A stretch of DNA of 64,000 nt from Prochlorococcus marinus XMU1419 (GTDB lineage: Bacteria; Cyanobacteriota; Cyanobacteriia; PCC-6307; Cyanobiaceae). The position numbers and the translations under genes were made by a program. The stretch spans positions 310,001-374,000 of the forward strand of contig NZ_JAAORO010000001.1 in assembly GCF_017695955.1 (NCBI RefSeq), in the 5' to 3' direction. The notes beneath the pieces were generated by a model. It was not told the DNA's origin. It ran no database searches and saw only the letters and a list, made by a program, of their open reading frames with translations. This document shows positions 1 through 64,000 of this stretch, in pieces; within the stretch, counting starts at the first letter, position 1, and each line of letters begins with the position of its first letter.

Positions 1-153
<153 letters not shown>

Positions 154-274
154 ACAGGGAGACAACAAAATGTTTAATATTATTTTGTCACCTTAGGTCG
201 ATCGGTATCTCACATTCTTAATTTATTAAGAATTTCATTTCTTAAGTTTTTCTAGGTCACACCCATTTTTTCCT

Positions 275-348
<74 letters not shown>

Positions 349-360
349 TATCTCTATGTT

Positions 361-433
361 GGGGGTATAGCTCAGTTGGTAGAGCGCCTGCTTTGCAAGC
401 AGGATGTCAGCGGTTCGAGTCCGCTTACCTCCA
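361..433 (+). tRNA. trnA: tRNA-Ala (TGC)
   Basis: A 73-nt cloverleaf 12 nt after tRNA-Ile. The acceptor stem GGGGGTA pairs with TACCTCC, the anticodon loop TTTGCAA carries TGC, and the T-loop has GGTTCGAGTCC. Ile plus Ala in the spacer is the usual cyanobacterial arrangement. No gene is seen in the rest of the spacer (434-689). Confidence 0.98.
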
Positions 434-564
434 CTGATTACCACCTCCTCCATATTTTTGGAGTAAGGAAAATTTTGAGTTGTGATCAATTTCTGAACGA
501 ATCTAGCTTCCTAATGTGATCATTAAGATGCTGGACTCATTGAATTATTTTCATTGTTTTCAGA

Positions 565-584
565 GAACCTTGACAACTGCATAG
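565..584 (+). other. Left arm of the 23S precursor processing stem
   Basis: GAACCTTGACAACTGCATAG is the reverse complement, with one mismatch, of 3602-3621 just past the 23S 3' end. The two arms would loop out the whole 23S, the classical RNase III-type pre-rRNA stem. Confidence 0.7.
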
Positions 585-689
585 ATTATTTTAAAGACAA
601 TAAGCATCTTTAATGATGCAGATTTATTATTTGTGCGAATGCATTAATAACAATTCTATTAAGCTGATGCTTCAAATTTTGAAGTTATT

Positions 690-3563
<2,874 letters not shown>

Positions 3564-3601
3564 AAATAAACTTAATTTATTGTTTTTAATTTATATTTTT
3601 T

Positions 3602-3621
3602 CTATGCAGTTCTCAAGGTTC
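3602..3621 (+). other. Right arm of the 23S precursor processing stem
   Basis: CTATGCAGTTCTCAAGGTTC pairs with 565-584 (19 of 20 positions). It sits between the 23S 3' end and the 5S gene. Confidence 0.7.
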
Positions 3622-3627
3622 AAACTA

Positions 3628-3745
3628 TCCTGGTGTTCATGGCGATGTGGAACCACTCCGATCCATCTCGAACTCGGTTGTGAAACGCATCAGCGGCGAA
3701 AATATTTAGGGGGTAGCCCCTTGAGAAAATAGCTCAATGCCAGGT
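3628..3745 (+). rRNA. rrf: 5S rRNA
   Basis: About 118 nt beginning TCCTGGTG and ending GCCAGGTA, with the terminal CCTGG/CCAGG helix. It contains the typical AACCACTCCGATCCATCTCG loop region and GGGGGTAGCCCC. It is the last gene of the rRNA operon. Confidence 0.95.
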
Positions 3746-3755
3746 AAAAATATTT

Positions 3756-3788
3756 AAAGGGTTTGCTCTTATTGAGTAAACCCTTTTT
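3756..3788 (+). terminator. rRNA operon terminator
   Basis: A 13-bp stem, AAAGGGTTTGCTC paired with GAGTAAACCCTTT (one G-U), with a five-base loop, runs into a T tract. It lies 10 nt after 5S. On the other strand it abuts the stop codon of mutM and is followed by a T-rich stretch, so it may work in both directions. Confidence 0.85.
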
Positions 3789-4666
3789 TATTTTTGGCAT
3801 TTGGGACACCAATGTGTACTTCTCCCAGTAATTTTTTGCCTTTCAATTAAATTCCCACATATGCGACATTCTTTCCCAGTTCTCCTATAGACATTTGTCT
3901 GTAAACCAAAATTACCATTATCTCCTTCCAAGTTCCTAAAATCGCTAAATGTAGTTCCACCAGAACCTATACTTTTTTTTAATACAGTTACAATTGATTC
4001 TTTGAGCTTAATCAACTCATTCTTCTTTATTGTTCGAGCTTCCCTAAAAGGTGAAATGCCAGCAGAGTATAAACTTTCATCAGCATAAATATTACCTATA
4101 CCTGCCACTATTGTTTGATCTAATAAAATAGCTTTTATTGATTTTGTTCTTTTTGAAATAACTTTTTTAAGATAATTTGCATCAAAGTCTTGAGAAAATG
4201 GTTCTGGCCCTAATGAACCTAATCCTTTAATTATTTTGTTAGGAGATAGGCCTTTATTAATCCACCACATTTGACCAAAACTTCTTACGTCAATGTACCT
4301 AAGCTCATTATTATTTTTATCGAAAAATCTTATTCTTGTATGTTTACAAGGAAGAGTTGAGTTTTTAATAAATTTGAAATATCCAGTCATTCTTAAATGA
4401 ACTACAAGGAATCCGTTATTTTGTGAATTTTCTAGAGGAAATTGAGCATTTTCATTTTGAACTTCTTTCAATTGAGCTATTAAATATTTACCTCTTCTAT
4501 CCCATTTATAAATAAGTGAGTTACCAAGTCCTTTGATGAATTCTTCTTTGTTTGTTGGGAATGCAACAGTTGAGTCCCTACAGACTTCAACTTTTTTAAT
4601 AATAAAGTTATTAAGTTTTTGCTCTAAACCTCTTCGAACTGTTTCTACTTCAGGTAATTCAGGCAA
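3788..4666 (-). CDS. mutM: Formamidopyrimidine-DNA glycosylase
   Basis: Base-excision repair enzyme (Fpg) that removes 8-oxoguanine and formamidopyrimidines and nicks the abasic site. The protein starts MPELPEVET, so Pro2 (the catalytic amine after Met removal) and Glu3 are in place. A helix-two-turn-helix region follows, with the [11 protein letters not shown] segment. The C-terminal zinc finger has four cysteines (CRICG at about 267 and CPKC near the end). At 292 aa it is slightly longer than the E. coli enzyme. It sits 4 nt after psaE and is probably co-transcribed; repair of oxidised guanine beside a photosystem gene is functionally plausible. Confidence 0.96.
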
Positions 4667-4670
4667 TTAT

Positions 4671-4880
4671 TTAAGCTTTCTCTAATTCACTTTCAGCGAA
4701 ATTATTTGTATTTGCTCCACCATCAGTTCCGCTTATCCCGGCGTAATTTACTTTATCGAATCTGACTACGCAGTTATATTTAATACCTGAGGTATCAACT
4801 GAAGCAACTTTACCTATTTCATTATACCAATATGATTCCGGTCTTTTTACTCTCACGAGATCTCCTCTTGAAATAGCCAT
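4671..4880 (-). CDS. psaE: Photosystem I reaction centre subunit IV
   Basis: A 69-aa stromal-side PSI subunit that helps dock ferredoxin/flavodoxin and supports cyclic electron flow. The N-terminal SH3-like fold is recognisable from [26 protein letters not shown] and [12 protein letters not shown]. The C-terminal tail is short and acidic, as in picocyanobacteria. It is first in an operon-like pair with mutM. Confidence 0.97.
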
Positions 4881-4960
4881 TACTATTAATTTAACTTTTT
4901 GTAGAATAACTCATTATTAATATTCTTAGACAAATTATTCACACATATTAATTAAAAGTT

Positions 4961-5731
4961 TTAACAAAAATCATTTATCAAATTAATTTCAAATTCTTCT
5001 TTAGCAGGCTTACTTCCCATCCATTTCCTGCCAGGTATTCTTACATCTAATTCCCTCGTATCACAATTTATTGAAAGAATTAGTTTTTTATTTTCTTTAT
5101 TCAGTACGTTTAAAACTTTTCTACCTTTAATATCTTTATATGATTTACTTTGGATAATTATAGGACCATAATTTTTTTTATCTAACTCAAGTAATTCATT
5201 ATTTTTTCTATTTTCAGTTGTTTCATGATTTTCTAAATTAATTATGTTCTTTTTTCTTAATATGAGTTTTTGACCAATTTTTATTGAATCAGGATTATTG
5301 AGATTATTCATCTCTATTAGATCGATTACTTTTAAATTATATTTGTTTGATATCTCAGTCAGATTTTCACCAGTTTGAACGATATGATAATTACTTATTA
5401 AATCTGATTGTTTTGTAAGATTTTCAGTAGATTCGGAGATAATAAGATTTTGGCCAACAAAGATATAATTTTCGTCTTTTAAGTTATTCAATTTAATAAT
5501 TAAATCTTTATTTATTGAATAGAATTTTGAAATACTTGATATTGTATCTCCACTTTTTACAATATGAGTTTTTTCTAGTTTAGTTTTTTCTTCAGTAATT
5601 GATTCTTTTCTAACAATATTCTCAATTTTATTTTTTGGTGAAAATACCTTTTCTTCTGATTTTAAAAAAGGTTGATTAAAAAAATTAATAAATATGGCAA
5701 TTACTAAAAATGCAAATTTCATAAAACTCAC
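4961..5731 (-). CDS. Exported LysM-domain protein
   Basis: A 256-aa protein with a hydrophobic N-terminal segment (about residues 4-22) that looks like a signal peptide or anchor. Two LysM modules follow, at about 55-100 (HIVKSGDTISSISKFYSI) and 115-160 (YHIVQTGENLTEISNKYNL). LysM modules bind N-acetylglucosamine polymers, so a peptidoglycan-associated role is likely. The C-terminal 90 residues have no recognised enzymatic motif. Lys/Asn-rich composition matches the neighbours. The alternative start at Met4 would give a cleaner signal peptide. Confidence 0.85.
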   Translation of the reverse strand: MSFMKFAFLVIAIFINFFNQPFLKSEEKVFSPKNKIENIVRKESITEEKTKLEKTHIVKSGDTISSISKFYSINKDLIIKLNNLKDENYIFVGQNLIISESTENLTKQSDLISNYHIVQTGENLTEISNKYNLKVIDLIEMNNLNNPDSIKIGQKLILRKKNIINLENHETTENRKNNELLELDKKNYGPIIIQSKSYKDIKGRKVLNVLNKENKKLILSINCDTRELDVRIPGRKWMGSKPAKEEFEINLINDFC

Positions 5732-5794
5732 TATTTATTTAAAGATAATCTTAAAATTTAAGATCGCTAGGTCTTTGAAAACAATTTAAGTAAT

Positions 5795-7186
5795 TTAAAA
5801 CTGAAAAATAAACTTTAAAAATTTCTTTGCTCTTTCGTAGGGAGGATACCGCAGATTTGAATCAAATAAAAAACCTTTAAAAGTAATAGATTTTTGATTT
5901 GAAAAATTTCGGAACCCTTCTTCTCCATGAAATCTACCAATACCACTTTGCCCAACGCCTCCAAACGGTAAATTTGGAATAAGGACTGGTAACATAACAT
6001 CATTTATACAAATTGTTCCTGAGCTGGTTACTTTTGAAATATGATTATGAATTTTTTTATTGCCTCCAAATAAGTAGATTGCTAATGGTTTTGATGTTTG
6101 ACTAATCTGTTTTAACGCTGATTCCTTATCATTGATTCCAATTACTGGAAGTATTGAACTGAATAGTTCTTTCTGCAAGATTTCTGTTTCATTTAATTTA
6201 GATTTCAAAATTGTGGGAGATATTTTCAAATTTTTTTTACTAAAAGTCCCCCCAAATAAAATTCTTTTTTCTTTTTTATATTGTTTTAGAACTTCTACAG
6301 TTGATGTAAAATGCTTTTTCTCTAATTTTGATAAGTTTTTCGAGATAATTGGATTATCTCCGTAAAAACTTACTATACATTTCTTTAATTTTTCTATAAA
6401 AATAGTTTCAATTTCTTTATCTACAAAGATATGATTAGGAGCCATGCAGGATTGACCAGAATTAAAAAATTTGCCCCAAACAATTCTTTTAGCAGCAACC
6501 TCTAAATTTGCATTTTTGAAAATAATTACAGGATTTGTTCCGCTTAACTCAAGAGTTAATGGAGTTAAGTTTTTTGAAGCTAATTTCATTATAGATTTTC
6601 CAGTCTCAGTACTTCCTGTAAAAAATATGTGATCAAAATTTTGTTCAATTAATTTTATGGATTGTTTATAGTCACCCTCTATTGTCATTAGGACATCTTT
6701 ACGGAAATATTTGGAAGTAAGCTTTTTAATAAGTTTTGAAGTTGCAGGACATCTCTCTGAAGGTTTTATAACTGCCGTATTTCCCGCTGAGAAAATATTT
6801 ACTAATGGCTTTAAAACATAAAGTAATGGATAATTATAAGGACCAATAATTAAGACGCACCCAAGAGGTTCATAAATAACTTTGGAGGATGATGGGAATA
6901 GATAAAAAGGTGTATCAATTTTTTTTGGTCGCATCCAAGAATTGAGTTTCTTTTTTATGAGTGAAATTTCTTCTTTCACTAAAAGGATTTCTGAAAGCCC
7001 TTCAATTTCAGATTTGCCTAGATCAACATAAAGTGATTTTATTATCTCTTTTTTATTTTCATCCAAAAGTTTAGAAACTATCTTGAGATGTTGGATCCGC
7101 CACTTTATATTTTCCGTTTTACCAGTAAGAACTGTATTTTTTAATCTATTAATGTCTTCTAAATGAAATTTATCAGAAATTTTCAT
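5795..7186 (-). CDS. Aldehyde dehydrogenase (NAD(P)+), class 3-like
   Basis: A 463-aa member of the ALDH superfamily that oxidises aldehydes to acids. The catalytic cysteine lies in FFNSGQSCMAPNHIF and the general-base glutamate in TLELSGTNPVIIF. The cofactor loop FTGSTETGKSIM is present, as is the C-terminal PFGGVGQSGIGRFHG signature. The length and the absence of a long N-terminal extension suggest the fatty-aldehyde (class 3) group; in cyanobacteria such enzymes detoxify lipid-derived aldehydes. The gene is divergent from the GNAT gene at 7342, with a 155-bp spacer that should hold both promoters. Confidence 0.93.
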   Translation of the reverse strand: MKISDKFHLEDINRLKNTVLTGKTENIKWRIQHLKIVSKLLDENKKEIIKSLYVDLGKSEIEGLSEILLVKEEISLIKKKLNSWMRPKKIDTPFYLFPSSSKVIYEPLGCVLIIGPYNYPLLYVLKPLVNIFSAGNTAVIKPSERCPATSKLIKKLTSKYFRKDVLMTIEGDYKQSIKLIEQNFDHIFFTGSTETGKSIMKLASKNLTPLTLELSGTNPVIIFKNANLEVAAKRIVWGKFFNSGQSCMAPNHIFVDKEIETIFIEKLKKCIVSFYGDNPIISKNLSKLEKKHFTSTVEVLKQYKKEKRILFGGTFSKKNLKISPTILKSKLNETEILQKELFSSILPVIGINDKESALKQISQTSKPLAIYLFGGNKKIHNHISKVTSSGTICINDVMLPVLIPNLPFGGVGQSGIGRFHGEEGFRNFSNQKSITFKGFLFDSNLRYPPYERAKKFLKFIFQF

Positions 7187-7341
7187 TTTATTACTATTAA
7201 TAGTATTAAATATATCAGAGGATAAATTGTAAATAACTAAGGTTTTAGCAACTTAAATCAAAGTGAATGATTTATGAGAAATAATCAAATTTATTAATAT
7301 TACCCTTAAAAATTCAAATTTTTCTTGGTTAGTATATTTCT

Positions 7342-8232
7342 ATGAGGGAAAAATTTTCAATTAGATTGATATCTATAAATGAAATACCAGAAGTCACAAA
7401 CTGGGCAAAGTTAGAAGGTTTTTCTCCTGGAATGGATGATGTATCAATTTATAGAAATACAGATAAACAAGGGGTATGGGTAGCTTGTCTCGACAATAAT
7501 CCTATAGGTTCTATTGCGTGTATTAAATACAATTCCTCATATGGTTTTATAGGTTTATTTATCGTTAAAAAAGAATTCCGAAATAATGGATATGGAGTGA
7601 GATTATGGAAACATGCCCTCGAATATTTAAAAAATGTTGATTGTATTGGCCTTGAGGCTGCCCCAGATAGATTGAATGATTACGCAAAGTGGGGGTTTAG
7701 AAAATCTTCTACTACAAATCGTTGGAAATTAAATGGTTCTCAAGATTTGCCATTGAGAAATTTCTACAAAGATCAATTTCATTCTTTTAAAGTTGTCCCG
7801 GGAACTAAAATCTCCTCTGAAGCGGTCTTAATTTATGATGATCAAAGAGAACCTAGCCCTAGACCGCATTTTCTAAATGACTGGTTGAGGAATTCTCATG
7901 GAAATGTCAGTGCAATTGTCGACAATAATGGGATGTGCCATGGATTTGGCAGGATAAGACCTTGTGTATTGGAGGATAATGAGCAAGGCTGGAGAATCGG
8001 ACCTCTTTTAGCGGATACTCCACCTCTTGCTGAATTGTTAATAAGGGAGTTAGTTGGTGATTTAGATGCCCAAATCTTATTGGATTGCTCTAATCTGAAT
8101 CCATATGCAAATTATCTTTTATCAAGTTTGGGATTTGAGGAAATATCAACAACTTACAGAATGTACAAAGGAACTCAACCTCCCTGCCCAATGAATCAAG
8201 TATACGGACTTGCCTGCCTGGAACTTGGGTAA
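7342..8232 (+). CDS. GNAT-family acetyltransferase, two-domain
   Basis: A 296-aa protein. The N-terminal half is a GNAT fold; the acetyl-CoA loop is visible around residues 75-100 (LFIVKKEFRNNGYGVRLW, an R/Q-x-x-G-x-G/A-like site). The C-terminal half resembles the second domain found in YitH-type GNAT proteins. The substrate cannot be told. Transcribed away from the aldehyde dehydrogenase. Confidence 0.85.
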   Translation: MREKFSIRLISINEIPEVTNWAKLEGFSPGMDDVSIYRNTDKQGVWVACLDNNPIGSIACIKYNSSYGFIGLFIVKKEFRNNGYGVRLWKHALEYLKNVDCIGLEAAPDRLNDYAKWGFRKSSTTNRWKLNGSQDLPLRNFYKDQFHSFKVVPGTKISSEAVLIYDDQREPSPRPHFLNDWLRNSHGNVSAIVDNNGMCHGFGRIRPCVLEDNEQGWRIGPLLADTPPLAELLIRELVGDLDAQILLDCSNLNPYANYLLSSLGFEEISTTYRMYKGTQPPCPMNQVYGLACLELG

Positions 8233-8304
8233 TCCCCTTTAAAACGAGTATTTTGCATTTTGTTTATGTAATACTGAAGGAAGTTTGTTCGATTATCCAT
8301 AAGC

Positions 8305-8553
8305 TTAAGTTTCAGAAGGTTTTAAAATTTTTTCTACAATATCCGCGTTGATTATAGTGATCTCTCCATTATCAATATTGGCAACTTGAAACAAGGTCCA
8401 TGAATTTGGATTTCTAGCTCCTCCAATACAGTCGATAACTTGACCGACCCAATAATTTTTATTCTTTTCCTTAGTATCTTCGCAATTTTCTTTTTTAATT
8501 GCTACATAATCACCAGACCTAACGAAAAGAAACTCAGGAGTTGCCGAGCTCAT
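8305..8553 (-). CDS. Small picocyanobacterial protein, DUF3104-like
   Basis: An 82-aa protein with a beta-rich pattern: FVRSGDYVAI, then YWVGQVIDCIGGARNP, then FQVANIDNGEITIINADIV. This matches my memory of DUF3104, a small family known mainly from marine Synechococcus and Prochlorococcus with unknown function. It faces the GNAT gene tail to tail. A LexA-like palindrome (8566-8583) sits 13 nt before its ATG. Confidence 0.7.
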   Translation of the reverse strand: MSSATPEFLFVRSGDYVAIKKENCEDTKEKNKNYWVGQVIDCIGGARNPNSWTLFQVANIDNGEITIINADIVEKILKPSET

Positions 8554-8565
8554 AATAAATAGCTA

Positions 8566-8583
8566 ATAGTATATATGTACTAT
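8566..8583. promoter_or_regulatory. Candidate operator, ATAGTA-N6-TACTAT (LexA-like)
   Basis: An inverted repeat ATAGTA/TACTAT with a 6-nt spacer, just upstream of the reverse-strand gene starting at 8553. The core AGTATATATGTACT differs at one base from AGTAC-N4-GTACT, the box known for cyanobacterial LexA. The same architecture recurs at 11596-11613. Whether LexA binds here is inferred. Confidence 0.45.
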
Positions 8584-8650
8584 AGTAAGTCATTATTTTT
8601 GTTGCCGAACTTTGAATTATTTCGCAAACTAGAGGTAATTCAAAAATAAA

Positions 8651-8743
8651 ATGGAATCAACTGAAATTGCTATATTTTCAACATTATTGGGATTAATTTT
8701 AGCTTTAACTGACGCTTACATAGAAAGAAATATTCCTGGATAA
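8651..8743 (+). CDS. Micro-protein, one transmembrane helix
   Basis: A 30-aa ORF starting ATG and ending TAA. Residues 5-22 (EIAIFSTLLGLILALTDA) form a single hydrophobic helix, followed by a short polar tail. The size fits thylakoid low-mass subunits, but I could not match it to a known Psb, Psa or Pet peptide. Confidence 0.45.
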   Translation: MESTEIAIFSTLLGLILALTDAYIERNIPG

Positions 8744-8791
8744 TATGTCCAATTAAATTCTTAAATCAAATAAGATTTAAGCTGGTCTAAT

Positions 8792-9085
8792 ATGTCGGCA
8801 CGGTTAGAAACTAATTTTGTGAAAACTAAATATATCAACCCTCCCATTGCGAGTCTTCCGTTAATTTTCTCTAAATGCTTTAATTTTCTCAACAAATTTA
8901 ATCTTGCGGTTAAACAAAATTTAAGAGGTATAAAAAATAAAAAAGTATTGATTACTTCAAAATTAAAAATTTTTTTAAAAAGTTTATATAAATATTATTT
9001 CAAACACGAATTAAATTTAAAGCCAAGCTTCTTTCATCTCAAGATAAAGTCTCTCGCTCTCAGCAGAATCAATTTTACTGTCTGA
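8792..9085 (+). CDS. Doubtful ORF, basic 97-aa product
   Basis: An open frame starting MSARLETNFVKTK, lysine-rich with no recognised domain. Its 3' end overlaps, on the opposite strand, the better-looking 45-aa ORF at 9017-9154. There is no clear ribosome-binding site. Probably not a gene in its full length; kept because the stretch 8744-9016 holds nothing else. Confidence 0.2.
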   Translation: MSARLETNFVKTKYINPPIASLPLIFSKCFNFLNKFNLAVKQNLRGIKNKKVLITSKLKIFLKSLYKYYFKHELNLKPSFFHLKIKSLALSRINFTV

Positions 9086-9154
9086 ATAGGATTGCTGCTG
9101 CTGCTGCTGCTGCTGCTGAGTTGAGTTAGTATTAGAATTTTGGACTTCGCTCAT
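9017..9154 (-). CDS. Small protein with polyglutamine tract
   Basis: A 45-aa ORF (ATG at 9154, TAA at 9017). Residues 1-12 are Ser/Asn/Thr-rich, residues 13-21 are nine consecutive glutamines encoded by eight CAG codons and one CAA, and the C-terminus is a charged helix ending ERLYLEMKEAWL. The helical C-terminus looks like real coding sequence. Function unknown; the perfect CAG run is unusual in so AT-rich a genome. Confidence 0.55.
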   Translation of the reverse strand: MSEVQNSNTNSTQQQQQQQQQSYSDSKIDSAESERLYLEMKEAWL

Positions 9155-9271
9155 TAGAGGATCTTAATATTTGTGTTTATTCTCTCATATTTAGAGCTTT
9201 TTTTGTTAATTTAAATTCTTAAATTTTATTTAAATTTTGTATATTTTTGAATTTTCCTGTTTGGAGTGAAG

Positions 9272-9373
9272 TTATTTCGCTACAGTAGTTTTGGCATATA
9301 GGAATTTAACTTCCCAATATACAATTCCTAGGAAGATAGCACTTGCAATAATAATTTCAGAAATGGCTAACAT
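9272..9373 (-). CDS. Micro-protein, one transmembrane helix
   Basis: A 33-aa ORF with ATG at 9373. The N-terminal hydrophobic helix (ISEIIIASAIFLGIVYW) is followed by a short basic tail (KFLYAK...AK), so N-out/C-in insertion is likely. Not identified. About 150 bp of AT-rich sequence without a gene separates it from 9522. Confidence 0.45.
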   Translation of the reverse strand: MLAISEIIIASAIFLGIVYWEVKFLYAKTTVAK

Positions 9374-9521
9374 TTTATTTTTAGGTACTAATTTAATTTT
9401 GGTATCAATTTACACAGAATGCAATAGGTACTAATTACATTTATGATTTTTTAAAATCTTATTTAATAAAATAACGCGTCTAAATAATATAAAATTTTAA
9501 GTTAGATACTTAATTATTTTC

Positions 9522-9956
9522 GTGGGAAATTTCATAAATTCAACAATTCTTATACCTTTAATACCCTTAGTTACCTCTTTATTTATTTTTATTTTATTGG
9601 TGAGTTTTAACAGGACACTTAACAGGTTAACAAAACCTGTTACTGCACTGGTTGCATTATCTTTATTAAGTTCTGCTTTTATAAGCTCATTTGACTATTT
9701 TAAGAAAATACAAGAAGAATTAGTTTTATCTGAATTTCTTAAATCTTTTGAAGAAAAAAACTTAGTTTTACATCTAAATTTAGTAAATGAAAAAGTTATA
9801 ATTTTTTTCTCATTAATAATGATATTAATTATTGGAATATCTTTTTATAAATTACCTAGAAAAAAAGGTTATGTTTCATTAATGATTTGCCTAGGATTGA
9901 TATCTTCTTCGGTGATACTCTCAATATTGCTAATAGATTTCTCAGCACTTATCTAA
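9522..9956 (+). CDS. Hydrophobic protein, NdhF/NuoL N-terminus-like
   Basis: A 144-aa membrane protein with a GTG start. About four helices are visible: residues 8-28, 40-58, 88-105 and 117-140. The opening (STILIPLIPLVTSLFIFILL) and the distribution of helices are reminiscent of the N-terminal part of NADH dehydrogenase subunit 5/NdhF-type proteins, but the conserved proton-channel core of that family is absent. It could be a small picocyanobacterial membrane protein only superficially similar. It ends 4 bp into the 3' end of the convergent PTOX gene. Confidence 0.6.
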   Translation: MGNFINSTILIPLIPLVTSLFIFILLVSFNRTLNRLTKPVTALVALSLLSSAFISSFDYFKKIQEELVLSEFLKSFEEKNLVLHLNLVNEKVIIFFSLIMILIIGISFYKLPRKKGYVSLMICLGLISSSVILSILLIDFSALI

Positions 9957-10462
9957 ACTGGTGTAAGCATTGACAAAGCTTCATTAAGTTCTTGGACATG
10001 GTTTAATTCATCTTGAGCAATTTCTTTTATTATTTGATCATTTGGATTATCTATTAAATATTTGGAATAAGTTTCATATGCATGTTCTTCAATTTTTATG
10101 TTGACATCATAAGCATTAGCTGGAGAGAAGAAATAATAAAAAACCATAATCCAGTAATAAACAAGCACTAGGTGTCTCGCAAAAAATCTATCAATCCAAA
10201 ACCTATCTCCTCCTCTTTTCTCCATTTCTTTAAGATGCTCAGTTTCGTTAATAGCTTGATAAAAATGTTCTTTCATTAAAATCATCGTTTTTTCATTTTT
10301 AATTCCTAAGGATTCTTTAAAATGAAGAACTGAAAGAAATGCAAAATAAGGTGATCTAGCTATTACTTCTAAAACCCAAAATCTTTGTAAAGATCTACCA
10401 GAGTATATGAAGTCTAAAAACCTAACAGTATTATTCAAAATCAAAGAATTTAATTTCTTCAT
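9953..10462 (-). CDS. ptox: Plastid-type terminal oxidase (alternative oxidase family)
   Basis: A 169-aa di-iron quinol oxidase that would pass electrons from plastoquinol to oxygen, a safety valve for the photosynthetic chain at high light or low iron. The iron-ligand motifs are in the expected order: Glu32 in VLEVIARSP, Glu73-x-x-His76 in NETEHLKEM, Glu125/126 in IEEHAYETY, and Glu152-x-x-His155 in DELNHVQEL. It is shorter than plant PTOX, with almost no N-terminal extension. PTOX genes are known in high-light Prochlorococcus and their phages. Convergent with the hydrophobic gene at 9522. Confidence 0.9.
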   Translation of the reverse strand: MKKLNSLILNNTVRFLDFIYSGRSLQRFWVLEVIARSPYFAFLSVLHFKESLGIKNEKTMILMKEHFYQAINETEHLKEMEKRGGDRFWIDRFFARHLVLVYYWIMVFYYFFSPANAYDVNIKIEEHAYETYSKYLIDNPNDQIIKEIAQDELNHVQELNEALSMLTPV

Positions 10463-10617
10463 AAATTTCGTTTTTCTTTAAGTATAATTACTCAGCCCCG
10501 CGAAGACCAAAATATATTTAAATAATTAACCAAAAATTAATATTTATAGTCTAAAAATTGCTACTTCCATTGAAATATTTTTTTTTCATGCATTAATTGG
10601 ATAGATAAAAATTTTAT

Positions 10618-10758
10618 ATGACAACTACTGAAAAAATTGCAAATGCCAAAAAGAGGATTGATGAATTAGAAAGACTTATAAAATATTGGAATGATTCAGA
10701 GCATGATGAGGCAAAAATAGTAAATTTTATAAAGAACTCTGAAAATAAAGTCGCTTAG
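10618..10758 (+). CDS. Small helical protein
   Basis: A 46-aa ORF with a continuous charged helix pattern (TEKIANAKKRIDELERLIKYW) that could form a coiled coil, then an acidic stretch. Length and composition look coding. No family recognised. It stands alone in a roughly 570-bp region between PTOX and the gene at 11032 with one further micro-ORF. Confidence 0.5.
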   Translation: MTTTEKIANAKKRIDELERLIKYWNDSEHDEAKIVNFIKNSENKVA

Positions 10759-10904
10759 ATTGTGATTATTAAGGTTGATTAACTTTAACTACCTAAAGTG
10801 ATTTAATATCTTTGAGGGTTGAATATTTTTTAATTTTTAAAATAGAGCAATTAAACCTATTCTCAAAAACGGTAAGGAAGAAATAATCTAAAAGAAAAAT
10901 TTAT

Positions 10905-11018
10905 ATGAAAACCTTTTCAAAAAAATATTTAGTTCCGATTAAATTTATACCTTGGTTTTTTTGGGTATTTATATCTTTTATGAGTATATATTTGTGTAAG
11001 ATAGCCTGGATAAGTTGA
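10905..11018 (+). CDS. Micro-protein, one transmembrane helix
   Basis: A 37-aa ORF with a basic N-terminus (MKTFSKKY) followed by a tryptophan/phenylalanine-rich helix (PWFFWVFISFMSIYL). This is consistent with a small inner-membrane or thylakoid peptide with N-in topology. Not identified. Confidence 0.45.
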   Translation: MKTFSKKYLVPIKFIPWFFWVFISFMSIYLCKIAWIS

Positions 11019-11031
11019 ATAATTAATGAAT

Positions 11032-11355
11032 CTAGCTTCTCCTTAGCCAACCAGGAGCACCGCCAAACCAATCAGATATATCATCTTCATTTGGGTTGAA
11101 ATGATTTTCTTTATCTAGTCCATCTATCCCAAATGATTGTAAGAGGTTATCAATCCCCCCATCATTTTTTGTACCATTCCTTCTAAAACTGTTAGCTTTT
11201 TTCAGCCAAAGAGAAATTGTAGAATTATGGTGCGCAAATTTCTCAACATATATCCTTTCTTTTAATGAAATTGATTTATCTTGAGCGATTCTTTTAATTA
11301 TTCCTTGGATCTTTAGTCTTTTTGCATTACTAAGAAGCATTTTTGAACAATTCAT
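11032..11355 (-). CDS. Conserved hypothetical protein with WFGGAPGWLRRS tail
   Basis: A 107-aa soluble protein: a basic helical N-terminal half (residues 1-60), a flexible linker, and a striking C-terminus ISDWFGGAPGWLRRS that looks like a conserved interaction tail. No enzymatic motif seen. The roughly 280 bp upstream hold no gene apart from the palindromic sites at 11596-11632. Confidence 0.6.
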   Translation of the reverse strand: MNCSKMLLSNAKRLKIQGIIKRIAQDKSISLKERIYVEKFAHHNSTISLWLKKANSFRRNGTKNDGGIDNLLQSFGIDGLDKENHFNPNEDDISDWFGGAPGWLRRS

Positions 11356-11595
11356 TACTCCCTTTATAGGAAGGATTACTAAATATATCCTGTCAATGTT
11401 AATTTCAACAAATTCACCATCTTAAAAGGTTTTTAAGCAAGAAAAGTTTTAAGACACTAAAAAAAGAGATCAATAAGTTACATATGATACGTTTATTCAT
11501 TTATCAAACTTATAGTTTCTACGAATTAGATTAAAAAATCAATCCATTCGCAAGGATACTTTGAAATTCAAATAAGTGGACAAAGTTGTTGCGCT

Positions 11596-11632
11596 ATAGT
11601 AAATATGTACTATTATTAATACATATGTATTA
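11596..11632. promoter_or_regulatory. Two adjacent palindromes (LexA-like) upstream of 11640
   Basis: ATAGTA-N6-TACTAT at 11596-11613 (core AGTAAATATGTACT) has the same architecture as the site at 8566-8583. It is followed at once by a perfect 16-bp palindrome, TAATACATATGTATTA, at 11617-11632. Both lie within 45 nt of the ATG at 11640. Likely a double operator; LexA as the binder is inferred. Confidence 0.45.
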
Positions 11633-11639
11633 TAAAGAT

Positions 11640-11840
11640 ATGAAAGTGATTTCATCTTCTCCTTATGCCCCTTTTAATTTAAAAGAGTGGAATTCTCTAA
11701 TAAGTAAAAATGCAAAGTTTGAAAATACTCCAATAAAGATTCAAAAAAAATTTTATAGAACTCTAAAAAAGATTGAAAAAGATGAACTTTTGCAAGAGAA
11801 GAATGATTTACATCAACAAATGCAACTTGCATTCGGATAG
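11640..11840 (+). CDS. Small hypothetical protein
   Basis: A 66-aa product starting MKVISSSPYAPFNL. A frame open from TTG at 11586 exists, but that start would place the operator palindromes inside the gene, so the ATG at 11640 is preferred. The C-terminal half is a charged helix (YRTLKKIEKDELLQEK). No family recognised. The palindromes upstream suggest tight regulation. Confidence 0.55.
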   Translation: MKVISSSPYAPFNLKEWNSLISKNAKFENTPIKIQKKFYRTLKKIEKDELLQEKNDLHQQMQLAFG

Positions 11841-11930
11841 AAAAATATTAACTAACAATCTTTTTATTGAATATTATTCTATGAGATCCAATTTTTTGTT
11901 AGATTAGTAGAAATACAAGAAGGATTTAAT

Positions 11931-12221
11931 TTGGCTGTAGATCGAGAACTTTTAAAAGAAGTTACCCAAGAACTTTGGAATACTGTAAAAAAACTAAGAC
12001 CCGAAATAGATAGGCAAACTCGACTTCAATTAGTTTTAAAGGCCTTATTAACTATTGGAGATTTGCCAGATCAAATGCAAGCTGCCATGGTGGTAGGTGT
12101 TTGCGCAGAAATGGATAAGAGTGAAGCTGATAATGTTGAAACTAATTCACAAACTAAAGATTCAAGCGGTGTTGATACTTCTACAGGCAGAAAAGTAGTT
12201 AGAAGAAGTTCAGCTAAATAA
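11931..12221 (+). CDS. Conserved cyanobacterial hypothetical protein
   Basis: A 96-aa protein with a TTG start preceded by AAGGATTT, a usable ribosome-binding site. Residues 1-65 are helical (DRELLKEVTQELW, RQTRLQLVLKALL, DQMQAAMVVGVCAEM). The tail is Ser/Thr-rich and ends in a basic cluster (RKVVRRSSAK). Function unknown; it is convergent with the small membrane protein at 12234. Confidence 0.65.
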   Translation: MAVDRELLKEVTQELWNTVKKLRPEIDRQTRLQLVLKALLTIGDLPDQMQAAMVVGVCAEMDKSEADNVETNSQTKDSSGVDTSTGRKVVRRSSAK

Positions 12222-12233
12222 TCTTTGAAACTA

Positions 12234-12437
12234 TCATCCTTTTATTTTCTTTGATTCTTTTTTATTAAGTCTATTGAATAGATAATATGAAATTACAATT
12301 AAGAGAGGAACGAATATTGAATGTAAAGTCATCATTAATTCTGTTTGGCCCATTCCTATAAGGTTTGACTCGCTTGGAAGTTGTTCTGACCAAGTGCCAA
12401 CTAAATGCCAGGCTTGGGGAAATGATAAGAAAAACAT
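12234..12437 (-). CDS. Small membrane protein
   Basis: A 67-aa protein. The N-terminal part has an amphipathic FPQAWHLVGTW segment; one clear transmembrane helix at about 38-56 (MTLHSIFVPLLIVISYYLF) is followed by a basic tail. It looks like a conserved cyanobacterial thylakoid or plasma-membrane peptide; no name assigned. Confidence 0.6.
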   Translation of the reverse strand: MFFLSFPQAWHLVGTWSEQLPSESNLIGMGQTELMMTLHSIFVPLLIVISYYLFNRLNKKESKKIKG

Positions 12438-12554
12438 ATAAGAGCTATAAGTTAAGTTTATGTTCAGATAAAGATTATCATTATTGAACGTTTTTGCTTT
12501 CTTTATTCTTATTTCTTAACTAAGCATTTGTGGAGTTATAAAAAAGAACTTGAT

Positions 12555-14084
12555 TCATAAATTTATTTTCTTAAGAAGAGTTTTAAATTCTTTTTTACCA
12601 ATAATTTTTTCAGCTGCGTAAGCACCACTTGCTGAAACAGCAGGAATTCCAATACCTGGAAATGTACTTGCACCGCAAGTAAATAAATTTTTCACTGGAG
12701 TTTTGCAGCCTGGGAAAAGACCTTTTGCTGCAGATAATGCAGGACCGTAACTACCGCAATAGGTATTGGTAAATTTTTTATGAGTGATTGGGGTTCCTAG
12801 CATTTTTAAATCAATCCTTTCATCTATGTCAGGGATGAATTTTCGCACTGCATTAAGGAATATTGAACATCTTTCTTCTTTCAAATTTCTATATTCTAAT
12901 TCCTTTGGATTTAGGTTTTCCCAAATTTCCCAGGGTTCATTTGCGGGAGTATATCCATGAAGAACATGTTTTCCTTTAGGGGCCATATTTTTATCTAGAA
13001 CAGATGGGATTGAAAATACAGCTATATTTCTTTCTGCGGTTATACCTTTTTCCCACTCATCAACATGTATTGCATGTATTGGCAAATCTTCAAGACCATC
13101 AGCGTCAAAACCTAGATGTATATGAAGGAAAGAATCACATTTATTAGGGTTCAAAACTTTTGTATTCCATTTTTTTGAAATTTCATTTGGAATTAACTTT
13201 TTTAAATTCCAAACATCAGTATTCGTGACAACAGATTCACAACTATAACTAGAACCATTATTAAGAGTTATACCTGTGGCTAAATTTTTATTGAAGTTAA
13301 TTGTCTTTACTCTCGAAGAAAGAATTAATTCTCCTCCATTTTTTTTAAATCCATTAATTAAAGCTTTTACGATAGATTCACTTCCTCCTTTGGGGTATTC
13401 AAGGTATGAATTTGGTTCAAACCATTCGTTAAATAAAGTAGCCATCGCAGCTGTATTTGTATCATTCATTGACATACCACTTATCAAAAAGCTCAATAAA
13501 TCAACCCAATTTCTGAGAAAAGGATCCTCTAGATGATTATTTACTAAATTCCCAAAGCCTTTATTAATTTTTGTTATTTGATTGATATTAGGTAAAAATT
13601 TTGAGGTTAAATTTATTAGATCTAAGAAAGTTATTGATTCGGGAGAAAATGAGAGTAAAGGTATTTCATTTATTATTTGGCTAAGAGGTTTTATTCCGGA
13701 AATAAATGATTCCCATTCTTTAACAGATTTCTCACCTCTTAGAGTTTTAATAGTATGTTTAAAAGGTTCTTCCCCCACATCAAGATTAAAATTACCTTCA
13801 GGGACAATTACTTGCCAACCTTTGTATTGAAATAGTTCAACTTCTTCATCAAGTAATTTAAGAATTTGTCCTAGGGGATTAGTTGTCGGCCATTTACCTA
13901 TTCCACTCCACAGTGAAGGGCCTGATTCGAAAGTGTAACCATTTCTTTTGAAACTGTGCGCAACACCCCCTGGCTGACTATGAGCTTCACATATAAGTAC
14001 TGTTTTGCCTGATAGAGCGAGAATCGAACCGCAACATAATCCTCCAATTCCACTACCAACTATTACAACATCGTACTTTTTCAT
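12555..14084 (-). CDS. crtH: Carotenoid isomerase / phytoene-desaturase-family flavoprotein (CrtH-like)
   Basis: A 509-aa FAD-dependent enzyme. The dinucleotide-binding site is at the N-terminus (VVIVGSGIGGLCCGSILAL, then the acidic E of CEAHSQPGG). The C-terminal carotenoid-desaturase signature is NLFTCGASTFPGIGIPAVSASG. Length and the SQPGGVAHSFKRNGYTFESGPS block fit prolycopene cis-trans isomerase (CrtISO/CrtH) better than bacterial CrtI. In cyanobacteria this converts poly-cis intermediates to all-trans lycopene downstream of CrtP/CrtQ. A related retinol-saturase-type member of the family cannot be excluded. Confidence 0.85.
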   Translation of the reverse strand: MKKYDVVIVGSGIGGLCCGSILALSGKTVLICEAHSQPGGVAHSFKRNGYTFESGPSLWSGIGKWPTTNPLGQILKLLDEEVELFQYKGWQVIVPEGNFNLDVGEEPFKHTIKTLRGEKSVKEWESFISGIKPLSQIINEIPLLSFSPESITFLDLINLTSKFLPNINQITKINKGFGNLVNNHLEDPFLRNWVDLLSFLISGMSMNDTNTAAMATLFNEWFEPNSYLEYPKGGSESIVKALINGFKKNGGELILSSRVKTINFNKNLATGITLNNGSSYSCESVVTNTDVWNLKKLIPNEISKKWNTKVLNPNKCDSFLHIHLGFDADGLEDLPIHAIHVDEWEKGITAERNIAVFSIPSVLDKNMAPKGKHVLHGYTPANEPWEIWENLNPKELEYRNLKEERCSIFLNAVRKFIPDIDERIDLKMLGTPITHKKFTNTYCGSYGPALSAAKGLFPGCKTPVKNLFTCGASTFPGIGIPAVSASGAYAAEKIIGKKEFKTLLKKINL

Positions 14085-14123
14085 TAAATATTTACCCTAC
14101 TCTTCTCGTGAAACTAATTAGTT

Positions 14124-14234
14124 TTAGACAAATGTATTAGTTGAAGTCGTAATACTTAATACAACGGCTAGGAAAAATATGTAAGGTACTGCTTTAAGAG
14201 GAACGTATCCTTGGCTTTTAGAAATAAAATCCAT
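14124..14234 (-). CDS. Micro-protein, one transmembrane helix
   Basis: A 36-aa ORF with ATG at 14234. A short polar N-terminus (MDFISKSQGYVPLK) precedes a hydrophobic helix (VPYIFFLAVVLSI). It lies just upstream of crtH on the same strand, 39 bp away, and could be co-transcribed. Not identified as a known photosystem peptide. Confidence 0.5.
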   Translation of the reverse strand: MDFISKSQGYVPLKAVPYIFFLAVVLSITTSTNTFV

Positions 14235-14407
14235 TAATTTAGTTACTTAATGTAAACATAATAACGAGATCTTGTTCCTTATGTGTGCCATAAAATTATT
14301 TTTTTGGAAATATTTTGAAATAAAGAAATCTTTTTGGAGAGATTTTTTAACTAAGAACATTTTTTCTGAAGTTATCTTAGTATTTGATTCTTAGATTAAG
14401 ATCTATT

Positions 14408-14893
14408 ATGAAACACTTTCCTGATATTAATGAGATAAAACTATTAGAAAAAAATTCCCAAAAAAATGGTAGCGGAATTGTATATGAGGAATTGTTAGGA
14501 ATATGGAAGTTTAAGTATGTATGGGGAAAGGAGTCAGATGAAATCAAAAATATACCCAGCTCGATTTTACAAGTATTGTCGGCAAGACTCGAATTGAAAA
14601 GTAAAAATAAAGAGGATCAAATAAATTATGAAATAAAAAATTCAATTAATTTCGGATTATTAAATATTACTTTTATAGGCAGCGCAGAATTAAAAGGGAT
14701 TAGACCTCTATTGGCTTTCTATTTTGAAGAATTGAAAATTAGTATAAGTAGTTTTCCTATATTTAATAAGGAATTAAAAAAACCAGAATATAAAAAAATG
14801 CCTTTTTTCTCACTTGTAGGAATTAGCACTAATGATAATTGGTTATGTGCTCGAGGCAGGGGCGGAGGGCTTGCAATATGGGTTAAGTCTTAA
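14408..14893 (+). CDS. Possible PAP/fibrillin-like protein
   Basis: A 161-aa product if translated from the ATG at 14408 (MKHFPDINEIK); the frame is open upstream to TTG 14384. The order of segments (ELLGIWKFKYVW near the start, GSAELKGIRPLLAFYFEEL in the middle, WLCARGRGGGLAIWV at the end) recalls plastid-lipid-associated/fibrillin domains, lipocalin-like lipid binders of thylakoids. That match is from pattern memory only. It ends 1 nt before the convergent Nif11-like gene. Confidence 0.55.
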   Translation: MKHFPDINEIKLLEKNSQKNGSGIVYEELLGIWKFKYVWGKESDEIKNIPSSILQVLSARLELKSKNKEDQINYEIKNSINFGLLNITFIGSAELKGIRPLLAFYFEELKISISSFPIFNKELKKPEYKKMPFFSLVGISTNDNWLCARGRGGGLAIWVKS

Positions 14894-14894
14894 T

Positions 14895-15110
14895 TTAGTG
14901 GTATTCTCCTGGATGATCTACCTTTCTTACGGTAACTTTATCAACTTTTTGTCCATTAAATCTTAAGAGATCATCTCCTGAAAAGTCATAACCTAAGCGT
15001 TGACCTATTAGGGCTACATCATCTGCTGTAGAGGATGTCGTGACTTGCTTTTTTAATTCTTCATCAGATTGCATCTTAATTAAAAATTTTCTTATTTCAG
15101 AAAAACTCAT
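14895..15110 (-). CDS. Nif11-domain small protein
   Basis: A 71-aa protein with the Nif11 pattern: an N-terminal amphipathic helix (SFSEIRKFLIKMQSDEELKKQV), then TADDVALIGQRLGYDFSGDDL. In cyanobacteria this domain forms the leader of many ribosomally made peptide precursors (including prochlorosins) and also occurs in stand-alone proteins. There is no Gly-Gly cleavage motif followed by a Cys-rich core, and no LanM-type modifying enzyme is in the window, so a stand-alone role is more likely. Confidence 0.75.
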   Translation of the reverse strand: MSFSEIRKFLIKMQSDEELKKQVTTSSTADDVALIGQRLGYDFSGDDLLRFNGQKVDKVTVRKVDHPGEYH

Positions 15111-15201
15111 TACTAGAATTTGATTGATTGATGTTAAAGAAATTTATAAAATCTTTTTCTTAGCAAGAACAAGATAAATAGATAATCATTATACTATTTT
15201 T

Positions 15202-15519
15202 ATGACTTACTTATTCCTCTATATAGTTGGCATAATTTTAATATGGTGGATATATCGTGTCGGTTGGCTTGAGGCGCTCAAAACAGTAGTTAAAGTTATA
15301 GTTCCCTCAGCGCTTATTATTTTATTTAACATAAAAGCAGGAAGATTACTTTTTAAAAGTCCTGTAGTCGGTTTATTGAGCGCTTTGCCTACCTCTATTT
15401 TTATTTTTAGAGGTTCATTGCCTTTAGTTAGTTATATAAATAACTGGATTGAAAATAAAATAAATAAGTATGATGATTCGGAAGTTGTAGATACTGATTC
15501 TGTGCCATTAGATGATTAA
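15202..15519 (+). CDS. Conserved membrane protein
   Basis: A 105-aa protein with three hydrophobic segments (about 2-18, 28-44 and 52-68) and an acidic C-terminal tail (KYDDSEVVDTDSVPLDD). No family identified. Convergent with the gene at 15521, 1 nt between them. Confidence 0.6.
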   Translation: MTYLFLYIVGIILIWWIYRVGWLEALKTVVKVIVPSALIILFNIKAGRLLFKSPVVGLLSALPTSIFIFRGSLPLVSYINNWIENKINKYDDSEVVDTDSVPLDD

Positions 15520-15520
15520 T

Positions 15521-15964
15521 TTAATCAAATCCAAGAAATAATTCTTTGTGTACAACAAGAACATCAAATAAAGTTGTTCCATGAATAGGACTTAATGGAA
15601 TTTTGTCTATATTCAATGCTTCTGCGCAAATTAAATGAGCATCCCATTTTGTATTGTGATCACTTATTTCAATTGACCACTCAATTACTTTTTTGAAATG
15701 ATCTGGCATCTCCGAACCAATTTTTCTGCAAATTTGACATAGAACTGACAAAAGAGGAGGCTTTGATGGCCTTTTTAAATCTCTAATAAGACTAGGCTGC
15801 GTAAAAACACTTGTATAGCGGATGTAGTCTATTAATTCATATTCTTCTTTAGTAAGAGCTGCTTTATCTAATGCTCTTTCAAATTCGTCTATGGGGGTTA
15901 TGGGCCTATCCAAGATATTATTTTTTGCTGTTTTCTGAATCCATTTTTTCTTGATTAATTTCAT
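15521..15964 (-). CDS. Conserved cyanobacterial hypothetical protein
   Basis: A 147-aa soluble, mostly helical protein. Recognisable blocks are LDRPITPIDEFERALDKAALTKEEYELIDYIRYTS and a C-terminal CAEALNIDKIPLSPIHGTTLFDVLV. Its 5' end overlaps tatA by 47 nt in another frame, implying co-transcription and probably translational coupling. A starting point further inside cannot be excluded. Confidence 0.6.
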   Translation of the reverse strand: MKLIKKKWIQKTAKNNILDRPITPIDEFERALDKAALTKEEYELIDYIRYTSVFTQPSLIRDLKRPSKPPLLSVLCQICRKIGSEMPDHFKKVIEWSIEISDHNTKWDAHLICAEALNIDKIPLSPIHGTTLFDVLVVHKELFLGFD

Positions 15965-16184
15965 TGGTTTGATTGCTTTCTATAGATTTAGGAGATTCAT
16001 CTTTATCTTCTTCGTTCATAACTTGATCGATTTCATTTTGAAATTCATTCGACGCTTTTTTAAGACTTTTCAAAGTTTTACCAAGTTGTTTTCCTAATTC
16101 TGGAAGCTTTTTAGGACCAAAAATTAAAAGAGCTAAGATAAGTATTACAGTAACTTCAGGCAAACCCACACCAAAAATATTCAT
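15918..16184 (-). CDS. tatA: Twin-arginine translocase subunit TatA
   Basis: An 88-aa Tat pore subunit: a single N-terminal helix (VILILALLIF), the hinge FGPKKLPELGKQLGKTLKSLK typical of TatA/Hcf106, then an acidic low-complexity tail. It would form the size-adjustable pore moving folded proteins across the thylakoid and plasma membranes. The 3' end overlaps the next gene. Confidence 0.93.
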   Translation of the reverse strand: MNIFGVGLPEVTVILILALLIFGPKKLPELGKQLGKTLKSLKKASNEFQNEIDQVMNEEDKDESPKSIESNQTNEINQEKMDSENSKK

Positions 16185-16274
16185 AACTGATAACTATTTA
16201 ACTAATAAGGAAATCTACTATTAAATATAGTCAAATCATCTGAAAATTTCATTCTCGGAAAAGCTTTTTTAATA

Positions 16275-16412
16275 TTAAAAAATTTTGAAAAATATTATTG
16301 TTATTAATACTCCTTTAAAGAAAACTAACCAAAGTAATTGATAATCACTCAATTTGAATTTTTTTTGGTACCAATTTATAAGAGTTTTATGTTTATCTAT
16401 TAATTTTCTCAT
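16275..16412 (-). CDS. Small protein with C-terminal membrane helix
   Basis: A 45-aa ORF with ATG at 16412. The first half is strongly basic (RKLIDKHKTLINWYQKKFK) and the second half is a hydrophobic helix (LLWLVFFKGVLITIIFF). It lies downstream of tatA on the opposite side from the gene at 16574. Not identified. Confidence 0.45.
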   Translation of the reverse strand: MRKLIDKHKTLINWYQKKFKLSDYQLLWLVFFKGVLITIIFFKIF

Positions 16413-16573
16413 TTTCACCGAGATTATTTATTTCTATCACTTATTTTATCTTAATTTCTTGTATTATTATTTTATTGAAATCCTTGATTCAACTCAAATT
16501 AGATTATTTTATTAGATTTTAATCTTTTTCTAAATTATTGAAACTATTCGCTCAATATTTACTATTAAAAAAA

Positions 16574-16813
16574 ATGAAGTACTTATTTGTTGTCTTTTAC
16601 TTTTTTTTTCTAATTTATCCAGCTGAAGCCGTTACCACAAAAATGTTTAAAGTATTGGATACGTGTGCAAGATATCGACTCGGTGAGATTAATGCTAATG
16701 AGGCTTTAGAAAAACTAAAATTAAAATTAACGAATTCTTCTACTAGTCAGCCAAAGGATCTAGTAAAAAAATATTGCTCAGTATTTACTCCAAATGAAAA
16801 AATTGAATTTTAA
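16574..16813 (+). CDS. Small exported protein
   Basis: A 79-aa product from ATG 16574 (a TTG at 16538 is in frame but would hide the signal peptide). Residues 1-19 (MKYLFVVFYFFFLIYPAEA) form a textbook signal peptide with an AEA cleavage site. The mature part, about 60 aa, carries two cysteines that could pair. Function unknown. Confidence 0.6.
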   Translation: MKYLFVVFYFFFLIYPAEAVTTKMFKVLDTCARYRLGEINANEALEKLKLKLTNSSTSQPKDLVKKYCSVFTPNEKIEF

Positions 16814-16833
16814 TCTTAGCAATACATATTTAA

Positions 16834-16965
16834 TTATTCTTTATTTGAATAATCTTTAGCTCTGTTTCGGATTTCTTTAACTTTTTTAAAATTATTTATT
16901 TTTAAATTAAAAATAAATCCTAAAAAAAGAAGAAGAAATAAAAAAATATAAATTATTAATTCCAT
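16834..16965 (-). CDS. Micro-protein, one transmembrane helix
   Basis: A 43-aa ORF: a hydrophobic N-terminal helix (ELIIYIFLFLLLFLGFIF) followed by a basic/charged tail (KVKEIRNRAKDYSNKE). It is convergent with the exported protein at 16574. Not identified. Confidence 0.45.
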   Translation of the reverse strand: MELIIYIFLFLLLFLGFIFNLKINNFKKVKEIRNRAKDYSNKE

Positions 16966-17113
16966 ATTATTGAATTAATAATTCACCATAGTTTATTTCA
17001 ATAATTTTTTAGTATCTTTTAAAACAAAAAACTGACTTTAATATTAGTTATTTACTTTGAAGGCCACAATGAAAACAAATTAACCTCTAATATGGAACTT
17101 TATAAGAACTGTT

Positions 17114-17563
17114 GTGAAGATTGGAGATAAAGTTCCAGAATTTTCTTTACTGGATCAAAATGGAGTTAAAAGATCAAATAAGGGATTAAAAAGTCCCCTT
17201 GTTTTGTTTTTTTATCCAAAAGATGATACGCCAGGTTGCACTATAGAAGTTTGCGGATTTAGAGATAAATATGACTTATTTAAAGTATTAGGTGCGCAAG
17301 TTTGGGGAGTAAGTAATGGAAGTACCTCAAGTCATTTGGCATTTGCTAATAAAAATAAATTACAATATCCACTTCTTTGCGATACAAATGACTCTATTAG
17401 GAAAACTTTTAAAGTTCCTAAAGTATTAGGATTTATGGATGGTAGGGTAACTTACGTTATTGATCGCAAAGGGACAGTTAGGCATATTTTTAGAGATTTA
17501 TTGAATGGTCCTGAACACATTAAAGAGGCTATTAGAGTACTTAAGGAAATTCAAAATCAATAA
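17114..17563 (+). CDS. bcp: Peroxiredoxin Q / bacterioferritin comigratory protein
   Basis: A 149-aa thiol peroxidase with a GTG start. The peroxidatic Cys42 and resolving Cys47 sit in DDTPGCTIEVCGFRD, the hallmark of the PrxQ/BCP group with an intramolecular disulfide in one helix. It reduces hydrogen and organic peroxides with thioredoxin as donor and protects photosynthetic membranes. Full length, no anomaly. Confidence 0.95.
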   Translation: MKIGDKVPEFSLLDQNGVKRSNKGLKSPLVLFFYPKDDTPGCTIEVCGFRDKYDLFKVLGAQVWGVSNGSTSSHLAFANKNKLQYPLLCDTNDSIRKTFKVPKVLGFMDGRVTYVIDRKGTVRHIFRDLLNGPEHIKEAIRVLKEIQNQ

Positions 17564-17630
17564 ATTATTATTCAAAGAATTTTAGATTAATAACTTTTGC
17601 TTTATTATGGTTGCAGTATTTTTTTAATAT

Positions 17631-17903
17631 ATGAAGAAAATGGGAATGCAGGCTGTTGATCTTGCTATTCAAAATGGAGTGGATCTTGACGGTACTCCAA
17701 TCCCTCAAAAAATGCTAGATCTGTACAATAGAATAATGGATGAGGAGAATAAAAGACAAAGGAGTGGTGTTAAAAAATCAATGAGAAATAGATGCGTCAA
17801 AACGGGTTCTAAGCATTTTGATAAAGAAACATTGAATCAATTATTAATAGACTCGGGTTGGGAAGGTCTAAAAGAAAAGGAAATTTTATTTTTTTATAAT
17901 TAA
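17631..17903 (+). CDS. Conserved hypothetical protein
   Basis: A 90-aa protein beginning MKKMGMQAVDLAIQNGVDLDGTPIP, helical and basic in the middle (ENKRQRSGVKKSMRNRCVKTGSKH), ending in GWEGLKEKEILFFYN. Two in-frame start Mets are close together. No family recognised; possible nucleic-acid binding from the basic stretch is only a guess. Confidence 0.6.
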   Translation: MKKMGMQAVDLAIQNGVDLDGTPIPQKMLDLYNRIMDEENKRQRSGVKKSMRNRCVKTGSKHFDKETLNQLLIDSGWEGLKEKEILFFYN

Positions 17904-18004
17904 AAAAAATTTTTTAATTATTTTAAAAATCAATTATGGTAATTATTTATTTAAATTAAGAAACTGAGAAGTAATTAAATATTTTTTGGGATCTAATTTT
18001 TGAA

Positions 18005-18349
18005 CTATTTAAACCATCCTTTTTTTTTAGAGGAAATTATTTTCTCATTTTCAGCTTTTGTTTTACTACTTGCTTTTTTGAAAGCCAAGTTGGCTTCTAT
18101 AACTGTAACTATTGATATAAAAAAAAGACCTGAAATTCCAATTATTTGTTCACTTTGAGAGGGTTCTGAATCTCCTTGTAAAAAAAAACCTAATGCGAAC
18201 CATGCAGTACTAGCAGTGATGCTAAAAAAGTAGGGTTTCCATCTTCTTTGATATAAGTAGCCCGATCCTAAACCAGGAAGAAAGTTCAAAAAAGAGGCTA
18301 CCCAACCTTTTGAAGATGCAAGTATTTCGTCTCTAGAGGGATAAGACAT
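18005..18349 (-). CDS. Conserved integral membrane protein
   Basis: A 114-aa protein with about three hydrophobic helices (around 17-33, 40-57 and 69-88). The segment LNFLPGLGSGYLYQRRWKPYF is characteristic of small cyanobacterial TM proteins related to the TM2-like group (GLGxGYxYxGR-type). The C-terminal tail is lysine-rich. Function unknown. Confidence 0.65.
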   Translation of the reverse strand: MSYPSRDEILASSKGWVASFLNFLPGLGSGYLYQRRWKPYFFSITASTAWFALGFFLQGDSEPSQSEQIIGISGLFFISIVTVIEANLAFKKASSKTKAENEKIISSKKKGWFK

Positions 18350-18354
18350 CTATA

Positions 18355-18459
18355 TTAGGTATTTATTAAATGTGAATTTATATAAGCAAAAGATATTGCT
18401 GCACAAATTACCCAGCTAAAAGGTAAGAACATTCTTATTTTTTCTTTATTATTATCCAT
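18355..18459 (-). CDS. Micro-protein, one transmembrane helix
   Basis: A 34-aa ORF with ATG at 18459; charged N-terminus (MDNNKEKIRM) then FLPFSWVICAAISFAYI. It lies 5 bp upstream of the membrane protein at 18349 on the same strand, so the two probably share a transcript. Not identified. Confidence 0.45.
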   Translation of the reverse strand: MDNNKEKIRMFLPFSWVICAAISFAYINSHLINT

Positions 18460-18523
18460 TTGTTAATTATGGAAAATATTTTTAATATCTGTGGATTTAA
18501 TGGATTCCTTAAGTTTAAAAGAA

Positions 18524-18551
18524 CTAAAAAAGACGGTTAAAAACCGTCTTT
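18524..18551 (-). terminator. Rho-independent terminator
   Basis: Read on the reverse strand, a perfect 10-bp stem AAAGACGGTT/AACCGTCTTT with a 3-nt loop is followed by a six-T run. It lies 28 nt after the stop codon of the gene 18953-18579. Confidence 0.85.
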
Positions 18552-18578
18552 GGAAAAAGTAATTTCTCTAAAAATAAA

Positions 18579-18953
18579 TTATTTATCTTTTGAGGCTGAG
18601 AGTACTTTAAGTTCTTTTTTTACTTCTTTTTCTCTCTCTTCAAGATGTTTTAGTTGAGCTTTAAAAGCATCTTCAAGTCTTACTTTTTGTTTTGTAATTT
18701 CATCAAGCTCTTCTTGATGTTGGTTTTTCTTTAACTCCTTCATTTCGCTATCGGAAATAACATATACTGGGCGATATGAAGGTGTTTCAAAAAGAAGATC
18801 AAACATTGAATACATAAGTGACCTTTGAATAAGTACAAATTCAATATCTAATAATTCTTTGAAATATGAAAGGATAAATACCGAAGATATTGATACGGCA
18901 AATACACCGAATTTCGGTTTACCTAACTTAACCGCCCAGTATTTACCGACCAA
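18579..18953 (-). CDS. Conserved hypothetical with membrane helix and coiled coil
   Basis: A 124-aa protein. One hydrophobic helix near residues 17-33 (GVFAVSISSVFILSYF) is followed by a linker with PSYRPVYVI, then about 55 residues of continuous charged heptad-like helix (KELKKNQHQEELDEITKQK, HLEEREKEVKKELK). A membrane-anchored coiled-coil organisation is evident; function unknown. It has its own terminator. Confidence 0.65.
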   Translation of the reverse strand: MVGKYWAVKLGKPKFGVFAVSISSVFILSYFKELLDIEFVLIQRSLMYSMFDLLFETPSYRPVYVISDSEMKELKKNQHQEELDEITKQKVRLEDAFKAQLKHLEEREKEVKKELKVLSASKDK

Positions 18954-19019
18954 ATTTTAAAGTATATTTTAAAGTATTAAGTAGAAGATTCTAAAGATCT
19001 AAATCAAAAAGAACTAAAA

Positions 19020-19448
19020 ATGGATTTAAAAATTACTAAAACATTAGTAATCCCATCCAACGAAATTAAGTGGCGATTTTCCAGATCTTCCGGTCCTGGA
19101 GGACAAAATGTAAATAAAATTGAAAGCAGAGTGGAGATTATTTTTAATTTAGAAGATTCCAAAGTATTAAATGATTATCAGAAAGAAATTATTAAAAAAA
19201 ACTTGAAAAATAAATTAGTGAATAATACCTTACGCTTAGCGGTTCAAGAACATAGAAATCAATTATTAAATAGGCAGCTAGCTTTAATGAAATTTAGTTT
19301 AATCCTAAAAAATGCTTTAAATAACCCATTTAAATCAAGAAAATCCACACAACCTACCAAAGCATCACAAAAGAAAAGAGTTGAGCTTAAGAAAAAACGT
19401 GGCGAATTAAAAAAAAGTAGACAAAAAGAAAAAACATATCAAATATGA
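19020..19448 (+). CDS. arfB: Alternative ribosome-rescue factor / peptidyl-tRNA hydrolase ArfB
   Basis: A 142-aa class I release-factor-like protein. The GGQ motif (residues 27-29, in RSSGPGGQNVNK) hydrolyses the peptidyl-tRNA ester. The basic C-terminal tail (KKRVELKKKRGELKKSRQKEK) is what lets ArfB/YaeJ enter the empty mRNA channel of stalled ribosomes. Stand-alone gene, full length. Confidence 0.93.
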   Translation: MDLKITKTLVIPSNEIKWRFSRSSGPGGQNVNKIESRVEIIFNLEDSKVLNDYQKEIIKKNLKNKLVNNTLRLAVQEHRNQLLNRQLALMKFSLILKNALNNPFKSRKSTQPTKASQKKRVELKKKRGELKKSRQKEKTYQI

Positions 19449-19521
19449 ATAAACTAAATAAATATTTTCCTCGCAGATTTCAATCAAACATGTGTGATAA
19501 ATTAAATTTTATTTTGGTTTA

Positions 19522-19770
19522 TTGGATTCAACTAATGATTTCTGGTTAATTGACTCCAATTTTGTAGGAGTGATGCGTTTCTACAAAGATAAAGATCATT
19601 CTGATAAATCTATTGATTATATGGTTATTGAAGAAGGAATTATTATGGGAATACATGGAGAAAATCCTCCATTAATGAAAACTAGAAAAAAAATTGTTAT
19701 AGAAGAAGCAAGATTATTGTGGCAAAAATTGTTAAATGAGGGTTGGCAAAAAACTAATAAAAAATGGTGA
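19522..19770 (+). CDS. DUF1651 protein
   Basis: An 82-aa protein starting at ATT/TTG-type context (the track frame opens at 19522; a clear ATG is lacking at the very start). The blocks WLIDSNFVGVMRFY, ENPPLMKTRKKIVIEEARLLW and KLLNEGWQKT match DUF1651, a family abundant in Prochlorococcus and Synechococcus with several paralogs per genome and unknown function. Confidence 0.7.
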   Translation: MDSTNDFWLIDSNFVGVMRFYKDKDHSDKSIDYMVIEEGIIMGIHGENPPLMKTRKKIVIEEARLLWQKLLNEGWQKTNKKW

Positions 19771-19798
19771 GGAAATTCTACAAAAACTTTTTTTAATT

Positions 19799-19963
19799 TC
19801 AGAAAATAAATGAACCTTTAGGGTATAGCCTGGAAATTTTTTCCTGTTGTAAATATTTCTTTTTTTTGATGTCGTTTTCATATCTTCTCAACATCATTAG
19901 ATAGTTTGTAACTCCAAAAATTACTAAAAATACAATAAATCTTATTCCTGCCTCAAAGTTCAT
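19799..19963 (-). CDS. Small membrane protein
   Basis: A 54-aa product from the ATG at 19963 (MNFEAGIRFIVFLVIFGV); an upstream in-frame ATG at 20005 would add 14 basic residues. One transmembrane helix, then a charged tail (RRYENDIKKKKYLQQEK). Not identified. Confidence 0.5.
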   Translation of the reverse strand: MNFEAGIRFIVFLVIFGVTNYLMMLRRYENDIKKKKYLQQEKISRLYPKGSFIF

Positions 19964-20025
19964 ATGAAAATTAAGCTTTATTTTACTCTTACAATTACTA
20001 ATCAAAAATCAATCGGTATTTATAT

Positions 20026-20886
20026 CTAATTAAAACGTCTAAGGAAATTTTTTTTTGATTTTACTGCATAAAAAATACATAACAAAAGCAATATTAAAAT
20101 TGCACTAAAGCTTCCGATTGGGTTTGGAATATTTTGTGTAAAAGGACCTGCTAAAAAAGAAGGTGTATTTTCTTTGAATTCTATTAATCCGTTATTTATA
20201 AAAAACCAAATTCCCACAAGTCCTCCATGAATTCCTATGCAATTCCATAGAGAACCTTTATCTCTAATTTTTACTAATGATAGAAATATCCCAAGTAAAA
20301 TAAATCCTAAACGTAAACCTATTATGTTCCAAAATGTCTCATTTGATAAATTATGAACAAAGCTAAAAACTATAGCTTGTAAAGCTATTGATATTTTTGT
20401 ACCATATTCAAATTTTAGTTCTTCTAGTAACCAGCCTCTAAAAATTATTTCCTCTGCGAATCCAACACCTAATCCCAGTACAATAGAATTTAATAATATT
20501 ATTGGCGACAATTCACCTATCCAAGAAATATAATTTTTTTGCAATAGTGGTACAAGAATTAGAATTATTAAAAGTAAGGAAAATAAGATACCTTTAGAAA
20601 AATTGACAAAGTTTTTTAAAAATTTGTCTTTAGTTATCCCAAGAAGTATCCAAGCACTTGATTTGTTTCTTTTGATATAAAACCAATACGGGAGTAAAAA
20701 GATAAAGAGAAAGAAAGTAATAATAGTTCCAATTAAGGATAAATTTTCTTCTTCAAAATTAAATAATAAAAGTGGTTGGGATAAAGCCCACCCAATGCCA
20801 TAAAGAATTGGAATAAAAAATATAGTGGATAAAAATCTTGGTCTTAAAAGAAAAAAACTTTTAATTAATATCATTAAATTTTTCAT
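20026..20886 (-). CDS. CPBP-family intramembrane metalloprotease
   Basis: A 286-aa polytopic membrane protein, about eight helices. The abortive-infection/CAAX-protease signature is present: Glu145-Glu146 and Arg150 in EEIIFRGW, then FSFVHNLSN and IGIHGG with the conserved His residues. Members include eukaryotic CAAX prenyl proteases and bacterial proteins involved in bacteriocin self-immunity; the cyanobacterial substrate is unknown. An N-terminal helical extension is also seen. Confidence 0.88.
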   Translation of the reverse strand: MKNLMILIKSFFLLRPRFLSTIFFIPILYGIGWALSQPLLLFNFEEENLSLIGTIITFFLFIFLLPYWFYIKRNKSSAWILLGITKDKFLKNFVNFSKGILFSLLLIILILVPLLQKNYISWIGELSPIILLNSIVLGLGVGFAEEIIFRGWLLEELKFEYGTKISIALQAIVFSFVHNLSNETFWNIIGLRLGFILLGIFLSLVKIRDKGSLWNCIGIHGGLVGIWFFINNGLIEFKENTPSFLAGPFTQNIPNPIGSFSAILILLLLCIFYAVKSKKNFLRRFN

Positions 20887-20909
20887 TTTAGTTTGAATAT
20901 CAATTAACC

Positions 20910-21101
20910 CTAGTCGTTGCCTTTTATTATTCTAACTACTTGTTCAAAAAGTTTTAGCTTTTTCTTTTTACTATAGTTTATGTTTTTTGAAAGATAAGAT
21001 AAATCTTTATAAAATTGCCGAGTTATTTTATCTTCTTTATCACTAGGCCATGGTAAGTCTGATCCTTCTTCATATTCTTCTTTATATCTTTCTTTATTCA
21101 A
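20910..21101 (-). CDS. Small charged protein
   Basis: A 63-aa product: acidic N-terminus (NKERYKEEYEEGSDLPWP) and basic C-terminal half (INYSKKKKLKLFEQVVRIIK). It is 23 nt upstream of the CPBP protease on the same strand, so possibly co-transcribed. Family unknown. Confidence 0.55.
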   Translation of the reverse strand: MNKERYKEEYEEGSDLPWPSDKEDKITRQFYKDLSYLSKNINYSKKKKLKLFEQVVRIIKGND

Positions 21102-21190
21102 AATTTTTTTATATCGTAATATTTTAAATTTTACTTATTGCAAATGCTTAAAAGTGATGTTTATTAAATTTGTGTATTTATTTAAAATTT

Positions 21191-21280
21191 ATGCTAATTA
21201 ATCTTTCAACTTTAATTTTTACATTATTATCTCCATTGCTTATTTTTGCAGTAATAGTATGGGTTTACTTATTTCATTAG
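21191..21280 (+). CDS. Micro-protein, one transmembrane helix
   Basis: A 29-aa ORF that is almost entirely one hydrophobic helix (STLIFTLLSPLLIFAVIVWV). It has the size of cytochrome b6f/photosystem small subunits but matches none I can recall. Confidence 0.4.
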   Translation: MLINLSTLIFTLLSPLLIFAVIVWVYLFH

Positions 21281-21309
21281 GAAGTATTTAAAAAATAAAC
21301 TTAATTAAT

Positions 21310-21405
21310 TTAAGGGTGTATTATGCCTACTTTTTCCAATGCAAATGATAAAACTGCAATAACGGCCATTACTGTTAAGATCTTGTTCTTTTTTATGAAA
21401 TCCAT
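21310..21405 (-). CDS. Micro-protein, one transmembrane helix
   Basis: A 31-aa ORF with a basic start (MDFIKKNK) and a short hydrophobic helix (ILTVMAVIAVLSFAL). The opening resembles the micro-ORF at 14124-14234 (MDFISK...), which hints at a small family of such peptides. Not identified. Confidence 0.4.
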   Translation of the reverse strand: MDFIKKNKILTVMAVIAVLSFALEKVGIIHP

Positions 21406-21479
21406 AATGCATATTAATAATCTATTTATTAAATTCTTATATAAAATAATAAATAATTAAAATTATTATAACAATTAGA

Positions 21480-21620
21480 ATGGAACCAATATATGTAGGA
21501 GATTTACTTCCCTCAATAGCTTCTTATAAAAAGATAATTGAAAAATATGATAAAGGTATAAAAGAAGGGGAATTTTATGAAGAACCTATAGGCGGAGATT
21601 TTAATTACCCTGATTGGTAA
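21480..21620 (+). CDS. Small acidic protein
   Basis: A 46-aa ORF (MEPIYVGDLLPSIASYKKI...) ending in a Pro-Asp-Trp tail. It ends 2 nt before the ATG of the next gene on the same strand, a tight spacing that supports both as an operon. Family unknown. Confidence 0.5.
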   Translation: MEPIYVGDLLPSIASYKKIIEKYDKGIKEGEFYEEPIGGDFNYPDW

Positions 21621-21622
21621 AT

Positions 21623-21805
21623 ATGATTACTACAAAAATAACTTTTGCCTTGGCAGATTGGATTAGAGAGTGGCGTAAGTGCCGAGATAAGAATCCTTCT
21701 ATTGATGAGTGTGTAAAATTTGTTCAGTGGAAATTGGAAGATTATAAACTTTCTGATAGTGATAAAAGAATAATTGAATCTATTTTGCTCTATGAATCTG
21801 AATAA
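21623..21805 (+). CDS. Small hypothetical protein
   Basis: A 60-aa product from ATG 21623 (MITTKITFALADWIREW); TTG 21614 is in frame but overlaps the upstream gene. Helical and charged (DECVKFVQWKLEDYKL). Second gene of a two-gene unit. Family unknown. Confidence 0.5.
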   Translation: MITTKITFALADWIREWRKCRDKNPSIDECVKFVQWKLEDYKLSDSDKRIIESILLYESE

Positions 21806-21947
21806 CTAAAAGATTATAGACTTTATTTTTTATATTTATCTATAAAAAACAAAGGATCATTAAAATTCTCTTACAAATTTAGAAAAAAGTAAATCAGCAT
21901 ATTTACGGATTTACTGAAAATGTAAAAAGGAGTAATTTATAAATGTT

Positions 21948-22242
21948 GAGTTCGGAGGCAATCTAAATGATTGATAGTCCGCCTGAAATTTAGCAAATTC
22001 CAAAATATAGGAAGCGTATTCCTGAGAATGGGATTATTCGAAAATTAAAGTTCAATCAATTAGTCTGATAAGACTTCGCTTTATAATTACTAGCGATAAT
22101 AGGGACTGAAATTATCGAGATAAATCCCCGAATTCACGTATTCTAGGTTTATGAGTAAATAGACTTTTCAATATGTAATTTTATATCCTGTTATTAGGAA
22201 ATTAAATATCAAAAAGGACTGTACCACCAGTCCTTTTTTTTT
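21948..22242 (+). ncRNA. Candidate structured non-coding RNA
   Basis: No ORF of note covers 21806-22313. GAGTTCGG (21948-21955) pairs with CCGAATTC (22128-22135), closing a domain of about 188 nt. Inside are AGGC/GCCT (21956-21959 with 21981-21984) around an AATC/GATT hairpin, ATTCC/GGGAT (22018-22034), AGTCT-GATA-AGACT (22062-22075), TCGCT/AGCGA (22076-22096) and CGATAAT/ATTATCG (22094-22117); the last two exclude each other. A strong terminator follows at 22212-22242. It lacks the conserved cores of RNase P RNA, SRP RNA and tmRNA as I know them; 6S RNA is possible by size, but the separate short hairpins do not look like a 6S rod. A cis-acting leader of pip is the other option. Confidence 0.5.
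22212..22242 (+). terminator. Rho-independent terminator
   Basis: AAAAGGACTG pairs with CAGTCCTTTT around a TACCAC loop and continues into a run of nine Ts. It lies between the candidate ncRNA and pip (ATG at 22314). Confidence 0.9.
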
Positions 22243-22313
22243 AACAAACTACTTCTAAAATAGACTTCTTTTTGGATAATATGGATTTATTAAGTGTTTA
22301 AAAATATTTCACA

Positions 22314-23255
22314 ATGAAAGATCAAGTCTTGTTTCCTAAAATTGAAGTTCGTGAAAAGGGTTTTTTACAAGTAAGTGATATTCATACGATTTATTGGGAA
22401 AGATCAGGCAATCCAAATGGTAAAAAAATACTAGTTATTCATGGAGGCCCAGGAGGAGGAAGTCAACCAAGATATAGAAGATACTTTGATCCAGATAAAT
22501 TCGATATTATTCAATTTGACCAAAGAGGTTGCGGTTCTTCAACTCCTTTCTCAGAATTAAAAGAAAATTCGACTAATCATTTAGTTGATGATATTGAGAA
22601 ATTAAGGATTCTATTAAAAATAGATAGTTGGCATTTGTTTGGTGGATCTTGGGGCTCAACACTTTCACTTATATATGCAATTAAAAATCCATCAAGAGTT
22701 AAAAGCTTAACTTTGCGAGGTATATTTTTATGTAGAAAGTTTGAATTATTATGGTTCTATCAATATGGTGCAAGTGAGATATTCCCTGATGAATTTGAAG
22801 AATATATTTCTGTGATACCAAAAGAAGAAAGAAATGATTTGATAAGTTCTTTTTATAAATATCTAACATCATCAGATGCAAATCTTAGATCAAAAGCAGC
22901 AGCAGCTTGGACAAAATGGGAACTCTCAACTAGTCATTTAATAAATAAAAAATTCGATTTTGATAAGTCTGAAGTTAATTCTTTTTCAGATGCATTTGCA
23001 AGGATCGAATGTCATTATTTTATTAATAATATTTTCTTAGAAGATGATTTTATTTTAAAAAATATAAAAACAATAGAATCGATCCCAACAAAAATTATTC
23101 AAGGTAGGTATGACGTTGTTTGTCCAGTTAGGAGCGCTTGGGATCTAAATAAGAAATTAAATAATTCTGAATTAATTATTGTTAATGATGCTGGTCATTC
23201 AATGAGTGAAAAGGGCATTACTAAAGAATTAATAAAAGCTGTAAAAGGAATTTAA
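22314..23255 (+). CDS. pip: Proline iminopeptidase
   Basis: A 313-aa alpha/beta-hydrolase that releases N-terminal proline from peptides. The oxyanion motif HGGPGGGSQPRYRRYFDP, the nucleophile elbow GGSWGST (Ser at about 112), the acid in GRYDVVCP and the histidine in DAGHS give a complete catalytic triad. Length is normal for the S33 family. It starts 72 nt after a terminator. Confidence 0.94.
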   Translation: MKDQVLFPKIEVREKGFLQVSDIHTIYWERSGNPNGKKILVIHGGPGGGSQPRYRRYFDPDKFDIIQFDQRGCGSSTPFSELKENSTNHLVDDIEKLRILLKIDSWHLFGGSWGSTLSLIYAIKNPSRVKSLTLRGIFLCRKFELLWFYQYGASEIFPDEFEEYISVIPKEERNDLISSFYKYLTSSDANLRSKAAAAWTKWELSTSHLINKKFDFDKSEVNSFSDAFARIECHYFINNIFLEDDFILKNIKTIESIPTKIIQGRYDVVCPVRSAWDLNKKLNNSELIIVNDAGHSMSEKGITKELIKAVKGI

Positions 23256-23287
23256 AATCTTTAAAAAAGAAAATATTCCTTTAAAAA

Positions 23288-23461
23288 TTAAAGGCCATTA
23301 TCTTCAATATTTTGTGCAATACTCCTAAGAAGTTCGACGATATCAGAATCTTTGCATTGAGTATCTTCTTTGAGCAAAATGCACTCGTCTCTAATACTTA
23401 CATTAGTACTCCACCATATACCTGAACTATTGGTATCGTCCCATTCAAATCTTTCAGACAT
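23288..23461 (-). CDS. Small hypothetical protein
   Basis: A 57-aa ORF with ATG at 23461. Tryptophan/serine-rich start (SERFEWDDTNSSGIWWSTNV) and a helical acidic end (DSDIVELLRSIAQNIEDNGL). Convergent with pip. Its composition looks coding; this type of short protein is common in Prochlorococcus. Family unknown. Confidence 0.55.
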   Translation of the reverse strand: MSERFEWDDTNSSGIWWSTNVSIRDECILLKEDTQCKDSDIVELLRSIAQNIEDNGL

Positions 23462-23588
23462 AATTAATAAAATCTAATAGATACATTAAAGCTTGCATTA
23501 GTTCATCGTGGATTTATATATTTAATTTCAAAATTTAAAAAACTTTCCTAGGTGCTCAAAGGAATCTGTAAATTTCTGACAATAAAAT

Positions 23589-25085
23589 TTAGAAATCTAA
23601 TTTCAGTTCGTATTGTTTTTCCTTTTTCTTAGAAACAGTTTTTTTATTATTTATATTTTTTCTAAGTCTTTTTCTAGAGCCATGCTTTAAATAAATTTCT
23701 TTTGAGATATCCCAATATCCATCCTTATTAGTGATTTCCTGAATTTTCTTCTTTGCAGTTCTAGTGCTTTTTGGGATGTCAATTATTGGTCTTATGTAAT
23801 TAATTTGTTCGTATTCTTCTTGATTAAATCTAGATAGTAACCATGGTTCATGAATGAAATTAAGTGATATATCCTTTAATTCTGGTATCCATTTTTTTAT
23901 AAATTTTCCTTGAGGATCATGATCTTTTCCCTGCTTTATAGGATTATAAATTCTATTGGTATTTATAGACGTAGTTCCAGATTGCATTTGGCATTGGTTC
24001 CAATGTATTCCAGGCTCATAATCTACAAATTTATTTGCTAATTCAGAACCTGAATCTTGCCATGGTAGCCATAAATTATAGCTAGCAAAAGACATTAGCA
24101 TCGCTCGCATCCTGAAGTTAATCCATCCATTGAAATTTAATGAACGCATGCATGCATCTATAAAAGGAAAGCCCGTATTACCTGAACTCCATGAATAAAG
24201 TAATTCATTATTTTTTTCTCTAATATTTTTAAAAAAAGGATGGTATTCCCTAAACTCTAGTTCTGGTTCACTTTCAAGTTTCTGAATAAAATGACAATGC
24301 CAAGTTAATCTGCTTTTTAACATCCTAGAATTATTGTTTTTTGATATATTTGCCTTTTTAAAAATTTCTTTTAATGAAATGCATCCCCAACAAATATATG
24401 GGGATAGTCTTGTACAACTATTAAATGATTTTTCTGGGCTAGATATATCTTTTGAATAAGAATCTAATTTATTACTAAAGAAGTATTCCATCCTCTCTAG
24501 ACCTTTCTTTCTTCCACCTTGCATTCTTCCTGGACAAGTTTCTTTTTTAAAGGAAAAAATTTCGTCTGAGGGTATTTCTCCAATATTAAAGTTAATAGAA
24601 TTAATTCTTAATGGAGCTTTAAGTAAGTTTTTTTCGGAATTTTTTTGCCACTTTTTAGACCAATTATTCCTATCTAAATTGCCTCTAAAAACTGAAAATT
24701 GTAGAAATTCCTGCCAAATAATATTCTTGTTTAAAGCCCATTCTCTTACTTTTTGATCTCTCTTATAAGTAAGCCAATCGCCTGTTTCTTGATGGCTATA
24801 TATACCTTTGATTTTAAATTTTGAACTAATTTCATCAAAGATATTAATAACATTCCCAGTCCTAATAATTAATGGTTGTCCAATCTCAGCAAGTGCATTT
24901 CTTAAATCTATTAAACTTTCCTTGCAAAATTGCCATTGTCTATCTGAATGAGTATTTTGGCTCCAAATATCTAACTCAATAATATAAATAGGTAAAATAT
25001 CATTATCTTTTATAGCCTCACAGAGAGCTTCGTTATCAAAAATTCTTAAATCTTTCTTAAACCATAAGATATTTATTTCTTTCAT
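23589..25085 (-). CDS. phr: DNA photolyase / cryptochrome family protein
   Basis: A 498-aa FAD flavoprotein with the N-terminal antenna-binding Rossmann domain (ILWFKKDLRIFDNEAL) and the C-terminal FAD domain (LTWHCHFIQKLE, SSGNTGFPFIDACMRSL, GWINFRMRAMLMSF, QCQMQSGTTSINTNRIYNP). Light-driven repair of cyclobutane dimers is the usual job. A basic C-terminal tail (about 35 Lys/Arg-rich residues) extends past the domain. A cryptochrome function cannot be excluded. It is divergent from tenA across a 90-bp AT-rich spacer. Confidence 0.9.
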   Translation of the reverse strand: MKEINILWFKKDLRIFDNEALCEAIKDNDILPIYIIELDIWSQNTHSDRQWQFCKESLIDLRNALAEIGQPLIIRTGNVINIFDEISSKFKIKGIYSHQETGDWLTYKRDQKVREWALNKNIIWQEFLQFSVFRGNLDRNNWSKKWQKNSEKNLLKAPLRINSINFNIGEIPSDEIFSFKKETCPGRMQGGRKKGLERMEYFFSNKLDSYSKDISSPEKSFNSCTRLSPYICWGCISLKEIFKKANISKNNNSRMLKSRLTWHCHFIQKLESEPELEFREYHPFFKNIREKNNELLYSWSSGNTGFPFIDACMRSLNFNGWINFRMRAMLMSFASYNLWLPWQDSGSELANKFVDYEPGIHWNQCQMQSGTTSINTNRIYNPIKQGKDHDPQGKFIKKWIPELKDISLNFIHEPWLLSRFNQEEYEQINYIRPIIDIPKSTRTAKKKIQEITNKDGYWDISKEIYLKHGSRKRLRKNINNKKTVSKKKEKQYELKLDF

Positions 25086-25174
25086 AATTTTTTCTTTTAA
25101 TCCTAGAAAAATAAGATTAAGTTTGTAGGTAAAAAAAATAAAAAATTTTAGAATAACTAAAAATCAAAAAAAAA

Positions 25175-25798
25175 ATGAAAATAACAAAAAAACTTTGGGA
25201 TGATAATTATGAGATTGCTTTACTAAGTTTAAATACAAAATTTGTTCAAGGTTTAAAGAATGGAAGTCTACCTAAAAATATATTTCAAGAATATTTGGCT
25301 CAAGATTATTTCTTTTTAGAGACTTTTGCTAAAGCTTATGGTCTTGCTGTTTCCAAATCAAAAGATAAGTACTCAATAAGGAAGTTAAGTGAACTCTTAA
25401 TGGGCGTTTCAGAGGAGTTAATACTTCATGAAACGTATGCAAAAGAATGGGATATTGATTTATCTAATAACTATATAAAAAAAACCACTAAAAATTATAC
25501 AGATTTTCTTGATGATATTTCCAAAAGACTTAGCTCAGTTGAAATAATGTTTGCAATGACTCCATGCATGCGACTTTATTCTTGGATAGGAAAAAGTTTG
25601 TATGAGGAGGATTTTGACATTAAATATAAAGAATGGATAATTACTTACTCTGATGAGAGCTTTGAAAAGCTAGCAGATTCACTTGAAAATCTTATTGAGA
25701 CTAATAAAGAAAGATATGATATTAAACAGGCCAAATATTTATACAGGAGAGCTATGGAATTGGAGTTAGATTTTTTTAATGCATATTCAGATTTCTGA
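25175..25798 (+). CDS. tenA: TenA-family aminopyrimidine aminohydrolase
   Basis: A 207-aa all-helical protein of the TenA/thiaminase II family, which salvages thiamin breakdown products by hydrolysing aminopyrimidines. Characteristic segments: FQEYLAQDYFFLETFAKAY, MTPCMRLYSWIG (with the conserved Cys) and the C-terminal YSDESFEKLADSLENL. It lies 49 nt upstream of thiD on the same strand, and thiD acts on the product, so the two form a pyrimidine-salvage operon. Confidence 0.9.
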   Translation: MKITKKLWDDNYEIALLSLNTKFVQGLKNGSLPKNIFQEYLAQDYFFLETFAKAYGLAVSKSKDKYSIRKLSELLMGVSEELILHETYAKEWDIDLSNNYIKKTTKNYTDFLDDISKRLSSVEIMFAMTPCMRLYSWIGKSLYEEDFDIKYKEWIITYSDESFEKLADSLENLIETNKERYDIKQAKYLYRRAMELELDFFNAYSDF

Positions 25799-25847
25799 TT
25801 TAAATTAAAATTTACTTATAGTACTTTCAAAAACGAGTTAATAAATT

Positions 25848-26627
25848 ATGTATTCTAAAATTGCTCTTTCAATAGGCGGTAGTGACTCAGGAGGTGGAGC
25901 AGGCATACAGGCTGACTTGAGAACTTTCATGGCCCTTAAAGTACATGGATGTTCTGTTATTACATGTATTACCGCACAAAATAGTATAGAGGTTACGTGC
26001 GTTCAACCAGTAGAGAAGAATACTTTATTAAATCAATTAGATACTTTATTTGCTGATTTTGGTATTGATGCATTAAAAACTGGAATGTTATTAAATGAAA
26101 GGATAATTAATGATGCTGCTTCAAAATTAAATACATACAAAATAACCAAAATTATTGACCCAGTAATGGTTACAAGAACTGGTTCTAAATTACTGGAAGA
26201 TTCTGCTATTAATGCTTATAAAAAACTCTTATTACCAATTGCTGATTTGGTAACTCCAAATATTTATGAAGCAAATCTACTTTCTGGTTTAGAAATAAGG
26301 AGTAAAGAAGATGTCGAAAATTCAGCAAGAAAAATTATTGCTCTTGGAGCTAAAGCGGTACTTATAAAAGGTGGCGGTTTAAAAAATATGAAAGGGAAGG
26401 ATTTTTTCCTTGATTTAAATGGTAGAAAAGAGTGGCTATTTAATAATTTCATAAATACAAAAAATACCCACGGTAGTGGCTGTACTTTGAGTGCTGCTAT
26501 TTGTGGTTACAAGGCTTTAGGTTTTGATCTATTTGATTCCATACAAAAAGCGAAATTATTTGTTGAGAAATCTTTAGAAAATTCTTATAAAATAGGCTCT
26601 GGCCCTGGTCCCTTAGGCCATCATTAA
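25848..26627 (+). CDS. thiD: Hydroxymethylpyrimidine/phosphomethylpyrimidine kinase
   Basis: A 259-aa ribokinase-fold enzyme that phosphorylates HMP and HMP-P in thiamin synthesis. The N-terminal [20 protein letters not shown] substrate block and the C-terminal anion-hole motif [13 protein letters not shown] (catalytic Cys/anion hole) are intact. Paired with tenA. Confidence 0.96.
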
Positions 26628-26645
26628 TTATTTATAGAAGTGGAG

Positions 26646-26831
26646 TTAGAACCACCATTTTCTATAGGGCTTTTTTAAAAATAAGATTTCTTCAGTCTCC
26701 CATCCTCCCTCCAACCACTCAAGATGCTCAAGTAATAAAGACTCACTTTCCCTTTTGCTTAATTGCCCAATTCTATTAGCAATACCATCGAACCTTATTT
26801 TCATCAATTCCTCAATCTTGATGTTATTCAT
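26646..26831 (-). CDS. Small conserved hypothetical protein
   Basis: A 61-aa product (MNNIKIEELMKIRFDGIANRI...) with a tryptophan-rich end (LEWLEGGWETEEILFLKKPYRKWWF). Convergent with thiD. Family unknown. The 180 bp upstream contain nothing recognisable. Confidence 0.55.
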   Translation of the reverse strand: MNNIKIEELMKIRFDGIANRIGQLSKRESESLLLEHLEWLEGGWETEEILFLKKPYRKWWF

Positions 26832-27013
26832 AGGTTAAATAATAAATTTTTTCTACTCTTACTTGTATACATTTTCTTGTCAACGATTTAATTTTATTTG
26901 TTTACTAGCAGTTCTTAAATATGTATTAAATACAACTTTTTAAAATAGATAGTAATTAAGACTTATTCACATAGATTTAATTAAAGACTAATTTATATAA
27001 AAATACTTTAACT

Positions 27014-27157
27014 ATGAATAAAGAAGAAAAATCTAAGCAAAAAACTATTTTAAATGTAGGCTATTGTGAAACGACCTCTGAATGGCTCAATAGAATCATT
27101 ACTGAACTGGCAGATGAAAATAAAAATTTTGTAGATTTGTCAGTTATTTGTGCTTAA
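27014..27157 (+). CDS. Small hypothetical protein
   Basis: A 47-aa ORF with two cysteines (GYCETTSEWLNRIITELADE ... VICA), ending TAA at 27157, 79 nt before the cupin gene. Plausible coding composition; unidentified. Confidence 0.45.
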   Translation: MNKEEKSKQKTILNVGYCETTSEWLNRIITELADENKNFVDLSVICA

Positions 27158-27236
27158 TTTTTTAGAAAATATAGTTTATTTTGATTTTTTCAGATAGCTT
27201 TGGAGTATAAGATAAATTTAAAAGATATTTTGTGAT

Positions 27237-27704
27237 GTGAATCCTAATAAAAAAAATATAGAGATAATTAAACAATTCAATTTATCTCCTCATCCTGAGG
27301 GTGGATGGTTTAGAGAGATAGTAAGGAGTGAGAATTCTCTAATAAGGGAAGATGGCCAAAGTAGAAACTTTATTACAGGAATTTATTATCTTTTAGAGAG
27401 AGATGTAAAAAGTGCTTGGCACAGAGTAAAAAATGCTGATGAAATTTGGATTTATTTAAGGGGCGATCCTCTGAATTTATGGTGCCTAGATAATGATAAT
27501 AAGTTAATAAGAAATTTAATTTTAGATTCTAATAATCCAGTAGAAATGATCCCATCTGGATATTGGCAAGCTGCAAAAAGTACAGGCGAATTTACTTTAG
27601 TAAGTTGTTGTGTTGGCCCGGGCTTTGATTTTAAAGATTTTGAATTACTCAGAAATACAATTCATACTTCTAGATTGGATAAAGCAATTAATGATCTTAT
27701 TTGA
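27237..27704 (+). CDS. Cupin protein, DUF985 family
   Basis: A 155-aa single-domain cupin with a GTG start. The N-terminal LSPHPEGGWFREIVRS and the central SAWHRVKNADEIWIYLRGDPL correspond to the cupin motifs of DUF985 (Cupin_5). Cupins of this group are dimeric metal-binding barrels of unsettled function. GTG is preferred because the adjacent ATG (27235) is out of frame. Confidence 0.88.
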   Translation: MNPNKKNIEIIKQFNLSPHPEGGWFREIVRSENSLIREDGQSRNFITGIYYLLERDVKSAWHRVKNADEIWIYLRGDPLNLWCLDNDNKLIRNLILDSNNPVEMIPSGYWQAAKSTGEFTLVSCCVGPGFDFKDFELLRNTIHTSRLDKAINDLI

Positions 27705-27774
27705 GACATTTTTTTGTTTATATTTTTGAAATTATCCTCTAGATTTATAAGGCTACTCAATTAATCTATATTTA

Positions 27775-28152
27775 ATGAATCAAAATAATGTCAAAACTAT
27801 TGGTATTAATGATCAACCAAGAAAAGATTCATTTTTAGTATATGTAAATCAGGTTGATGGATTAAAAGGCATCCTTAATAGGGATTTTGCTAAATGGTCG
27901 AATTTTGATAGTTGGGAAAGTATTTCAGTTCAGCAATGGATTTTTTCTAGAGCTTTAGAGGTTTTCAGAGGTAATAAAATTGATATTAAATGCGACTGTT
28001 GTGAACATAATGATTTAATCCCAAATGATTTTGAGAGTATTAAAAAAGAAAAATGTTTTGGAAAAAAAAGTGCTTACATGATTGAAAAAGTTGTAGATGA
28101 AATTGTATTAGCTAAGGCAAGAAGAGAAAGTGATGGTACATACTCTGCGTAA
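27775..28152 (+). CDS. Hypothetical protein with Cys-pair
   Basis: A 125-aa soluble protein. A CDCCEHND cluster at about residues 73-80 could bind a metal. The C-terminal part is helical (SAYMIEKVVDEIVLAKARRE). Not recognised. Confidence 0.6.
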   Translation: MNQNNVKTIGINDQPRKDSFLVYVNQVDGLKGILNRDFAKWSNFDSWESISVQQWIFSRALEVFRGNKIDIKCDCCEHNDLIPNDFESIKKEKCFGKKSAYMIEKVVDEIVLAKARRESDGTYSA

Positions 28153-28188
28153 GATTCATAAATATCTATGGAATGAAAAATCTTTTAT

Positions 28189-28377
28189 TTACCAGTGAAA
28201 ATTATCAGAAGAACCAATCGTTAAATTTCTAGTGGACATTTTATGGAATTTAAAGTGTACTGAATCACTGAACTCCTTTTCATCTGAGTAATTCACAAGA
28301 TCTACTGGGTCGATGTTTTCGTCGAACCATGCATCGTATTCAATATGGTTCGGTTCGGCAAAATAACTCATATCCAA
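28189..28377 (-). CDS. Small hypothetical protein
   Basis: A 62-aa acidic protein (YFAEPNHIEYDAWFDENIDP ...). A second ATG two codons in is an equally good start. First of a run of very small reverse-strand genes leading to the tRNA-Thr. Family unknown. Confidence 0.5.
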   Translation of the reverse strand: MDMSYFAEPNHIEYDAWFDENIDPVDLVNYSDEKEFSDSVHFKFHKMSTRNLTIGSSDNFHW

Positions 28378-28512
28378 TTAATAGCTACCAAAAAGCATAT
28401 AAACGGTACATGCGATACCAAATTAAATTCTCACTTTATTAAAAATCCATATTTTTAAATTTTTAATAAAGATTAGTTGCTAATAGATAAGAAAAAGAAA
28501 AAAAAAGAATAA

Positions 28513-28695
28513 CTAAATTGAGATCCTATCAAGCATCAATACATCCTGAGCTTTGATCGTATCCATCTTCTCTTCATCTGGATTTTTATAAGATTCAATT
28601 TCATCTTGAATTTTTCTCTTGTAAATTCCTTTGATATAGTCCATTTCTATTTTGTCTTTGTCCAGTATTGAGAATGGTGATCTTTTAAAATTCAT
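28513..28695 (-). CDS. Small hypothetical protein
   Basis: A 60-aa charged protein (NFKRSPFSILDKDKIEMDYI ...), preceded by AGGAG 8 nt before the ATG, a good ribosome-binding site. Probably co-transcribed with the 45-aa gene at 28861, 28 nt upstream. Family unknown. Confidence 0.55.
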   Translation of the reverse strand: MNFKRSPFSILDKDKIEMDYIKGIYKRKIQDEIESYKNPDEEKMDTIKAQDVLMLDRISI

Positions 28696-28723
28696 AACTT
28701 TCTCCTAAATAAATAAAATTTAA

Positions 28724-28861
28724 TCAGCTCCAGTTTTTATCAGATTCAACAAAGCTATCCAATGTTTGCTGATTTCTGATTTCTTCCTCAAGAAGTTCTT
28801 CCTCTGATCTTTCTTCAATCTCAGATTTATAATCTTCTTTTAGTGTGGATTTCGTAGACAT
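28724..28861 (-). CDS. Small acidic helical protein
   Basis: A 45-aa ORF with ATG at 28861: highly acidic helix (DYKSEIEERSEEELLEEEIR) ending DSFVESDKNWS. It starts 26 nt after a perfect 14-bp palindrome (28887-28900). Family unknown. Confidence 0.5.
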   Translation of the reverse strand: MSTKSTLKEDYKSEIEERSEEELLEEEIRNQQTLDSFVESDKNWS

Positions 28862-28886
28862 TTTCTCATGACGACTACATCTATGT

Positions 28887-28900
28887 TCTAACTAGTTAGA
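28887..28900. promoter_or_regulatory. 14-bp perfect palindrome, possible operator
   Basis: TCTAACTAGTTAGA, centred about 32 nt upstream of the ATG of the reverse-strand gene starting at 28861. Possible binding site for a dimeric regulator; binder unknown. Confidence 0.35.
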
Positions 28901-29004
28901 GTGGTCATCCGACTAACAAATATGTACGGTTTGAGGAACTCCCATATACGGATAAAGGACCAACAATTGAATTTGAATATGGGTAGAATGTGATCAATTT
29001 ATAA

Positions 29005-29091
29005 TTAATTTTTGCCTTTAAGAATCATAAATAAAGGTAGACCAAAAAGCATCAGACTCCCATCAATTAATAAAAAAGTATTCAGGTTCAT
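29005..29091 (-). CDS. Micro-protein, one helix; paralog of 35633-35728
   Basis: A 28-aa ORF (MNLNTFLLIDGSLMLFGLPL...) with a single hydrophobic helix and a basic end. A close copy lies at 35633-35728 (31 aa), where the first 15 residues are identical. Conservation of the frame between two diverged DNA copies supports coding. Function unknown. Confidence 0.6.
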   Translation of the reverse strand: MNLNTFLLIDGSLMLFGLPLFMILKGKN

Positions 29092-29368
29092 TTATACATT
29101 CCTCCTTAGGTATCCCAATTTAGAGAAATTCCTTTTTTTTAATTTGTTGTTTTTTCATATCATTCATCTCTTTTCTGATTTTGTTGTAGTAGGCAAACTC
29201 TTCTGGATCATCAGAACCAAGACCATAATTCATGGTCGCTGCAAGATAAATGCGGTGCATACGGTATGACGATAGTGGCATTACTAAAGACAAACTATAT
29301 TAAATATATTTAAATTTTAGTTAAAATACTTTATCTACGAGATCTCAGTTATATTAATCAATTGCTCA

Positions 29369-29370
<2 letters not shown>
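29011..29370. repeat. Island-junction repeat, copy 1
   Basis: About 360 bp carrying the two small genes above and running up to the 3' end of tRNA-Thr. It matches 35648-36003 along its whole length with scattered substitutions and short indels. Its last 29 bases (from ATCTCAG) also align without gaps to 46402-46430, just before the second tRNA-Thr. Confidence 0.8.
29120..29281 (-). CDS. Small protein; paralog of 35752-35916
   Basis: A 53-aa protein (MPLSSYRMHRIYLAATMNYG ... YYNKIRKEMNDMKK). A second copy of 54 aa is at 35752-35916; the N-terminal 40 residues are nearly identical and only the tail differs. Mostly synonymous differences between copies suggest selection on the protein. Function unknown. 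The frame on the opposite strand (29012-29269) is a shadow. Confidence 0.65.
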   Translation of the reverse strand: MPLSSYRMHRIYLAATMNYGLGSDDPEEFAYYNKIRKEMNDMKKQQIKKKEFL

Positions 29371-29465
<95 letters not shown>

Positions 29466-29725
29466 CCCAATCAGACTGCCTGCAGCACAATGATTCTGAA
29501 GTGTGCAGAATAAATTTAGACGGCCTTTCTGTGACTGTCAAATTATTTCTAGGGAGTGCTGTAATAGTGATATAGTCCATTTTTTGATTATATTCCTTCC
29601 TCCTAAAAACTTTTTCATGGAAATTTTATGATCTATCTTTTACTATAGCGGCCATGTAATATCGATTAAAAAACAATGATTTTAATTAATTAAAGGGTTA
29701 ATTTATAAGAAATCTTTAAAACATA
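29466..29725. other. Island left edge, no confident gene
   Basis: About 260 bp between the attachment repeat and the first island gene. A reverse-strand frame of 52 codons (29422-29580, ATG GAC TAT...) runs into the tRNA-Thr; because it overlaps the tRNA it is probably not a gene. Nothing else is recognised. Confidence 0.5.
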
Positions 29726-30268
29726 ATGGATTATTCCTTAGAAATAAATAAGAAGAAAAAAGTTTTTGAGGTCACATTAAAATATGCATATGAAAAGTTT
29801 ATAGAACTTAATGAAGCTAGGGATACAATGTGGGGAGGTGGTATTTATATTGCATCAAGCCACACAATTGAATATGTTTTATGGGAAGTAAATCCTGAGA
29901 ATGGTTATGATGATTATGATTATGACGATGACGATGACGATGATGATGATATCTTTGACTACTATTTCTACTTGAAAGATCAGTTAAGTTCCCCAGACTC
30001 GCTAAAAAAATATTTAGATTGGAGAATTCCAGAGGACCTAGAGAACCTTGGTGATAAATTTTTAGCTCCAAGAGATGATGATGATGATAGGCAATGGCCG
30101 ATTGGAGGTGAAGGGTTCCCATTTAAATCAATAGAAGATTTCAAAAGACATGTTGATTATGATCAAATTTGTCGAATCGCATATCTTGCATGGGGAGGTT
30201 TCTCTAGAGAAAGCTTTGAGAAATATTCTTCTATTGAATTATTAAATTATAAAGATCATTTAAAATAA
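29726..30268 (+). CDS. Acidic hypothetical protein with polyaspartate tract
   Basis: A 180-aa protein, strongly acidic. Residues about 60-76 are Asp/Tyr-rich with nine consecutive Asp, encoded by an imperfect GAT/GAC repeat at about 29907-29950; a second five-Asp run is at about 116-120. After the tract come YLKDQLSSPDSLKKYLDW and a C-terminal FKSIEDFKRHVDYDQICRIAYLAW. The order and spacing match the protein encoded at 31883-32329, so they look like divergent paralogs. No catalytic motif seen; phage-mimic or DNA-mimic roles are conceivable only from the charge. Confidence 0.65.
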   Translation: MDYSLEINKKKKVFEVTLKYAYEKFIELNEARDTMWGGGIYIASSHTIEYVLWEVNPENGYDDYDYDDDDDDDDDIFDYYFYLKDQLSSPDSLKKYLDWRIPEDLENLGDKFLAPRDDDDDRQWPIGGEGFPFKSIEDFKRHVDYDQICRIAYLAWGGFSRESFEKYSSIELLNYKDHLK

Positions 30269-30412
30269 ATATTTTTCAATTTCTGCAAAATTATTGCTAG
30301 TTAGTATTGTAATTATTATCAAGTCCAATTATTTTCATAAAAACTTTTTAAAGGGACATTCAAAGAACTTTCTGCTAATTTTCTACTAATACGAGGCTTT
30401 TACTTTATTCAG

Positions 30413-30973
30413 ATGTCCAAGGAATACCCCCTTTTATTTCCTGAATTGGTTGAACAGTTCAACTCGTTGGATGATTCAGATGAAGACTACATTGAAGATG
30501 AATGGGAGGAAGAAGGTCTGAATTATAAAGTTATCGAGTATCCGTCAAATGATATTTCTCCATACAATGACTTCAGAGTCCTTTGTTATAAAAATAACTT
30601 CTATAGATGTTCATTCGATGATCATGCTATTGAAGGATATATGTCCAAAGAATTGTTTGAAAAATATAATGATGATTATTTTGATGAGGAGTACATAGTC
30701 TCTGGAGAATGGATAGAGATTAATGAAGATTCAGAAGAAGACCAAGCGCCAGAAGGGTATTATTCCTTCTCAATTCCATCTATTGTGCAACTTCTAGATG
30801 GTGGAAAGAAGATCGACAATAGATGTATTAATGAAGATCATGAGATTGATACTGATTGGTTAATTGATACTGATGAAAAGGATTTTAAAAATATAATTTA
30901 TGGCGTTTATGGATTTGGAAAAGAAGTTTTATTCAATGATGAATTTGTAATTAAAGAGAGATACAACGGTTAA
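30413..30973 (+). CDS. Acidic hypothetical protein
   Basis: A 186-aa, very acidic protein (FNSLDDSDEDYIEDEWEEEG; DDYFDEEYIVSGEWIEINED). Beta-strand-like pattern in the middle (FRVLCYKNNFYRCSFDDHAIEGYM). No family recognised. It is one of three Asp/Glu-rich proteins clustered in the left half of the island. Confidence 0.6.
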   Translation: MSKEYPLLFPELVEQFNSLDDSDEDYIEDEWEEEGLNYKVIEYPSNDISPYNDFRVLCYKNNFYRCSFDDHAIEGYMSKELFEKYNDDYFDEEYIVSGEWIEINEDSEEDQAPEGYYSFSIPSIVQLLDGGKKIDNRCINEDHEIDTDWLIDTDEKDFKNIIYGVYGFGKEVLFNDEFVIKERYNG

Positions 30974-30995
30974 AGATTATTATCCCCTTTTTTGG

Positions 30996-31787
30996 CTAAT
31001 TTGAATCTATGCTAAAAGCTTTTAGTACAATCTCATCTGTTAATTTGATACTTTCATTTCCTCCAAGTTTGCAGTCGTTAAGAAAGTAATTCTCAAATCC
31101 AATCATTGAAGAATGTAGTAATAACATGTTTATTTTGGTTGATTGCCCTTCGCTAATTGAATTTGTCTGAGCAACATATCCTGCCAAAATTTCCTTCACA
31201 AGTTCCTTCCCTTTTGATTCGTACTCGCTAATGCAAGATGCAGTTAATGCGGCGGCACATTCATATTCCCAATCTTCCACTTTTTTAGGATCCCACCAAA
31301 ACTCATCGGGTTTTGTTTCATAATGTCCATAGGTTCTTTCTTTTGTCTTCTCAACTAAAAAATTAAGCCAATCTTTAGATTCACTTTCAAACCAGTTCTT
31401 AGTAAAGTTCTTTAAATTTTCAAGCTTTTCTAAACTTTGCTCCTCCCTAGATTTCTCAGGCATAAAATATGGATCAAAACTTCTAATGTATTTTTTATGT
31501 AAACCAAACCATTTATAAATAAATTCATTGCCGTCGTCATAATCAAAATCCAAAGGTAATTTATGAAAAATCATAATAACTGATTCTTCAGACTGATCAG
31601 AAATTGTTGGAAAATATTCTCCAATTCTTGACATGTCTAATAATGTTGAGGTGTTTATTTTGTAGCCAAGGTTATCAAGTTTATTTCTTAATCCCATAGA
31701 ATCAAATAATTCAATACCAAGAGATTGTTCTTCATCAAACTGCCCTTCAAATTCTGAATAAAAACTTTCCCAACTAACAGGCTTCAT
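30996..31787 (-). CDS. Hypothetical protein starting MKPVS
   Basis: A 263-aa soluble protein, mostly helical, no recognised domain. It shares its first five residues (MKPVS) and a 38-nt promoter segment with the gene at 31883-32329, so the upstream region was duplicated between them. Trp/acidic-rich centre (KPDEFWWDPKKVEDWEYECAA). Confidence 0.6.
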   Translation of the reverse strand: MKPVSWESFYSEFEGQFDEEQSLGIELFDSMGLRNKLDNLGYKINTSTLLDMSRIGEYFPTISDQSEESVIMIFHKLPLDFDYDDGNEFIYKWFGLHKKYIRSFDPYFMPEKSREEQSLEKLENLKNFTKNWFESESKDWLNFLVEKTKERTYGHYETKPDEFWWDPKKVEDWEYECAAALTASCISEYESKGKELVKEILAGYVAQTNSISEGQSTKINMLLLHSSMIGFENYFLNDCKLGGNESIKLTDEIVLKAFSIDSN

Positions 31788-31807
31788 TTAACTAACCAAT
31801 TAGAGAA

Positions 31808-31845
31808 ATGATAAGTGTAAAAACTTTTTCTAACAAGAAGTAAAT
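31808..31845 (-). promoter_or_regulatory. Duplicated promoter segment, copy A
   Basis: Read on the reverse strand: TTGTTA, 17 nt, TATCAT, a good sigma-70-type promoter ending about 20 nt before the start at 31787. Nearly identical to 32348-32386. Confidence 0.6.
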
Positions 31846-31882
31846 GTTCATTATTTAATAAGCGGTGCAAGTAGTAAAAGTT

Positions 31883-32329
31883 TTATTTTTTAAAATCAAT
31901 TTTAAATTGTCCTTCTTGAAAAACATCTTCACCATCACAACTTCTCTCCCAACATTTCCTAAATGATTGGAAGCATAAATTAAAGTCTAGATCTTCCAGA
32001 AATTCATCAAAATTTTTATAGAAACAATCCTCAGTGTTGCCTATAAAAAAATAAGGGCCTTCTGGTTCTTCTTCTTCTTCAAATCTAACTTTTAAATAAT
32101 CTTTTAACCCCTTCTGGGTACTTGTCCATTTATAAATATCTTCTAAAAAATCAAAAAATTCAATAATCCCCTCATCATCTAAATCATCATCATCTGGGCA
32201 AATATGATCCCAAACTACAGAGACCGCAGAAATAGTTGCCGATGAACAGCAAGTTGGTCCCTCTTTAATCATCTGATCAAGATAATTTTCTAGAATTATT
32301 GAATAAGCTGAGATAGATACAGGTTTCAC
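31883..32329 (-). CDS. Acidic hypothetical protein, paralog of 29726 product
   Basis: A 148-aa protein with a GTG start (MKPVSISAYS). It has an Asp run (PDDDDLDDEG), then FFDFLEDIYKWTSTQKGLKDYLKVRF, a Glu run, and NFDEFLEDLDFNLCFQSFRKCW, in the same order as the 180-aa protein at 29726. Six cysteines. Function unknown. Confidence 0.6.
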   Translation of the reverse strand: MKPVSISAYSIILENYLDQMIKEGPTCCSSATISAVSVVWDHICPDDDDLDDEGIIEFFDFLEDIYKWTSTQKGLKDYLKVRFEEEEEPEGPYFFIGNTEDCFYKNFDEFLEDLDFNLCFQSFRKCWERSCDGEDVFQEGQFKIDFKK

Positions 32330-32347
32330 TTAACTAATTAAAAAGAG

Positions 32348-32386
32348 ATGATAAGTGTAAAAACTTTTTTCTAACAAGAAGTAAAT
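32348..32386 (-). promoter_or_regulatory. Duplicated promoter segment, copy B
   Basis: Matches 31808-31845 except for one extra base in the T/A run, giving TTGTTA, 18 nt, TATCAT on the reverse strand, about 20 nt before the GTG at 32329. Confidence 0.6.
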
Positions 32387-32498
32387 CTTCATTTATTAAT
32401 TTTGCTGATTAATGATTTTTTTAAGCTAGAAATTTTGTTTTTACTTTTTTGTAAGGATAATCTATATATAAGAAAGATTCTTTCTGAATTAAAAAATC

Positions 32499-33353
32499 AT
32501 GATAGATCTGAAAAGAAATAGTAAAAAAGAACCTGTAAAAGCAACTGGATTAAGGACAAGAGCATCTTCATCTTATTCTCCTAATCAGAAAGAAGATTTC
32601 AAAATAAGTAGAGGAAGGTTTTCAAATTTTTTAACCTGCAAGAGATGTTTTTACTTGGACCGAGTAAAAGGACTTGACCCGCCAGGAACACCTGGATGGA
32701 CTTTAAATGAAACTACTGATTTGCTCTTAAAAAAAGAATTTGATTATTGCCGAGAAAGACAAATCCCACATAGATTATTTATCGACAATGATTTAAGTCA
32801 TCTAGTTCCTTTTGATCATCCTGAGATAGATGATTGGCGTAATTCTCTTCACAAAGGATTGATGCTTCGCCATAAGGATACAAATATCATCTTGACAGGA
32901 GGGGTTGATGATATCTGGCAGCATAAGATTACTAAGGAATTAATAGTTGTTGATTACAAGTCACAGGCAAAACTTGGGAGAGTAGATAAACAAGATTATC
33001 TTGATGATCCTTATCATGAAGGCTATAAAATCCAGATGGATTTCTATGCCTATCTTCTTAAGGGGATGGGATTTGATGTTCATAAAACATCCTATTTTTT
33101 AGTTTGCAATGCAAAAAGAGATGATGAAGAATTTAATAAAAGAATGAATTTTGACGAATATTTAGTCCCTTATAATTGGAATATTGATTGGATTGAGAAA
33201 GAAATAGATTCAATGGTTTCTTTGATGAATAATGACCAGATTCCGGAACCAAATCTATCCTGTAAAAATTGTGCTTATTCCGAGCAATATGCCAAGTTAG
33301 TTTGTAATCCTGTGAAAGATGATAGTGATGAGATTCAGGGGAATCTGTTTTAG
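32499..33353 (+). CDS. Cas4-like PD-(D/E)XK nuclease (orphan)
   Basis: A 284-aa protein. The nuclease core shows Asp in GGVDDIWQ, then ELIVVDYKSQ (the D-x-K motif), then KIQMDFYAYLL (the helix after motif III, with the Q-x-x-x-Y of the Cas4/RecB group). Cysteines flank the core: TCKRCFY near residue 47 and LSCKNCAY near 250, a pattern fitting a 4Fe-4S cluster as in Cas4/AddB. No CRISPR array or other cas gene is in the window, so this is a stand-alone nuclease in island cargo. Confidence 0.8.
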   Translation: MIDLKRNSKKEPVKATGLRTRASSSYSPNQKEDFKISRGRFSNFLTCKRCFYLDRVKGLDPPGTPGWTLNETTDLLLKKEFDYCRERQIPHRLFIDNDLSHLVPFDHPEIDDWRNSLHKGLMLRHKDTNIILTGGVDDIWQHKITKELIVVDYKSQAKLGRVDKQDYLDDPYHEGYKIQMDFYAYLLKGMGFDVHKTSYFLVCNAKRDDEEFNKRMNFDEYLVPYNWNIDWIEKEIDSMVSLMNNDQIPEPNLSCKNCAYSEQYAKLVCNPVKDDSDEIQGNLF

Positions 33354-33418
33354 CCAACTTTTTGCCTATGCTTTAGCTGGAATGCGATAATTTTATTGAT
33401 TGACAGTCGATCTACAAT

Positions 33419-33441
33419 AAGGGGCAATTAGCTCCTTTTTT
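33419..33441 (+). terminator. Terminator-like hairpin touching the next start codon
   Basis: AAGGGGC-AATTA-GCTCCTT with a seven-T run, ending 1 nt before the ATG at 33443. It may simply end the nuclease transcript; its position against the ATG, with no room for a ribosome-binding site, also allows an attenuator. A TACAAT -10-like box is at 33413-33418. Confidence 0.65.
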
Positions 33442-33442
33442 T

Positions 33443-33727
33443 ATGTCAATTGAAACAACTGTTTTGGATTTCAAATTAAGCAATACTTTTGAGGAATATG
33501 AGGCTCATATGAATGCTCCTGAACAACAGGCGATGTTTAAAGAGATGGGAGTAAAAACTTTTTATATTGGCAAATCATTGGAAGACCCCAAAAGAGCGAC
33601 AGTTATGTTTCAAGGCCCAGTAAATACTTGTTACGACATCTTTGTTAATCCAGAAACTAAACCAATAGTTGAAGCATCGGGTCATATTTATGAAGGGACA
33701 ATAATTAACCGCTGGATTTCTGAATAA
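33443..33727 (+). CDS. Small protein, DUF3764-like
   Basis: A 94-aa protein (FKLSNTFEEYEAHMNAPEQQ ... GIKTFYIGKSLEDPKRATVMF-type pattern, then YEGTIINRWI). The pattern recalls DUF3764, a cyanobacterial ferredoxin-like-fold (dimeric alpha/beta barrel-like) family of unknown function. It starts directly after a terminator-like hairpin, so translation may depend on that leader. Confidence 0.6.
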   Translation: MSIETTVLDFKLSNTFEEYEAHMNAPEQQAMFKEMGVKTFYIGKSLEDPKRATVMFQGPVNTCYDIFVNPETKPIVEASGHIYEGTIINRWISE

Positions 33728-33729
33728 TT

Positions 33730-34233
33730 TTGAAACGACTAATTCTTACTGCAATATCATTTTTATTTCCTTTCTACGCTCAAGCTGGCTTTCCAGAAGG
33801 TGAGAATGGTTATGATCTGAAAAAAATTGAAGAGTCTTTTAGATTACCCTGTGATGAAATTGGAAATGATGATTGTATTGCAAGAGCATTGGGTGTCGGT
33901 GCCTGTACCTGGGTATTTGGAATAAACAAAGATAAAGAGCCTGCGGAGGCTTTAAAAATTGCAGATAATGTTTTAATTGCTCTTCTGAAAGGAAATAATC
34001 TTGATTTAAAATCAATGCTTGAAAAAGATGGATTGATTAAAAATAATATTAAAAAAGAAGCCACTTACAGAATTAACTTCTGCAGTGAAGAGACAAAAAA
34101 AGCTATCCCAAAGTTAGTAAAGAAATTGCCTGAGGGTGTTGTATTAGATGAAGAGAGAATAGAGGATTTAACCAGTGTATTTCCTCTTCAATATTTAAGT
34201 ATGTTTGAGCAATTTAGCAAAACTAAAAAGTGA
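33730..34233 (+). CDS. Exported hypothetical protein
   Basis: A 167-aa product with a TTG start 2 nt after the previous stop. A clear signal peptide (KRLILTAISFLFPFYAQA, cleavage after AQA) leads a mature domain with four cysteines (LPCDEIGNDDCIARALGVGAC ... FCSEET) that could form disulfides in the periplasm. Not recognised. The following gene overlaps its stop. Confidence 0.6.
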   Translation: MKRLILTAISFLFPFYAQAGFPEGENGYDLKKIEESFRLPCDEIGNDDCIARALGVGACTWVFGINKDKEPAEALKIADNVLIALLKGNNLDLKSMLEKDGLIKNNIKKEATYRINFCSEETKKAIPKLVKKLPEGVVLDEERIEDLTSVFPLQYLSMFEQFSKTKK

Positions 34234-34652
34234 AACCCTTGGAAGAAAAAACTGATCAACTTACAGAAAAGGAAGCTTTGAGTATTTATGCGAAAATGAT
34301 GCATACTCTTGATTCGTCTGAGTTTGAATCGTATTTGTCAGAAGATTTCACATACTCTTCACAGAAAGTCTTGACCGATATGAACACAAAAGATGAATTC
34401 ATGGAATACATCAGACCGAAGCTTGAAACAATAAAAAAAACTAACAGTTCTGTTTATGCCGAATTAGGTGTCTGCCCAGCCTATGGTCATACAGATTGCC
34501 TCATCATGGCGCAAGGCGATAAATCTAATCTTCTTGGAGTTGCTTATGCTTCTGTAGATAAAGGAAAAATATCAGGTATTTCCTTGTGTATTGTACCCAC
34601 TCCTGATTCGGCAGAGCGGAGTGGAATTTATCCTGGACTTCAGTCGAATTGA
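34230..34652 (+). CDS. SnoaL/NTF2-like protein
   Basis: A 140-aa protein with a GTG start in a GTGA overlap with the upstream stop, so translationally coupled. The cone-fold pattern is suggested by AKMMHTLDSSEFESYLSEDF and the later strands; SnoaL-like is a weak call. No catalytic residues assigned. Confidence 0.55.
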   Translation: MKPLEEKTDQLTEKEALSIYAKMMHTLDSSEFESYLSEDFTYSSQKVLTDMNTKDEFMEYIRPKLETIKKTNSSVYAELGVCPAYGHTDCLIMAQGDKSNLLGVAYASVDKGKISGISLCIVPTPDSAERSGIYPGLQSN

Positions 34653-34845
34653 ATAATACAAAAATACTTCTTGCGGACCGTTATTTCATTTGGCAATATT
34701 AGTAACCGACTCCAAAATTGGCACATCAACATAAGATGTTTCCCTTAATGGCCAGATAGAACTGAAGGAATAAAAGTCAGGGATTTTCTAATATTTTTCT
34801 TTCGGTTCAGCTGTTAAAAAGCTCCTACACACATACTGATAGACA

Positions 34846-35628
34846 ATGAAAATTATTAAGAGACTCAGGTCGCTGCCGGGCGATTCTCTGGGTGTTATAC
34901 GCCGCACCCCGCCACTTGTTTTCGCAATGGCTGTCTTATCTCTCGGAGGATTTATAGGTGCCTCCACGGTCCTTGTGAGAGGGTTCAGAACGGTTGAAAA
35001 TACTATCACTGTTACGGGTGCAAGTACAGAGAGTTTTGAGAGTGATATTGCAAAATGGTCAGTCCAAGTAAAGACCTCAGGTAAAACTCAGATTGACTCA
35101 TTCACCAAGCATAAGCAGTCCATTAATAAGACAATGGAATTCCTTAAAGCCAATGGAATTGAAGACAGTGTAAAGCAGGATGTTTATCTTGGACCTGCGA
35201 GTATAAGTGAATATAAAACAAAGCATCCTAAGACTAATGAAATCATTAGAACTGAATGGATTACTTATCAGAATATTGAGATTGAAAGTAGGGATGTTTA
35301 TAACATCCAGAAGACTCATAGTCAGATTACAGAATTACTTGGGAAAGGGGTAAGGGTGAAACCAAGCCGTCCTGAATTCACTTATTCAAAGCTGGCTGAT
35401 AAGCGCGTTGACATGCTTGCTAAGGCAGCAAAGGATGCACGAATCAGAGCTGAGGCTATTGCGCTTCAGGCAGGATCTGAAGTGGGTGGTTTGAAGAGAG
35501 TTAATACTGGAGTTTTTCAGATAACTGTTCCGAATTCCACCAAGGTAAGCAGTTGGGGTTCTTATGACACCACCACCATCAAGAAAGATATTACTGCCGT
35601 TATGGGAGTGACTTTCGCGGTTAAGTGA
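34846..35628 (+). CDS. SIMPL-domain (DUF541) protein
   Basis: A 260-aa membrane-anchored periplasmic protein. An N-terminal hydrophobic helix (FAMAVLSLGGFIGASTVLV, about 26-44) precedes a SIMPL domain: ITVTGASTESFESDIAKWSV, the KANGIEDSVKQDVYLGPASI segment, and the helix DMLAKAAKDARIRAEAIALQAG before the C-terminal strand. The family includes oxidative-stress protein YggE and signalling-associated SIMPL. The first 100 nt of the gene are clearly more GC-rich than the rest, suggesting a foreign origin or recombinant 5' end. Confidence 0.85.
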   Translation: MKIIKRLRSLPGDSLGVIRRTPPLVFAMAVLSLGGFIGASTVLVRGFRTVENTITVTGASTESFESDIAKWSVQVKTSGKTQIDSFTKHKQSINKTMEFLKANGIEDSVKQDVYLGPASISEYKTKHPKTNEIIRTEWITYQNIEIESRDVYNIQKTHSQITELLGKGVRVKPSRPEFTYSKLADKRVDMLAKAAKDARIRAEAIALQAGSEVGGLKRVNTGVFQITVPNSTKVSSWGSYDTTTIKKDITAVMGVTFAVK

Positions 35629-35632
35629 TGAC

Positions 35633-35728
35633 TTAGGGAGTTTTCTTTTTGCCTTTAAGAATCATCAGCAAAGGCAGACCAATAAGCATAAGACTCCCAT
35701 CAATTAATAAAAAAGTATTCAGATTCAT
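35633..35728 (-). CDS. Micro-protein; paralog of 29005-29091
   Basis: A 31-aa ORF (ATG at 35728) with one hydrophobic helix and a basic tail (KGKKKTP). The frame is preserved relative to its copy at 29005-29091. Tail to tail with the SIMPL gene. Confidence 0.6.
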   Translation of the reverse strand: MNLNTFLLIDGSLMLIGLPLLMILKGKKKTP

Positions 35729-36003
35729 TTATCCATTCCTTCGGGGGTATCCTAATTTAGGGGTATCCCTTTTTTAACTGGGTCCTTTTTCATATCATCC
35801 ATCTCTTTTCTAATTTTGTTGTAGTATGCCAACTCTTCTGGATCATCAGAACCAAGACCATAATTCATGGTCGCTGCAAGATAAATTCTGTGCATCCGGT
35901 ATGACGATAGTGGCATTACTCAAGACAATCTCTGTTAAATATATATGAATTTATGGCAAAATGCTGACCTCTGAGATCTTAGTCATACCAGTCAATTGTG
36001 CAA
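35648..36003. repeat. Island-junction repeat, copy 2
   Basis: Matches copy 1 (29011-29370). Copy 1 ends at the tRNA-Thr; this copy ends at a GC-rich stretch (CAACCCCCTC...GGGGGG) with no recognisable tRNA. It separates the left and right halves of the island. Confidence 0.75.
35752..35916 (-). CDS. Small protein; paralog of 29120-29281
   Basis: A 54-aa protein (MPLSSYRMHRIYLAATMNYG ...), almost identical to its copy over the first 40 residues, with a different tail (KKDPVKKGIPLN). Function unknown. Confidence 0.65.
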   Translation of the reverse strand: MPLSSYRMHRIYLAATMNYGLGSDDPEELAYYNKIRKEMDDMKKDPVKKGIPLN

Positions 36004-36056
36004 CCCCCTCATAATACACGGGGGGAAGGGGTAAAAAACAAGAAATTTAGAGGGGA

Positions 36057-36094
36057 CTACTTACTGGATGTGTATACATCATCATTGTAAGTAG
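36057..36094. repeat. Hairpin A upstream of the defence cluster
   Basis: CTACTTAC (36057-36064) pairs with GTAAGTAG (36087-36094); nested inside, GATGT (36067-36071) pairs with ACATC (36076-36080). It lies in the 316-bp non-coding stretch 35917-36232, 140 nt before vsr. Possible operator, RNA leader or replication signal. Confidence 0.55.
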
Positions 36095-36127
36095 GTGCAA
36101 TAAAGCATAATCAACCACAACTAAAAC

Positions 36128-36186
36128 ACCTATATAAGGTACGTGGGTATGTGTGTAAACACATAATGCACGTACTGTATATAGGT
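36128..36186. repeat. Hairpin B upstream of the defence cluster
   Basis: A 59-nt three-tier inverted repeat: ACCTATATA/TATATAGGT (36128-36136 with 36178-36186), GTACGTG/CACGTAC (36139-36145 with 36169-36175) and ATGTGT/ACACAT (36149-36154 with 36159-36164), 22 paired positions in all. It ends 46 nt before vsr. Confidence 0.65.
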
Positions 36187-36232
36187 ACCTATAGGGTGAT
36201 GGTGATTATATTGTTTAAAACTTATTGGTTAG

Positions 36233-36649
36233 ATGAATAGTGAAGTAATACATAAGGTAAGTGAGCAGAGATCAAGGAATATGTCTGCCATTAAATCAAA
36301 GAATACAAAGCCTGAAATCAAGGTAAGAAAAGTTCTTCATTCTATGGGATATAGATTCAGACTTCATTCAAAAGATTTGCCCGGGTCTCCAGATATCGTT
36401 CTCCCAAAATATAAAACCGTTATCTTTGTCCACGGATGTTTCTGGCATAGGCATGAGAATTGCAAGTATGCCTCCACTCCAAAAACAAGGCAGGAATTCT
36501 GGAACAAAAAATTCACAGAAAATATAAAAAGGGATTCAGAAATTCAGGATAAAATAAAAAATCTTGATTGGAGATCTGTTGTTATCTGGGAATGTGAAAC
36601 AAAAAATATAGAAAATTTAAGAGATAAAATAATTGATGTTTTTAGTTAA
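36233..36649 (+). CDS. vsr: Very-short-patch-repair-type endonuclease
   Basis: A 138-aa Vsr-family nuclease. The family pattern is almost complete: RSRNMSAIKSKNTKPEIKVR, GYRFRLH, DLPGSPDIVLPKYK with the metal-binding Asp54 (Asp51 in E. coli), FVHGCFWHRHENCKYAS with zinc/metal Cys-His residues, and the final VVIWECE. Classical Vsr nicks T:G mismatches left by deaminated 5-methylcytosine and accompanies a C5-methyltransferase, as here (dcm-type gene directly downstream). In plasmid and island systems Vsr-like proteins can also act as restriction nucleases. Confidence 0.93.
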   Translation: MNSEVIHKVSEQRSRNMSAIKSKNTKPEIKVRKVLHSMGYRFRLHSKDLPGSPDIVLPKYKTVIFVHGCFWHRHENCKYASTPKTRQEFWNKKFTENIKRDSEIQDKIKNLDWRSVVIWECETKNIENLRDKIIDVFS

Positions 36650-36737
36650 TAAATTGGTTGACTTTATAAATCTCGGTGCCATATTAAATAAGAATTTAAG
36701 AGAAGAAAGATTCAAGAATCTCAAGATAGCAAATTAA
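36636..36737 (+). other. 33-codon ORF overlapping vsr end and dcm start
   Basis: ATG at 36636 lies inside the last codons of vsr in another frame; the frame ([20 protein letters not shown] ...) ends TAA at 36737, overlapping the methyltransferase frame by about 45 nt. It is the only conventionally started frame that could deliver ribosomes to the methyltransferase, by frameshift or reinitiation. Whether it is translated is open. Confidence 0.35.
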
Positions 36738-37813
36738 ATATTTTACAAAAGCAGTTTGATTTTATCGATCTCTTTGCAGGTATAGGTGGCTTTAGAAAAG
36801 GCTTTGAATCAATTGGTGGAAATTGTGTTTTTACGAGTGAGATAGATAAATTTGCTCAAGAAACGTATAAAGCTAATTTTCAGACAGAACATAAATTTGC
36901 TGGAGATATTAGAGATGTGGATACAAAATCAATACCAAGTCATGATGTTTTACTTGCGGGATTTCCATGCCAGCCTTTTAGTCTTGCAGGCGTAAGTAAA
37001 AAAAATTCACTTGGTAAATCTCATGGCTTTGATTGTCAGATCCAAGGGACTTTATTTTTCGAAATAGCAAGAATTCTCGAGCATCATAGACCCAAAGCAT
37101 TTCTTTTGGAAAACGTAAAAAATCTCAAAAGTCATGATAAAGGTCAGACCTTTAAAACTATTCTTGACGTATTAAAAAATAAGCTTGGTTATAAAGTTCA
37201 ATATCGTGTAATCAATGCAAAATCTTTCGTCCCTCAAAATAGACAAAGAATTTATATAGTCGGTTTTAGGGAAGAAAACAATTTTAATTTTGATGATTTA
37301 ATTATTCCGGATATATCAGATGGTCCCACATTATCTTCGGTACTTCATTCTGAAGATGGATCCGAAACTTTTGAAGAACCATACACTATTCCCCATCTTT
37401 CAAAAGTTAATGAAAAATATACCATCACTAATAAATTATGGGACTATCTAAGGATGTATGAAAAAAAGCATAGAGCCAAAGGTAATGGATTTGGTTTTGG
37501 CTTATGTAAGCATGAAGATGTTGCTAGAACTTTGTCTGCCAGATACCACAAAGATGGTGCTGAGATATTAATACATCAGGGAGATAAAAAGAATCCAAGA
37601 AGACTTACCCCAAGAGAGTGCTCAAGGTTGATGGGTTTTGATAAAACTGGCGAATCAAATTTTATAATTCCAGTCTCTGATTCTCAAGCCTACAGGCAAT
37701 TTGGTAATTCGGTAGTAGTTCCTGTTATTCAAGAAATTGCTAGAGCTATGAGTGAATATATCTATCAAAAAGATATTTTGAAAGAAAAAATCGTATTACC
37801 AATCTGTGCTTAA
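36710..37813 (+). CDS. dcm: C5-cytosine DNA methyltransferase, start uncertain
   Basis: Methylates cytosine C5 using SAM. Motif [16 protein letters not shown], motif [13 protein letters not shown] with the catalytic Cys, motif [10 protein letters not shown], motif [15 protein letters not shown], and motif [13 protein letters not shown] are all present, so the enzyme looks functional. The frame is open from 36692 to the TAA at 37813, but there is no ATG, GTG or TTG before the GTG at 36917, which lies after motif I. The real start must be a rare codon (ATT at 36710 or 36740 are candidates), or the frame is entered by frameshift from 36636. I list from 36710; the 5' end is unsure. Confidence 0.85.
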
Positions 37814-37905
37814 AAAATAGATTTGTTAGTGGGAGAACAAATAATACAAAATGATTTTTAAAAATAGAGTATATTCTTCAACAGAAAAAAAGTCTTAATT
37901 ATTTA

Positions 37906-39333
37906 ATGACTAATGCTTCGGAATTAATTGATGCAACACCTTCTGCAGCATTACTTATCGAGAGTATAAGGGATATTGGTTATTCTATTGAAACAGCGAT
38001 ATCAGATTTGATTGATAATTCTATTTCAGCAAACGCAAATAATATTTATATAAATTTGAATGATGATGATGTCGAAAATATTTTTCTTGAGATTGTTGAT
38101 GATGGTCATGGAATGAATCGTAATGAACTAATAAAAGCAATGACAATAGGAGCAAAAGATCCGCGCATTATTAGGGATAAAGATGATCTAGGTAGATTTG
38201 GTTTAGGACTTAAAACAGCATCATTTTCTCAATGCAGAAAACTAACTGTTGAATCAAATTTTAATGATGAAATTAATTCTTTCACATGGGATTTAGATTT
38301 AGTAAGAGAAAAAAATAATTGGGTTGTAATAGATAATAAAAAAGATAATTTAGCTCCAGGAACTAAAATTATTTGGGAAAAAATTGATAGAGCAGATTTT
38401 AAACTTAGCAAAATTAATACTAATAGTATTCTTAAAAATATTGATAATCATTTAGGTTTGGTTTTTCATAGATTCTTAGAGGGTATAAATTTAAAAAGTG
38501 AGAAATTAAAAATTTTTATAAATGGTAGCGAAGTCGAACCAATCAATCCTTTTAATGAAGAAAGTAATGCAACTTTAAAATCTGCTGTAAGTACATTTAA
38601 ATATAATAATTCTAATATTTATGTACAATATTTCATTCTTCCACACGAAGATATGGTCACAATGGAGGAGTGGAAAAAATTTGAGATGGATGGCGGATAT
38701 ATTAAGAATCAGGGTTGTTATGTATATAGATGTAATAGATTAATTGTTTCTTCTACTTGGTTTGGCATTATGCCGAAATTAGCAACAACCAAACTTTGTC
38801 GAGCCAAAATTGATATTGGAAATGATATTGACTCAGATTGGAAGATAGATATAAAAAAAAGTACCGCTTATCCTCCAAAATCAATAAAGAATTTTTTAAG
38901 TGAGTTAATAATTAATAATATCGAAAGCAAGGGTAGAAATGTAGTAAATAAAAGAACTCAAGAACTCATAAAAGATAAAGATATGAAGCTTTGGGTTCCC
39001 ATCAGAACAAAAAGAAAAATTACTTATAAAATAAATAGAAAACATCCCTTAGTAAAAAAACTTTTAAATAATAAAGAAAATTTATTGATCTTAAAACTTC
39101 TTGAAAACTCAATTCCTTATCAGGAGATCTATGGAGAGATGTGTGATAATTCAGCAACTGTTATTGGATGGTTAGAGGAAGATAAAAACGTACTAAATGA
39201 TGTAAAACAACTTATTGAAATTTTTAGATCTGATAATGTTCCAGAAGAAATAATCAAATCTGAAGTTGAATATATTTTAATAAGATCAGGAATTCAGTTT
39301 AATGAAGAAAGCTTTTTAGAGATTTTAAAATGA
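37906..39333 (+). CDS. GHKL ATPase, MORC/MutL-like
   Basis: A 475-aa protein with a histidine-kinase-like (GHKL) ATPase domain: N box ETAISDLIDNSISANA (residues 29-44), G1 box VDDGHGM (64-70), G2 box LGRFGLGLKTAS (95-106). No kinase dimerisation helix or receiver is seen, and the region after 130 looks like an S5/MORC-type extension. Such GHL ATPases, related to MutL and eukaryotic MORC, are known in prokaryotic restriction-modification neighbourhoods. Its stop overlaps the Z1 start by ATGA, so the two are translationally coupled. Confidence 0.88.
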   Translation: MTNASELIDATPSAALLIESIRDIGYSIETAISDLIDNSISANANNIYINLNDDDVENIFLEIVDDGHGMNRNELIKAMTIGAKDPRIIRDKDDLGRFGLGLKTASFSQCRKLTVESNFNDEINSFTWDLDLVREKNNWVVIDNKKDNLAPGTKIIWEKIDRADFKLSKINTNSILKNIDNHLGLVFHRFLEGINLKSEKLKIFINGSEVEPINPFNEESNATLKSAVSTFKYNNSNIYVQYFILPHEDMVTMEEWKKFEMDGGYIKNQGCYVYRCNRLIVSSTWFGIMPKLATTKLCRAKIDIGNDIDSDWKIDIKKSTAYPPKSIKNFLSELIINNIESKGRNVVNKRTQELIKDKDMKLWVPIRTKRKITYKINRKHPLVKKLLNNKENLLILKLLENSIPYQEIYGEMCDNSATVIGWLEEDKNVLNDVKQLIEIFRSDNVPEEIIKSEVEYILIRSGIQFNEESFLEILK

Positions 39334-42170
39334 ATGAAACTTTTCGATTAATAAAGAATCAGGCTAGAAGCTCAACAAAGAGATTTATAGATGCAAATCA
39401 TAATATGCCTGAAAATAAAATTAGAAAAAAAATAGATCAACTTGTCGTACAACTTGCAAAAATAAATAGCATTGAATTAACAAATTCAGAAAAGGAAGAA
39501 ATTATTCAGGCAGTAGCTCTAGAAATTGTTGGGACAATGGAAGATGCAAGTAATATTTTCAATATTGATAAGTTTGACCACTGGTTAGACAATGTTAAAT
39601 CGGATTTTGATAATAAATACTGGGAAGATTATCATTTTCATTTGTTCCAAAAACCTTATTACACAACTGGGCCAAATGGTACTTTAACCAAAATGGGAAA
39701 TAGCATTGAATTTATTCTCTCTATGTTGGCTAATCCTAATGGCGAGCCTAGTTCTAGAAAGGGAATGGTTGTTGGTAATGTGCAATCTGGGAAAACATCT
39801 CATTATATAGGGCTTATATCAAAAGCTGCAGATGCTGGTTACAAGGTAGTTATTGTTATTACTGGTATGTTAGAGGATCTTAGAAAACAAACTCAAACAA
39901 GAACTGAAGAAGGATTTTTAGCTAAGGATGTCCAAACAGGAGAGTCTGTTGGTGTTGGACTTGAAAGATTAAGACTTAGTTCTCAAATGCCTAATTGTGT
40001 CACTACTAGAGAAAAAGATTTTACCAAAAGTCTTGCGGTGAGCAGTGGATATACAGTTGAAAGTTTTAAAGAGGCATTTGTATTAGTAATTAAGAAAAAT
40101 GCTTCAATTTTAAGAAATCTAAATGAGTGGATTGAGGATGATCTCCAAAGAATTGGAAGGACACAAGTAGATACATCTGTTCTAATTATTGATGATGAAG
40201 CTGATAATGCATCAATAAATACAAAAGCAAATTCTAGTAAATCCAGAAGAAGGAGAAAGCTTGACGAAGTTGAGGATAATGCAAATTATGAACCTTCTAG
40301 AATCAATGGTCAGATAAGAAGCTTGATTAAAAAATTCGAAATTTGTTCTTATGTTGCTTATACTGCTACGCCATTTGCAAATATTTTTATTAGCCCTAAA
40401 ACAAAAGATGAGATGTACAGAGAGGATTTATTTCCGAGACACTTTGTTCAATATATAAATCCTCCTGATAATTATTTTGGACCATCAAGAATCTTTTTAG
40501 ATAAGGAATTTCCAAATTTTTTGAAAATTATTCCAGAATCTGAAATCGACGGAACAACTATAAATTCAATTCCGTTGAAACATAAAAAGGATTTTTCAAT
40601 CGAAAAAATATCGCCAAAATTAGAAGAATCAATTAATAGTTTCTTTATATCTTCTACTGTTAAAAAATTGGAGGGTTTTGAAAAAGATCATACTTCAATG
40701 CTTATTAATGCTTCTACATTTACTCTTGTTCAAATTTCTATTAAAAGAGCTACTGATTTCTATGTGAAAAATTTAGCAAAAGCATTAAAGTATCGTCGTA
40801 AAGAAGAAATTCAAATATTAAAAACTTTATGGGAAAAAGATTATGTTGATTATCACGATAAATATGAATGGAGTGATATAGAAAATCTTATATATAAAAT
40901 TGTAGATCTAACAAAAGTAATAGTTATTAACAGATCTAAGGAATCTGAAAAATTAGATTATGAAAATTGGCCTTCTGGTAGAACCCTTATTGTTGTAGGT
41001 GGTTTTTCTTTATCTAGAGGATTAACTTTAGAGGGTTTAATTGTTTCCTATTTTGTAAGAAATTCAAAAATGTATGATTCTATTTTGCAAATGGGAAGAT
41101 GGTTTGGATATAGAGATGGTTATGAAAATCTTTGTAGATTATATTTGCCATCTTTTTCGATAAAAGATTTTGAACATATTTCAGAGTCAGTTGAGGAACT
41201 AGCTGAAGATATTCAGTATATGCAAAGTCAGGGAAGAACGCCTTTGGAATTTGCTCTAAGGGTTAGGGCTGATGCATATGATAAAAAACTAAAGATCACC
41301 TCAAGAAATAAGATGGGTGCAGGGGAAAAGCGATTGAGGTCTTTTTCTTATAGTGGCAAATTAGTTCAAAACTATGCTTTTGACAGGGATACTATTTCTC
41401 ATAATTGGAATGTTGTTGAAAGTTCAATTTTAGAAATTATCAAATCCGAATCAAATCAATTTTCGAGAAAGAAAAATCAATATGTTTTGTTCAAAAATAT
41501 TCCAGGTCAATTTATTTCTTCGCTAACAGAGGAATATAAATTTTCTGATGATAATTCGACAATAAATAAGCAAACTTTGCTTAGTTATATCAAAAAAAGA
41601 CTTTCATTTGAATTGAATAATTGGGATATAATAATAGATTCAAATTTATTAGATAATAAAAAAGAAACTATTGATTTCGCAGGAATTTCAATTGCCCCTG
41701 TGGGAAGAAGTGTTTCTGTTTATGTTGGTAATAAATACGAAAATCTTGAGTTTGATTTGGAGAAGTTAGTTTATTTATCACCGCCGAGGAGTCGTAATAT
41801 TTGCACTCCTGATATCTCCTTAATTTCATATGAAGACATCCAAATTAATGAGGCTGAAGATATAAAGAAGGAGCAGAAGAAAAGAATTAGAACAATAAAT
41901 TTATTGGCAAATATACATAAGAAACCTGCTTTAATAATTACTCTCTGTAAGCCTACTTATAAAGAGGAATATTTGCTAAATAAAGATGATGAAGATAAAA
42001 AAAATCAAGTCCAAAAATTAATATCTGAAATGCCATATGTTGCAAGTTTAAGTTACTTATTTCCGCGTTCCGATGTTGCAGAAGAATTAATTGAAGTCTT
42101 TGTAAATGCGGATGTTGATGATTTATATGGAGAAGATCTTGATTATGAAGATTATTATGGTGATGATTAA
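39330..42170 (+). CDS. Z1-domain P-loop ATPase (superfamily II-like)
   Basis: A 946-aa protein. Walker A is GNVQSGKTSHYIGL (about 149-162), Walker B is VLIIDDEADNASIN (about 284-297), and the C-terminal helicase half has VVGGFSLSRGLTLEGL and ILQMGRWFGYRDGYENLCRL (arginine-finger-like motif VI, about 583-602). This is the Z1 domain organisation, a DNA translocase or helicase-type motor. It starts in a 4-nt overlap with the GHKL gene and ends in TAATG with the next gene. Confidence 0.92.
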   Translation: MNETFRLIKNQARSSTKRFIDANHNMPENKIRKKIDQLVVQLAKINSIELTNSEKEEIIQAVALEIVGTMEDASNIFNIDKFDHWLDNVKSDFDNKYWEDYHFHLFQKPYYTTGPNGTLTKMGNSIEFILSMLANPNGEPSSRKGMVVGNVQSGKTSHYIGLISKAADAGYKVVIVITGMLEDLRKQTQTRTEEGFLAKDVQTGESVGVGLERLRLSSQMPNCVTTREKDFTKSLAVSSGYTVESFKEAFVLVIKKNASILRNLNEWIEDDLQRIGRTQVDTSVLIIDDEADNASINTKANSSKSRRRRKLDEVEDNANYEPSRINGQIRSLIKKFEICSYVAYTATPFANIFISPKTKDEMYREDLFPRHFVQYINPPDNYFGPSRIFLDKEFPNFLKIIPESEIDGTTINSIPLKHKKDFSIEKISPKLEESINSFFISSTVKKLEGFEKDHTSMLINASTFTLVQISIKRATDFYVKNLAKALKYRRKEEIQILKTLWEKDYVDYHDKYEWSDIENLIYKIVDLTKVIVINRSKESEKLDYENWPSGRTLIVVGGFSLSRGLTLEGLIVSYFVRNSKMYDSILQMGRWFGYRDGYENLCRLYLPSFSIKDFEHISESVEELAEDIQYMQSQGRTPLEFALRVRADAYDKKLKITSRNKMGAGEKRLRSFSYSGKLVQNYAFDRDTISHNWNVVESSILEIIKSESNQFSRKKNQYVLFKNIPGQFISSLTEEYKFSDDNSTINKQTLLSYIKKRLSFELNNWDIIIDSNLLDNKKETIDFAGISIAPVGRSVSVYVGNKYENLEFDLEKLVYLSPPRSRNICTPDISLISYEDIQINEAEDIKKEQKKRIRTINLLANIHKKPALIITLCKPTYKEEYLLNKDDEDKKNQVQKLISEMPYVASLSYLFPRSDVAEELIEVFVNADVDDLYGEDLDYEDYYGDD

Positions 42171-43150
42171 TGATTAATTTTTGGCAAGGCTTATGGGATC
42201 AAAAAGTTCCCAAAGGTGATCTCAAATATGCCTCTATTTCATTAGCTCTAAATTCTCCTTGGATGATAAAGGCTACTAAAGATGATAAGGGGAGAATAGG
42301 ATTTCAATTAATTGCAGAAAAAACTAAAATGAATGATCAGATATATAAACGTAAGTTATTGAAAACTTCTCAAGTTTCTGTAACCTTTGTAGATAAAAAA
42401 ACTCTATATATAAGATTGGAAGATATAGACGCAAAAGAAGAATTTAATGAATACGCAGAGAGCATAATAATCAAAGCAGCACAGGCATCATCAGAAATTG
42501 AAATGATAGAAATTGCTATTTCTAAATCCTTAAAATGGTTTAATTTTTTAAAGCCTATTAATGAAAGAAAATTAAAACCATTTCAGCAACAGGGACTAAT
42601 AGCAGAACTATTATTTCTAAAAAAAATCGTCAATAAAATTGGTTTATCTGATGCGCTTAATTCTTGGTGTGGTCAAGAAAGTTTTGACAAAGATTTTATT
42701 TTAGGAAAATTAGGTGTAGAAATTAAAGCTAAACAATCCGGAAAAATAAAAGTAACAATTTCATCATCATCTCAACTAGATTTACAAGGTCTTGAAAAGC
42801 TTATATTGAACGTTTATAGCATTAATAGTGCATCCTCACTCGATAAAAATGCTTTTAATCTTGATCAACTAGTTTCTGAGATTTATGAGTTATTTTCTTC
42901 AGAAATAAATTTAAAGTACTTGTTCCAGGATAAATTAGATGAGGCTAATTATGACTTTGACCATGACTATTCTGATAGGTTTTGGATAGATTTAGAAGAA
43001 AATCAATTTTATAACGTCACAGAAAAATTCCCATCAATTACATCAGAAAATATTAATGTAAAATCAATTTCTAATGTTTCTTATGATATCAATTTAAATA
43101 CAATTAAAGAATTTAAAATAACTGCAGAGGAATTTGAAAAATTAATATAA
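42170..43150 (+). CDS. PD-(D/E)XK-motif protein, DUF4420 type
   Basis: A 326-aa protein. The nuclease-like core is around residues 140-195: helix QQQGLIAELLFLKKIV, then FILGKLGVEIKAKQSGK with an E-x-K active-site motif. The acidic residue expected before it would be Asp in ESFDKDF. This matches the DUF4420 family, a restriction-endonuclease-fold group found beside Z1 ATPases. It overlaps both neighbours by one base (TAATG). Confidence 0.85.
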   Translation: MINFWQGLWDQKVPKGDLKYASISLALNSPWMIKATKDDKGRIGFQLIAEKTKMNDQIYKRKLLKTSQVSVTFVDKKTLYIRLEDIDAKEEFNEYAESIIIKAAQASSEIEMIEIAISKSLKWFNFLKPINERKLKPFQQQGLIAELLFLKKIVNKIGLSDALNSWCGQESFDKDFILGKLGVEIKAKQSGKIKVTISSSSQLDLQGLEKLILNVYSINSASSLDKNAFNLDQLVSEIYELFSSEINLKYLFQDKLDEANYDFDHDYSDRFWIDLEENQFYNVTEKFPSITSENINVKSISNVSYDINLNTIKEFKITAEEFEKLI

Positions 43151-45231
43151 TGGAAGATTTCTTAGTTGATTTAAATAATGAAATTTATTTACAGTCAGCT
43201 TCTAATGGTGAGACTACTCAAGATACATTTTTTGAAATTATTTCAGAATTATTAATTGATGATGGTGTATGTAAAGAGGCTCAAATAGTAAATGATTGGA
43301 ATAATGATAAAACTGGAATTCAGATTAATGGTTATGGAGGAGATCCATTCAATGACGAAAATGTACTAACAATTTTTTTGGTAACTTTCAGTGCAAGTAA
43401 TGAAATAGTTGGCATAAATATGGCGGAATTGTCATCCCTCATTAAAAGAGGTGCAAACTATATTAATAAAATTAGAAATAATGAATTTGTATCTTCTCTT
43501 GAAAAGACATCAAGTATGTTTTTAGTATCCCAATTCTTATCAAGAAGAATTACTGATGTTGAAAAATTTAGATTTGTAGTATTAACAAATAAATTATTAA
43601 AAGTTAGATCAGAACAAATTGATACACCTACTATAAATGATAAAAATTCTGAAGCTGAAATTTGGGATTTAGATAGGATAAAAAGACTTTATGAGGGAAA
43701 AAATACACAAGAAGATATAGTTATAGATCTAAAAAATGACTTAAAAGAGTGCATTCCTGTCCTCAGAGCTGATCTTTCATCTGTAAATTATCTATCTTAT
43801 CTTGCTGTAATAAGTGGCGATTTATTAGCAAGGATATATGAGCAATGGGGTAATAGATTATTAGAAAGAAATGTCAGAGTTTTTTTACAGGCTAGGGGAA
43901 AAGTTAATAAAGATATAAGAGATACTATTGAAAACCGGCCACAAATGTTTTTTGCTTTCAATAATGGGATAACTGCTACAGCTGATGAAGTAAAGTTGGA
44001 GACTCTAAATAATGCAAGAGTAATAACTGAAATTAAAAATTTGCAAATAGTTAATGGAGGACAAACTACTTCTTCAATTTATGCAGCCTTTAAAAAAGAT
44101 GGTGTATCGCTTAAAGAAGTTTTTGTTCAAATGAAGTTGTCAGAAATAAAAGAGAAATCAATGGCTGATGAGATTGTTCCTGAAATTTCAAGATGTGCGA
44201 ATAGTCAAAATAAGGTTAAGTCTCCAGATTTTTCTTCAACACATCCTTTTCATAGGCAAATTGAAAAACTATCTAGGAGAATATATGCGCCAACAACCAA
44301 TAATCAAATAAAACCAAGTAAATGGTTTTATGAAAGAACTAGGGGACAATACTTGGATAATAAAAGTAAATTTAAAGGTGCTGAAAAAAAGAGATTTGAG
44401 AATGAATATCCTAAAGATCAATATTTCCTTAAAACAGATTTAGCTAGATATATCAATGCATGGGATCAGATTCCCACAATTGTAAGTAAAGGTCCAGAGA
44501 AGAATTTTACATATTTTACCGGTTTAATTGAAAAAAATTGGGAGAAGAATTCTGACAAATATAACGACTTTTATTTTAAGAATCTCATTGGTAAGGCTAT
44601 TTTATGGAATAAAATTAAGAAATTGGCTTCCAAGAAAAATGGCATCCTAAATTATGGAACAAATGTCACAATTTATGCAATTTCGAAGATTTCGTATGAT
44701 ATCCCACAGAGACTAGAATTTGATTTTGTAAAGGTTTGGAATAGTCAGTCAATAAGACCAGATTTTGAAAATTGTTTATTAGATTTAGTTCAATTTCTTT
44801 ATCAAATTATTAATAATCCACCTCCAGATCAAAATTCAATTCCATCAGAATTTGCAAAAGCTCAAAAATGTTGGGAAATAATTAAAGAATCAAAATTTCC
44901 TTGGAACAAATCTATTGAATATTATTTAATATCGAAAGAAGCATTGAAGAAGGAAGAAAGTTCTTCAAAAAAAGTTAAAAAATTAACAAATGATTTGGAA
45001 CTGGAAATATTAGTAGCCAAAAAAAATGGCACGTTTTGGAGATCTTTAGATGATTGGATTTTCGCGAACTCTAGTATGATCAAAATAACAGGAACTGAAG
45101 CAAAATTATTGAAAGATTCTAGAGGTATACATAAAACTTTTTTCCCGAATACTTTTGAGTGTAAGCGATTAATTAATCTATATCAAAGAGCTAAGGAAAT
45201 AGGTTTTCCTGGAGAATTTGATTTGAATTAG
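43150..45231 (+). CDS. AIPR-family (abortive infection phage resistance) protein
   Basis: A 693-aa protein. The AIPR core is recognisable: FFAFNNGITATADEV (about 269-283), NLQIVNGGQTTSSIYAAF (about 297-314), then EVFVQMKL and EISRCANSQNKVKSPDF. AIPR proteins are named for abortive infection and occur in phage-resistance and restriction loci; biochemistry is poorly known. It is the last gene of the coupled four-gene run. Confidence 0.9.
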   Translation: MEDFLVDLNNEIYLQSASNGETTQDTFFEIISELLIDDGVCKEAQIVNDWNNDKTGIQINGYGGDPFNDENVLTIFLVTFSASNEIVGINMAELSSLIKRGANYINKIRNNEFVSSLEKTSSMFLVSQFLSRRITDVEKFRFVVLTNKLLKVRSEQIDTPTINDKNSEAEIWDLDRIKRLYEGKNTQEDIVIDLKNDLKECIPVLRADLSSVNYLSYLAVISGDLLARIYEQWGNRLLERNVRVFLQARGKVNKDIRDTIENRPQMFFAFNNGITATADEVKLETLNNARVITEIKNLQIVNGGQTTSSIYAAFKKDGVSLKEVFVQMKLSEIKEKSMADEIVPEISRCANSQNKVKSPDFSSTHPFHRQIEKLSRRIYAPTTNNQIKPSKWFYERTRGQYLDNKSKFKGAEKKRFENEYPKDQYFLKTDLARYINAWDQIPTIVSKGPEKNFTYFTGLIEKNWEKNSDKYNDFYFKNLIGKAILWNKIKKLASKKNGILNYGTNVTIYAISKISYDIPQRLEFDFVKVWNSQSIRPDFENCLLDLVQFLYQIINNPPPDQNSIPSEFAKAQKCWEIIKESKFPWNKSIEYYLISKEALKKEESSSKKVKKLTNDLELEILVAKKNGTFWRSLDDWIFANSSMIKITGTEAKLLKDSRGIHKTFFPNTFECKRLINLYQRAKEIGFPGEFDLN

Positions 45232-45299
45232 GAAAAATTAATTTTAAAAAATTTATTAAAAAAGTTCCTTTAACTTTTATACGTTGTATCCCTAGGGTT

Positions 45300-45316
45300 G
45301 CCCCCCAGTAGGGGGC
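45300..45316. terminator. GC-rich hairpin between convergent genes
   Basis: GCCCCC-CAGTA-GGGGGC, six pairs, in the 93-bp gap between the AIPR and integrase stop codons. No T run follows on either strand, so termination is only probable. Confidence 0.4.
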
Positions 45317-45324
45317 CAAATAAT

Positions 45325-46317
45325 CTAATAAGTTAGTCGATAATGACTATATCTCATCAACATTTTTATATCTCTGTGCCCACTGCAGGCACTTATTTCC
45401 AGAGCATTCATTCCATAACTCCACATTCGGCTGATTGCTATATGCCTTAAATCATGAAATCTGAGAGTTTCAAGCCCAGCCCTTTTTCTGGCTTTATCGA
45501 ATCCATGCCTGGCCGCACCTTTTGTAAGATCAATAATTTTTCCATGCCTTTCTGATAATTCTTCCAGAATCTTTTTGGCTTTACCTTGAAGAGGAACAAG
45601 TCTCGGTGCTGAAGAATTATCCGTGGCGGCACAATTCTTTCTATGTATATAGATTATTCTTTTCTTGAGATCTATATTTCTCCAGGTCAGGCTCAGAAGT
45701 TCGGAGCGGCGGAAGCCAGTTGTCAGGGCAAGCTTTGTGAGTCTCAGATGATTTGGGTTGGACATCTGAGACAGTTCATATAGAAGTCTTTTCTCGTCTT
45801 GATCAGTGAAAAATGGAGCCCTTGCATCTCCGGTCCCCCTCACTCTCAGATGCCTTGCGGGGTTATCTTTTATTTCCGCTCCTCTTTCATCTCTTGCCCA
45901 GTCAATCAATACTCTCAAAATCCTCAGTTCCCGCATCACTGTATTTGGTTTCACTTTCAGTAATCTTTCATCTCGCCATACTGCAAAATGTCTTATCTGC
46001 AGAGCAATTAGTGGAATATCTTCAAGCCAGCTTTCTGCAGTCACCCTCAGTGGATATTTCTCATTCTCCGCACTGCGGTGCATAAGCAAAGGACCATTTA
46101 TATACTCATTGATTGCCTCCCCAAGGGTGACAGGGATGTCATTTAAAACCTTTTTTGTTCTCTCTTCAACTGCATCTGCCCATGATTGGGCCAGATCTCT
46201 GGAAAGAAAAGTTCTTGACTTGGGGCCGACATAATTCTTCCTTCTGATAAGAACCTGCCAGCCGCTGCCGCTTCTTCTGATTGTTGCCATTTCGGTGTCA
46301 TCGTATGTGTGATGCAC
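45325..46317 (-). CDS. int: Tyrosine recombinase (integrase) of the island
   Basis: A 330-aa tyrosine recombinase with an N-terminal AP2/arm-like region (MATIRRSGSGWQVLIRRKNY, likely start M10), a core-binding domain with SAM-like helices, and the catalytic domain: Arg in TTGFRRSELLSL, HDLRH (288-292), SGHRD (312-316) and nucleophile Tyr323 in MRYSHY. It reads toward the AIPR gene and begins 113 bp from the right attachment repeat. Its GC content is above that of its neighbours, consistent with mobile origin. Likely mediates excision and integration at tRNA-Thr. Confidence 0.95.
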   Translation of the reverse strand: MHHTYDDTEMATIRRSGSGWQVLIRRKNYVGPKSRTFLSRDLAQSWADAVEERTKKVLNDIPVTLGEAINEYINGPLLMHRSAENEKYPLRVTAESWLEDIPLIALQIRHFAVWRDERLLKVKPNTVMRELRILRVLIDWARDERGAEIKDNPARHLRVRGTGDARAPFFTDQDEKRLLYELSQMSNPNHLRLTKLALTTGFRRSELLSLTWRNIDLKKRIIYIHRKNCAATDNSSAPRLVPLQGKAKKILEELSERHGKIIDLTKGAARHGFDKARKRAGLETLRFHDLRHIAISRMWSYGMNALEISACSGHRDIKMLMRYSHYRLTY

Positions 46318-46401
46318 CTCCAGATATCTGCCTATAAAACAGAAAAGTGGACCCGAAAACGGACGTCCACTTCTAATGAATTTCTTTGTGCGATAGTGGC
46401 A

Positions 46402-46428
46402 ATCTCACTGATACCAAGCTATCCCGCG

Positions 46429-46430
<2 letters not shown>
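46402..46430. repeat. 29-nt motif outside tRNA-Thr, copy 3
   Basis: Aligns without gaps to the last 29 nt of the island-junction repeats 1 and 2 (core [AG]ATCT[CT]A[CG]T-N-ATA). It is directly beyond the 3' end of the right tRNA-Thr and could be an integrase arm or core site. Confidence 0.45.
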
Positions 46431-46512
<82 letters not shown>

Positions 46513-46525
<13 letters not shown>

Positions 46526-46594
46526 ATTTGAACCAACGTAGGCAGAGCCAGCGGATTTACAGTCCGCCCCCTTTAACCACTCGGGCACCGACCC
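46513..46594 (-). tRNA. trnY: tRNA-Tyr (GTA)
   Basis: An 82-nt class II tRNA on the reverse strand: acceptor GGGTCGG/CCGGCCC (one G-U), anticodon loop CTGTAAA carrying GTA, long variable arm, T-loop GGTTCAAATCC. Its last 15 bases are duplicated at the left end of the island. Confidence 0.96.
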
Positions 46595-46689
46595 CCACTA
46601 TTTGAACTTATCAGTTAATGGTCACTTTGTGTGAAAATGTTTTGGTTTTTTTGTTTCTTTCTAGATAGCATTTAATAGAAAAGACTTTA

Positions 46690-47136
46690 TTGATGATGAA
46701 TATCTTATTGATAAATGGACCGAATCTAAATCTTTTGGGAACTAGAGAACCAGAAATATACGGTAATAAAACATTGAGTGATATAGAAAAAGATTTAACT
46801 AAAGTTGCTAAAGAAAAAAGTATTAATCTTGAATGTTTTCAAAGTAATCACGAAGGAGAAATAGTAGATAAAATACAGGAGTCTGTAAAAACTATCCAAG
46901 GTATTCTTATAAATGCTGGCGCTTTTACTCATACCTCGATTTCTATTCGTGATGCTTTAATTGGATCAAAAATTCCGTTTGTAGAGTTACATATTTCAAA
47001 TATTTTCAGTAGAGAAGATTTTCGTAAAGAATCTTTTCTTACAGATAAAGCTATAGGAATTATTAGTGGATTTGGCATATCAAGTTATTCCTTAGCTCTT
47101 GAAGGAATTATTGAATATTTAAGTAGTAAAGATTAA
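46690..47136 (+). CDS. aroQ: Type II 3-dehydroquinate dehydratase
   Basis: A 148-aa dodecameric type II enzyme of the shikimate pathway. [21 protein letters not shown] carries the active-site loop with Tyr and Arg; [17 protein letters not shown] supplies the catalytic His region, and [14 protein letters not shown] the substrate-binding block. First gene of a tight run with miaE (0 nt gap). Confidence 0.97.
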
Positions 47137-47745
47137 ATGCTAGTCGATTTCAAAAGACCCACTTCTCATATTAAATATTTATCGTCATTTACCTCAGATG
47201 AGTGGATCAAACTCGCATTATCCAATCCAATCGATATTCTTATTGACCATGCTCATTGTGAAAGAAAAGCAGCAGGAGTAGCTATTCAATTGATGTTTAG
47301 ATATCCATCAGAACCAAATCTAGCAGAAGTTCTAAGTCCAATAGCGAGAGAGGAATTAGAGCATTTTGAAAAAATACTTTATTTTTTAAAGGACCTTGGA
47401 CATTCTCTTGAGTCCTTAAAACCGCCTCCATATGGAGCTGAATTGTCCAAGAATATAAGAAAGGAAGAGCCCAATAGAATGCTTGATAGTTTCTTAATAG
47501 CAGGACTTATTGAAGCAAGAAGTCATGAAAGATTAAGCTTGCTTGCGCTGAATTCTGAAGATAAATCGTTTCAATACCTTTATGAGTCTCTGCTTGAGAG
47601 TGAGGCAAGACATTTTGGAGTTTACTGGAAACTAGCGCAAACTAAATTCTCTAAAAATCAAACTTTAAAAAGGTTAGAGGAATTGTCTGAAATTGAATCA
47701 TCTATACTAGCTGAAACTTTTGTATTGCCAAGGGTACATAGCTAA
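47137..47745 (+). CDS. miaE: tRNA-(ms2io6A)-hydroxylase family protein
   Basis: A 202-aa ferritin-like di-iron protein. Glu/His ligands appear in HCERKAAGVAIQLM, REELEHFEKIL, GLIEARSHERLSLL and ESEARHFGVYWKL, the MiaE arrangement. MiaE hydroxylates the isopentenyl group of ms2i6A37 in tRNA, an oxygen-dependent step. Start codon directly follows the aroQ stop. Confidence 0.92.
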   Translation: MLVDFKRPTSHIKYLSSFTSDEWIKLALSNPIDILIDHAHCERKAAGVAIQLMFRYPSEPNLAEVLSPIAREELEHFEKILYFLKDLGHSLESLKPPPYGAELSKNIRKEEPNRMLDSFLIAGLIEARSHERLSLLALNSEDKSFQYLYESLLESEARHFGVYWKLAQTKFSKNQTLKRLEELSEIESSILAETFVLPRVHS

Positions 47746-47760
47746 AAATAATAAAATAAA

Positions 47761-48516
47761 ATGATAATAAACAAGTTCTTAAGTTTACTTAATCGATATA
47801 AAACTGATTTGCCAACATTTACCATCGTTGGTGTAGGCCCTGGAGATCCATCGCTTTTAACAATTGCTGCTGTGGATGCAATAAAAAAAGCGAAAGTTAT
47901 AGTTTACCCAATATCAGATGATAATAAAAAGAGTTTCGCTGCGGAAATCGTCAAGAAGTACACCAAATTTAAAAAAAATATTCCTATCATCTTTCCAATG
48001 GCTAGGAAGGATTTTGATCCAGATGAAATATGGTCTAATGCTGTAGAAAAAATTGTGAAATTTATACAAAATGGCGAATCAGTTGTTTTACTTTGTCTTG
48101 GAGATACTTCACTATTTGCAAGTTCTTCTAATATTTTGAGGTTAATAAAAAATAATCATGCTGAAATTATTACCAAAACAATACCTGGTATTTCCTCTAT
48201 TTCAGCAGCAGCAGCTTTAAATGATTTTGATTTGGTAAAAAAAGGCGAGACATTGATCATCAAAGAATGCCCTTCTTCAGGATCTGAATTAACAACCCTA
48301 ATTATGGAAAGTAAGGCAAATAAAACGGTATTGGCAATTATGAAAGTTGGCAAAAGATGGAATTTAGTCAGGGAAATTTTAAAAAAAGAGGATATCCTCA
48401 ATACATCATTAATAGCTTTAAGTGTTGGGATGCCTGATCAAATTATTCAATATGCATCACAATATAAAAAGGAATTTATGCCTTATTTCTCTTTGATTTT
48501 GATAAGGTTCGATTAA
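47761..48516 (+). CDS. cobI: Precorrin-2 C20-methyltransferase
   Basis: A 251-aa SAM-dependent tetrapyrrole methylase of cobalamin synthesis. The N-terminal IVGVGPGDPSLLTIAAVDAI glycine loop, LLCLGDTSLFASSSNI and PGISSISAAAALNDF are family signatures. Prochlorococcus makes pseudocobalamin, so this is a working pathway. It overlaps the next gene by one base. Confidence 0.93.
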   Translation: MIINKFLSLLNRYKTDLPTFTIVGVGPGDPSLLTIAAVDAIKKAKVIVYPISDDNKKSFAAEIVKKYTKFKKNIPIIFPMARKDFDPDEIWSNAVEKIVKFIQNGESVVLLCLGDTSLFASSSNILRLIKNNHAEIITKTIPGISSISAAAALNDFDLVKKGETLIIKECPSSGSELTTLIMESKANKTVLAIMKVGKRWNLVREILKKEDILNTSLIALSVGMPDQIIQYASQYKKEFMPYFSLILIRFD

Positions 48517-49001
48517 TGTATAAAAAAGAAAAATTAGTTGAAAATCAATTTACATGGCCAATATGTAAGGATCTTTTATTTCTTGTTCTCGAAGATAGGG
48601 TTAGTGATATTTTTGTTTGTGAATTGGTTTGGGAAAGACTTTTTTATACTAAAGAACTCTCTATAAATGATTGGGCCTTTAGCGCATTAACTCCTTCCTA
48701 TTGGTCAGAAAAATTTGAAAAAGCTCCTCAAATCATTTCAGAGCGACCAGCCTCAGTACATTTGACTCGATCAATTCCAAAAGAATATAAACAAGGATTA
48801 AAAAATTTTCTCAATTTTAAAGGTTATAAGATTAATGAACTCTATCCAAGAAGAACTAGAAGAGCGACGGCAGTAAATTGGTTGCTTTATTGGGCGATTG
48901 AAAATGATTGTTTTTCAAAAGATAGTGGATTATTGCCAAGTCCTAGTTCGCCACCTGTTAATCCAGTTAAAGGACATTTTGGCGATCCAGAAATTAAATA
49001 A
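48516..49001 (+). CDS. DUF1823 family protein
   Basis: A 161-aa protein of a family conserved in cyanobacteria and plant plastids, unknown function. Recognisable parts: FTWPICKDLLFLVLEDRVSD, NDWAFSALTPSYW, and YPRRTRRATAVNWLLYWAIE. Coupled to cobI by a one-base overlap. Confidence 0.85.
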   Translation: MYKKEKLVENQFTWPICKDLLFLVLEDRVSDIFVCELVWERLFYTKELSINDWAFSALTPSYWSEKFEKAPQIISERPASVHLTRSIPKEYKQGLKNFLNFKGYKINELYPRRTRRATAVNWLLYWAIENDCFSKDSGLLPSPSSPPVNPVKGHFGDPEIK

Positions 49002-49075
49002 GTTTTTTTGAATAAGGTAAATTATTCTATTAAAGGTATAGTTGTATTGGATACTACTTTCTTTGGAGAGAAGAA

Positions 49076-50449
49076 TTGATTCTTCCTACAATAGCAATTA
49101 TCGGAAGACCGAACGTTGGGAAATCTACCTTAGTTAATCGTCTTTGCCAAAGTAATGATGCAATAGTATTTGATAAGCCTGGTGTTACAAGAGATAGAAC
49201 TTATCAAAATGCTTCATGGGGAGGTAAGGAATTTCAAATAGTTGATACTGGAGGTTTAGTTTTTGATGATGATAGTGAATTTCTTCCAGAGATAAGGACA
49301 CAAGTTTTCTTGGCTCTAGAAGAGGCTTCACTAGCATTACTGGTGGTAGATGGGAATCAAGGCGTTACTGATGGTGATTTGTCAATAGCAAAATGGTTAA
49401 GAAACTCGAGATGTAAAACAATTGTTGCTGTTAATAAATGCGAATCGACTACTCTAGGAATATCACTAGCTTCGGAGTTCTGGAAATTAGGATTGGGCGA
49501 ACCTAACCCTGTTTCGGCTATCCATGGTTCAGGCACTGGAGATCTTTTAGATCTCGTTATTGGCGAACTTCCTGAAAATAATATCCAGGATGATGAAGAA
49601 AAGATAATGATGTCGATTATTGGTAGGCCTAATGTTGGTAAATCTAGTTTATTAAATTCAATCTGTGGAGAAAAAAGAGCAATAGTTAGTGATATTAGTG
49701 GTACGACAACTGATTCAATAGATACTCTTATAAAAAAAGGTGATAATCATTGGAAAATTATTGATACTGCAGGGATTAGAAGAAAGAAAAATGTTAAATA
49801 TGGCACTGAATTCTTTGGTATTAATAGGGCTTTTAAATCTATAGATAGAAGTGATGTTTGTGTTTTAGTTATAGATGCTATAGATGGAGTGACTGACCAA
49901 GACCAAAAGCTGGCTGGACGCATAGAAGAACAAGGCAGAGCTTGTATAATTGTTGTTAATAAATGGGACCTTGTAGAAAAAAATAGTGCAACAATTTATC
50001 AAGTAGAAAAAGAACTTAGATCTAAACTTTATTTTTTGCACTGGTCAAAAATGATTTTTATATCTGCCCTAACTGGTCAAAGAGTTGATAATATTTTTGA
50101 GCATGCTCTTAATGCTGTAAATCAACACAGAAGAAGAGTTACAACATCCGTAGTTAATGAAGTACTTAAAGAATCAATCAGTTGGAAAAGTCCTCCAACG
50201 AAGAGAAGCGGCAAGCAAGGTAGGCTTTATTACGGTACTCAAGTTAAGAACAAACCTCCCACTTTTACACTTTTTGTAAATGACCCTAAATTATTTGGAA
50301 TAACTTATAGAAGATATATTGAAAAACAAATTAGAGTAAATTTAGGCTTTGAAGGCACACCTCTCATTTTACTTTGGAGAGGAAAACAGCAAAGAGCTTT
50401 AAATAAAGAAGTCGAAAGAGAAAATATTGAGTTAATTCAAAAAGATTAA
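49076..50449 (+). CDS. der: Ribosome-assembly GTPase Der (EngA)
   Basis: A 457-aa protein with two tandem GTPase domains: G1 of the first [14 protein letters not shown] with DTGGLVFDD (G3), G1 of the second [14 protein letters not shown] with DTAGIRRK (G3) and NKWDLVEK (G4), followed by a KH-like C-terminal domain. Essential for 50S maturation. A TTG start is used (GGAGAGAAGAA upstream). Its stop overlaps the next start by one base. Confidence 0.96.
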
Positions 50450-51363
50450 TGAATTTGCTAACCAAATTTTCTGTTGGTCAATACGTTCATGGTAATAGAA
50501 GTTGGCTAAGAATTATAGATAGTAGATTAAAAATAATTATCGTAATGATATTTTTAATCACACCAATTTGGGCAGGTCCAATATGGAGATTGGGTTTAGT
50601 TGTTTCTTTACTATTAATTACTTTTTTAAGTTTATTGCCATCTAGAGTATGGTGGCGATCATTATTTTTTCTCTCATGTTTATCATTATTAATTGGATTT
50701 ATATCAATACTTGCCTCATCTGATATTCAATCTCTTGATGGCTACTTAAGAAATCCCAATGAGTTGCAAGTAGTACTGGAAAGCCAAAAAGAATGGAATA
50801 TTTTGCAAATTCCTTCGCAGAAGATATGGTTTATTAATCTTGGCCCCTACAATTTATCAAGAAAAGCCTTAGAACTAGGAATAAAAACCTCCACTTTGAT
50901 ATTTACCGTTATTCATAGTGTGAATTTGATGCTTTTAACCACATTGCAGGAAGACATTGTATGGGGATTAAGTTGGTTTATGTATCCATTTAGGAAGATT
51001 GGATTGCCAACTAGTAAGTGGCTTTTTCAGTTGTTAATTGCATTACGTTTTATTCCTCTAGTGCAGGAAGAACTTCAAAATATCATTAAATCAGCGTCAG
51101 TTAGATCAATAAATTTTCGAAATTTAGGATTGAAGAAATCGTTTAATGTTTTATTAATATTAGTGGAAAGGTTATTTCAAAATATATTTCTGAGAATTGA
51201 TTATGGAGCAGAATCATTACTCTCAAAGAAAAAAATTATTATAAAAACTAACAGATTTAGAACTCTTTATCCTTCAAAAGCTCTCAATGTAATTGTTAAT
51301 ACATTATCGATTTGTTTTATTTGCATAGCAATTTTTCTTAGAAAACTGTATGGTGCATTATAA
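50449..51363 (+). CDS. Energy-coupling-factor transmembrane protein (CbiQ/EcfT family)
   Basis: A 304-aa polytopic protein with about six helices. The cytoplasmic segment LRFIPLVQEELQNIIKSASVRSINFRNLG contains the A-R-S-like helix that couples EcfT to the ATPases. Transports vitamins or cobalt/nickel with partner S and A subunits that are not in this window. Joined to der by overlap. Confidence 0.87.
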   Translation: MNLLTKFSVGQYVHGNRSWLRIIDSRLKIIIVMIFLITPIWAGPIWRLGLVVSLLLITFLSLLPSRVWWRSLFFLSCLSLLIGFISILASSDIQSLDGYLRNPNELQVVLESQKEWNILQIPSQKIWFINLGPYNLSRKALELGIKTSTLIFTVIHSVNLMLLTTLQEDIVWGLSWFMYPFRKIGLPTSKWLFQLLIALRFIPLVQEELQNIIKSASVRSINFRNLGLKKSFNVLLILVERLFQNIFLRIDYGAESLLSKKKIIIKTNRFRTLYPSKALNVIVNTLSICFICIAIFLRKLYGAL

Positions 51364-51382
51364 ATAACACAATATTTTAGGT

Positions 51383-51649
51383 TTGAGTTCTGAGCGTTAT
51401 TTAAACCATCCAACATTTGGTATGTTATATCAAGTTTCTCCTGGAAATGATGGGAGAGATATTTATGCGACTTTATACGCTCAAAAAATGTTTTTCTTGG
51501 TAGAGGTTCGGCAGAGAGAAGTTTTTTTTGAAGTTATACCTTATTTGGATGCCCGCAATCAGGCCGAATTAAACCTTCAAAAAGCAAGAAGAAAAGGATC
51601 TGAAGAACTATCTAAATGGGAGAATTTATTTACGCAAACTTTCTTATAA
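51383..51649 (+). CDS. pipX: PII-interacting protein X
   Basis: An 88-aa co-activator of NtcA that is sequestered by PII when 2-oxoglutarate is low. The Tudor-like N-terminus (YLNHPTFGMLYQVS, TLYAQKMFFLVEV) and the helical C-terminus match PipX. A TTG start is used. Its neighbour pipY, 3 nt away, is the conserved cyanobacterial partner. Confidence 0.95.
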   Translation: MSSERYLNHPTFGMLYQVSPGNDGRDIYATLYAQKMFFLVEVRQREVFFEVIPYLDARNQAELNLQKARRKGSEELSKWENLFTQTFL

Positions 51650-51652
51650 AAG

Positions 51653-52288
51653 GTGAACCCTGAAAATTATTTAAAAATAAGAAATAAGATACCATCAAAT
51701 GTAAATATTCTTGCGGTAAGTAAAGGATTTAAAAGTCAAGAAATCAAGACTATTCAAAATATAGGTCAGAACGATTTTGGTGAAAGTAGGGTTCAAGAGG
51801 CGTTTGAAAAACAATTAACCTTAAAAGATCTTAAACAAATAAATTGGCACTTTATTGGAAGAATACAAAGTAATAAAATAAGAAAAATAGTTCAAAATTT
51901 TAAATACATTCATTCAGTAGATTCATTTGAAAAGTTGCAAAAGATTTCCAATATTTCACGTGAGGAAAAGAAAAATCCATTAATAATGTTGCAGGTTAAG
52001 TTGAGTGATGATCCTACTAAAGGAGGATTTAATCCTGAATTTTTAATTTTGAAATGGAGAGAAATTCAAGATTTGAAAAATATTTCTTTAACCGGTTTGA
52101 TGACTATAAATCCTAAAGGACTTAGCTCTAAAGAAAATTCAGGGTTGTTCAAAAAATGTCGAGCTCTTGCTGATTCACTGCAACTACCAGATTGTTCCAT
52201 GGGGATGTCAGGTGATTGGGAGGAAGCTATTGACGCTGGATCAACTTGGTTAAGATTAGGATCATTGATTTTTGGAGGTAGATCTTAA
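51653..52288 (+). CDS. pipY: PLP-binding protein PipY (YggS/PROSC family)
   Basis: A 211-aa PLP homeostasis protein; the PLP lysine lies in ILAVSKGFKSQEI, followed by FGESRVQEAFEK, WHFIGRIQSNKI and the C-terminal MGMSGDWEEAIDAGSTWLRLG. GTG start. The pipX-pipY pairing is typical of cyanobacteria and links nitrogen control with PLP homeostasis. Confidence 0.95.
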   Translation: MNPENYLKIRNKIPSNVNILAVSKGFKSQEIKTIQNIGQNDFGESRVQEAFEKQLTLKDLKQINWHFIGRIQSNKIRKIVQNFKYIHSVDSFEKLQKISNISREEKKNPLIMLQVKLSDDPTKGGFNPEFLILKWREIQDLKNISLTGLMTINPKGLSSKENSGLFKKCRALADSLQLPDCSMGMSGDWEEAIDAGSTWLRLGSLIFGGRS

Positions 52289-52387
52289 TTAGTTATTTTT
52301 TATAAAAATCTTATCTATAAACTTGCAGTAAAGTTCAACTAACGTTATTTAAGTATAGGTAGTTTATTCATTTAAAAAATGAATCTA

Positions 52388-52414
52388 TTACTTAAGGTTC
52401 CTAAACCTTAGTAA
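52388..52414 (+). promoter_or_regulatory. Hairpin in the sepF leader
   Basis: TTAC-T-TAAGGTT-CCTA-AACCTTA-GTAA forms an 11-bp stem with one bulge, 24 nt before the GTG of sepF. A second hairpin, ATTCATTT/AAATGAAT, precedes it at about 52367. There is no T tract, so a translation or stability element is likelier than a terminator. Confidence 0.4.
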
Positions 52415-52437
52415 TCAATTTCAAGAGGATTTAAAAG

Positions 52438-53013
52438 GTGTCACTTATTTCTAAATTAAAGGCAGTTGTTGCAGGGGATGAGTATCTCGATGATGATTTT
52501 GATGAGTTGGATTATCCTTCAGAGGATGAATTAAATGGTATTAATAATTTCAAACAACATCCAAAGAATGCAAATGCCCTTGCAAATTCAAATCCATTTG
52601 ATTTTATGAATAACAACAGATCATCAAAAGTAGTTGGTATGCCTGGGATCTCAAATTCGTCCTCAGAAGTAAGCTTAATGGAACCAAGAAGTTTTGATGA
52701 GATGCCTCAAGCTATACAAGCATTAAGAGAGAGAAAAACTGTAATTCTCAATTTAACTATGATGGATCCTGATCAAGCTCAAAGAGCGGTAGATTTCATT
52801 GCTGGGGGCACATATGCAATTGATGGACATCAAGAGAGAGTTGGTGAAAGTATTTTTCTTTTTGCTCCAAGTTGTGTAAATGTAACTAGTTCTTCCCCAG
52901 AAGAAGCTTCTCCTTCCTCTGGGTCTATAGAAAACACACCACAATATAGTTTGGGCAAAAATACTACTCCTGAACCAGCATGGGGTGATTCTAAATTAAG
53001 TGCTTATTCATGA
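52438..53013 (+). CDS. sepF: Cell division protein SepF
   Basis: A 191-aa SepF/Cdv2: N-terminal amphipathic membrane-binding helix ([19 protein letters not shown]), acidic Asn-rich linker, and C-terminal core with [21 protein letters not shown] and [13 protein letters not shown]. It tethers FtsZ to the membrane, the FtsA role in cyanobacteria. GTG start. proC follows 7 nt later. Confidence 0.94.
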
Positions 53014-53020
53014 TTAATCT

Positions 53021-53833
53021 GTGACAGATAAAATTGCGATTATTGGTTTTGGAAATATTGCAAGTGCTATAGTTACCCCTCTTTTAGATAACGAATTAAT
53101 TCAGCCAGAGAATGTTTTTTGTGTTGTAAATACAGAAAAAAGTTTAGAAAACATAAAAAAAAATTATAAACATAAAATAAACGTTTATAAATCAGGTTCT
53201 AAAGAGTCAAAAATAATTTGGGATTGTAAATATAAACTTCTTTCGATAAAACCTCAACAATTAAAAGATATAAGTGAGGCCCATCATATAAAAAACAAGG
53301 ACAATTTAATAGTTTCAATTCTTGCGGGGGTTTCTATAAATAGACTTTCTCAAAAGTTTCCTAATCATAAATGTGTGAGAGTGGTTACCAATATTCCAAT
53401 AACTATTGGAAAAGGTTTAACAGGGATTTCTTGGGGAGAAGAAATTACAGAAGATCAGAAACAATTTACAAAAAAATTATTTGAAAATACTAGTAAAATT
53501 TATGAATTTACTGAAGACTACCTTGATATATTTTTAGCTTTAACTTCATCAGGTCCTGCAGTTATTGCTTTGATTATAGAAGCATTAAGTGATGGAGGAT
53601 TAAGCGGGGGATTACCAAAAATAATTTCAGAGGAACTTGTTATGGAAATGATACTAGGCACTATTTGTTTAATAAAGGAAAATAAACTTTCTACTTCTGA
53701 GCTTAAAAATTTAGTAACCTCTCCAGGTGGAACAACTATTTCTGCTTTAAGGGTATTAGAAAAAAAGAGTGTAAGGTCAGCATTAATTGAATCAATAGTT
53801 TCAGCTAGTAATCGTAGTAAAGAGTTTCGTTAG
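53021..53833 (+). CDS. proC: Pyrroline-5-carboxylate reductase
   Basis: A 270-aa NAD(P)H-dependent last enzyme of proline synthesis. N-terminal IIGFGNIASAI cofactor loop, then SSGPAVIALIIEALSDGG and the C-terminal LVTSPGGTTISALRVLE signature. GTG start, close behind sepF; the sepF-proC neighbourhood is common in cyanobacteria. Confidence 0.95.
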   Translation: MTDKIAIIGFGNIASAIVTPLLDNELIQPENVFCVVNTEKSLENIKKNYKHKINVYKSGSKESKIIWDCKYKLLSIKPQQLKDISEAHHIKNKDNLIVSILAGVSINRLSQKFPNHKCVRVVTNIPITIGKGLTGISWGEEITEDQKQFTKKLFENTSKIYEFTEDYLDIFLALTSSGPAVIALIIEALSDGGLSGGLPKIISEELVMEMILGTICLIKENKLSTSELKNLVTSPGGTTISALRVLEKKSVRSALIESIVSASNRSKEFR

Positions 53834-53838
53834 GTTTT

Positions 53839-54996
53839 TCAATTATCTTTTAAGTTCATGTAAACTTTTTCAAGTGAATTTATATTTTTAGTAATTGTGT
53901 ATCTCTCAAGTATGCGCTTTCTAGCTTTTTCTCCAAGATCTTTTGTAAATGAAGGGTGTTCTACAAGAATTGGGATTATAGTTTTTAATTGTGAAGCCAC
54001 ATTATCAGTTGAAATTACTATTCCTGCTCCGTTATCTAAAACTTCACCATCAGCTCCCGCATCTGTAGCTACACAAGCAGTACCAGCCGACATTGCCTCT
54101 AAAAGTGATAATGATAAACCTTCTACTAAGCTTGGTAAGAAAAATACTTCTGCTATTTGCATTATTGCTATCCTAGTTTCTAAATCTAATTCGGCACCCC
54201 ACCAAATTAATTTCTCATTGCCAAGATTAGAAAAACTATTTTCAAGTGTTGGCTTCATTGGTCCATCCCCAACAATAACTAATTTGCAATTTTGAGTTTT
54301 TGTTTGGCGCCAAGAACGTAAAAGTGGCTCGATATTTTTCTCATTTGCAATCCTTCCCATATATAAAAAGATTCTTTCATTTCCAAGTTTGTTTTTAACC
54401 TGATCATATTTTTTATTTTTTTTGTAAAAAGGTTTCCAAATATTTTCATCAACCCCGTTTGGAATAATTATTTGTTTTTCTTTAGGTACTCCTAATTTTT
54501 CAAGAACATTTTTTTGTAGTTCAGAAAAAATAATTATTTTATCGAACTTTGCTAAAGAGGGAGCATAAAGTTGATACGTTAATTGTTGAGTGCTCGCGGT
54601 TAGATTTCTATTTTTTGCATCAAATGGTGGATGAAATGTTCCTATAAGAGGAATATTAATTTTATTACAAAGCTCTGGAAGTCTAAAGTCTAAAGGAGAT
54701 AAAGTTAGGCTTGCATGTACTATGTCAGGTTTTAATTTTTCCAATGATAGCCTAAGCTCTTTTTCAGCCCTTGGCGAGGGAATTGTATAGACTTGAGATT
54801 TAATTAAATATGGGAGACTTACATCAGGATCATTTGCAAGAAATAATGGTTTTGATGAATTTGAACTAGATGGATTGTCGAAATGGATAAAACTAATTTT
54901 ATGCCCTCTGGCCTTCAATTCCTTAGTTGTTGAATTACCGTAAGTCACATTTCCGCAAAAAGGGGATTTTTTACCCAACCAGGCAATATGAACCAC
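53839..54996 (-). CDS. Glycosyltransferase family 4/1-like protein
   Basis: A 385-aa GT-B glycosyltransferase: N-terminal glycine region (WLGKKSPFCGNVTYGNST), IIPNGVDENIW, RIANEKNIEPLLRSW, and the E-x7-E motif EGLSLSLLEAMSAG. Probably transfers a nucleotide-sugar to a lipid or polysaccharide; acceptor unknown. Last gene of the reverse-strand run from hpf. Confidence 0.9.
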   Translation of the reverse strand: MVHIAWLGKKSPFCGNVTYGNSTTKELKARGHKISFIHFDNPSSSNSSKPLFLANDPDVSLPYLIKSQVYTIPSPRAEKELRLSLEKLKPDIVHASLTLSPLDFRLPELCNKINIPLIGTFHPPFDAKNRNLTASTQQLTYQLYAPSLAKFDKIIIFSELQKNVLEKLGVPKEKQIIIPNGVDENIWKPFYKKNKKYDQVKNKLGNERIFLYMGRIANEKNIEPLLRSWRQTKTQNCKLVIVGDGPMKPTLENSFSNLGNEKLIWWGAELDLETRIAIMQIAEVFFLPSLVEGLSLSLLEAMSAGTACVATDAGADGEVLDNGAGIVISTDNVASQLKTIIPILVEHPSFTKDLGEKARKRILERYTITKNINSLEKVYMNLKDN

Positions 54997-55081
54997 ATTA
55001 ATTGATTTAGCTATTTATAAAGTTAACAGTCAGAGCCGTCATGATCATAATTTTTAAATTTATTAATCATTTATAAAAATC

Positions 55082-55867
55082 TTAACTATATATTTCTTTC
55101 AACATTTTTAGTGATGATAGATCTTTCTCTAATTGAGCACAGATCCAAGTCTCAATAATAAATAATATTTTAAGCCAGACTTTTTTAGGTCCCAATAACT
55201 CTCCATTAGATTTTATTGGCAATTCGGGAAAAAGAAGTCTTTGTAATAGAGCAACTTCAGATGCATTTATTTTTAGATTACTTTGAGGATCTTCAATGGA
55301 CGAAAACCCTTCACTTGGCAAATAATAACAACTCCATTCCCAATTTCCTAAAGGCGGAATAATAGGTTCTCCAGTTTTACAGCAATGATGAATTGGTAAA
55401 TTTATACCTCCAATGGCTAATAGATGGATTAAAGATTGAATACTCATTGAGAGCATTTTAATATCTTCTTCTTTAGATTCTTCATACAAATAAATCCTAT
55501 CTAGATGAGCAAGAACACAAGATAAATAGTTTTGTTGCTTGTCATTATTACCTACTAATAAAAAAGTTAATTCAGTTATGGCTTGTGCGGCTGCAAGACA
55601 TTCGATATTTTTCCCTAGGCCAGAATAGCTTTTTAATATTTTAATTTGACGTACAGATTTAAGATTTCTTTTCCCAAAAATCTGCAGACTTAAATATGTT
55701 AATGGAGTAGCTGCAGCAAGACTACTTTTAGGACGCCTAGCACCAGGGACCGCTAATCTCACAATCCCTTGCTCATCAGTAAGTATAGTTATTAATCTAT
55801 CATTCTCGCCTAATGGAGAAGCTTTAATACAGAGACCTTCTAGTCTGCACTCTCCAGAACCAGACAT
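55082..55867 (-). CDS. recO: DNA repair protein RecO
   Basis: A 261-aa RecFOR-pathway protein that loads RecA at gaps. N-terminal OB fold (LCIKASPLGENDRLITILTDEQGI, VPGARRPKSS), helical C-terminal domain; cysteines in HHCCKTGEP may be remnants of a zinc site. Start directly abuts the deoC-like stop. Confidence 0.92.
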   Translation of the reverse strand: MSGSGECRLEGLCIKASPLGENDRLITILTDEQGIVRLAVPGARRPKSSLAAATPLTYLSLQIFGKRNLKSVRQIKILKSYSGLGKNIECLAAAQAITELTFLLVGNNDKQQNYLSCVLAHLDRIYLYEESKEEDIKMLSMSIQSLIHLLAIGGINLPIHHCCKTGEPIIPPLGNWEWSCYYLPSEGFSSIEDPQSNLKINASEVALLQRLLFPELPIKSNGELLGPKKVWLKILFIIETWICAQLEKDLSSLKMLKEIYS

Positions 55868-56527
55868 TTAAATAACCTTTGCTTCTTGAAAAATCTCACA
55901 AAAATTAGAAGTCCCCACGCAACTAATTCCATTATCAAACAAATCAATTACGTGCGACAGTTTTTTTATGCCACCTACAACTTTGATTTGATTTTGAGAG
56001 CCTGTGATTTTTAGTATTTCGCGGACATCATTAGAAGTAAGAGTAGATCCAAAACCGTCTCCGAATTGAAAATTTTTTATTCCTAATTCCAAACATATTT
56101 CAATCGCATTGATAAAAACTTCTTCTTGTAGTTTTGATTTATTTATGATTATTGAAACTGGTAATCCAGATAATTTAACTTGCTCAATTTCAGCAGCGAA
56201 AGTTTCTAAATTTCTTTTGGATAAATTGATAAAGTTTGGGATATATTCAATTCCTTTTGCACCCTTATCTTTTGCAAAACAAACTAATTCTTCAATAAAT
56301 GAAACTGGTAAATCTGCTAAAGGGTAAGAAATAAGTGCGTTTATATCCGCACTGTAATTACCCAAACAGTTTTTAAGATCAGTTAAATAATTTAGTGAAG
56401 TAGAAATATTTTTGATATTGTATTTTCTTATTAAATCGCAATTCACACAGAAATCTTCCCATGATAAATAAGGGTTAATAATAATCGCATGAATTTTCTC
56501 GTTTAATTCATATTCAATATTGGGCAT
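55868..56527 (-). CDS. deoC: DeoC-like aldolase, catalytic lysine apparently missing
   Basis: A 219-aa TIM-barrel protein of the deoxyribose-phosphate aldolase family, between hpf (8 nt) and recO (0 nt). The second active-site lysine is kept (Lys182 in IKVVGGIKK, matching FKPAGGVR of E. coli). The Schiff-base lysine in the usual IKTSTG segment is replaced: the protein reads NFQFGDGFGSTL there, with Gln154 at that position. The Asp of EVDMVIN is a Glu (GIEYIPN, Glu94). It may be inactive as DERA or do another reaction. Confidence 0.82.
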   Translation of the reverse strand: MPNIEYELNEKIHAIIINPYLSWEDFCVNCDLIRKYNIKNISTSLNYLTDLKNCLGNYSADINALISYPLADLPVSFIEELVCFAKDKGAKGIEYIPNFINLSKRNLETFAAEIEQVKLSGLPVSIIINKSKLQEEVFINAIEICLELGIKNFQFGDGFGSTLTSNDVREILKITGSQNQIKVVGGIKKLSHVIDLFDNGISCVGTSNFCEIFQEAKVI

Positions 56528-56534
56528 TTAAAAC

Positions 56535-57119
56535 TTATTTAGATTGAATCAATCCATAACCTCCATGATTCCTTTTATATATAACTTGAAGTTCATTATT
56601 TTTCTTGTTTCGAAAAACATAAAAATCATGATCAATTAGATCTAATTGTTTTCTTGCTTCGTCTGATGAAATTGGAGTCATTTCAAAGTATTTATTTTTT
56701 ATAGATGGCTCAGGCAGACTTGCTTCAGTTCCTTCTTTAAATAAAGCTTTATCTAAAAAATTTGATTCCATTCTTTCAATTGGTAAAGAATCTTTATTTT
56801 TAAATTGTTTATTATGAATTGTTTTATTGGTTCTTTCTTTGTATTTGCGTAATTTTCTACAAAGTTTATTTGAAACTAAATCAATGCTTGAGTATAGATT
56901 TTCAGTTTTTTCTTCAGCTCTAATTACGGTACCATTTGCAAAAATAGTAACTTCTGCAGTTTGGAACGAGACTCTTGGATTCTTTTCAATTGAAAGATGT
57001 ATGTCAGCTTCTTTAACGATATCCTTATAGTGATGTATTGCTTTTTCTATCTTTGCTTCAGTATATTCTTTTAATGCTCCAGTGAGCTCAAGATTCTTTC
57101 CATGGATTAAAATTTTCAT
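56535..57119 (-). CDS. hpf: Long-form ribosome hibernation promoting factor
   Basis: A 194-aa long HPF (light-repressed LrtA of cyanobacteria): N-terminal RNA-binding alpha/beta fold (KILIHGKNLELTGALKEYTE), linker, C-terminal dimerisation domain (FEMTPISSDEARKQLDLIDHDFYVFRNKK). Makes 100S ribosome dimers in dark or starvation. Head of the reverse-strand run. Confidence 0.95.
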   Translation of the reverse strand: MKILIHGKNLELTGALKEYTEAKIEKAIHHYKDIVKEADIHLSIEKNPRVSFQTAEVTIFANGTVIRAEEKTENLYSSIDLVSNKLCRKLRKYKERTNKTIHNKQFKNKDSLPIERMESNFLDKALFKEGTEASLPEPSIKNKYFEMTPISSDEARKQLDLIDHDFYVFRNKKNNELQVIYKRNHGGYGLIQSK

Positions 57120-57163
57120 AACAAATCTAAAAATATTTACTTACTTTCTAAATCTACTTAAAT

Positions 57164-57814
57164 ATGGATAATAGAACAGCAATAATTAAACAACCTGATA
57201 ATATTTCTTCTTTTAATGATGTTTATAAATTACAAAAAGAATATCAGGAGGCATTGATTTTAGATAATTCTAACCCAGATTTTATTTGGATAGGGGAGCA
57301 TCAACTCTGTTATACATTGGGGAGAGGATCTAATTACGATAATTTACTATTTTCTCTGAATGATGCTAGATATGATGTTTTTAAGATTGACAGAGGTGGT
57401 GAGGTAACTTGTCATATGCCAGGACAATTAGTAACGTATTTGGTTTTAGATTTGAAAAATTTTAATAAAGATTTAAATTGGTACTTAAGAAAAATTGAAG
57501 AAATTATTATAAAAATCCTTGGAGCTTTTAAAATAGATTGTCACTCTAGAGAAGGGTTTACTGGTGTTTGGATAGGAAATAAAAAAATCGCATCAATTGG
57601 AATTGGGTGTAAAAGATGGATTACGATAAATGGATTTTCAATCAATATTGACTGCGAATTAGAAAATTTTAATAAGATTGTTCCTTGCGGAATAGAAAAT
57701 TGTCTTATGGCAAATATGGTTGATTACAACAAAAACCTAAATATTCAAGAAGTCAAGAGAATTGTTAAAAAAACCATCGAAGAAGAATTTAATTTTGATT
57801 TTATATCAAAATAG
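57164..57814 (+). CDS. lipB: Lipoyl (octanoyl) transferase
   Basis: A 216-aa LipB that moves octanoate from ACP to lipoate-dependent enzymes. Motifs: [38 protein letters not shown], the lysine in [19 protein letters not shown], and the catalytic Cys in [13 protein letters not shown]. Its target subunit PdhC is encoded 2.7 kb downstream. Confidence 0.95.
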
Positions 57815-57841
57815 AAATTAAAATTTCAAAATCAATTTAAT

Positions 57842-59785
57842 ATGGGTGATTTAGCGTATTGGCCTGCAGCCAAACCTCTTTCTAAAAAAAATAAATTTGC
57901 CAAAAATAGAGATTTTATTAAGAAGCTTAATCATATAGATCAAATTTGGGAAAAATTAAAATTTAAATGTGGTGATGCTTTAGCTGTTTGCGATTTAAGA
58001 GGGAAATATAAAGAAAAATTTTCTTATTCTGAGCTGGCTGATTTAATAACAAAAGTCTCTTTTTCTTTCGAAAATTATGGTTTAAAAAAGGGGGATGTAG
58101 TTACTGTAATATCTGAAAATTCTCCAAGATGGCTATTAGTAGATCAAGGCTTAATGCGTTTAGGAGCTATCAATGCGGTGAGAGGTATTAATTCTCCGTC
58201 AGTAGAATTAGACTATATTATTGAGCACTCTAATTCAGTAGGTCTAATAGTTCAATCTAAGGAGATTTGGCTAAAGTTAAACAACAAAGAAGAATTAAAA
58301 AAAAGACTGAAATTTATAATCAACTTAGAAGATGAACAATTTGAAAGTTTAATAAGTTGGAATCAATTTATAAGTGCAGCAGAAAAAGAAAATTCACAAA
58401 ATAATAATCTTGAAACATTTAATCCAAAAATTGATGATGTTGCTACTATCCTTTACACTTCTGGGACAACAGGAAAACCTAAAGGTGTCCCCTTGACTCA
58501 TGCAAATTTTTTACATCAAATAATCAATTTAGCTTATATCGCTGATCCAGAACCTGGGACCTCTGTTTTAAGCGTGTTGCCTATCTGGCATTCTTATGAA
58601 AGAAGTGCTGAATACTTCTTCTTTTCATGTGGCTGTTCTCAATACTATACAATTCCAAAATTTCTGAAAGACGATATTACACAAATTAAACCAGTTGTCA
58701 TGGCTACTGTACCAAGACTATGGGAAGCAATACATGATGGTTTTTTTCAGGCGTTGAAAAAAATGCCTTCCAAAAAGCAAAAACTTATTAAGTTTTTGAT
58801 AGGGAATAGTTCAGTCTTCAAAAGAAGTCTAAGAAAGATAAGAAATTTAGATATCAATCAAATAACTTTTGAATCAAAAATCACCTTACTTGGTTCTGTT
58901 ATTAGCCGATATCCTTTACATAAATTGTCTACCATTTTTTTATGGCCAAATATTCTTAGACAACTATGCGGAGAAAAACTGAAATTTCCCATTAACGGCG
59001 GCGGTGCATTGCCAGAACATGTAGATCTTTTTTTTGAATCTTTAGGTATAGATGTTTTGGTGGGATATGGACTCACAGAAACTAGTCCAGTATTAACTTG
59101 TAGGAGAAGAGAATTAAATGTTAGAGGATCATCCGGTCAGCCTCTAGCATTTACTGAAATTAAAATAGTGAATGATGATAAGAAAAAGATTCTGAAGTTC
59201 AGAGAAGTCGGAAAAATTCTTGTTAGGGGCCCGCAAGTAATGAAAGGTTATCTTAATAATGAAATAGCTACAAAAGGTGTTTTATCCAAGGATGGTTGGT
59301 TTGATACTGGTGATTTAGGTTTTCTAATACCAAATGGTTCTCTCTTTATAACAGGAAGAGCCAAGGATACAATAGTGCTATCAAGTGGTGAAAATATAGA
59401 ACCGAATCCGCTAGAGACTGAAATCCTTAGTTCTGAATTTATAAATCAGATTCAACTAGTAGGACAAGATAAGAAATGTTTAACAGCCCTTGTAGTTCCT
59501 AATGTCGAATTGGTTAAAAGCAAGTTTTTGGAAGAAGACCTTTCAAAATTAAACCTGAATAAGAAAATTGGTATATTTTTCAAATCACAAATTAATAATT
59601 TGCTTAAAAGTCGATTAGGAGCAAGATTAGAAGAACAAATATTAGATTGTTATTTTGTTGATGCCTTTACTCTAGAAAATGGGTTGTTAACACAAACTCT
59701 TAAACAAAAAAGAAGAGAAATAGAAAAAAAGTATTCATTACAAATAGAAAATATGTATGAAAACAAATTTAGTAAGAAAATTTAA
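57842..59785 (+). CDS. aas: Long-chain acyl-CoA/acyl-ACP synthetase
   Basis: A 647-aa AMP-forming enzyme. The P-loop ILYTSGTTGKPKGVPL, LLVGYGLTETSPVL-type A5 motif (VGYGLTETSPVL), DGWFDTGDLGFL and GRAKDTIVLSSGENIEPN are complete. In cyanobacteria the single such gene usually acts as acyl-ACP synthetase for fatty acid recycling. Runs behind lipB, 27 nt apart. Confidence 0.92.
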   Translation: MGDLAYWPAAKPLSKKNKFAKNRDFIKKLNHIDQIWEKLKFKCGDALAVCDLRGKYKEKFSYSELADLITKVSFSFENYGLKKGDVVTVISENSPRWLLVDQGLMRLGAINAVRGINSPSVELDYIIEHSNSVGLIVQSKEIWLKLNNKEELKKRLKFIINLEDEQFESLISWNQFISAAEKENSQNNNLETFNPKIDDVATILYTSGTTGKPKGVPLTHANFLHQIINLAYIADPEPGTSVLSVLPIWHSYERSAEYFFFSCGCSQYYTIPKFLKDDITQIKPVVMATVPRLWEAIHDGFFQALKKMPSKKQKLIKFLIGNSSVFKRSLRKIRNLDINQITFESKITLLGSVISRYPLHKLSTIFLWPNILRQLCGEKLKFPINGGGALPEHVDLFFESLGIDVLVGYGLTETSPVLTCRRRELNVRGSSGQPLAFTEIKIVNDDKKKILKFREVGKILVRGPQVMKGYLNNEIATKGVLSKDGWFDTGDLGFLIPNGSLFITGRAKDTIVLSSGENIEPNPLETEILSSEFINQIQLVGQDKKCLTALVVPNVELVKSKFLEEDLSKLNLNKKIGIFFKSQINNLLKSRLGARLEEQILDCYFVDAFTLENGLLTQTLKQKRREIEKKYSLQIENMYENKFSKKI

Positions 59786-59823
59786 TTTGTTCTATCTATA
59801 TTGAAAAGGTAATTTAATTTTTT

Positions 59824-60267
59824 ATGGAAACAAAAAACTCAATATCTATAAAGCGCTCAATAGCTATTAAAGCTGTAGTTACACCAACTTGGAAGGAAGA
59901 TGCTGAAAAAGAATTAAGTAAAGCAATTTCAAACATTGATCAGCAATTATCGCAACTGGAGCAAGAGGGTCAGCAAATAGTAAATAATATTAGATCCCAA
60001 TCGGTTAATCCCCTAGATCCAAGGGTTCAAGAACAGGTTAGTCAGGTGCAACAACAAGTCGCAGCAAAACGAAATGAAATTGAAGAACAAAAAAGAAATC
60101 TACTTCAACAACAGAATCAAGTTCGCGAATTAAAAATGGACGAAATTGTTGATCAAGGGCAAGTGGATAGTTTCTGTGATGTCACTGTGGGAGACAATCT
60201 TATTGAAAAAATGCAAGTATCGATTACGGTTAAGGATGGAGTTATTCAATCTATAGATAATAATTAA
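59824..60267 (+). CDS. YlqD-like coiled-coil protein
   Basis: A 147-aa protein: N-terminal strand region (ISIKRSIAIKAVVTPTWKED), long coiled coil (residues 30-110, ISNIDQQLSQLEQEGQQIV, QVQQQVAAKRNEIEEQK), C-terminal beta part (CDVTVGDNLIEKMQVSITV). This is the YlqD pattern of cyanobacteria and Firmicutes; function unknown. Confidence 0.78.
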   Translation: METKNSISIKRSIAIKAVVTPTWKEDAEKELSKAISNIDQQLSQLEQEGQQIVNNIRSQSVNPLDPRVQEQVSQVQQQVAAKRNEIEEQKRNLLQQQNQVRELKMDEIVDQGQVDSFCDVTVGDNLIEKMQVSITVKDGVIQSIDNN

Positions 60268-60390
60268 AGAGAAGATTTAGTATTTTTGATAAATATAAGT
60301 AAATCTTAATTTCGAAAAGTTTTAAATTCTAATCGATTTAAATTATTACTTTCTTAAGTTTTAAGAGTTCCCACTGTGAACATGATTTCG

Positions 60391-60396
60391 TATAAT
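60391..60396 (+). promoter_or_regulatory. Possible -10 element upstream of pdhC
   Basis: TATAAT at 60391-60396 in the 218-bp gap before pdhC, giving a leader of about 85 nt. No convincing -35 is seen; nothing else is recognised in the gap. Confidence 0.35.
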
Positions 60397-60485
60397 TAAA
60401 ACAAGAGTTTAAAGGGTTCTTAACCATAAAAACTTTAGGAAGTTTGGTAGAAATCCCTTGAAACTTATGCAATAACAATTTTCTT

Positions 60486-61853
60486 ATGTCTCACGAAATA
60501 TTCATGCCTGCCTTGAGTTCTACTATGACGGAGGGCAAGATTGTGGAATGGTTGAAAAATCCAGGAGATAAAGTTGAAAGAGGTGAATCCGTCTTGGTTG
60601 TTGAATCTGACAAGGCAGATATGGATGTTGAATCTTTTCAAGATGGATATCTTGCGGCTGTTTTAATGCCTGCTGGCAGCACTGCACCAGTAGGAGAGAC
60701 TATCGGCCTTATTGTTGAAAATGAGGATGAGATAGCTTCTGTTCAAGAACAAAATAAAGGAAATCAACCCGAAGTTTCTAGTTCGGATCAACTTGAATTG
60801 GTAAGTAATAAAACTGAAGAAAAACCTGAAGTTCAAAGTGAAATTGTTGAAAAACAAGAAAAAGAAGTTGTATTAATGAGTGAAAAGGCAGCCCCATCTT
60901 TCAGTAGCGATCAAATAAATGCTGCTACGAGTAATGTTTCTTCGAGGGTGATTGCATCTCCAAGAGCTAAAAAACTTGCCTCTCAAATGGGTGTTGATTT
61001 AGCAAAGGTTCATGGATCCGGACCTCACGGAAGGATTCAAGCCGATGATATTTTAAAAGCTAATGGCCAACCAGTCTCTATACCATGGATAGGTGAAGGT
61101 GGTTCTCCTGCAAGTGTACCTGGTGCAAATTTGGGAGTTGAAAGTAAACCAGAAACTTCAGGAAATAGTTTTGGTAATCCCGGAGAAACAGTTCAATTTA
61201 ATACTCTTCAAAAAGCGGTAAATAAAAATATGGAATCTAGTTTAGATGTGCCATGTTTTAGGGTGGGTTATTCCATTAACACAGATAAATTAGATAATTT
61301 CTACAAAAAAGTAAAACAGAACGGAGTTACTATGACTGCTTTACTAGTAAAGGCAGTTGCAAAGACACTAAAGAAACATCCTCAAGTTAACTCAAGTTTT
61401 TCAGAAAATGGAATTTCTTATCCAGAAAATATAAATATTGCTGTTGCTGTTGCGATGGAAGATGGTGGACTAATAACTCCAGTTTTAAAAGAACCATGCA
61501 ATACTGATTTATTTGAATTGTCTAGGGAATGGAAAGATCTTGTAAAAAGATCAAGATCAAAACAATTAGAACCTGATGAATACTCAACAGGAACCTTCAC
61601 TTTATCTAACCTTGGGATGTTTGGAGTTGATAGATTTGACGCAATTCTTCCTCCAGGGACCGGTGCTATTTTAGCCATAGCATCATCGAAACCAACCGTT
61701 GTTGCTAATAGTGATGGTTCAATATCTGTTAAAAAAATAATGCAAGTAAATCTAACAGCTGATCATAGAGTGATCTATGGAGCTGATGGAGCTTCATTCT
61801 TAAAAGACTTGGCTTCCCTAATTGAAGATGAGCCAGAGAATCTTGTCTCCTAA
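60486..61853 (+). CDS. pdhC: Dihydrolipoamide acetyltransferase (PDH E2)
   Basis: A 455-aa E2 subunit of pyruvate dehydrogenase. One lipoyl domain with Lys43 in ESDKADMDVESF, a Glu/Ser-rich linker, the E3-binding domain (VIASPRAKKLASQMGVDLAKV), and the catalytic core ending with His427 in ADHRVIYGADG. Lipoylation needs LipB encoded upstream. queA follows 6 nt later. Confidence 0.96.
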   Translation: MSHEIFMPALSSTMTEGKIVEWLKNPGDKVERGESVLVVESDKADMDVESFQDGYLAAVLMPAGSTAPVGETIGLIVENEDEIASVQEQNKGNQPEVSSSDQLELVSNKTEEKPEVQSEIVEKQEKEVVLMSEKAAPSFSSDQINAATSNVSSRVIASPRAKKLASQMGVDLAKVHGSGPHGRIQADDILKANGQPVSIPWIGEGGSPASVPGANLGVESKPETSGNSFGNPGETVQFNTLQKAVNKNMESSLDVPCFRVGYSINTDKLDNFYKKVKQNGVTMTALLVKAVAKTLKKHPQVNSSFSENGISYPENINIAVAVAMEDGGLITPVLKEPCNTDLFELSREWKDLVKRSRSKQLEPDEYSTGTFTLSNLGMFGVDRFDAILPPGTGAILAIASSKPTVVANSDGSISVKKIMQVNLTADHRVIYGADGASFLKDLASLIEDEPENLVS

Positions 61854-61859
61854 ATTTAA

Positions 61860-62990
61860 TTGATTTCTCAACTTAATAATGAAGAAAGAGATTATAAGCT
61901 TGAAGCTTATGATTATTTACTTGATCCTTCATTAATTGCTAGTAAACCTTCTGCAATTAGGCATGAATCAAGATTGATGATAGTTAGAAATAGTTTTTTA
62001 GAAGAAGACTGTTTAACTAATAAATTTACCAAGAATCTTTTAGATGAATTTAGAGAAGGGGATCTTGTAATTGTAAATAATACTAAAGTTATGAAAGCTA
62101 GGTTAAAGGTTGAATTAGAAAATAAGACATTAGTAGAATTATTAGTTTTAGAAAGATCCCATGAATGTGTTTGGTTATGTTTGGCAAAGCCAGCAAAAAA
62201 GTTAAAAATAAATAGAAAATTAAAATTAAAATCTCCATTAGCACAAGATATTAATTTGATTGTTGATGGAGTTGATGAAGAAACTGGAGGGAGATTTATT
62301 AAATTTCCGGAAAATATAACTTGTCTCAATTCAATGAATGAACTTCTTGATAAATACGGGGAAATCCCTCTTCCTCCTTATATAAAAAATTCCGAAGAAG
62401 AATCTTTTCATGAGAAAAGTTATCAAACTGAGTATGCAACAAATCCGGGGGCAGTTGCTGCACCAACAGCTGGTTTACACTTAAGCAAAAGTCTTATTTC
62501 CAATCTAAAAAAAAAAGGCGTAATAATCTTACCGATAACTTTGCACGTGGGCTATGGAACATTCAAACCAATTGATCAAGAAGATTTAAGTAACTTAAAA
62601 CTTCACAAAGAATGGGTAAGTGTTAGTAAGGAAGTAGTGGAGGAAATAAAAAGAATAAAGAAAACAGATAGAAAAATAATTGCTATTGGTACAACTAGCG
62701 TAAGAGCTCTTGAAAGTTGTTATTCTTACGAAATTAATGACTTTGTTCCCATAGCTAAATACGTAGATTTAGTAATTAAGCCAGGTTATAAATTTAAGGT
62801 AGTTGATGGATTATTAACTAATTTTCATCTCCCTAAAAGTTCATTATTACTTTTAGTAAGTGCAATGATTGGTAGAGAAAGATTATTAGATTTGTACAAG
62901 AAAGCCATAAAAGAAAAATTTAGATTCTTCTCTTATGGCGATGCGATGTATATTTCACCAGATTCACTACTGGAGAAAAAATTGATTTAG
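61860..62990 (+). CDS. queA: S-adenosylmethionine:tRNA ribosyltransferase-isomerase
   Basis: A 376-aa queuosine-pathway enzyme that builds epoxyqueuosine on tRNA. Signatures: [15 protein letters not shown] at the N-terminus, [12 protein letters not shown]-type segment, [28 protein letters not shown] and the final YGDAMYI. TTG start. Its last 4 bases overlap the convergent cysK. Confidence 0.96.
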
Positions 62991-63973
62991 GCTTTGACTG
63001 GTTCTTGAATGATTCCGCTTGGAACTTCAGTAAACATAATTGATGATAAATACCTCTCTGCTAAATCAGGTAGAACAACTACAATTGTCTTTCCAGCATA
63101 TTCATCTTGTTCAGCTAATCTAACCGCAGCTGCAGCAGCGGCTCCACAAGATATGCCTACTAATAGACCTTCCTCTTTGGCTAATCTAAGAGCCATCTCT
63201 ATTGATTCGTCATTTGTTACTTGTTCAACCTTGTCAACAATTGATAAGTCAAGGTTCTTAGGAATAAATCCTGCTCCAATTCCTTGTATTTTATGTGGTC
63301 CGGATTTAACTTCTTCTCCATTCATTGTCTGTGTAATAACAGGACTATGTGATGGTTCAACAGCTACAGAAGTGATATTCTTGCCCTTCTCTTGCTTAAT
63401 GTATCTTGAAACTCCTGTAATTGTGCCGCCAGTTCCAACCCCTGCAACTAGGACATCAATTTCGCCATCACAATCATCCCAGATTTCTGGTCCAGTAGTT
63501 TTGAAATGAATTTCAGGGTTCGCTGGGTTATCAAATTGACCTGGCATGAAATATTGAGAAGGATTACTTTCTGCAATTTCTTTAGCCTTAGCTATTGCTC
63601 CAGGCATACCTTTAGATGCCTCTGTTAAAACAATTTCAGCACCCAACACTGCCATAACCCTTCTTCTTTCAATTGACATGGATTCTGGCATTGTAAGGAT
63701 CAGTTTATAACCTCTTGCTGAAGCAGTAAAAGCTAAAGCAATTCCTGTATTTCCAGAAGTTGGCTCAACAATAGTTTTGTCTTTTGTAAGTTTCCCACTT
63801 TTCTCTGCATCCCAAATCATGTTTGCGCCAATCCTACATTTGACACTATAAGCGGGGTTTCTACCTTCAATTTTTGCAAGTACTGTAGCTTTCGCGTTTT
63901 TAGTAACTGATTTTAATTTTACTAATGGAGTGTTTCCAATAGCAAAACTGTTGTCCTCATAAATTTTTGCCAT
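62987..63973 (-). CDS. cysK: Cysteine synthase A
   Basis: A 328-aa O-acetylserine sulfhydrylase. PLP-binding Lys45 in [15 protein letters not shown], phosphate-binding [24 protein letters not shown] and the C-terminal active-site Ser region ([15 protein letters not shown]). Start ATG at 63973; the last 27 bases of the window are its upstream region. Confidence 0.97.
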
Positions 63974-64000
63974 GTATAAATTAAGAAAATATATATTAAT

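Follow-up and report, generated by a model that had tools for sequence, protein, structure and literature searches.

The two inverted repeats in front of the vsr gene form, together with a conserved motif upstream of them and the GGTACC palindrome TATAGGTACCTATA, a single module that does not depend on the cargo and stands at the left border of the cargo zone in a tRNA-Thr tyrosine-integrase element. The best overall explanation is that the module serves the element as a site acting in cis, most likely at the DNA level, and we hold that explanation at about even confidence. The original prediction had placed the hairpins in front of a defence cluster and offered an operator, a structured 5' leader or an element origin. 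A link with the defence cluster found no support, as unrelated cargo lies behind the hairpins and empty sites lack them, whereas the part of the prediction that pointed to a mobile element was upheld. The positions of the features in the window, by which we mean the whole 64-kb stretch of DNA analysed, are collected in Table 1.

Table 1. Features of the element and its cargo in the window
Feature	Position	Strand	Description
attL, left copy of 97-bp direct repeat	29369-29465		followed by the left arm
Left arm TAGGGAGTGCTG..TAGTCCATTTTTTGA	29550-29586		also beside tRNA-Thr in other genera
Junction repeat	35646-35998		second copy of small-gene flank; ends just before the module
Conserved motif AACCCC-N2-CATAATACACGGG(GGG)	36002-36025	+	C4/G4 dyad around -10-like CATAAT
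Hairpin A	36057-36094		8-bp outer stem, inner GATGT/ACATC stem
Hairpin B	36128-36186		stacked 9-, 7- and 6-bp arms, GTAA loop
Palindrome TATAGGTACCTATA	36180-36193		overlaps the end of hairpin B
vsr, first cargo gene	36233-36649	+	PF03852, TIGR00632
Cytosine-5 DNA methyltransferase (dcm-like)	36734-37813	+	PF00145; start codon uncertain
MZA-like cargo	37906-45231	+	HATPase (MzaB-like), Z1 (MzaC-like), DUF4420 (MzaD-like), AIPR (MzaE-like)
Tyrosine integrase of the element	45325-46317	-	PF00589; probable start ATG near 46290
Right-end repeats AAAAGTGGAC / AACGGAC / GTCCACTT	46343-46372		arm-site-like
attR, right copy of 97-bp direct repeat	46429-46525		tRNA-Thr and 3' end of tRNA-Tyr

Stability of the hairpins and the upstream motif

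Both predicted inverted repeats were borne out by an inverted-repeat search, with the outer arms of hairpin A at 36057-36064 and 36087-36094 and the arms of hairpin B at 36128-36145 and 36169-36186. As RNA, hairpin B has a minimum free energy of -31.7 kcal/mol on the + strand and -26.1 kcal/mol on the - strand, with z-scores of -7.1 and -7.2 against shuffled sequences, none of which folded as well as the native one; DNA parameters gave z-scores of -7.7 and -7.5 on the two strands. When the 64 kb were scanned in 60-nt windows at a step of 5, with both strands required, none of 12,788 windows equalled it. The energy of hairpin A is ordinary (z -3.3 to -3.6), and at 38 nt about 30 places in the 64 kb are as stable. 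Hairpin A is exceptional by its conservation and not by its energy. The description of the structures as far from random is strongly supported for hairpin B (z about -7) and only moderately for hairpin A (z about -3.3).

The motif AACCCC-N2-CATAATACACGGG precedes both hairpins and is unique in the genome. A search of 11 genomes from four genera, in which up to 3 mismatches were allowed, returned a single match per 1.6-1.9-Mb genome in eight, all of them element carriers, and no match in the other three. In other genera the motif stands at the left end of the element, and its -10-like CATAAT or TATTAT is kept with fixed orientation. A decayed att core at 36002 was considered and rejected because other genera have the same motif about 200-300 bp inside the element, and the idea of an iteron was rejected because most elements have only one copy of the motif.

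The host element

The hairpins sit in an element of the tycheposon type, with a tyrosine integrase beside tRNA-Thr and flanking 97-bp direct repeats. Tycheposons of Prochlorococcus are cargo elements of 4-200 kb that are bordered by a tRNA and have a tyrosine recombinase of the XerD-like kind (PMC10872708). The island described here has tRNA-Thr at both ends inside the direct repeat, a PF00589 protein beside the tRNA, variable cargo at a fixed site and empty sites in relatives. It thus has the tRNA border, the adjoining tyrosine recombinase, the interchangeable cargo and the Prochlorococcus host in common with tycheposons, whereas the two-hairpin/GGTACC boundary module is a feature that the literature searched does not mention. 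The two copies of the 97-bp repeat are identical and each holds a whole tRNA-Thr, that of the right copy (46430-46502) adjoining the integrase. The integrase matches the NCBIfam XerA/C/D models weakly, below their cut-offs, and its close relatives are found only in Prochlorococcus/Synechococcaceae genomes.

The 97-bp repeats probably mark where an element of 17 kb truly ends on either side, with a second variable zone inside it at 29466-35640. The junction repeat noted earlier does exist and is longer than had been implied; it is 85% identical to 29009-29364, the flank of the second tRNA-Thr copy. Kept across genera are the right-end repeats AAAGTGGAC/GTCCACTT, which other genera have as AAAGTGGAC..GTCCACTTT, and the left arm with AGTCCACTT. 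A small inverted repeat, GGTGTCATC..GATGCACC, lies at 46286-46312 just upstream of the integrase start and has counterparts in other genera (GCATC..GATGC). The window also carries the cyanobacterial RNA Yfr8 and an ORF (29726-30268) that encodes a long stretch of aspartates (DDDDDDDDD) and had no Pfam match; relatives of the window sequence are Prochlorococcus, including MIT 9302 and MIT 9401. One further locus, L131 of genome G228 (6931-19125), consists of two tandem elements, both of which have an integrase and a tRNA-Thr of their own.

The module is independent of cargo

The 240-bp hairpin region was matched in 20 other genomes of the genus, and a two-hairpin model in 33 of 200 genomes. There is one locus per genome, except for a degraded second copy in G167, and the module always lies left of the integrase and tRNA-Thr wherever its position could be read. 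At least 10 unrelated gene starts follow hairpin B in the genus. The vsr-dcm-MZA order stands behind it in the window and in G229; elsewhere the module is followed by vsr with other genes, by other methyltransferase or restriction-modification loci, by unrelated or convergent genes, or by nothing. A convergent gene comes right behind hairpin B in five elements (L036, L054, L066, L068 and L155), and integrase remnants do so in L034 and L045. The module is kept, partly truncated, even in cargo-free remnants (L034, L037, L039 and L045), in which parts of hairpin A or B directly adjoin the right end or the start of the integrase. Several genomes have a decayed integrase and decayed hairpins, and behind the core of hairpin B (..GCACGTAC) the sequence diverges fast. 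Neither hairpins nor motif were present in 8 empty tRNA-Thr sites. Since the module recurs before unrelated cargo and is absent from empty sites, it is a part of the element and not an operator of the defence cluster. It comes and goes with the element rather than with the defence genes; it delimits the cargo zone on the left and stays while the cargo behind it changes. In L040 (G252), at about 6980-7030, hairpins A and B are fused through a deletion between ATGTGTGTA, which their loops share.

The MzaB-E-like proteins of the window matched PADLOC, Pfam and NCBIfam models, all below the NCBIfam equivalog cut-offs, and the PADLOC and NCBIfam searches of the cargo gave no MzaA-named match; curated thresholds did not identify an MZA system (MzaA-E). 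The gene order HATPase, Z1, DUF4420, AIPR is that of the MZA anti-phage system (MzaB-MzaE), with dcm and vsr in front. These genes are cargo and not the origin of the hairpins. Homologues of vsr occurred in 12 of 44 high-completeness genomes, all 12 belonging to the 20 that matched the hairpin region and none to the 24 that did not, which indicates that vsr is tied to the locus and not the locus to vsr. The genus set searched holds four MZA loci (that of the window and those of G229, G252 and G316), all behind the module because the locus is shared; in G252 and G316 the MZA order is inverted behind vsr. The loci L030 and L040 have MZA-like cargo inverted behind the same vsr, with an AIPR gene 36-38% identical to that of the window; here one locus has probably captured the same type of defence independently.

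Conservation and pairing

Over 35 distinct sequences, conservation was 0.94-0.99 in hairpin A and 0.93 in the core of hairpin B (about 36139-36175), compared with 0.82-0.88 in the linkers, 0.78-0.83 in the outer stem of hairpin B and 0.70-0.74 beyond it. The sequence of hairpin A is about 97% conserved, and the loops of hairpin A and of the hairpin B core are conserved as much as the stems. The loop of hairpin B is GNRA-like in 28 of the 35 sequences (GTAA in 24, GTGA in 3, GCAA in 1). Stem changes within the genus followed no compensatory pattern, those in hairpin B had no bias for G-U over A-C (11 versus 13 types), and a strand-bias test for a folded + strand was negative. With neither compensation nor strand bias, the genus data agree with a sequence-specific site no less well than with a folded RNA. 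The expectation that the repeats would recur in front of orthologous clusters was confirmed, with hairpin A fused to hairpin B in G252; on preserved pairing the outcome was less favourable, as changes in the outer stems within the genus are largely uncompensated, and the check as a whole is mixed.

At least seven other genera have the same order of motif, hairpin A', hairpin B' and AGGTACCTA, with stems that are unrelated in sequence and still paired. Their integrases belong to the same family (55-62% identical), and their elements lie between two tRNA-Thr copies and are without vsr or MZA. In L132, TAGGTACCTATAGGG behind hairpin B' is identical to the sequence behind hairpin B in the window. 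The hairpin B' pattern, GGTG..CTCAT..TCGAC-GAA-GTCGA..ATGAG..CACC, was found once in each of 8 genomes, which span 7 genera, with no control matches. Hairpin A' has three stem versions around a common GAGC-loop-GCGA tip; its pairs were counted by script, and the MAFFT alignment could not place a one-base shift. Five of its 12 stem pairs have changed on both sides and still pair (35 of 36 cells paired), and hairpin B' has one such both-sided change, the independent stem types being few (three or four). In L223/L193 hairpin B' is followed directly by an integrase that has decayed, and a tRNA-Thr(cgt)-like copy lies upstream.

Function of the module

We infer that the element has in this module a site that works in cis, more likely as DNA than as RNA. 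DNA is preferred because the module persists behind convergent cargo and in remnants, both strands are stable and the loops are conserved. The inverted repeats and the palindrome would be recognised by a protein of the element, of the host or of a helper, possibly as extruded or single-stranded DNA, for replication or mobilisation. The CATAAT/C4-G4 dyad may be an adjoining promoter/operator, and islands that have this left module in common, along with a right end bearing integrase and tRNA, could exchange cargo by recombination. The idea of an accessory site for the integrase was weakened, because about 6.5 kb separate the module from the attL arm in this genus, which makes it unlikely to take part in integrase recombination itself. 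Integron attC sites are folded-DNA recombination sites with R and L boxes in a cassette array. The module may be likened to them as an imperfect hairpin where unrelated cargo begins in a tyrosine recombinase element; it differs in being present in one copy per element, with no cassette array and with an integrase that acts at tRNA-Thr. Two hairpin patterns had no match in IMG/VR, and a search of phage records gave nothing.

A transcribed leader is a serious rival, to which we assign an appreciable though clearly lower probability than to the DNA site. CATAAT would be a promoter, and hairpins A and B a 5' leader, or an independent small RNA, controlling the downstream cargo. The orientation of the motif and the many co-directional first genes (vsr type, L035, L038, L063, L070, L071 and the elements of other genera) would suit it, as would the GNRA-like loop, and the pairing kept in A' and B', compensatory pairs included, would suit RNA as well as DNA. 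However, a convergent gene follows hairpin B in five elements, the stem changes of the genus are uncompensated, a sigma-70 promoter scan found no site, and a search of Rfam, also a permissive one, gave nothing at gathering score and only chance microRNA-type matches.

Two further explanations carry little weight. A transcription barrier between the two cargo zones, either a bidirectional terminator or an insulator, would account for a module that lies between two variable zones, with a hairpin B stable on both strands and some cargo genes converging on it. We regard it as improbable: the GC stem followed by a U tract of an intrinsic terminator is absent and the terminator scan was empty, and a barrier would not need conserved loops or the AACCCC motif. 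Still less credible is an operator or leader specific to the vsr-dcm-MZA operon. In its favour, 12 of the 20 carriers have vsr as their first gene and share about 45 bp of DNA up to its start, yet G179 has vsr without hairpin A or B, and the module is kept before unrelated cargo, in cargo-free remnants and in other genera that have neither vsr nor MZA. Cargo-independent conservation largely refutes it.

The element type is already known, and the claim of novelty for the module is limited: no description of it was found in the literature searched, a set outside which the original tycheposon paper lies. Our tentative suggestion, which may well prove wrong, is that tRNA-Thr tycheposons across Prochlorococcus genera have in this module a common site for mobilisation or replication (or for cargo joining) that acts in cis and has not been described before, its stems rewritten and its fold and order kept, and that islands with only integrase and cargo could be moved in trans. 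A single-copy, cargo-independent module kept across genera offers a concrete handle on how such minimal Prochlorococcus islands replicate, move and exchange their cargo, and its motif could serve to locate their cargo boundaries automatically.
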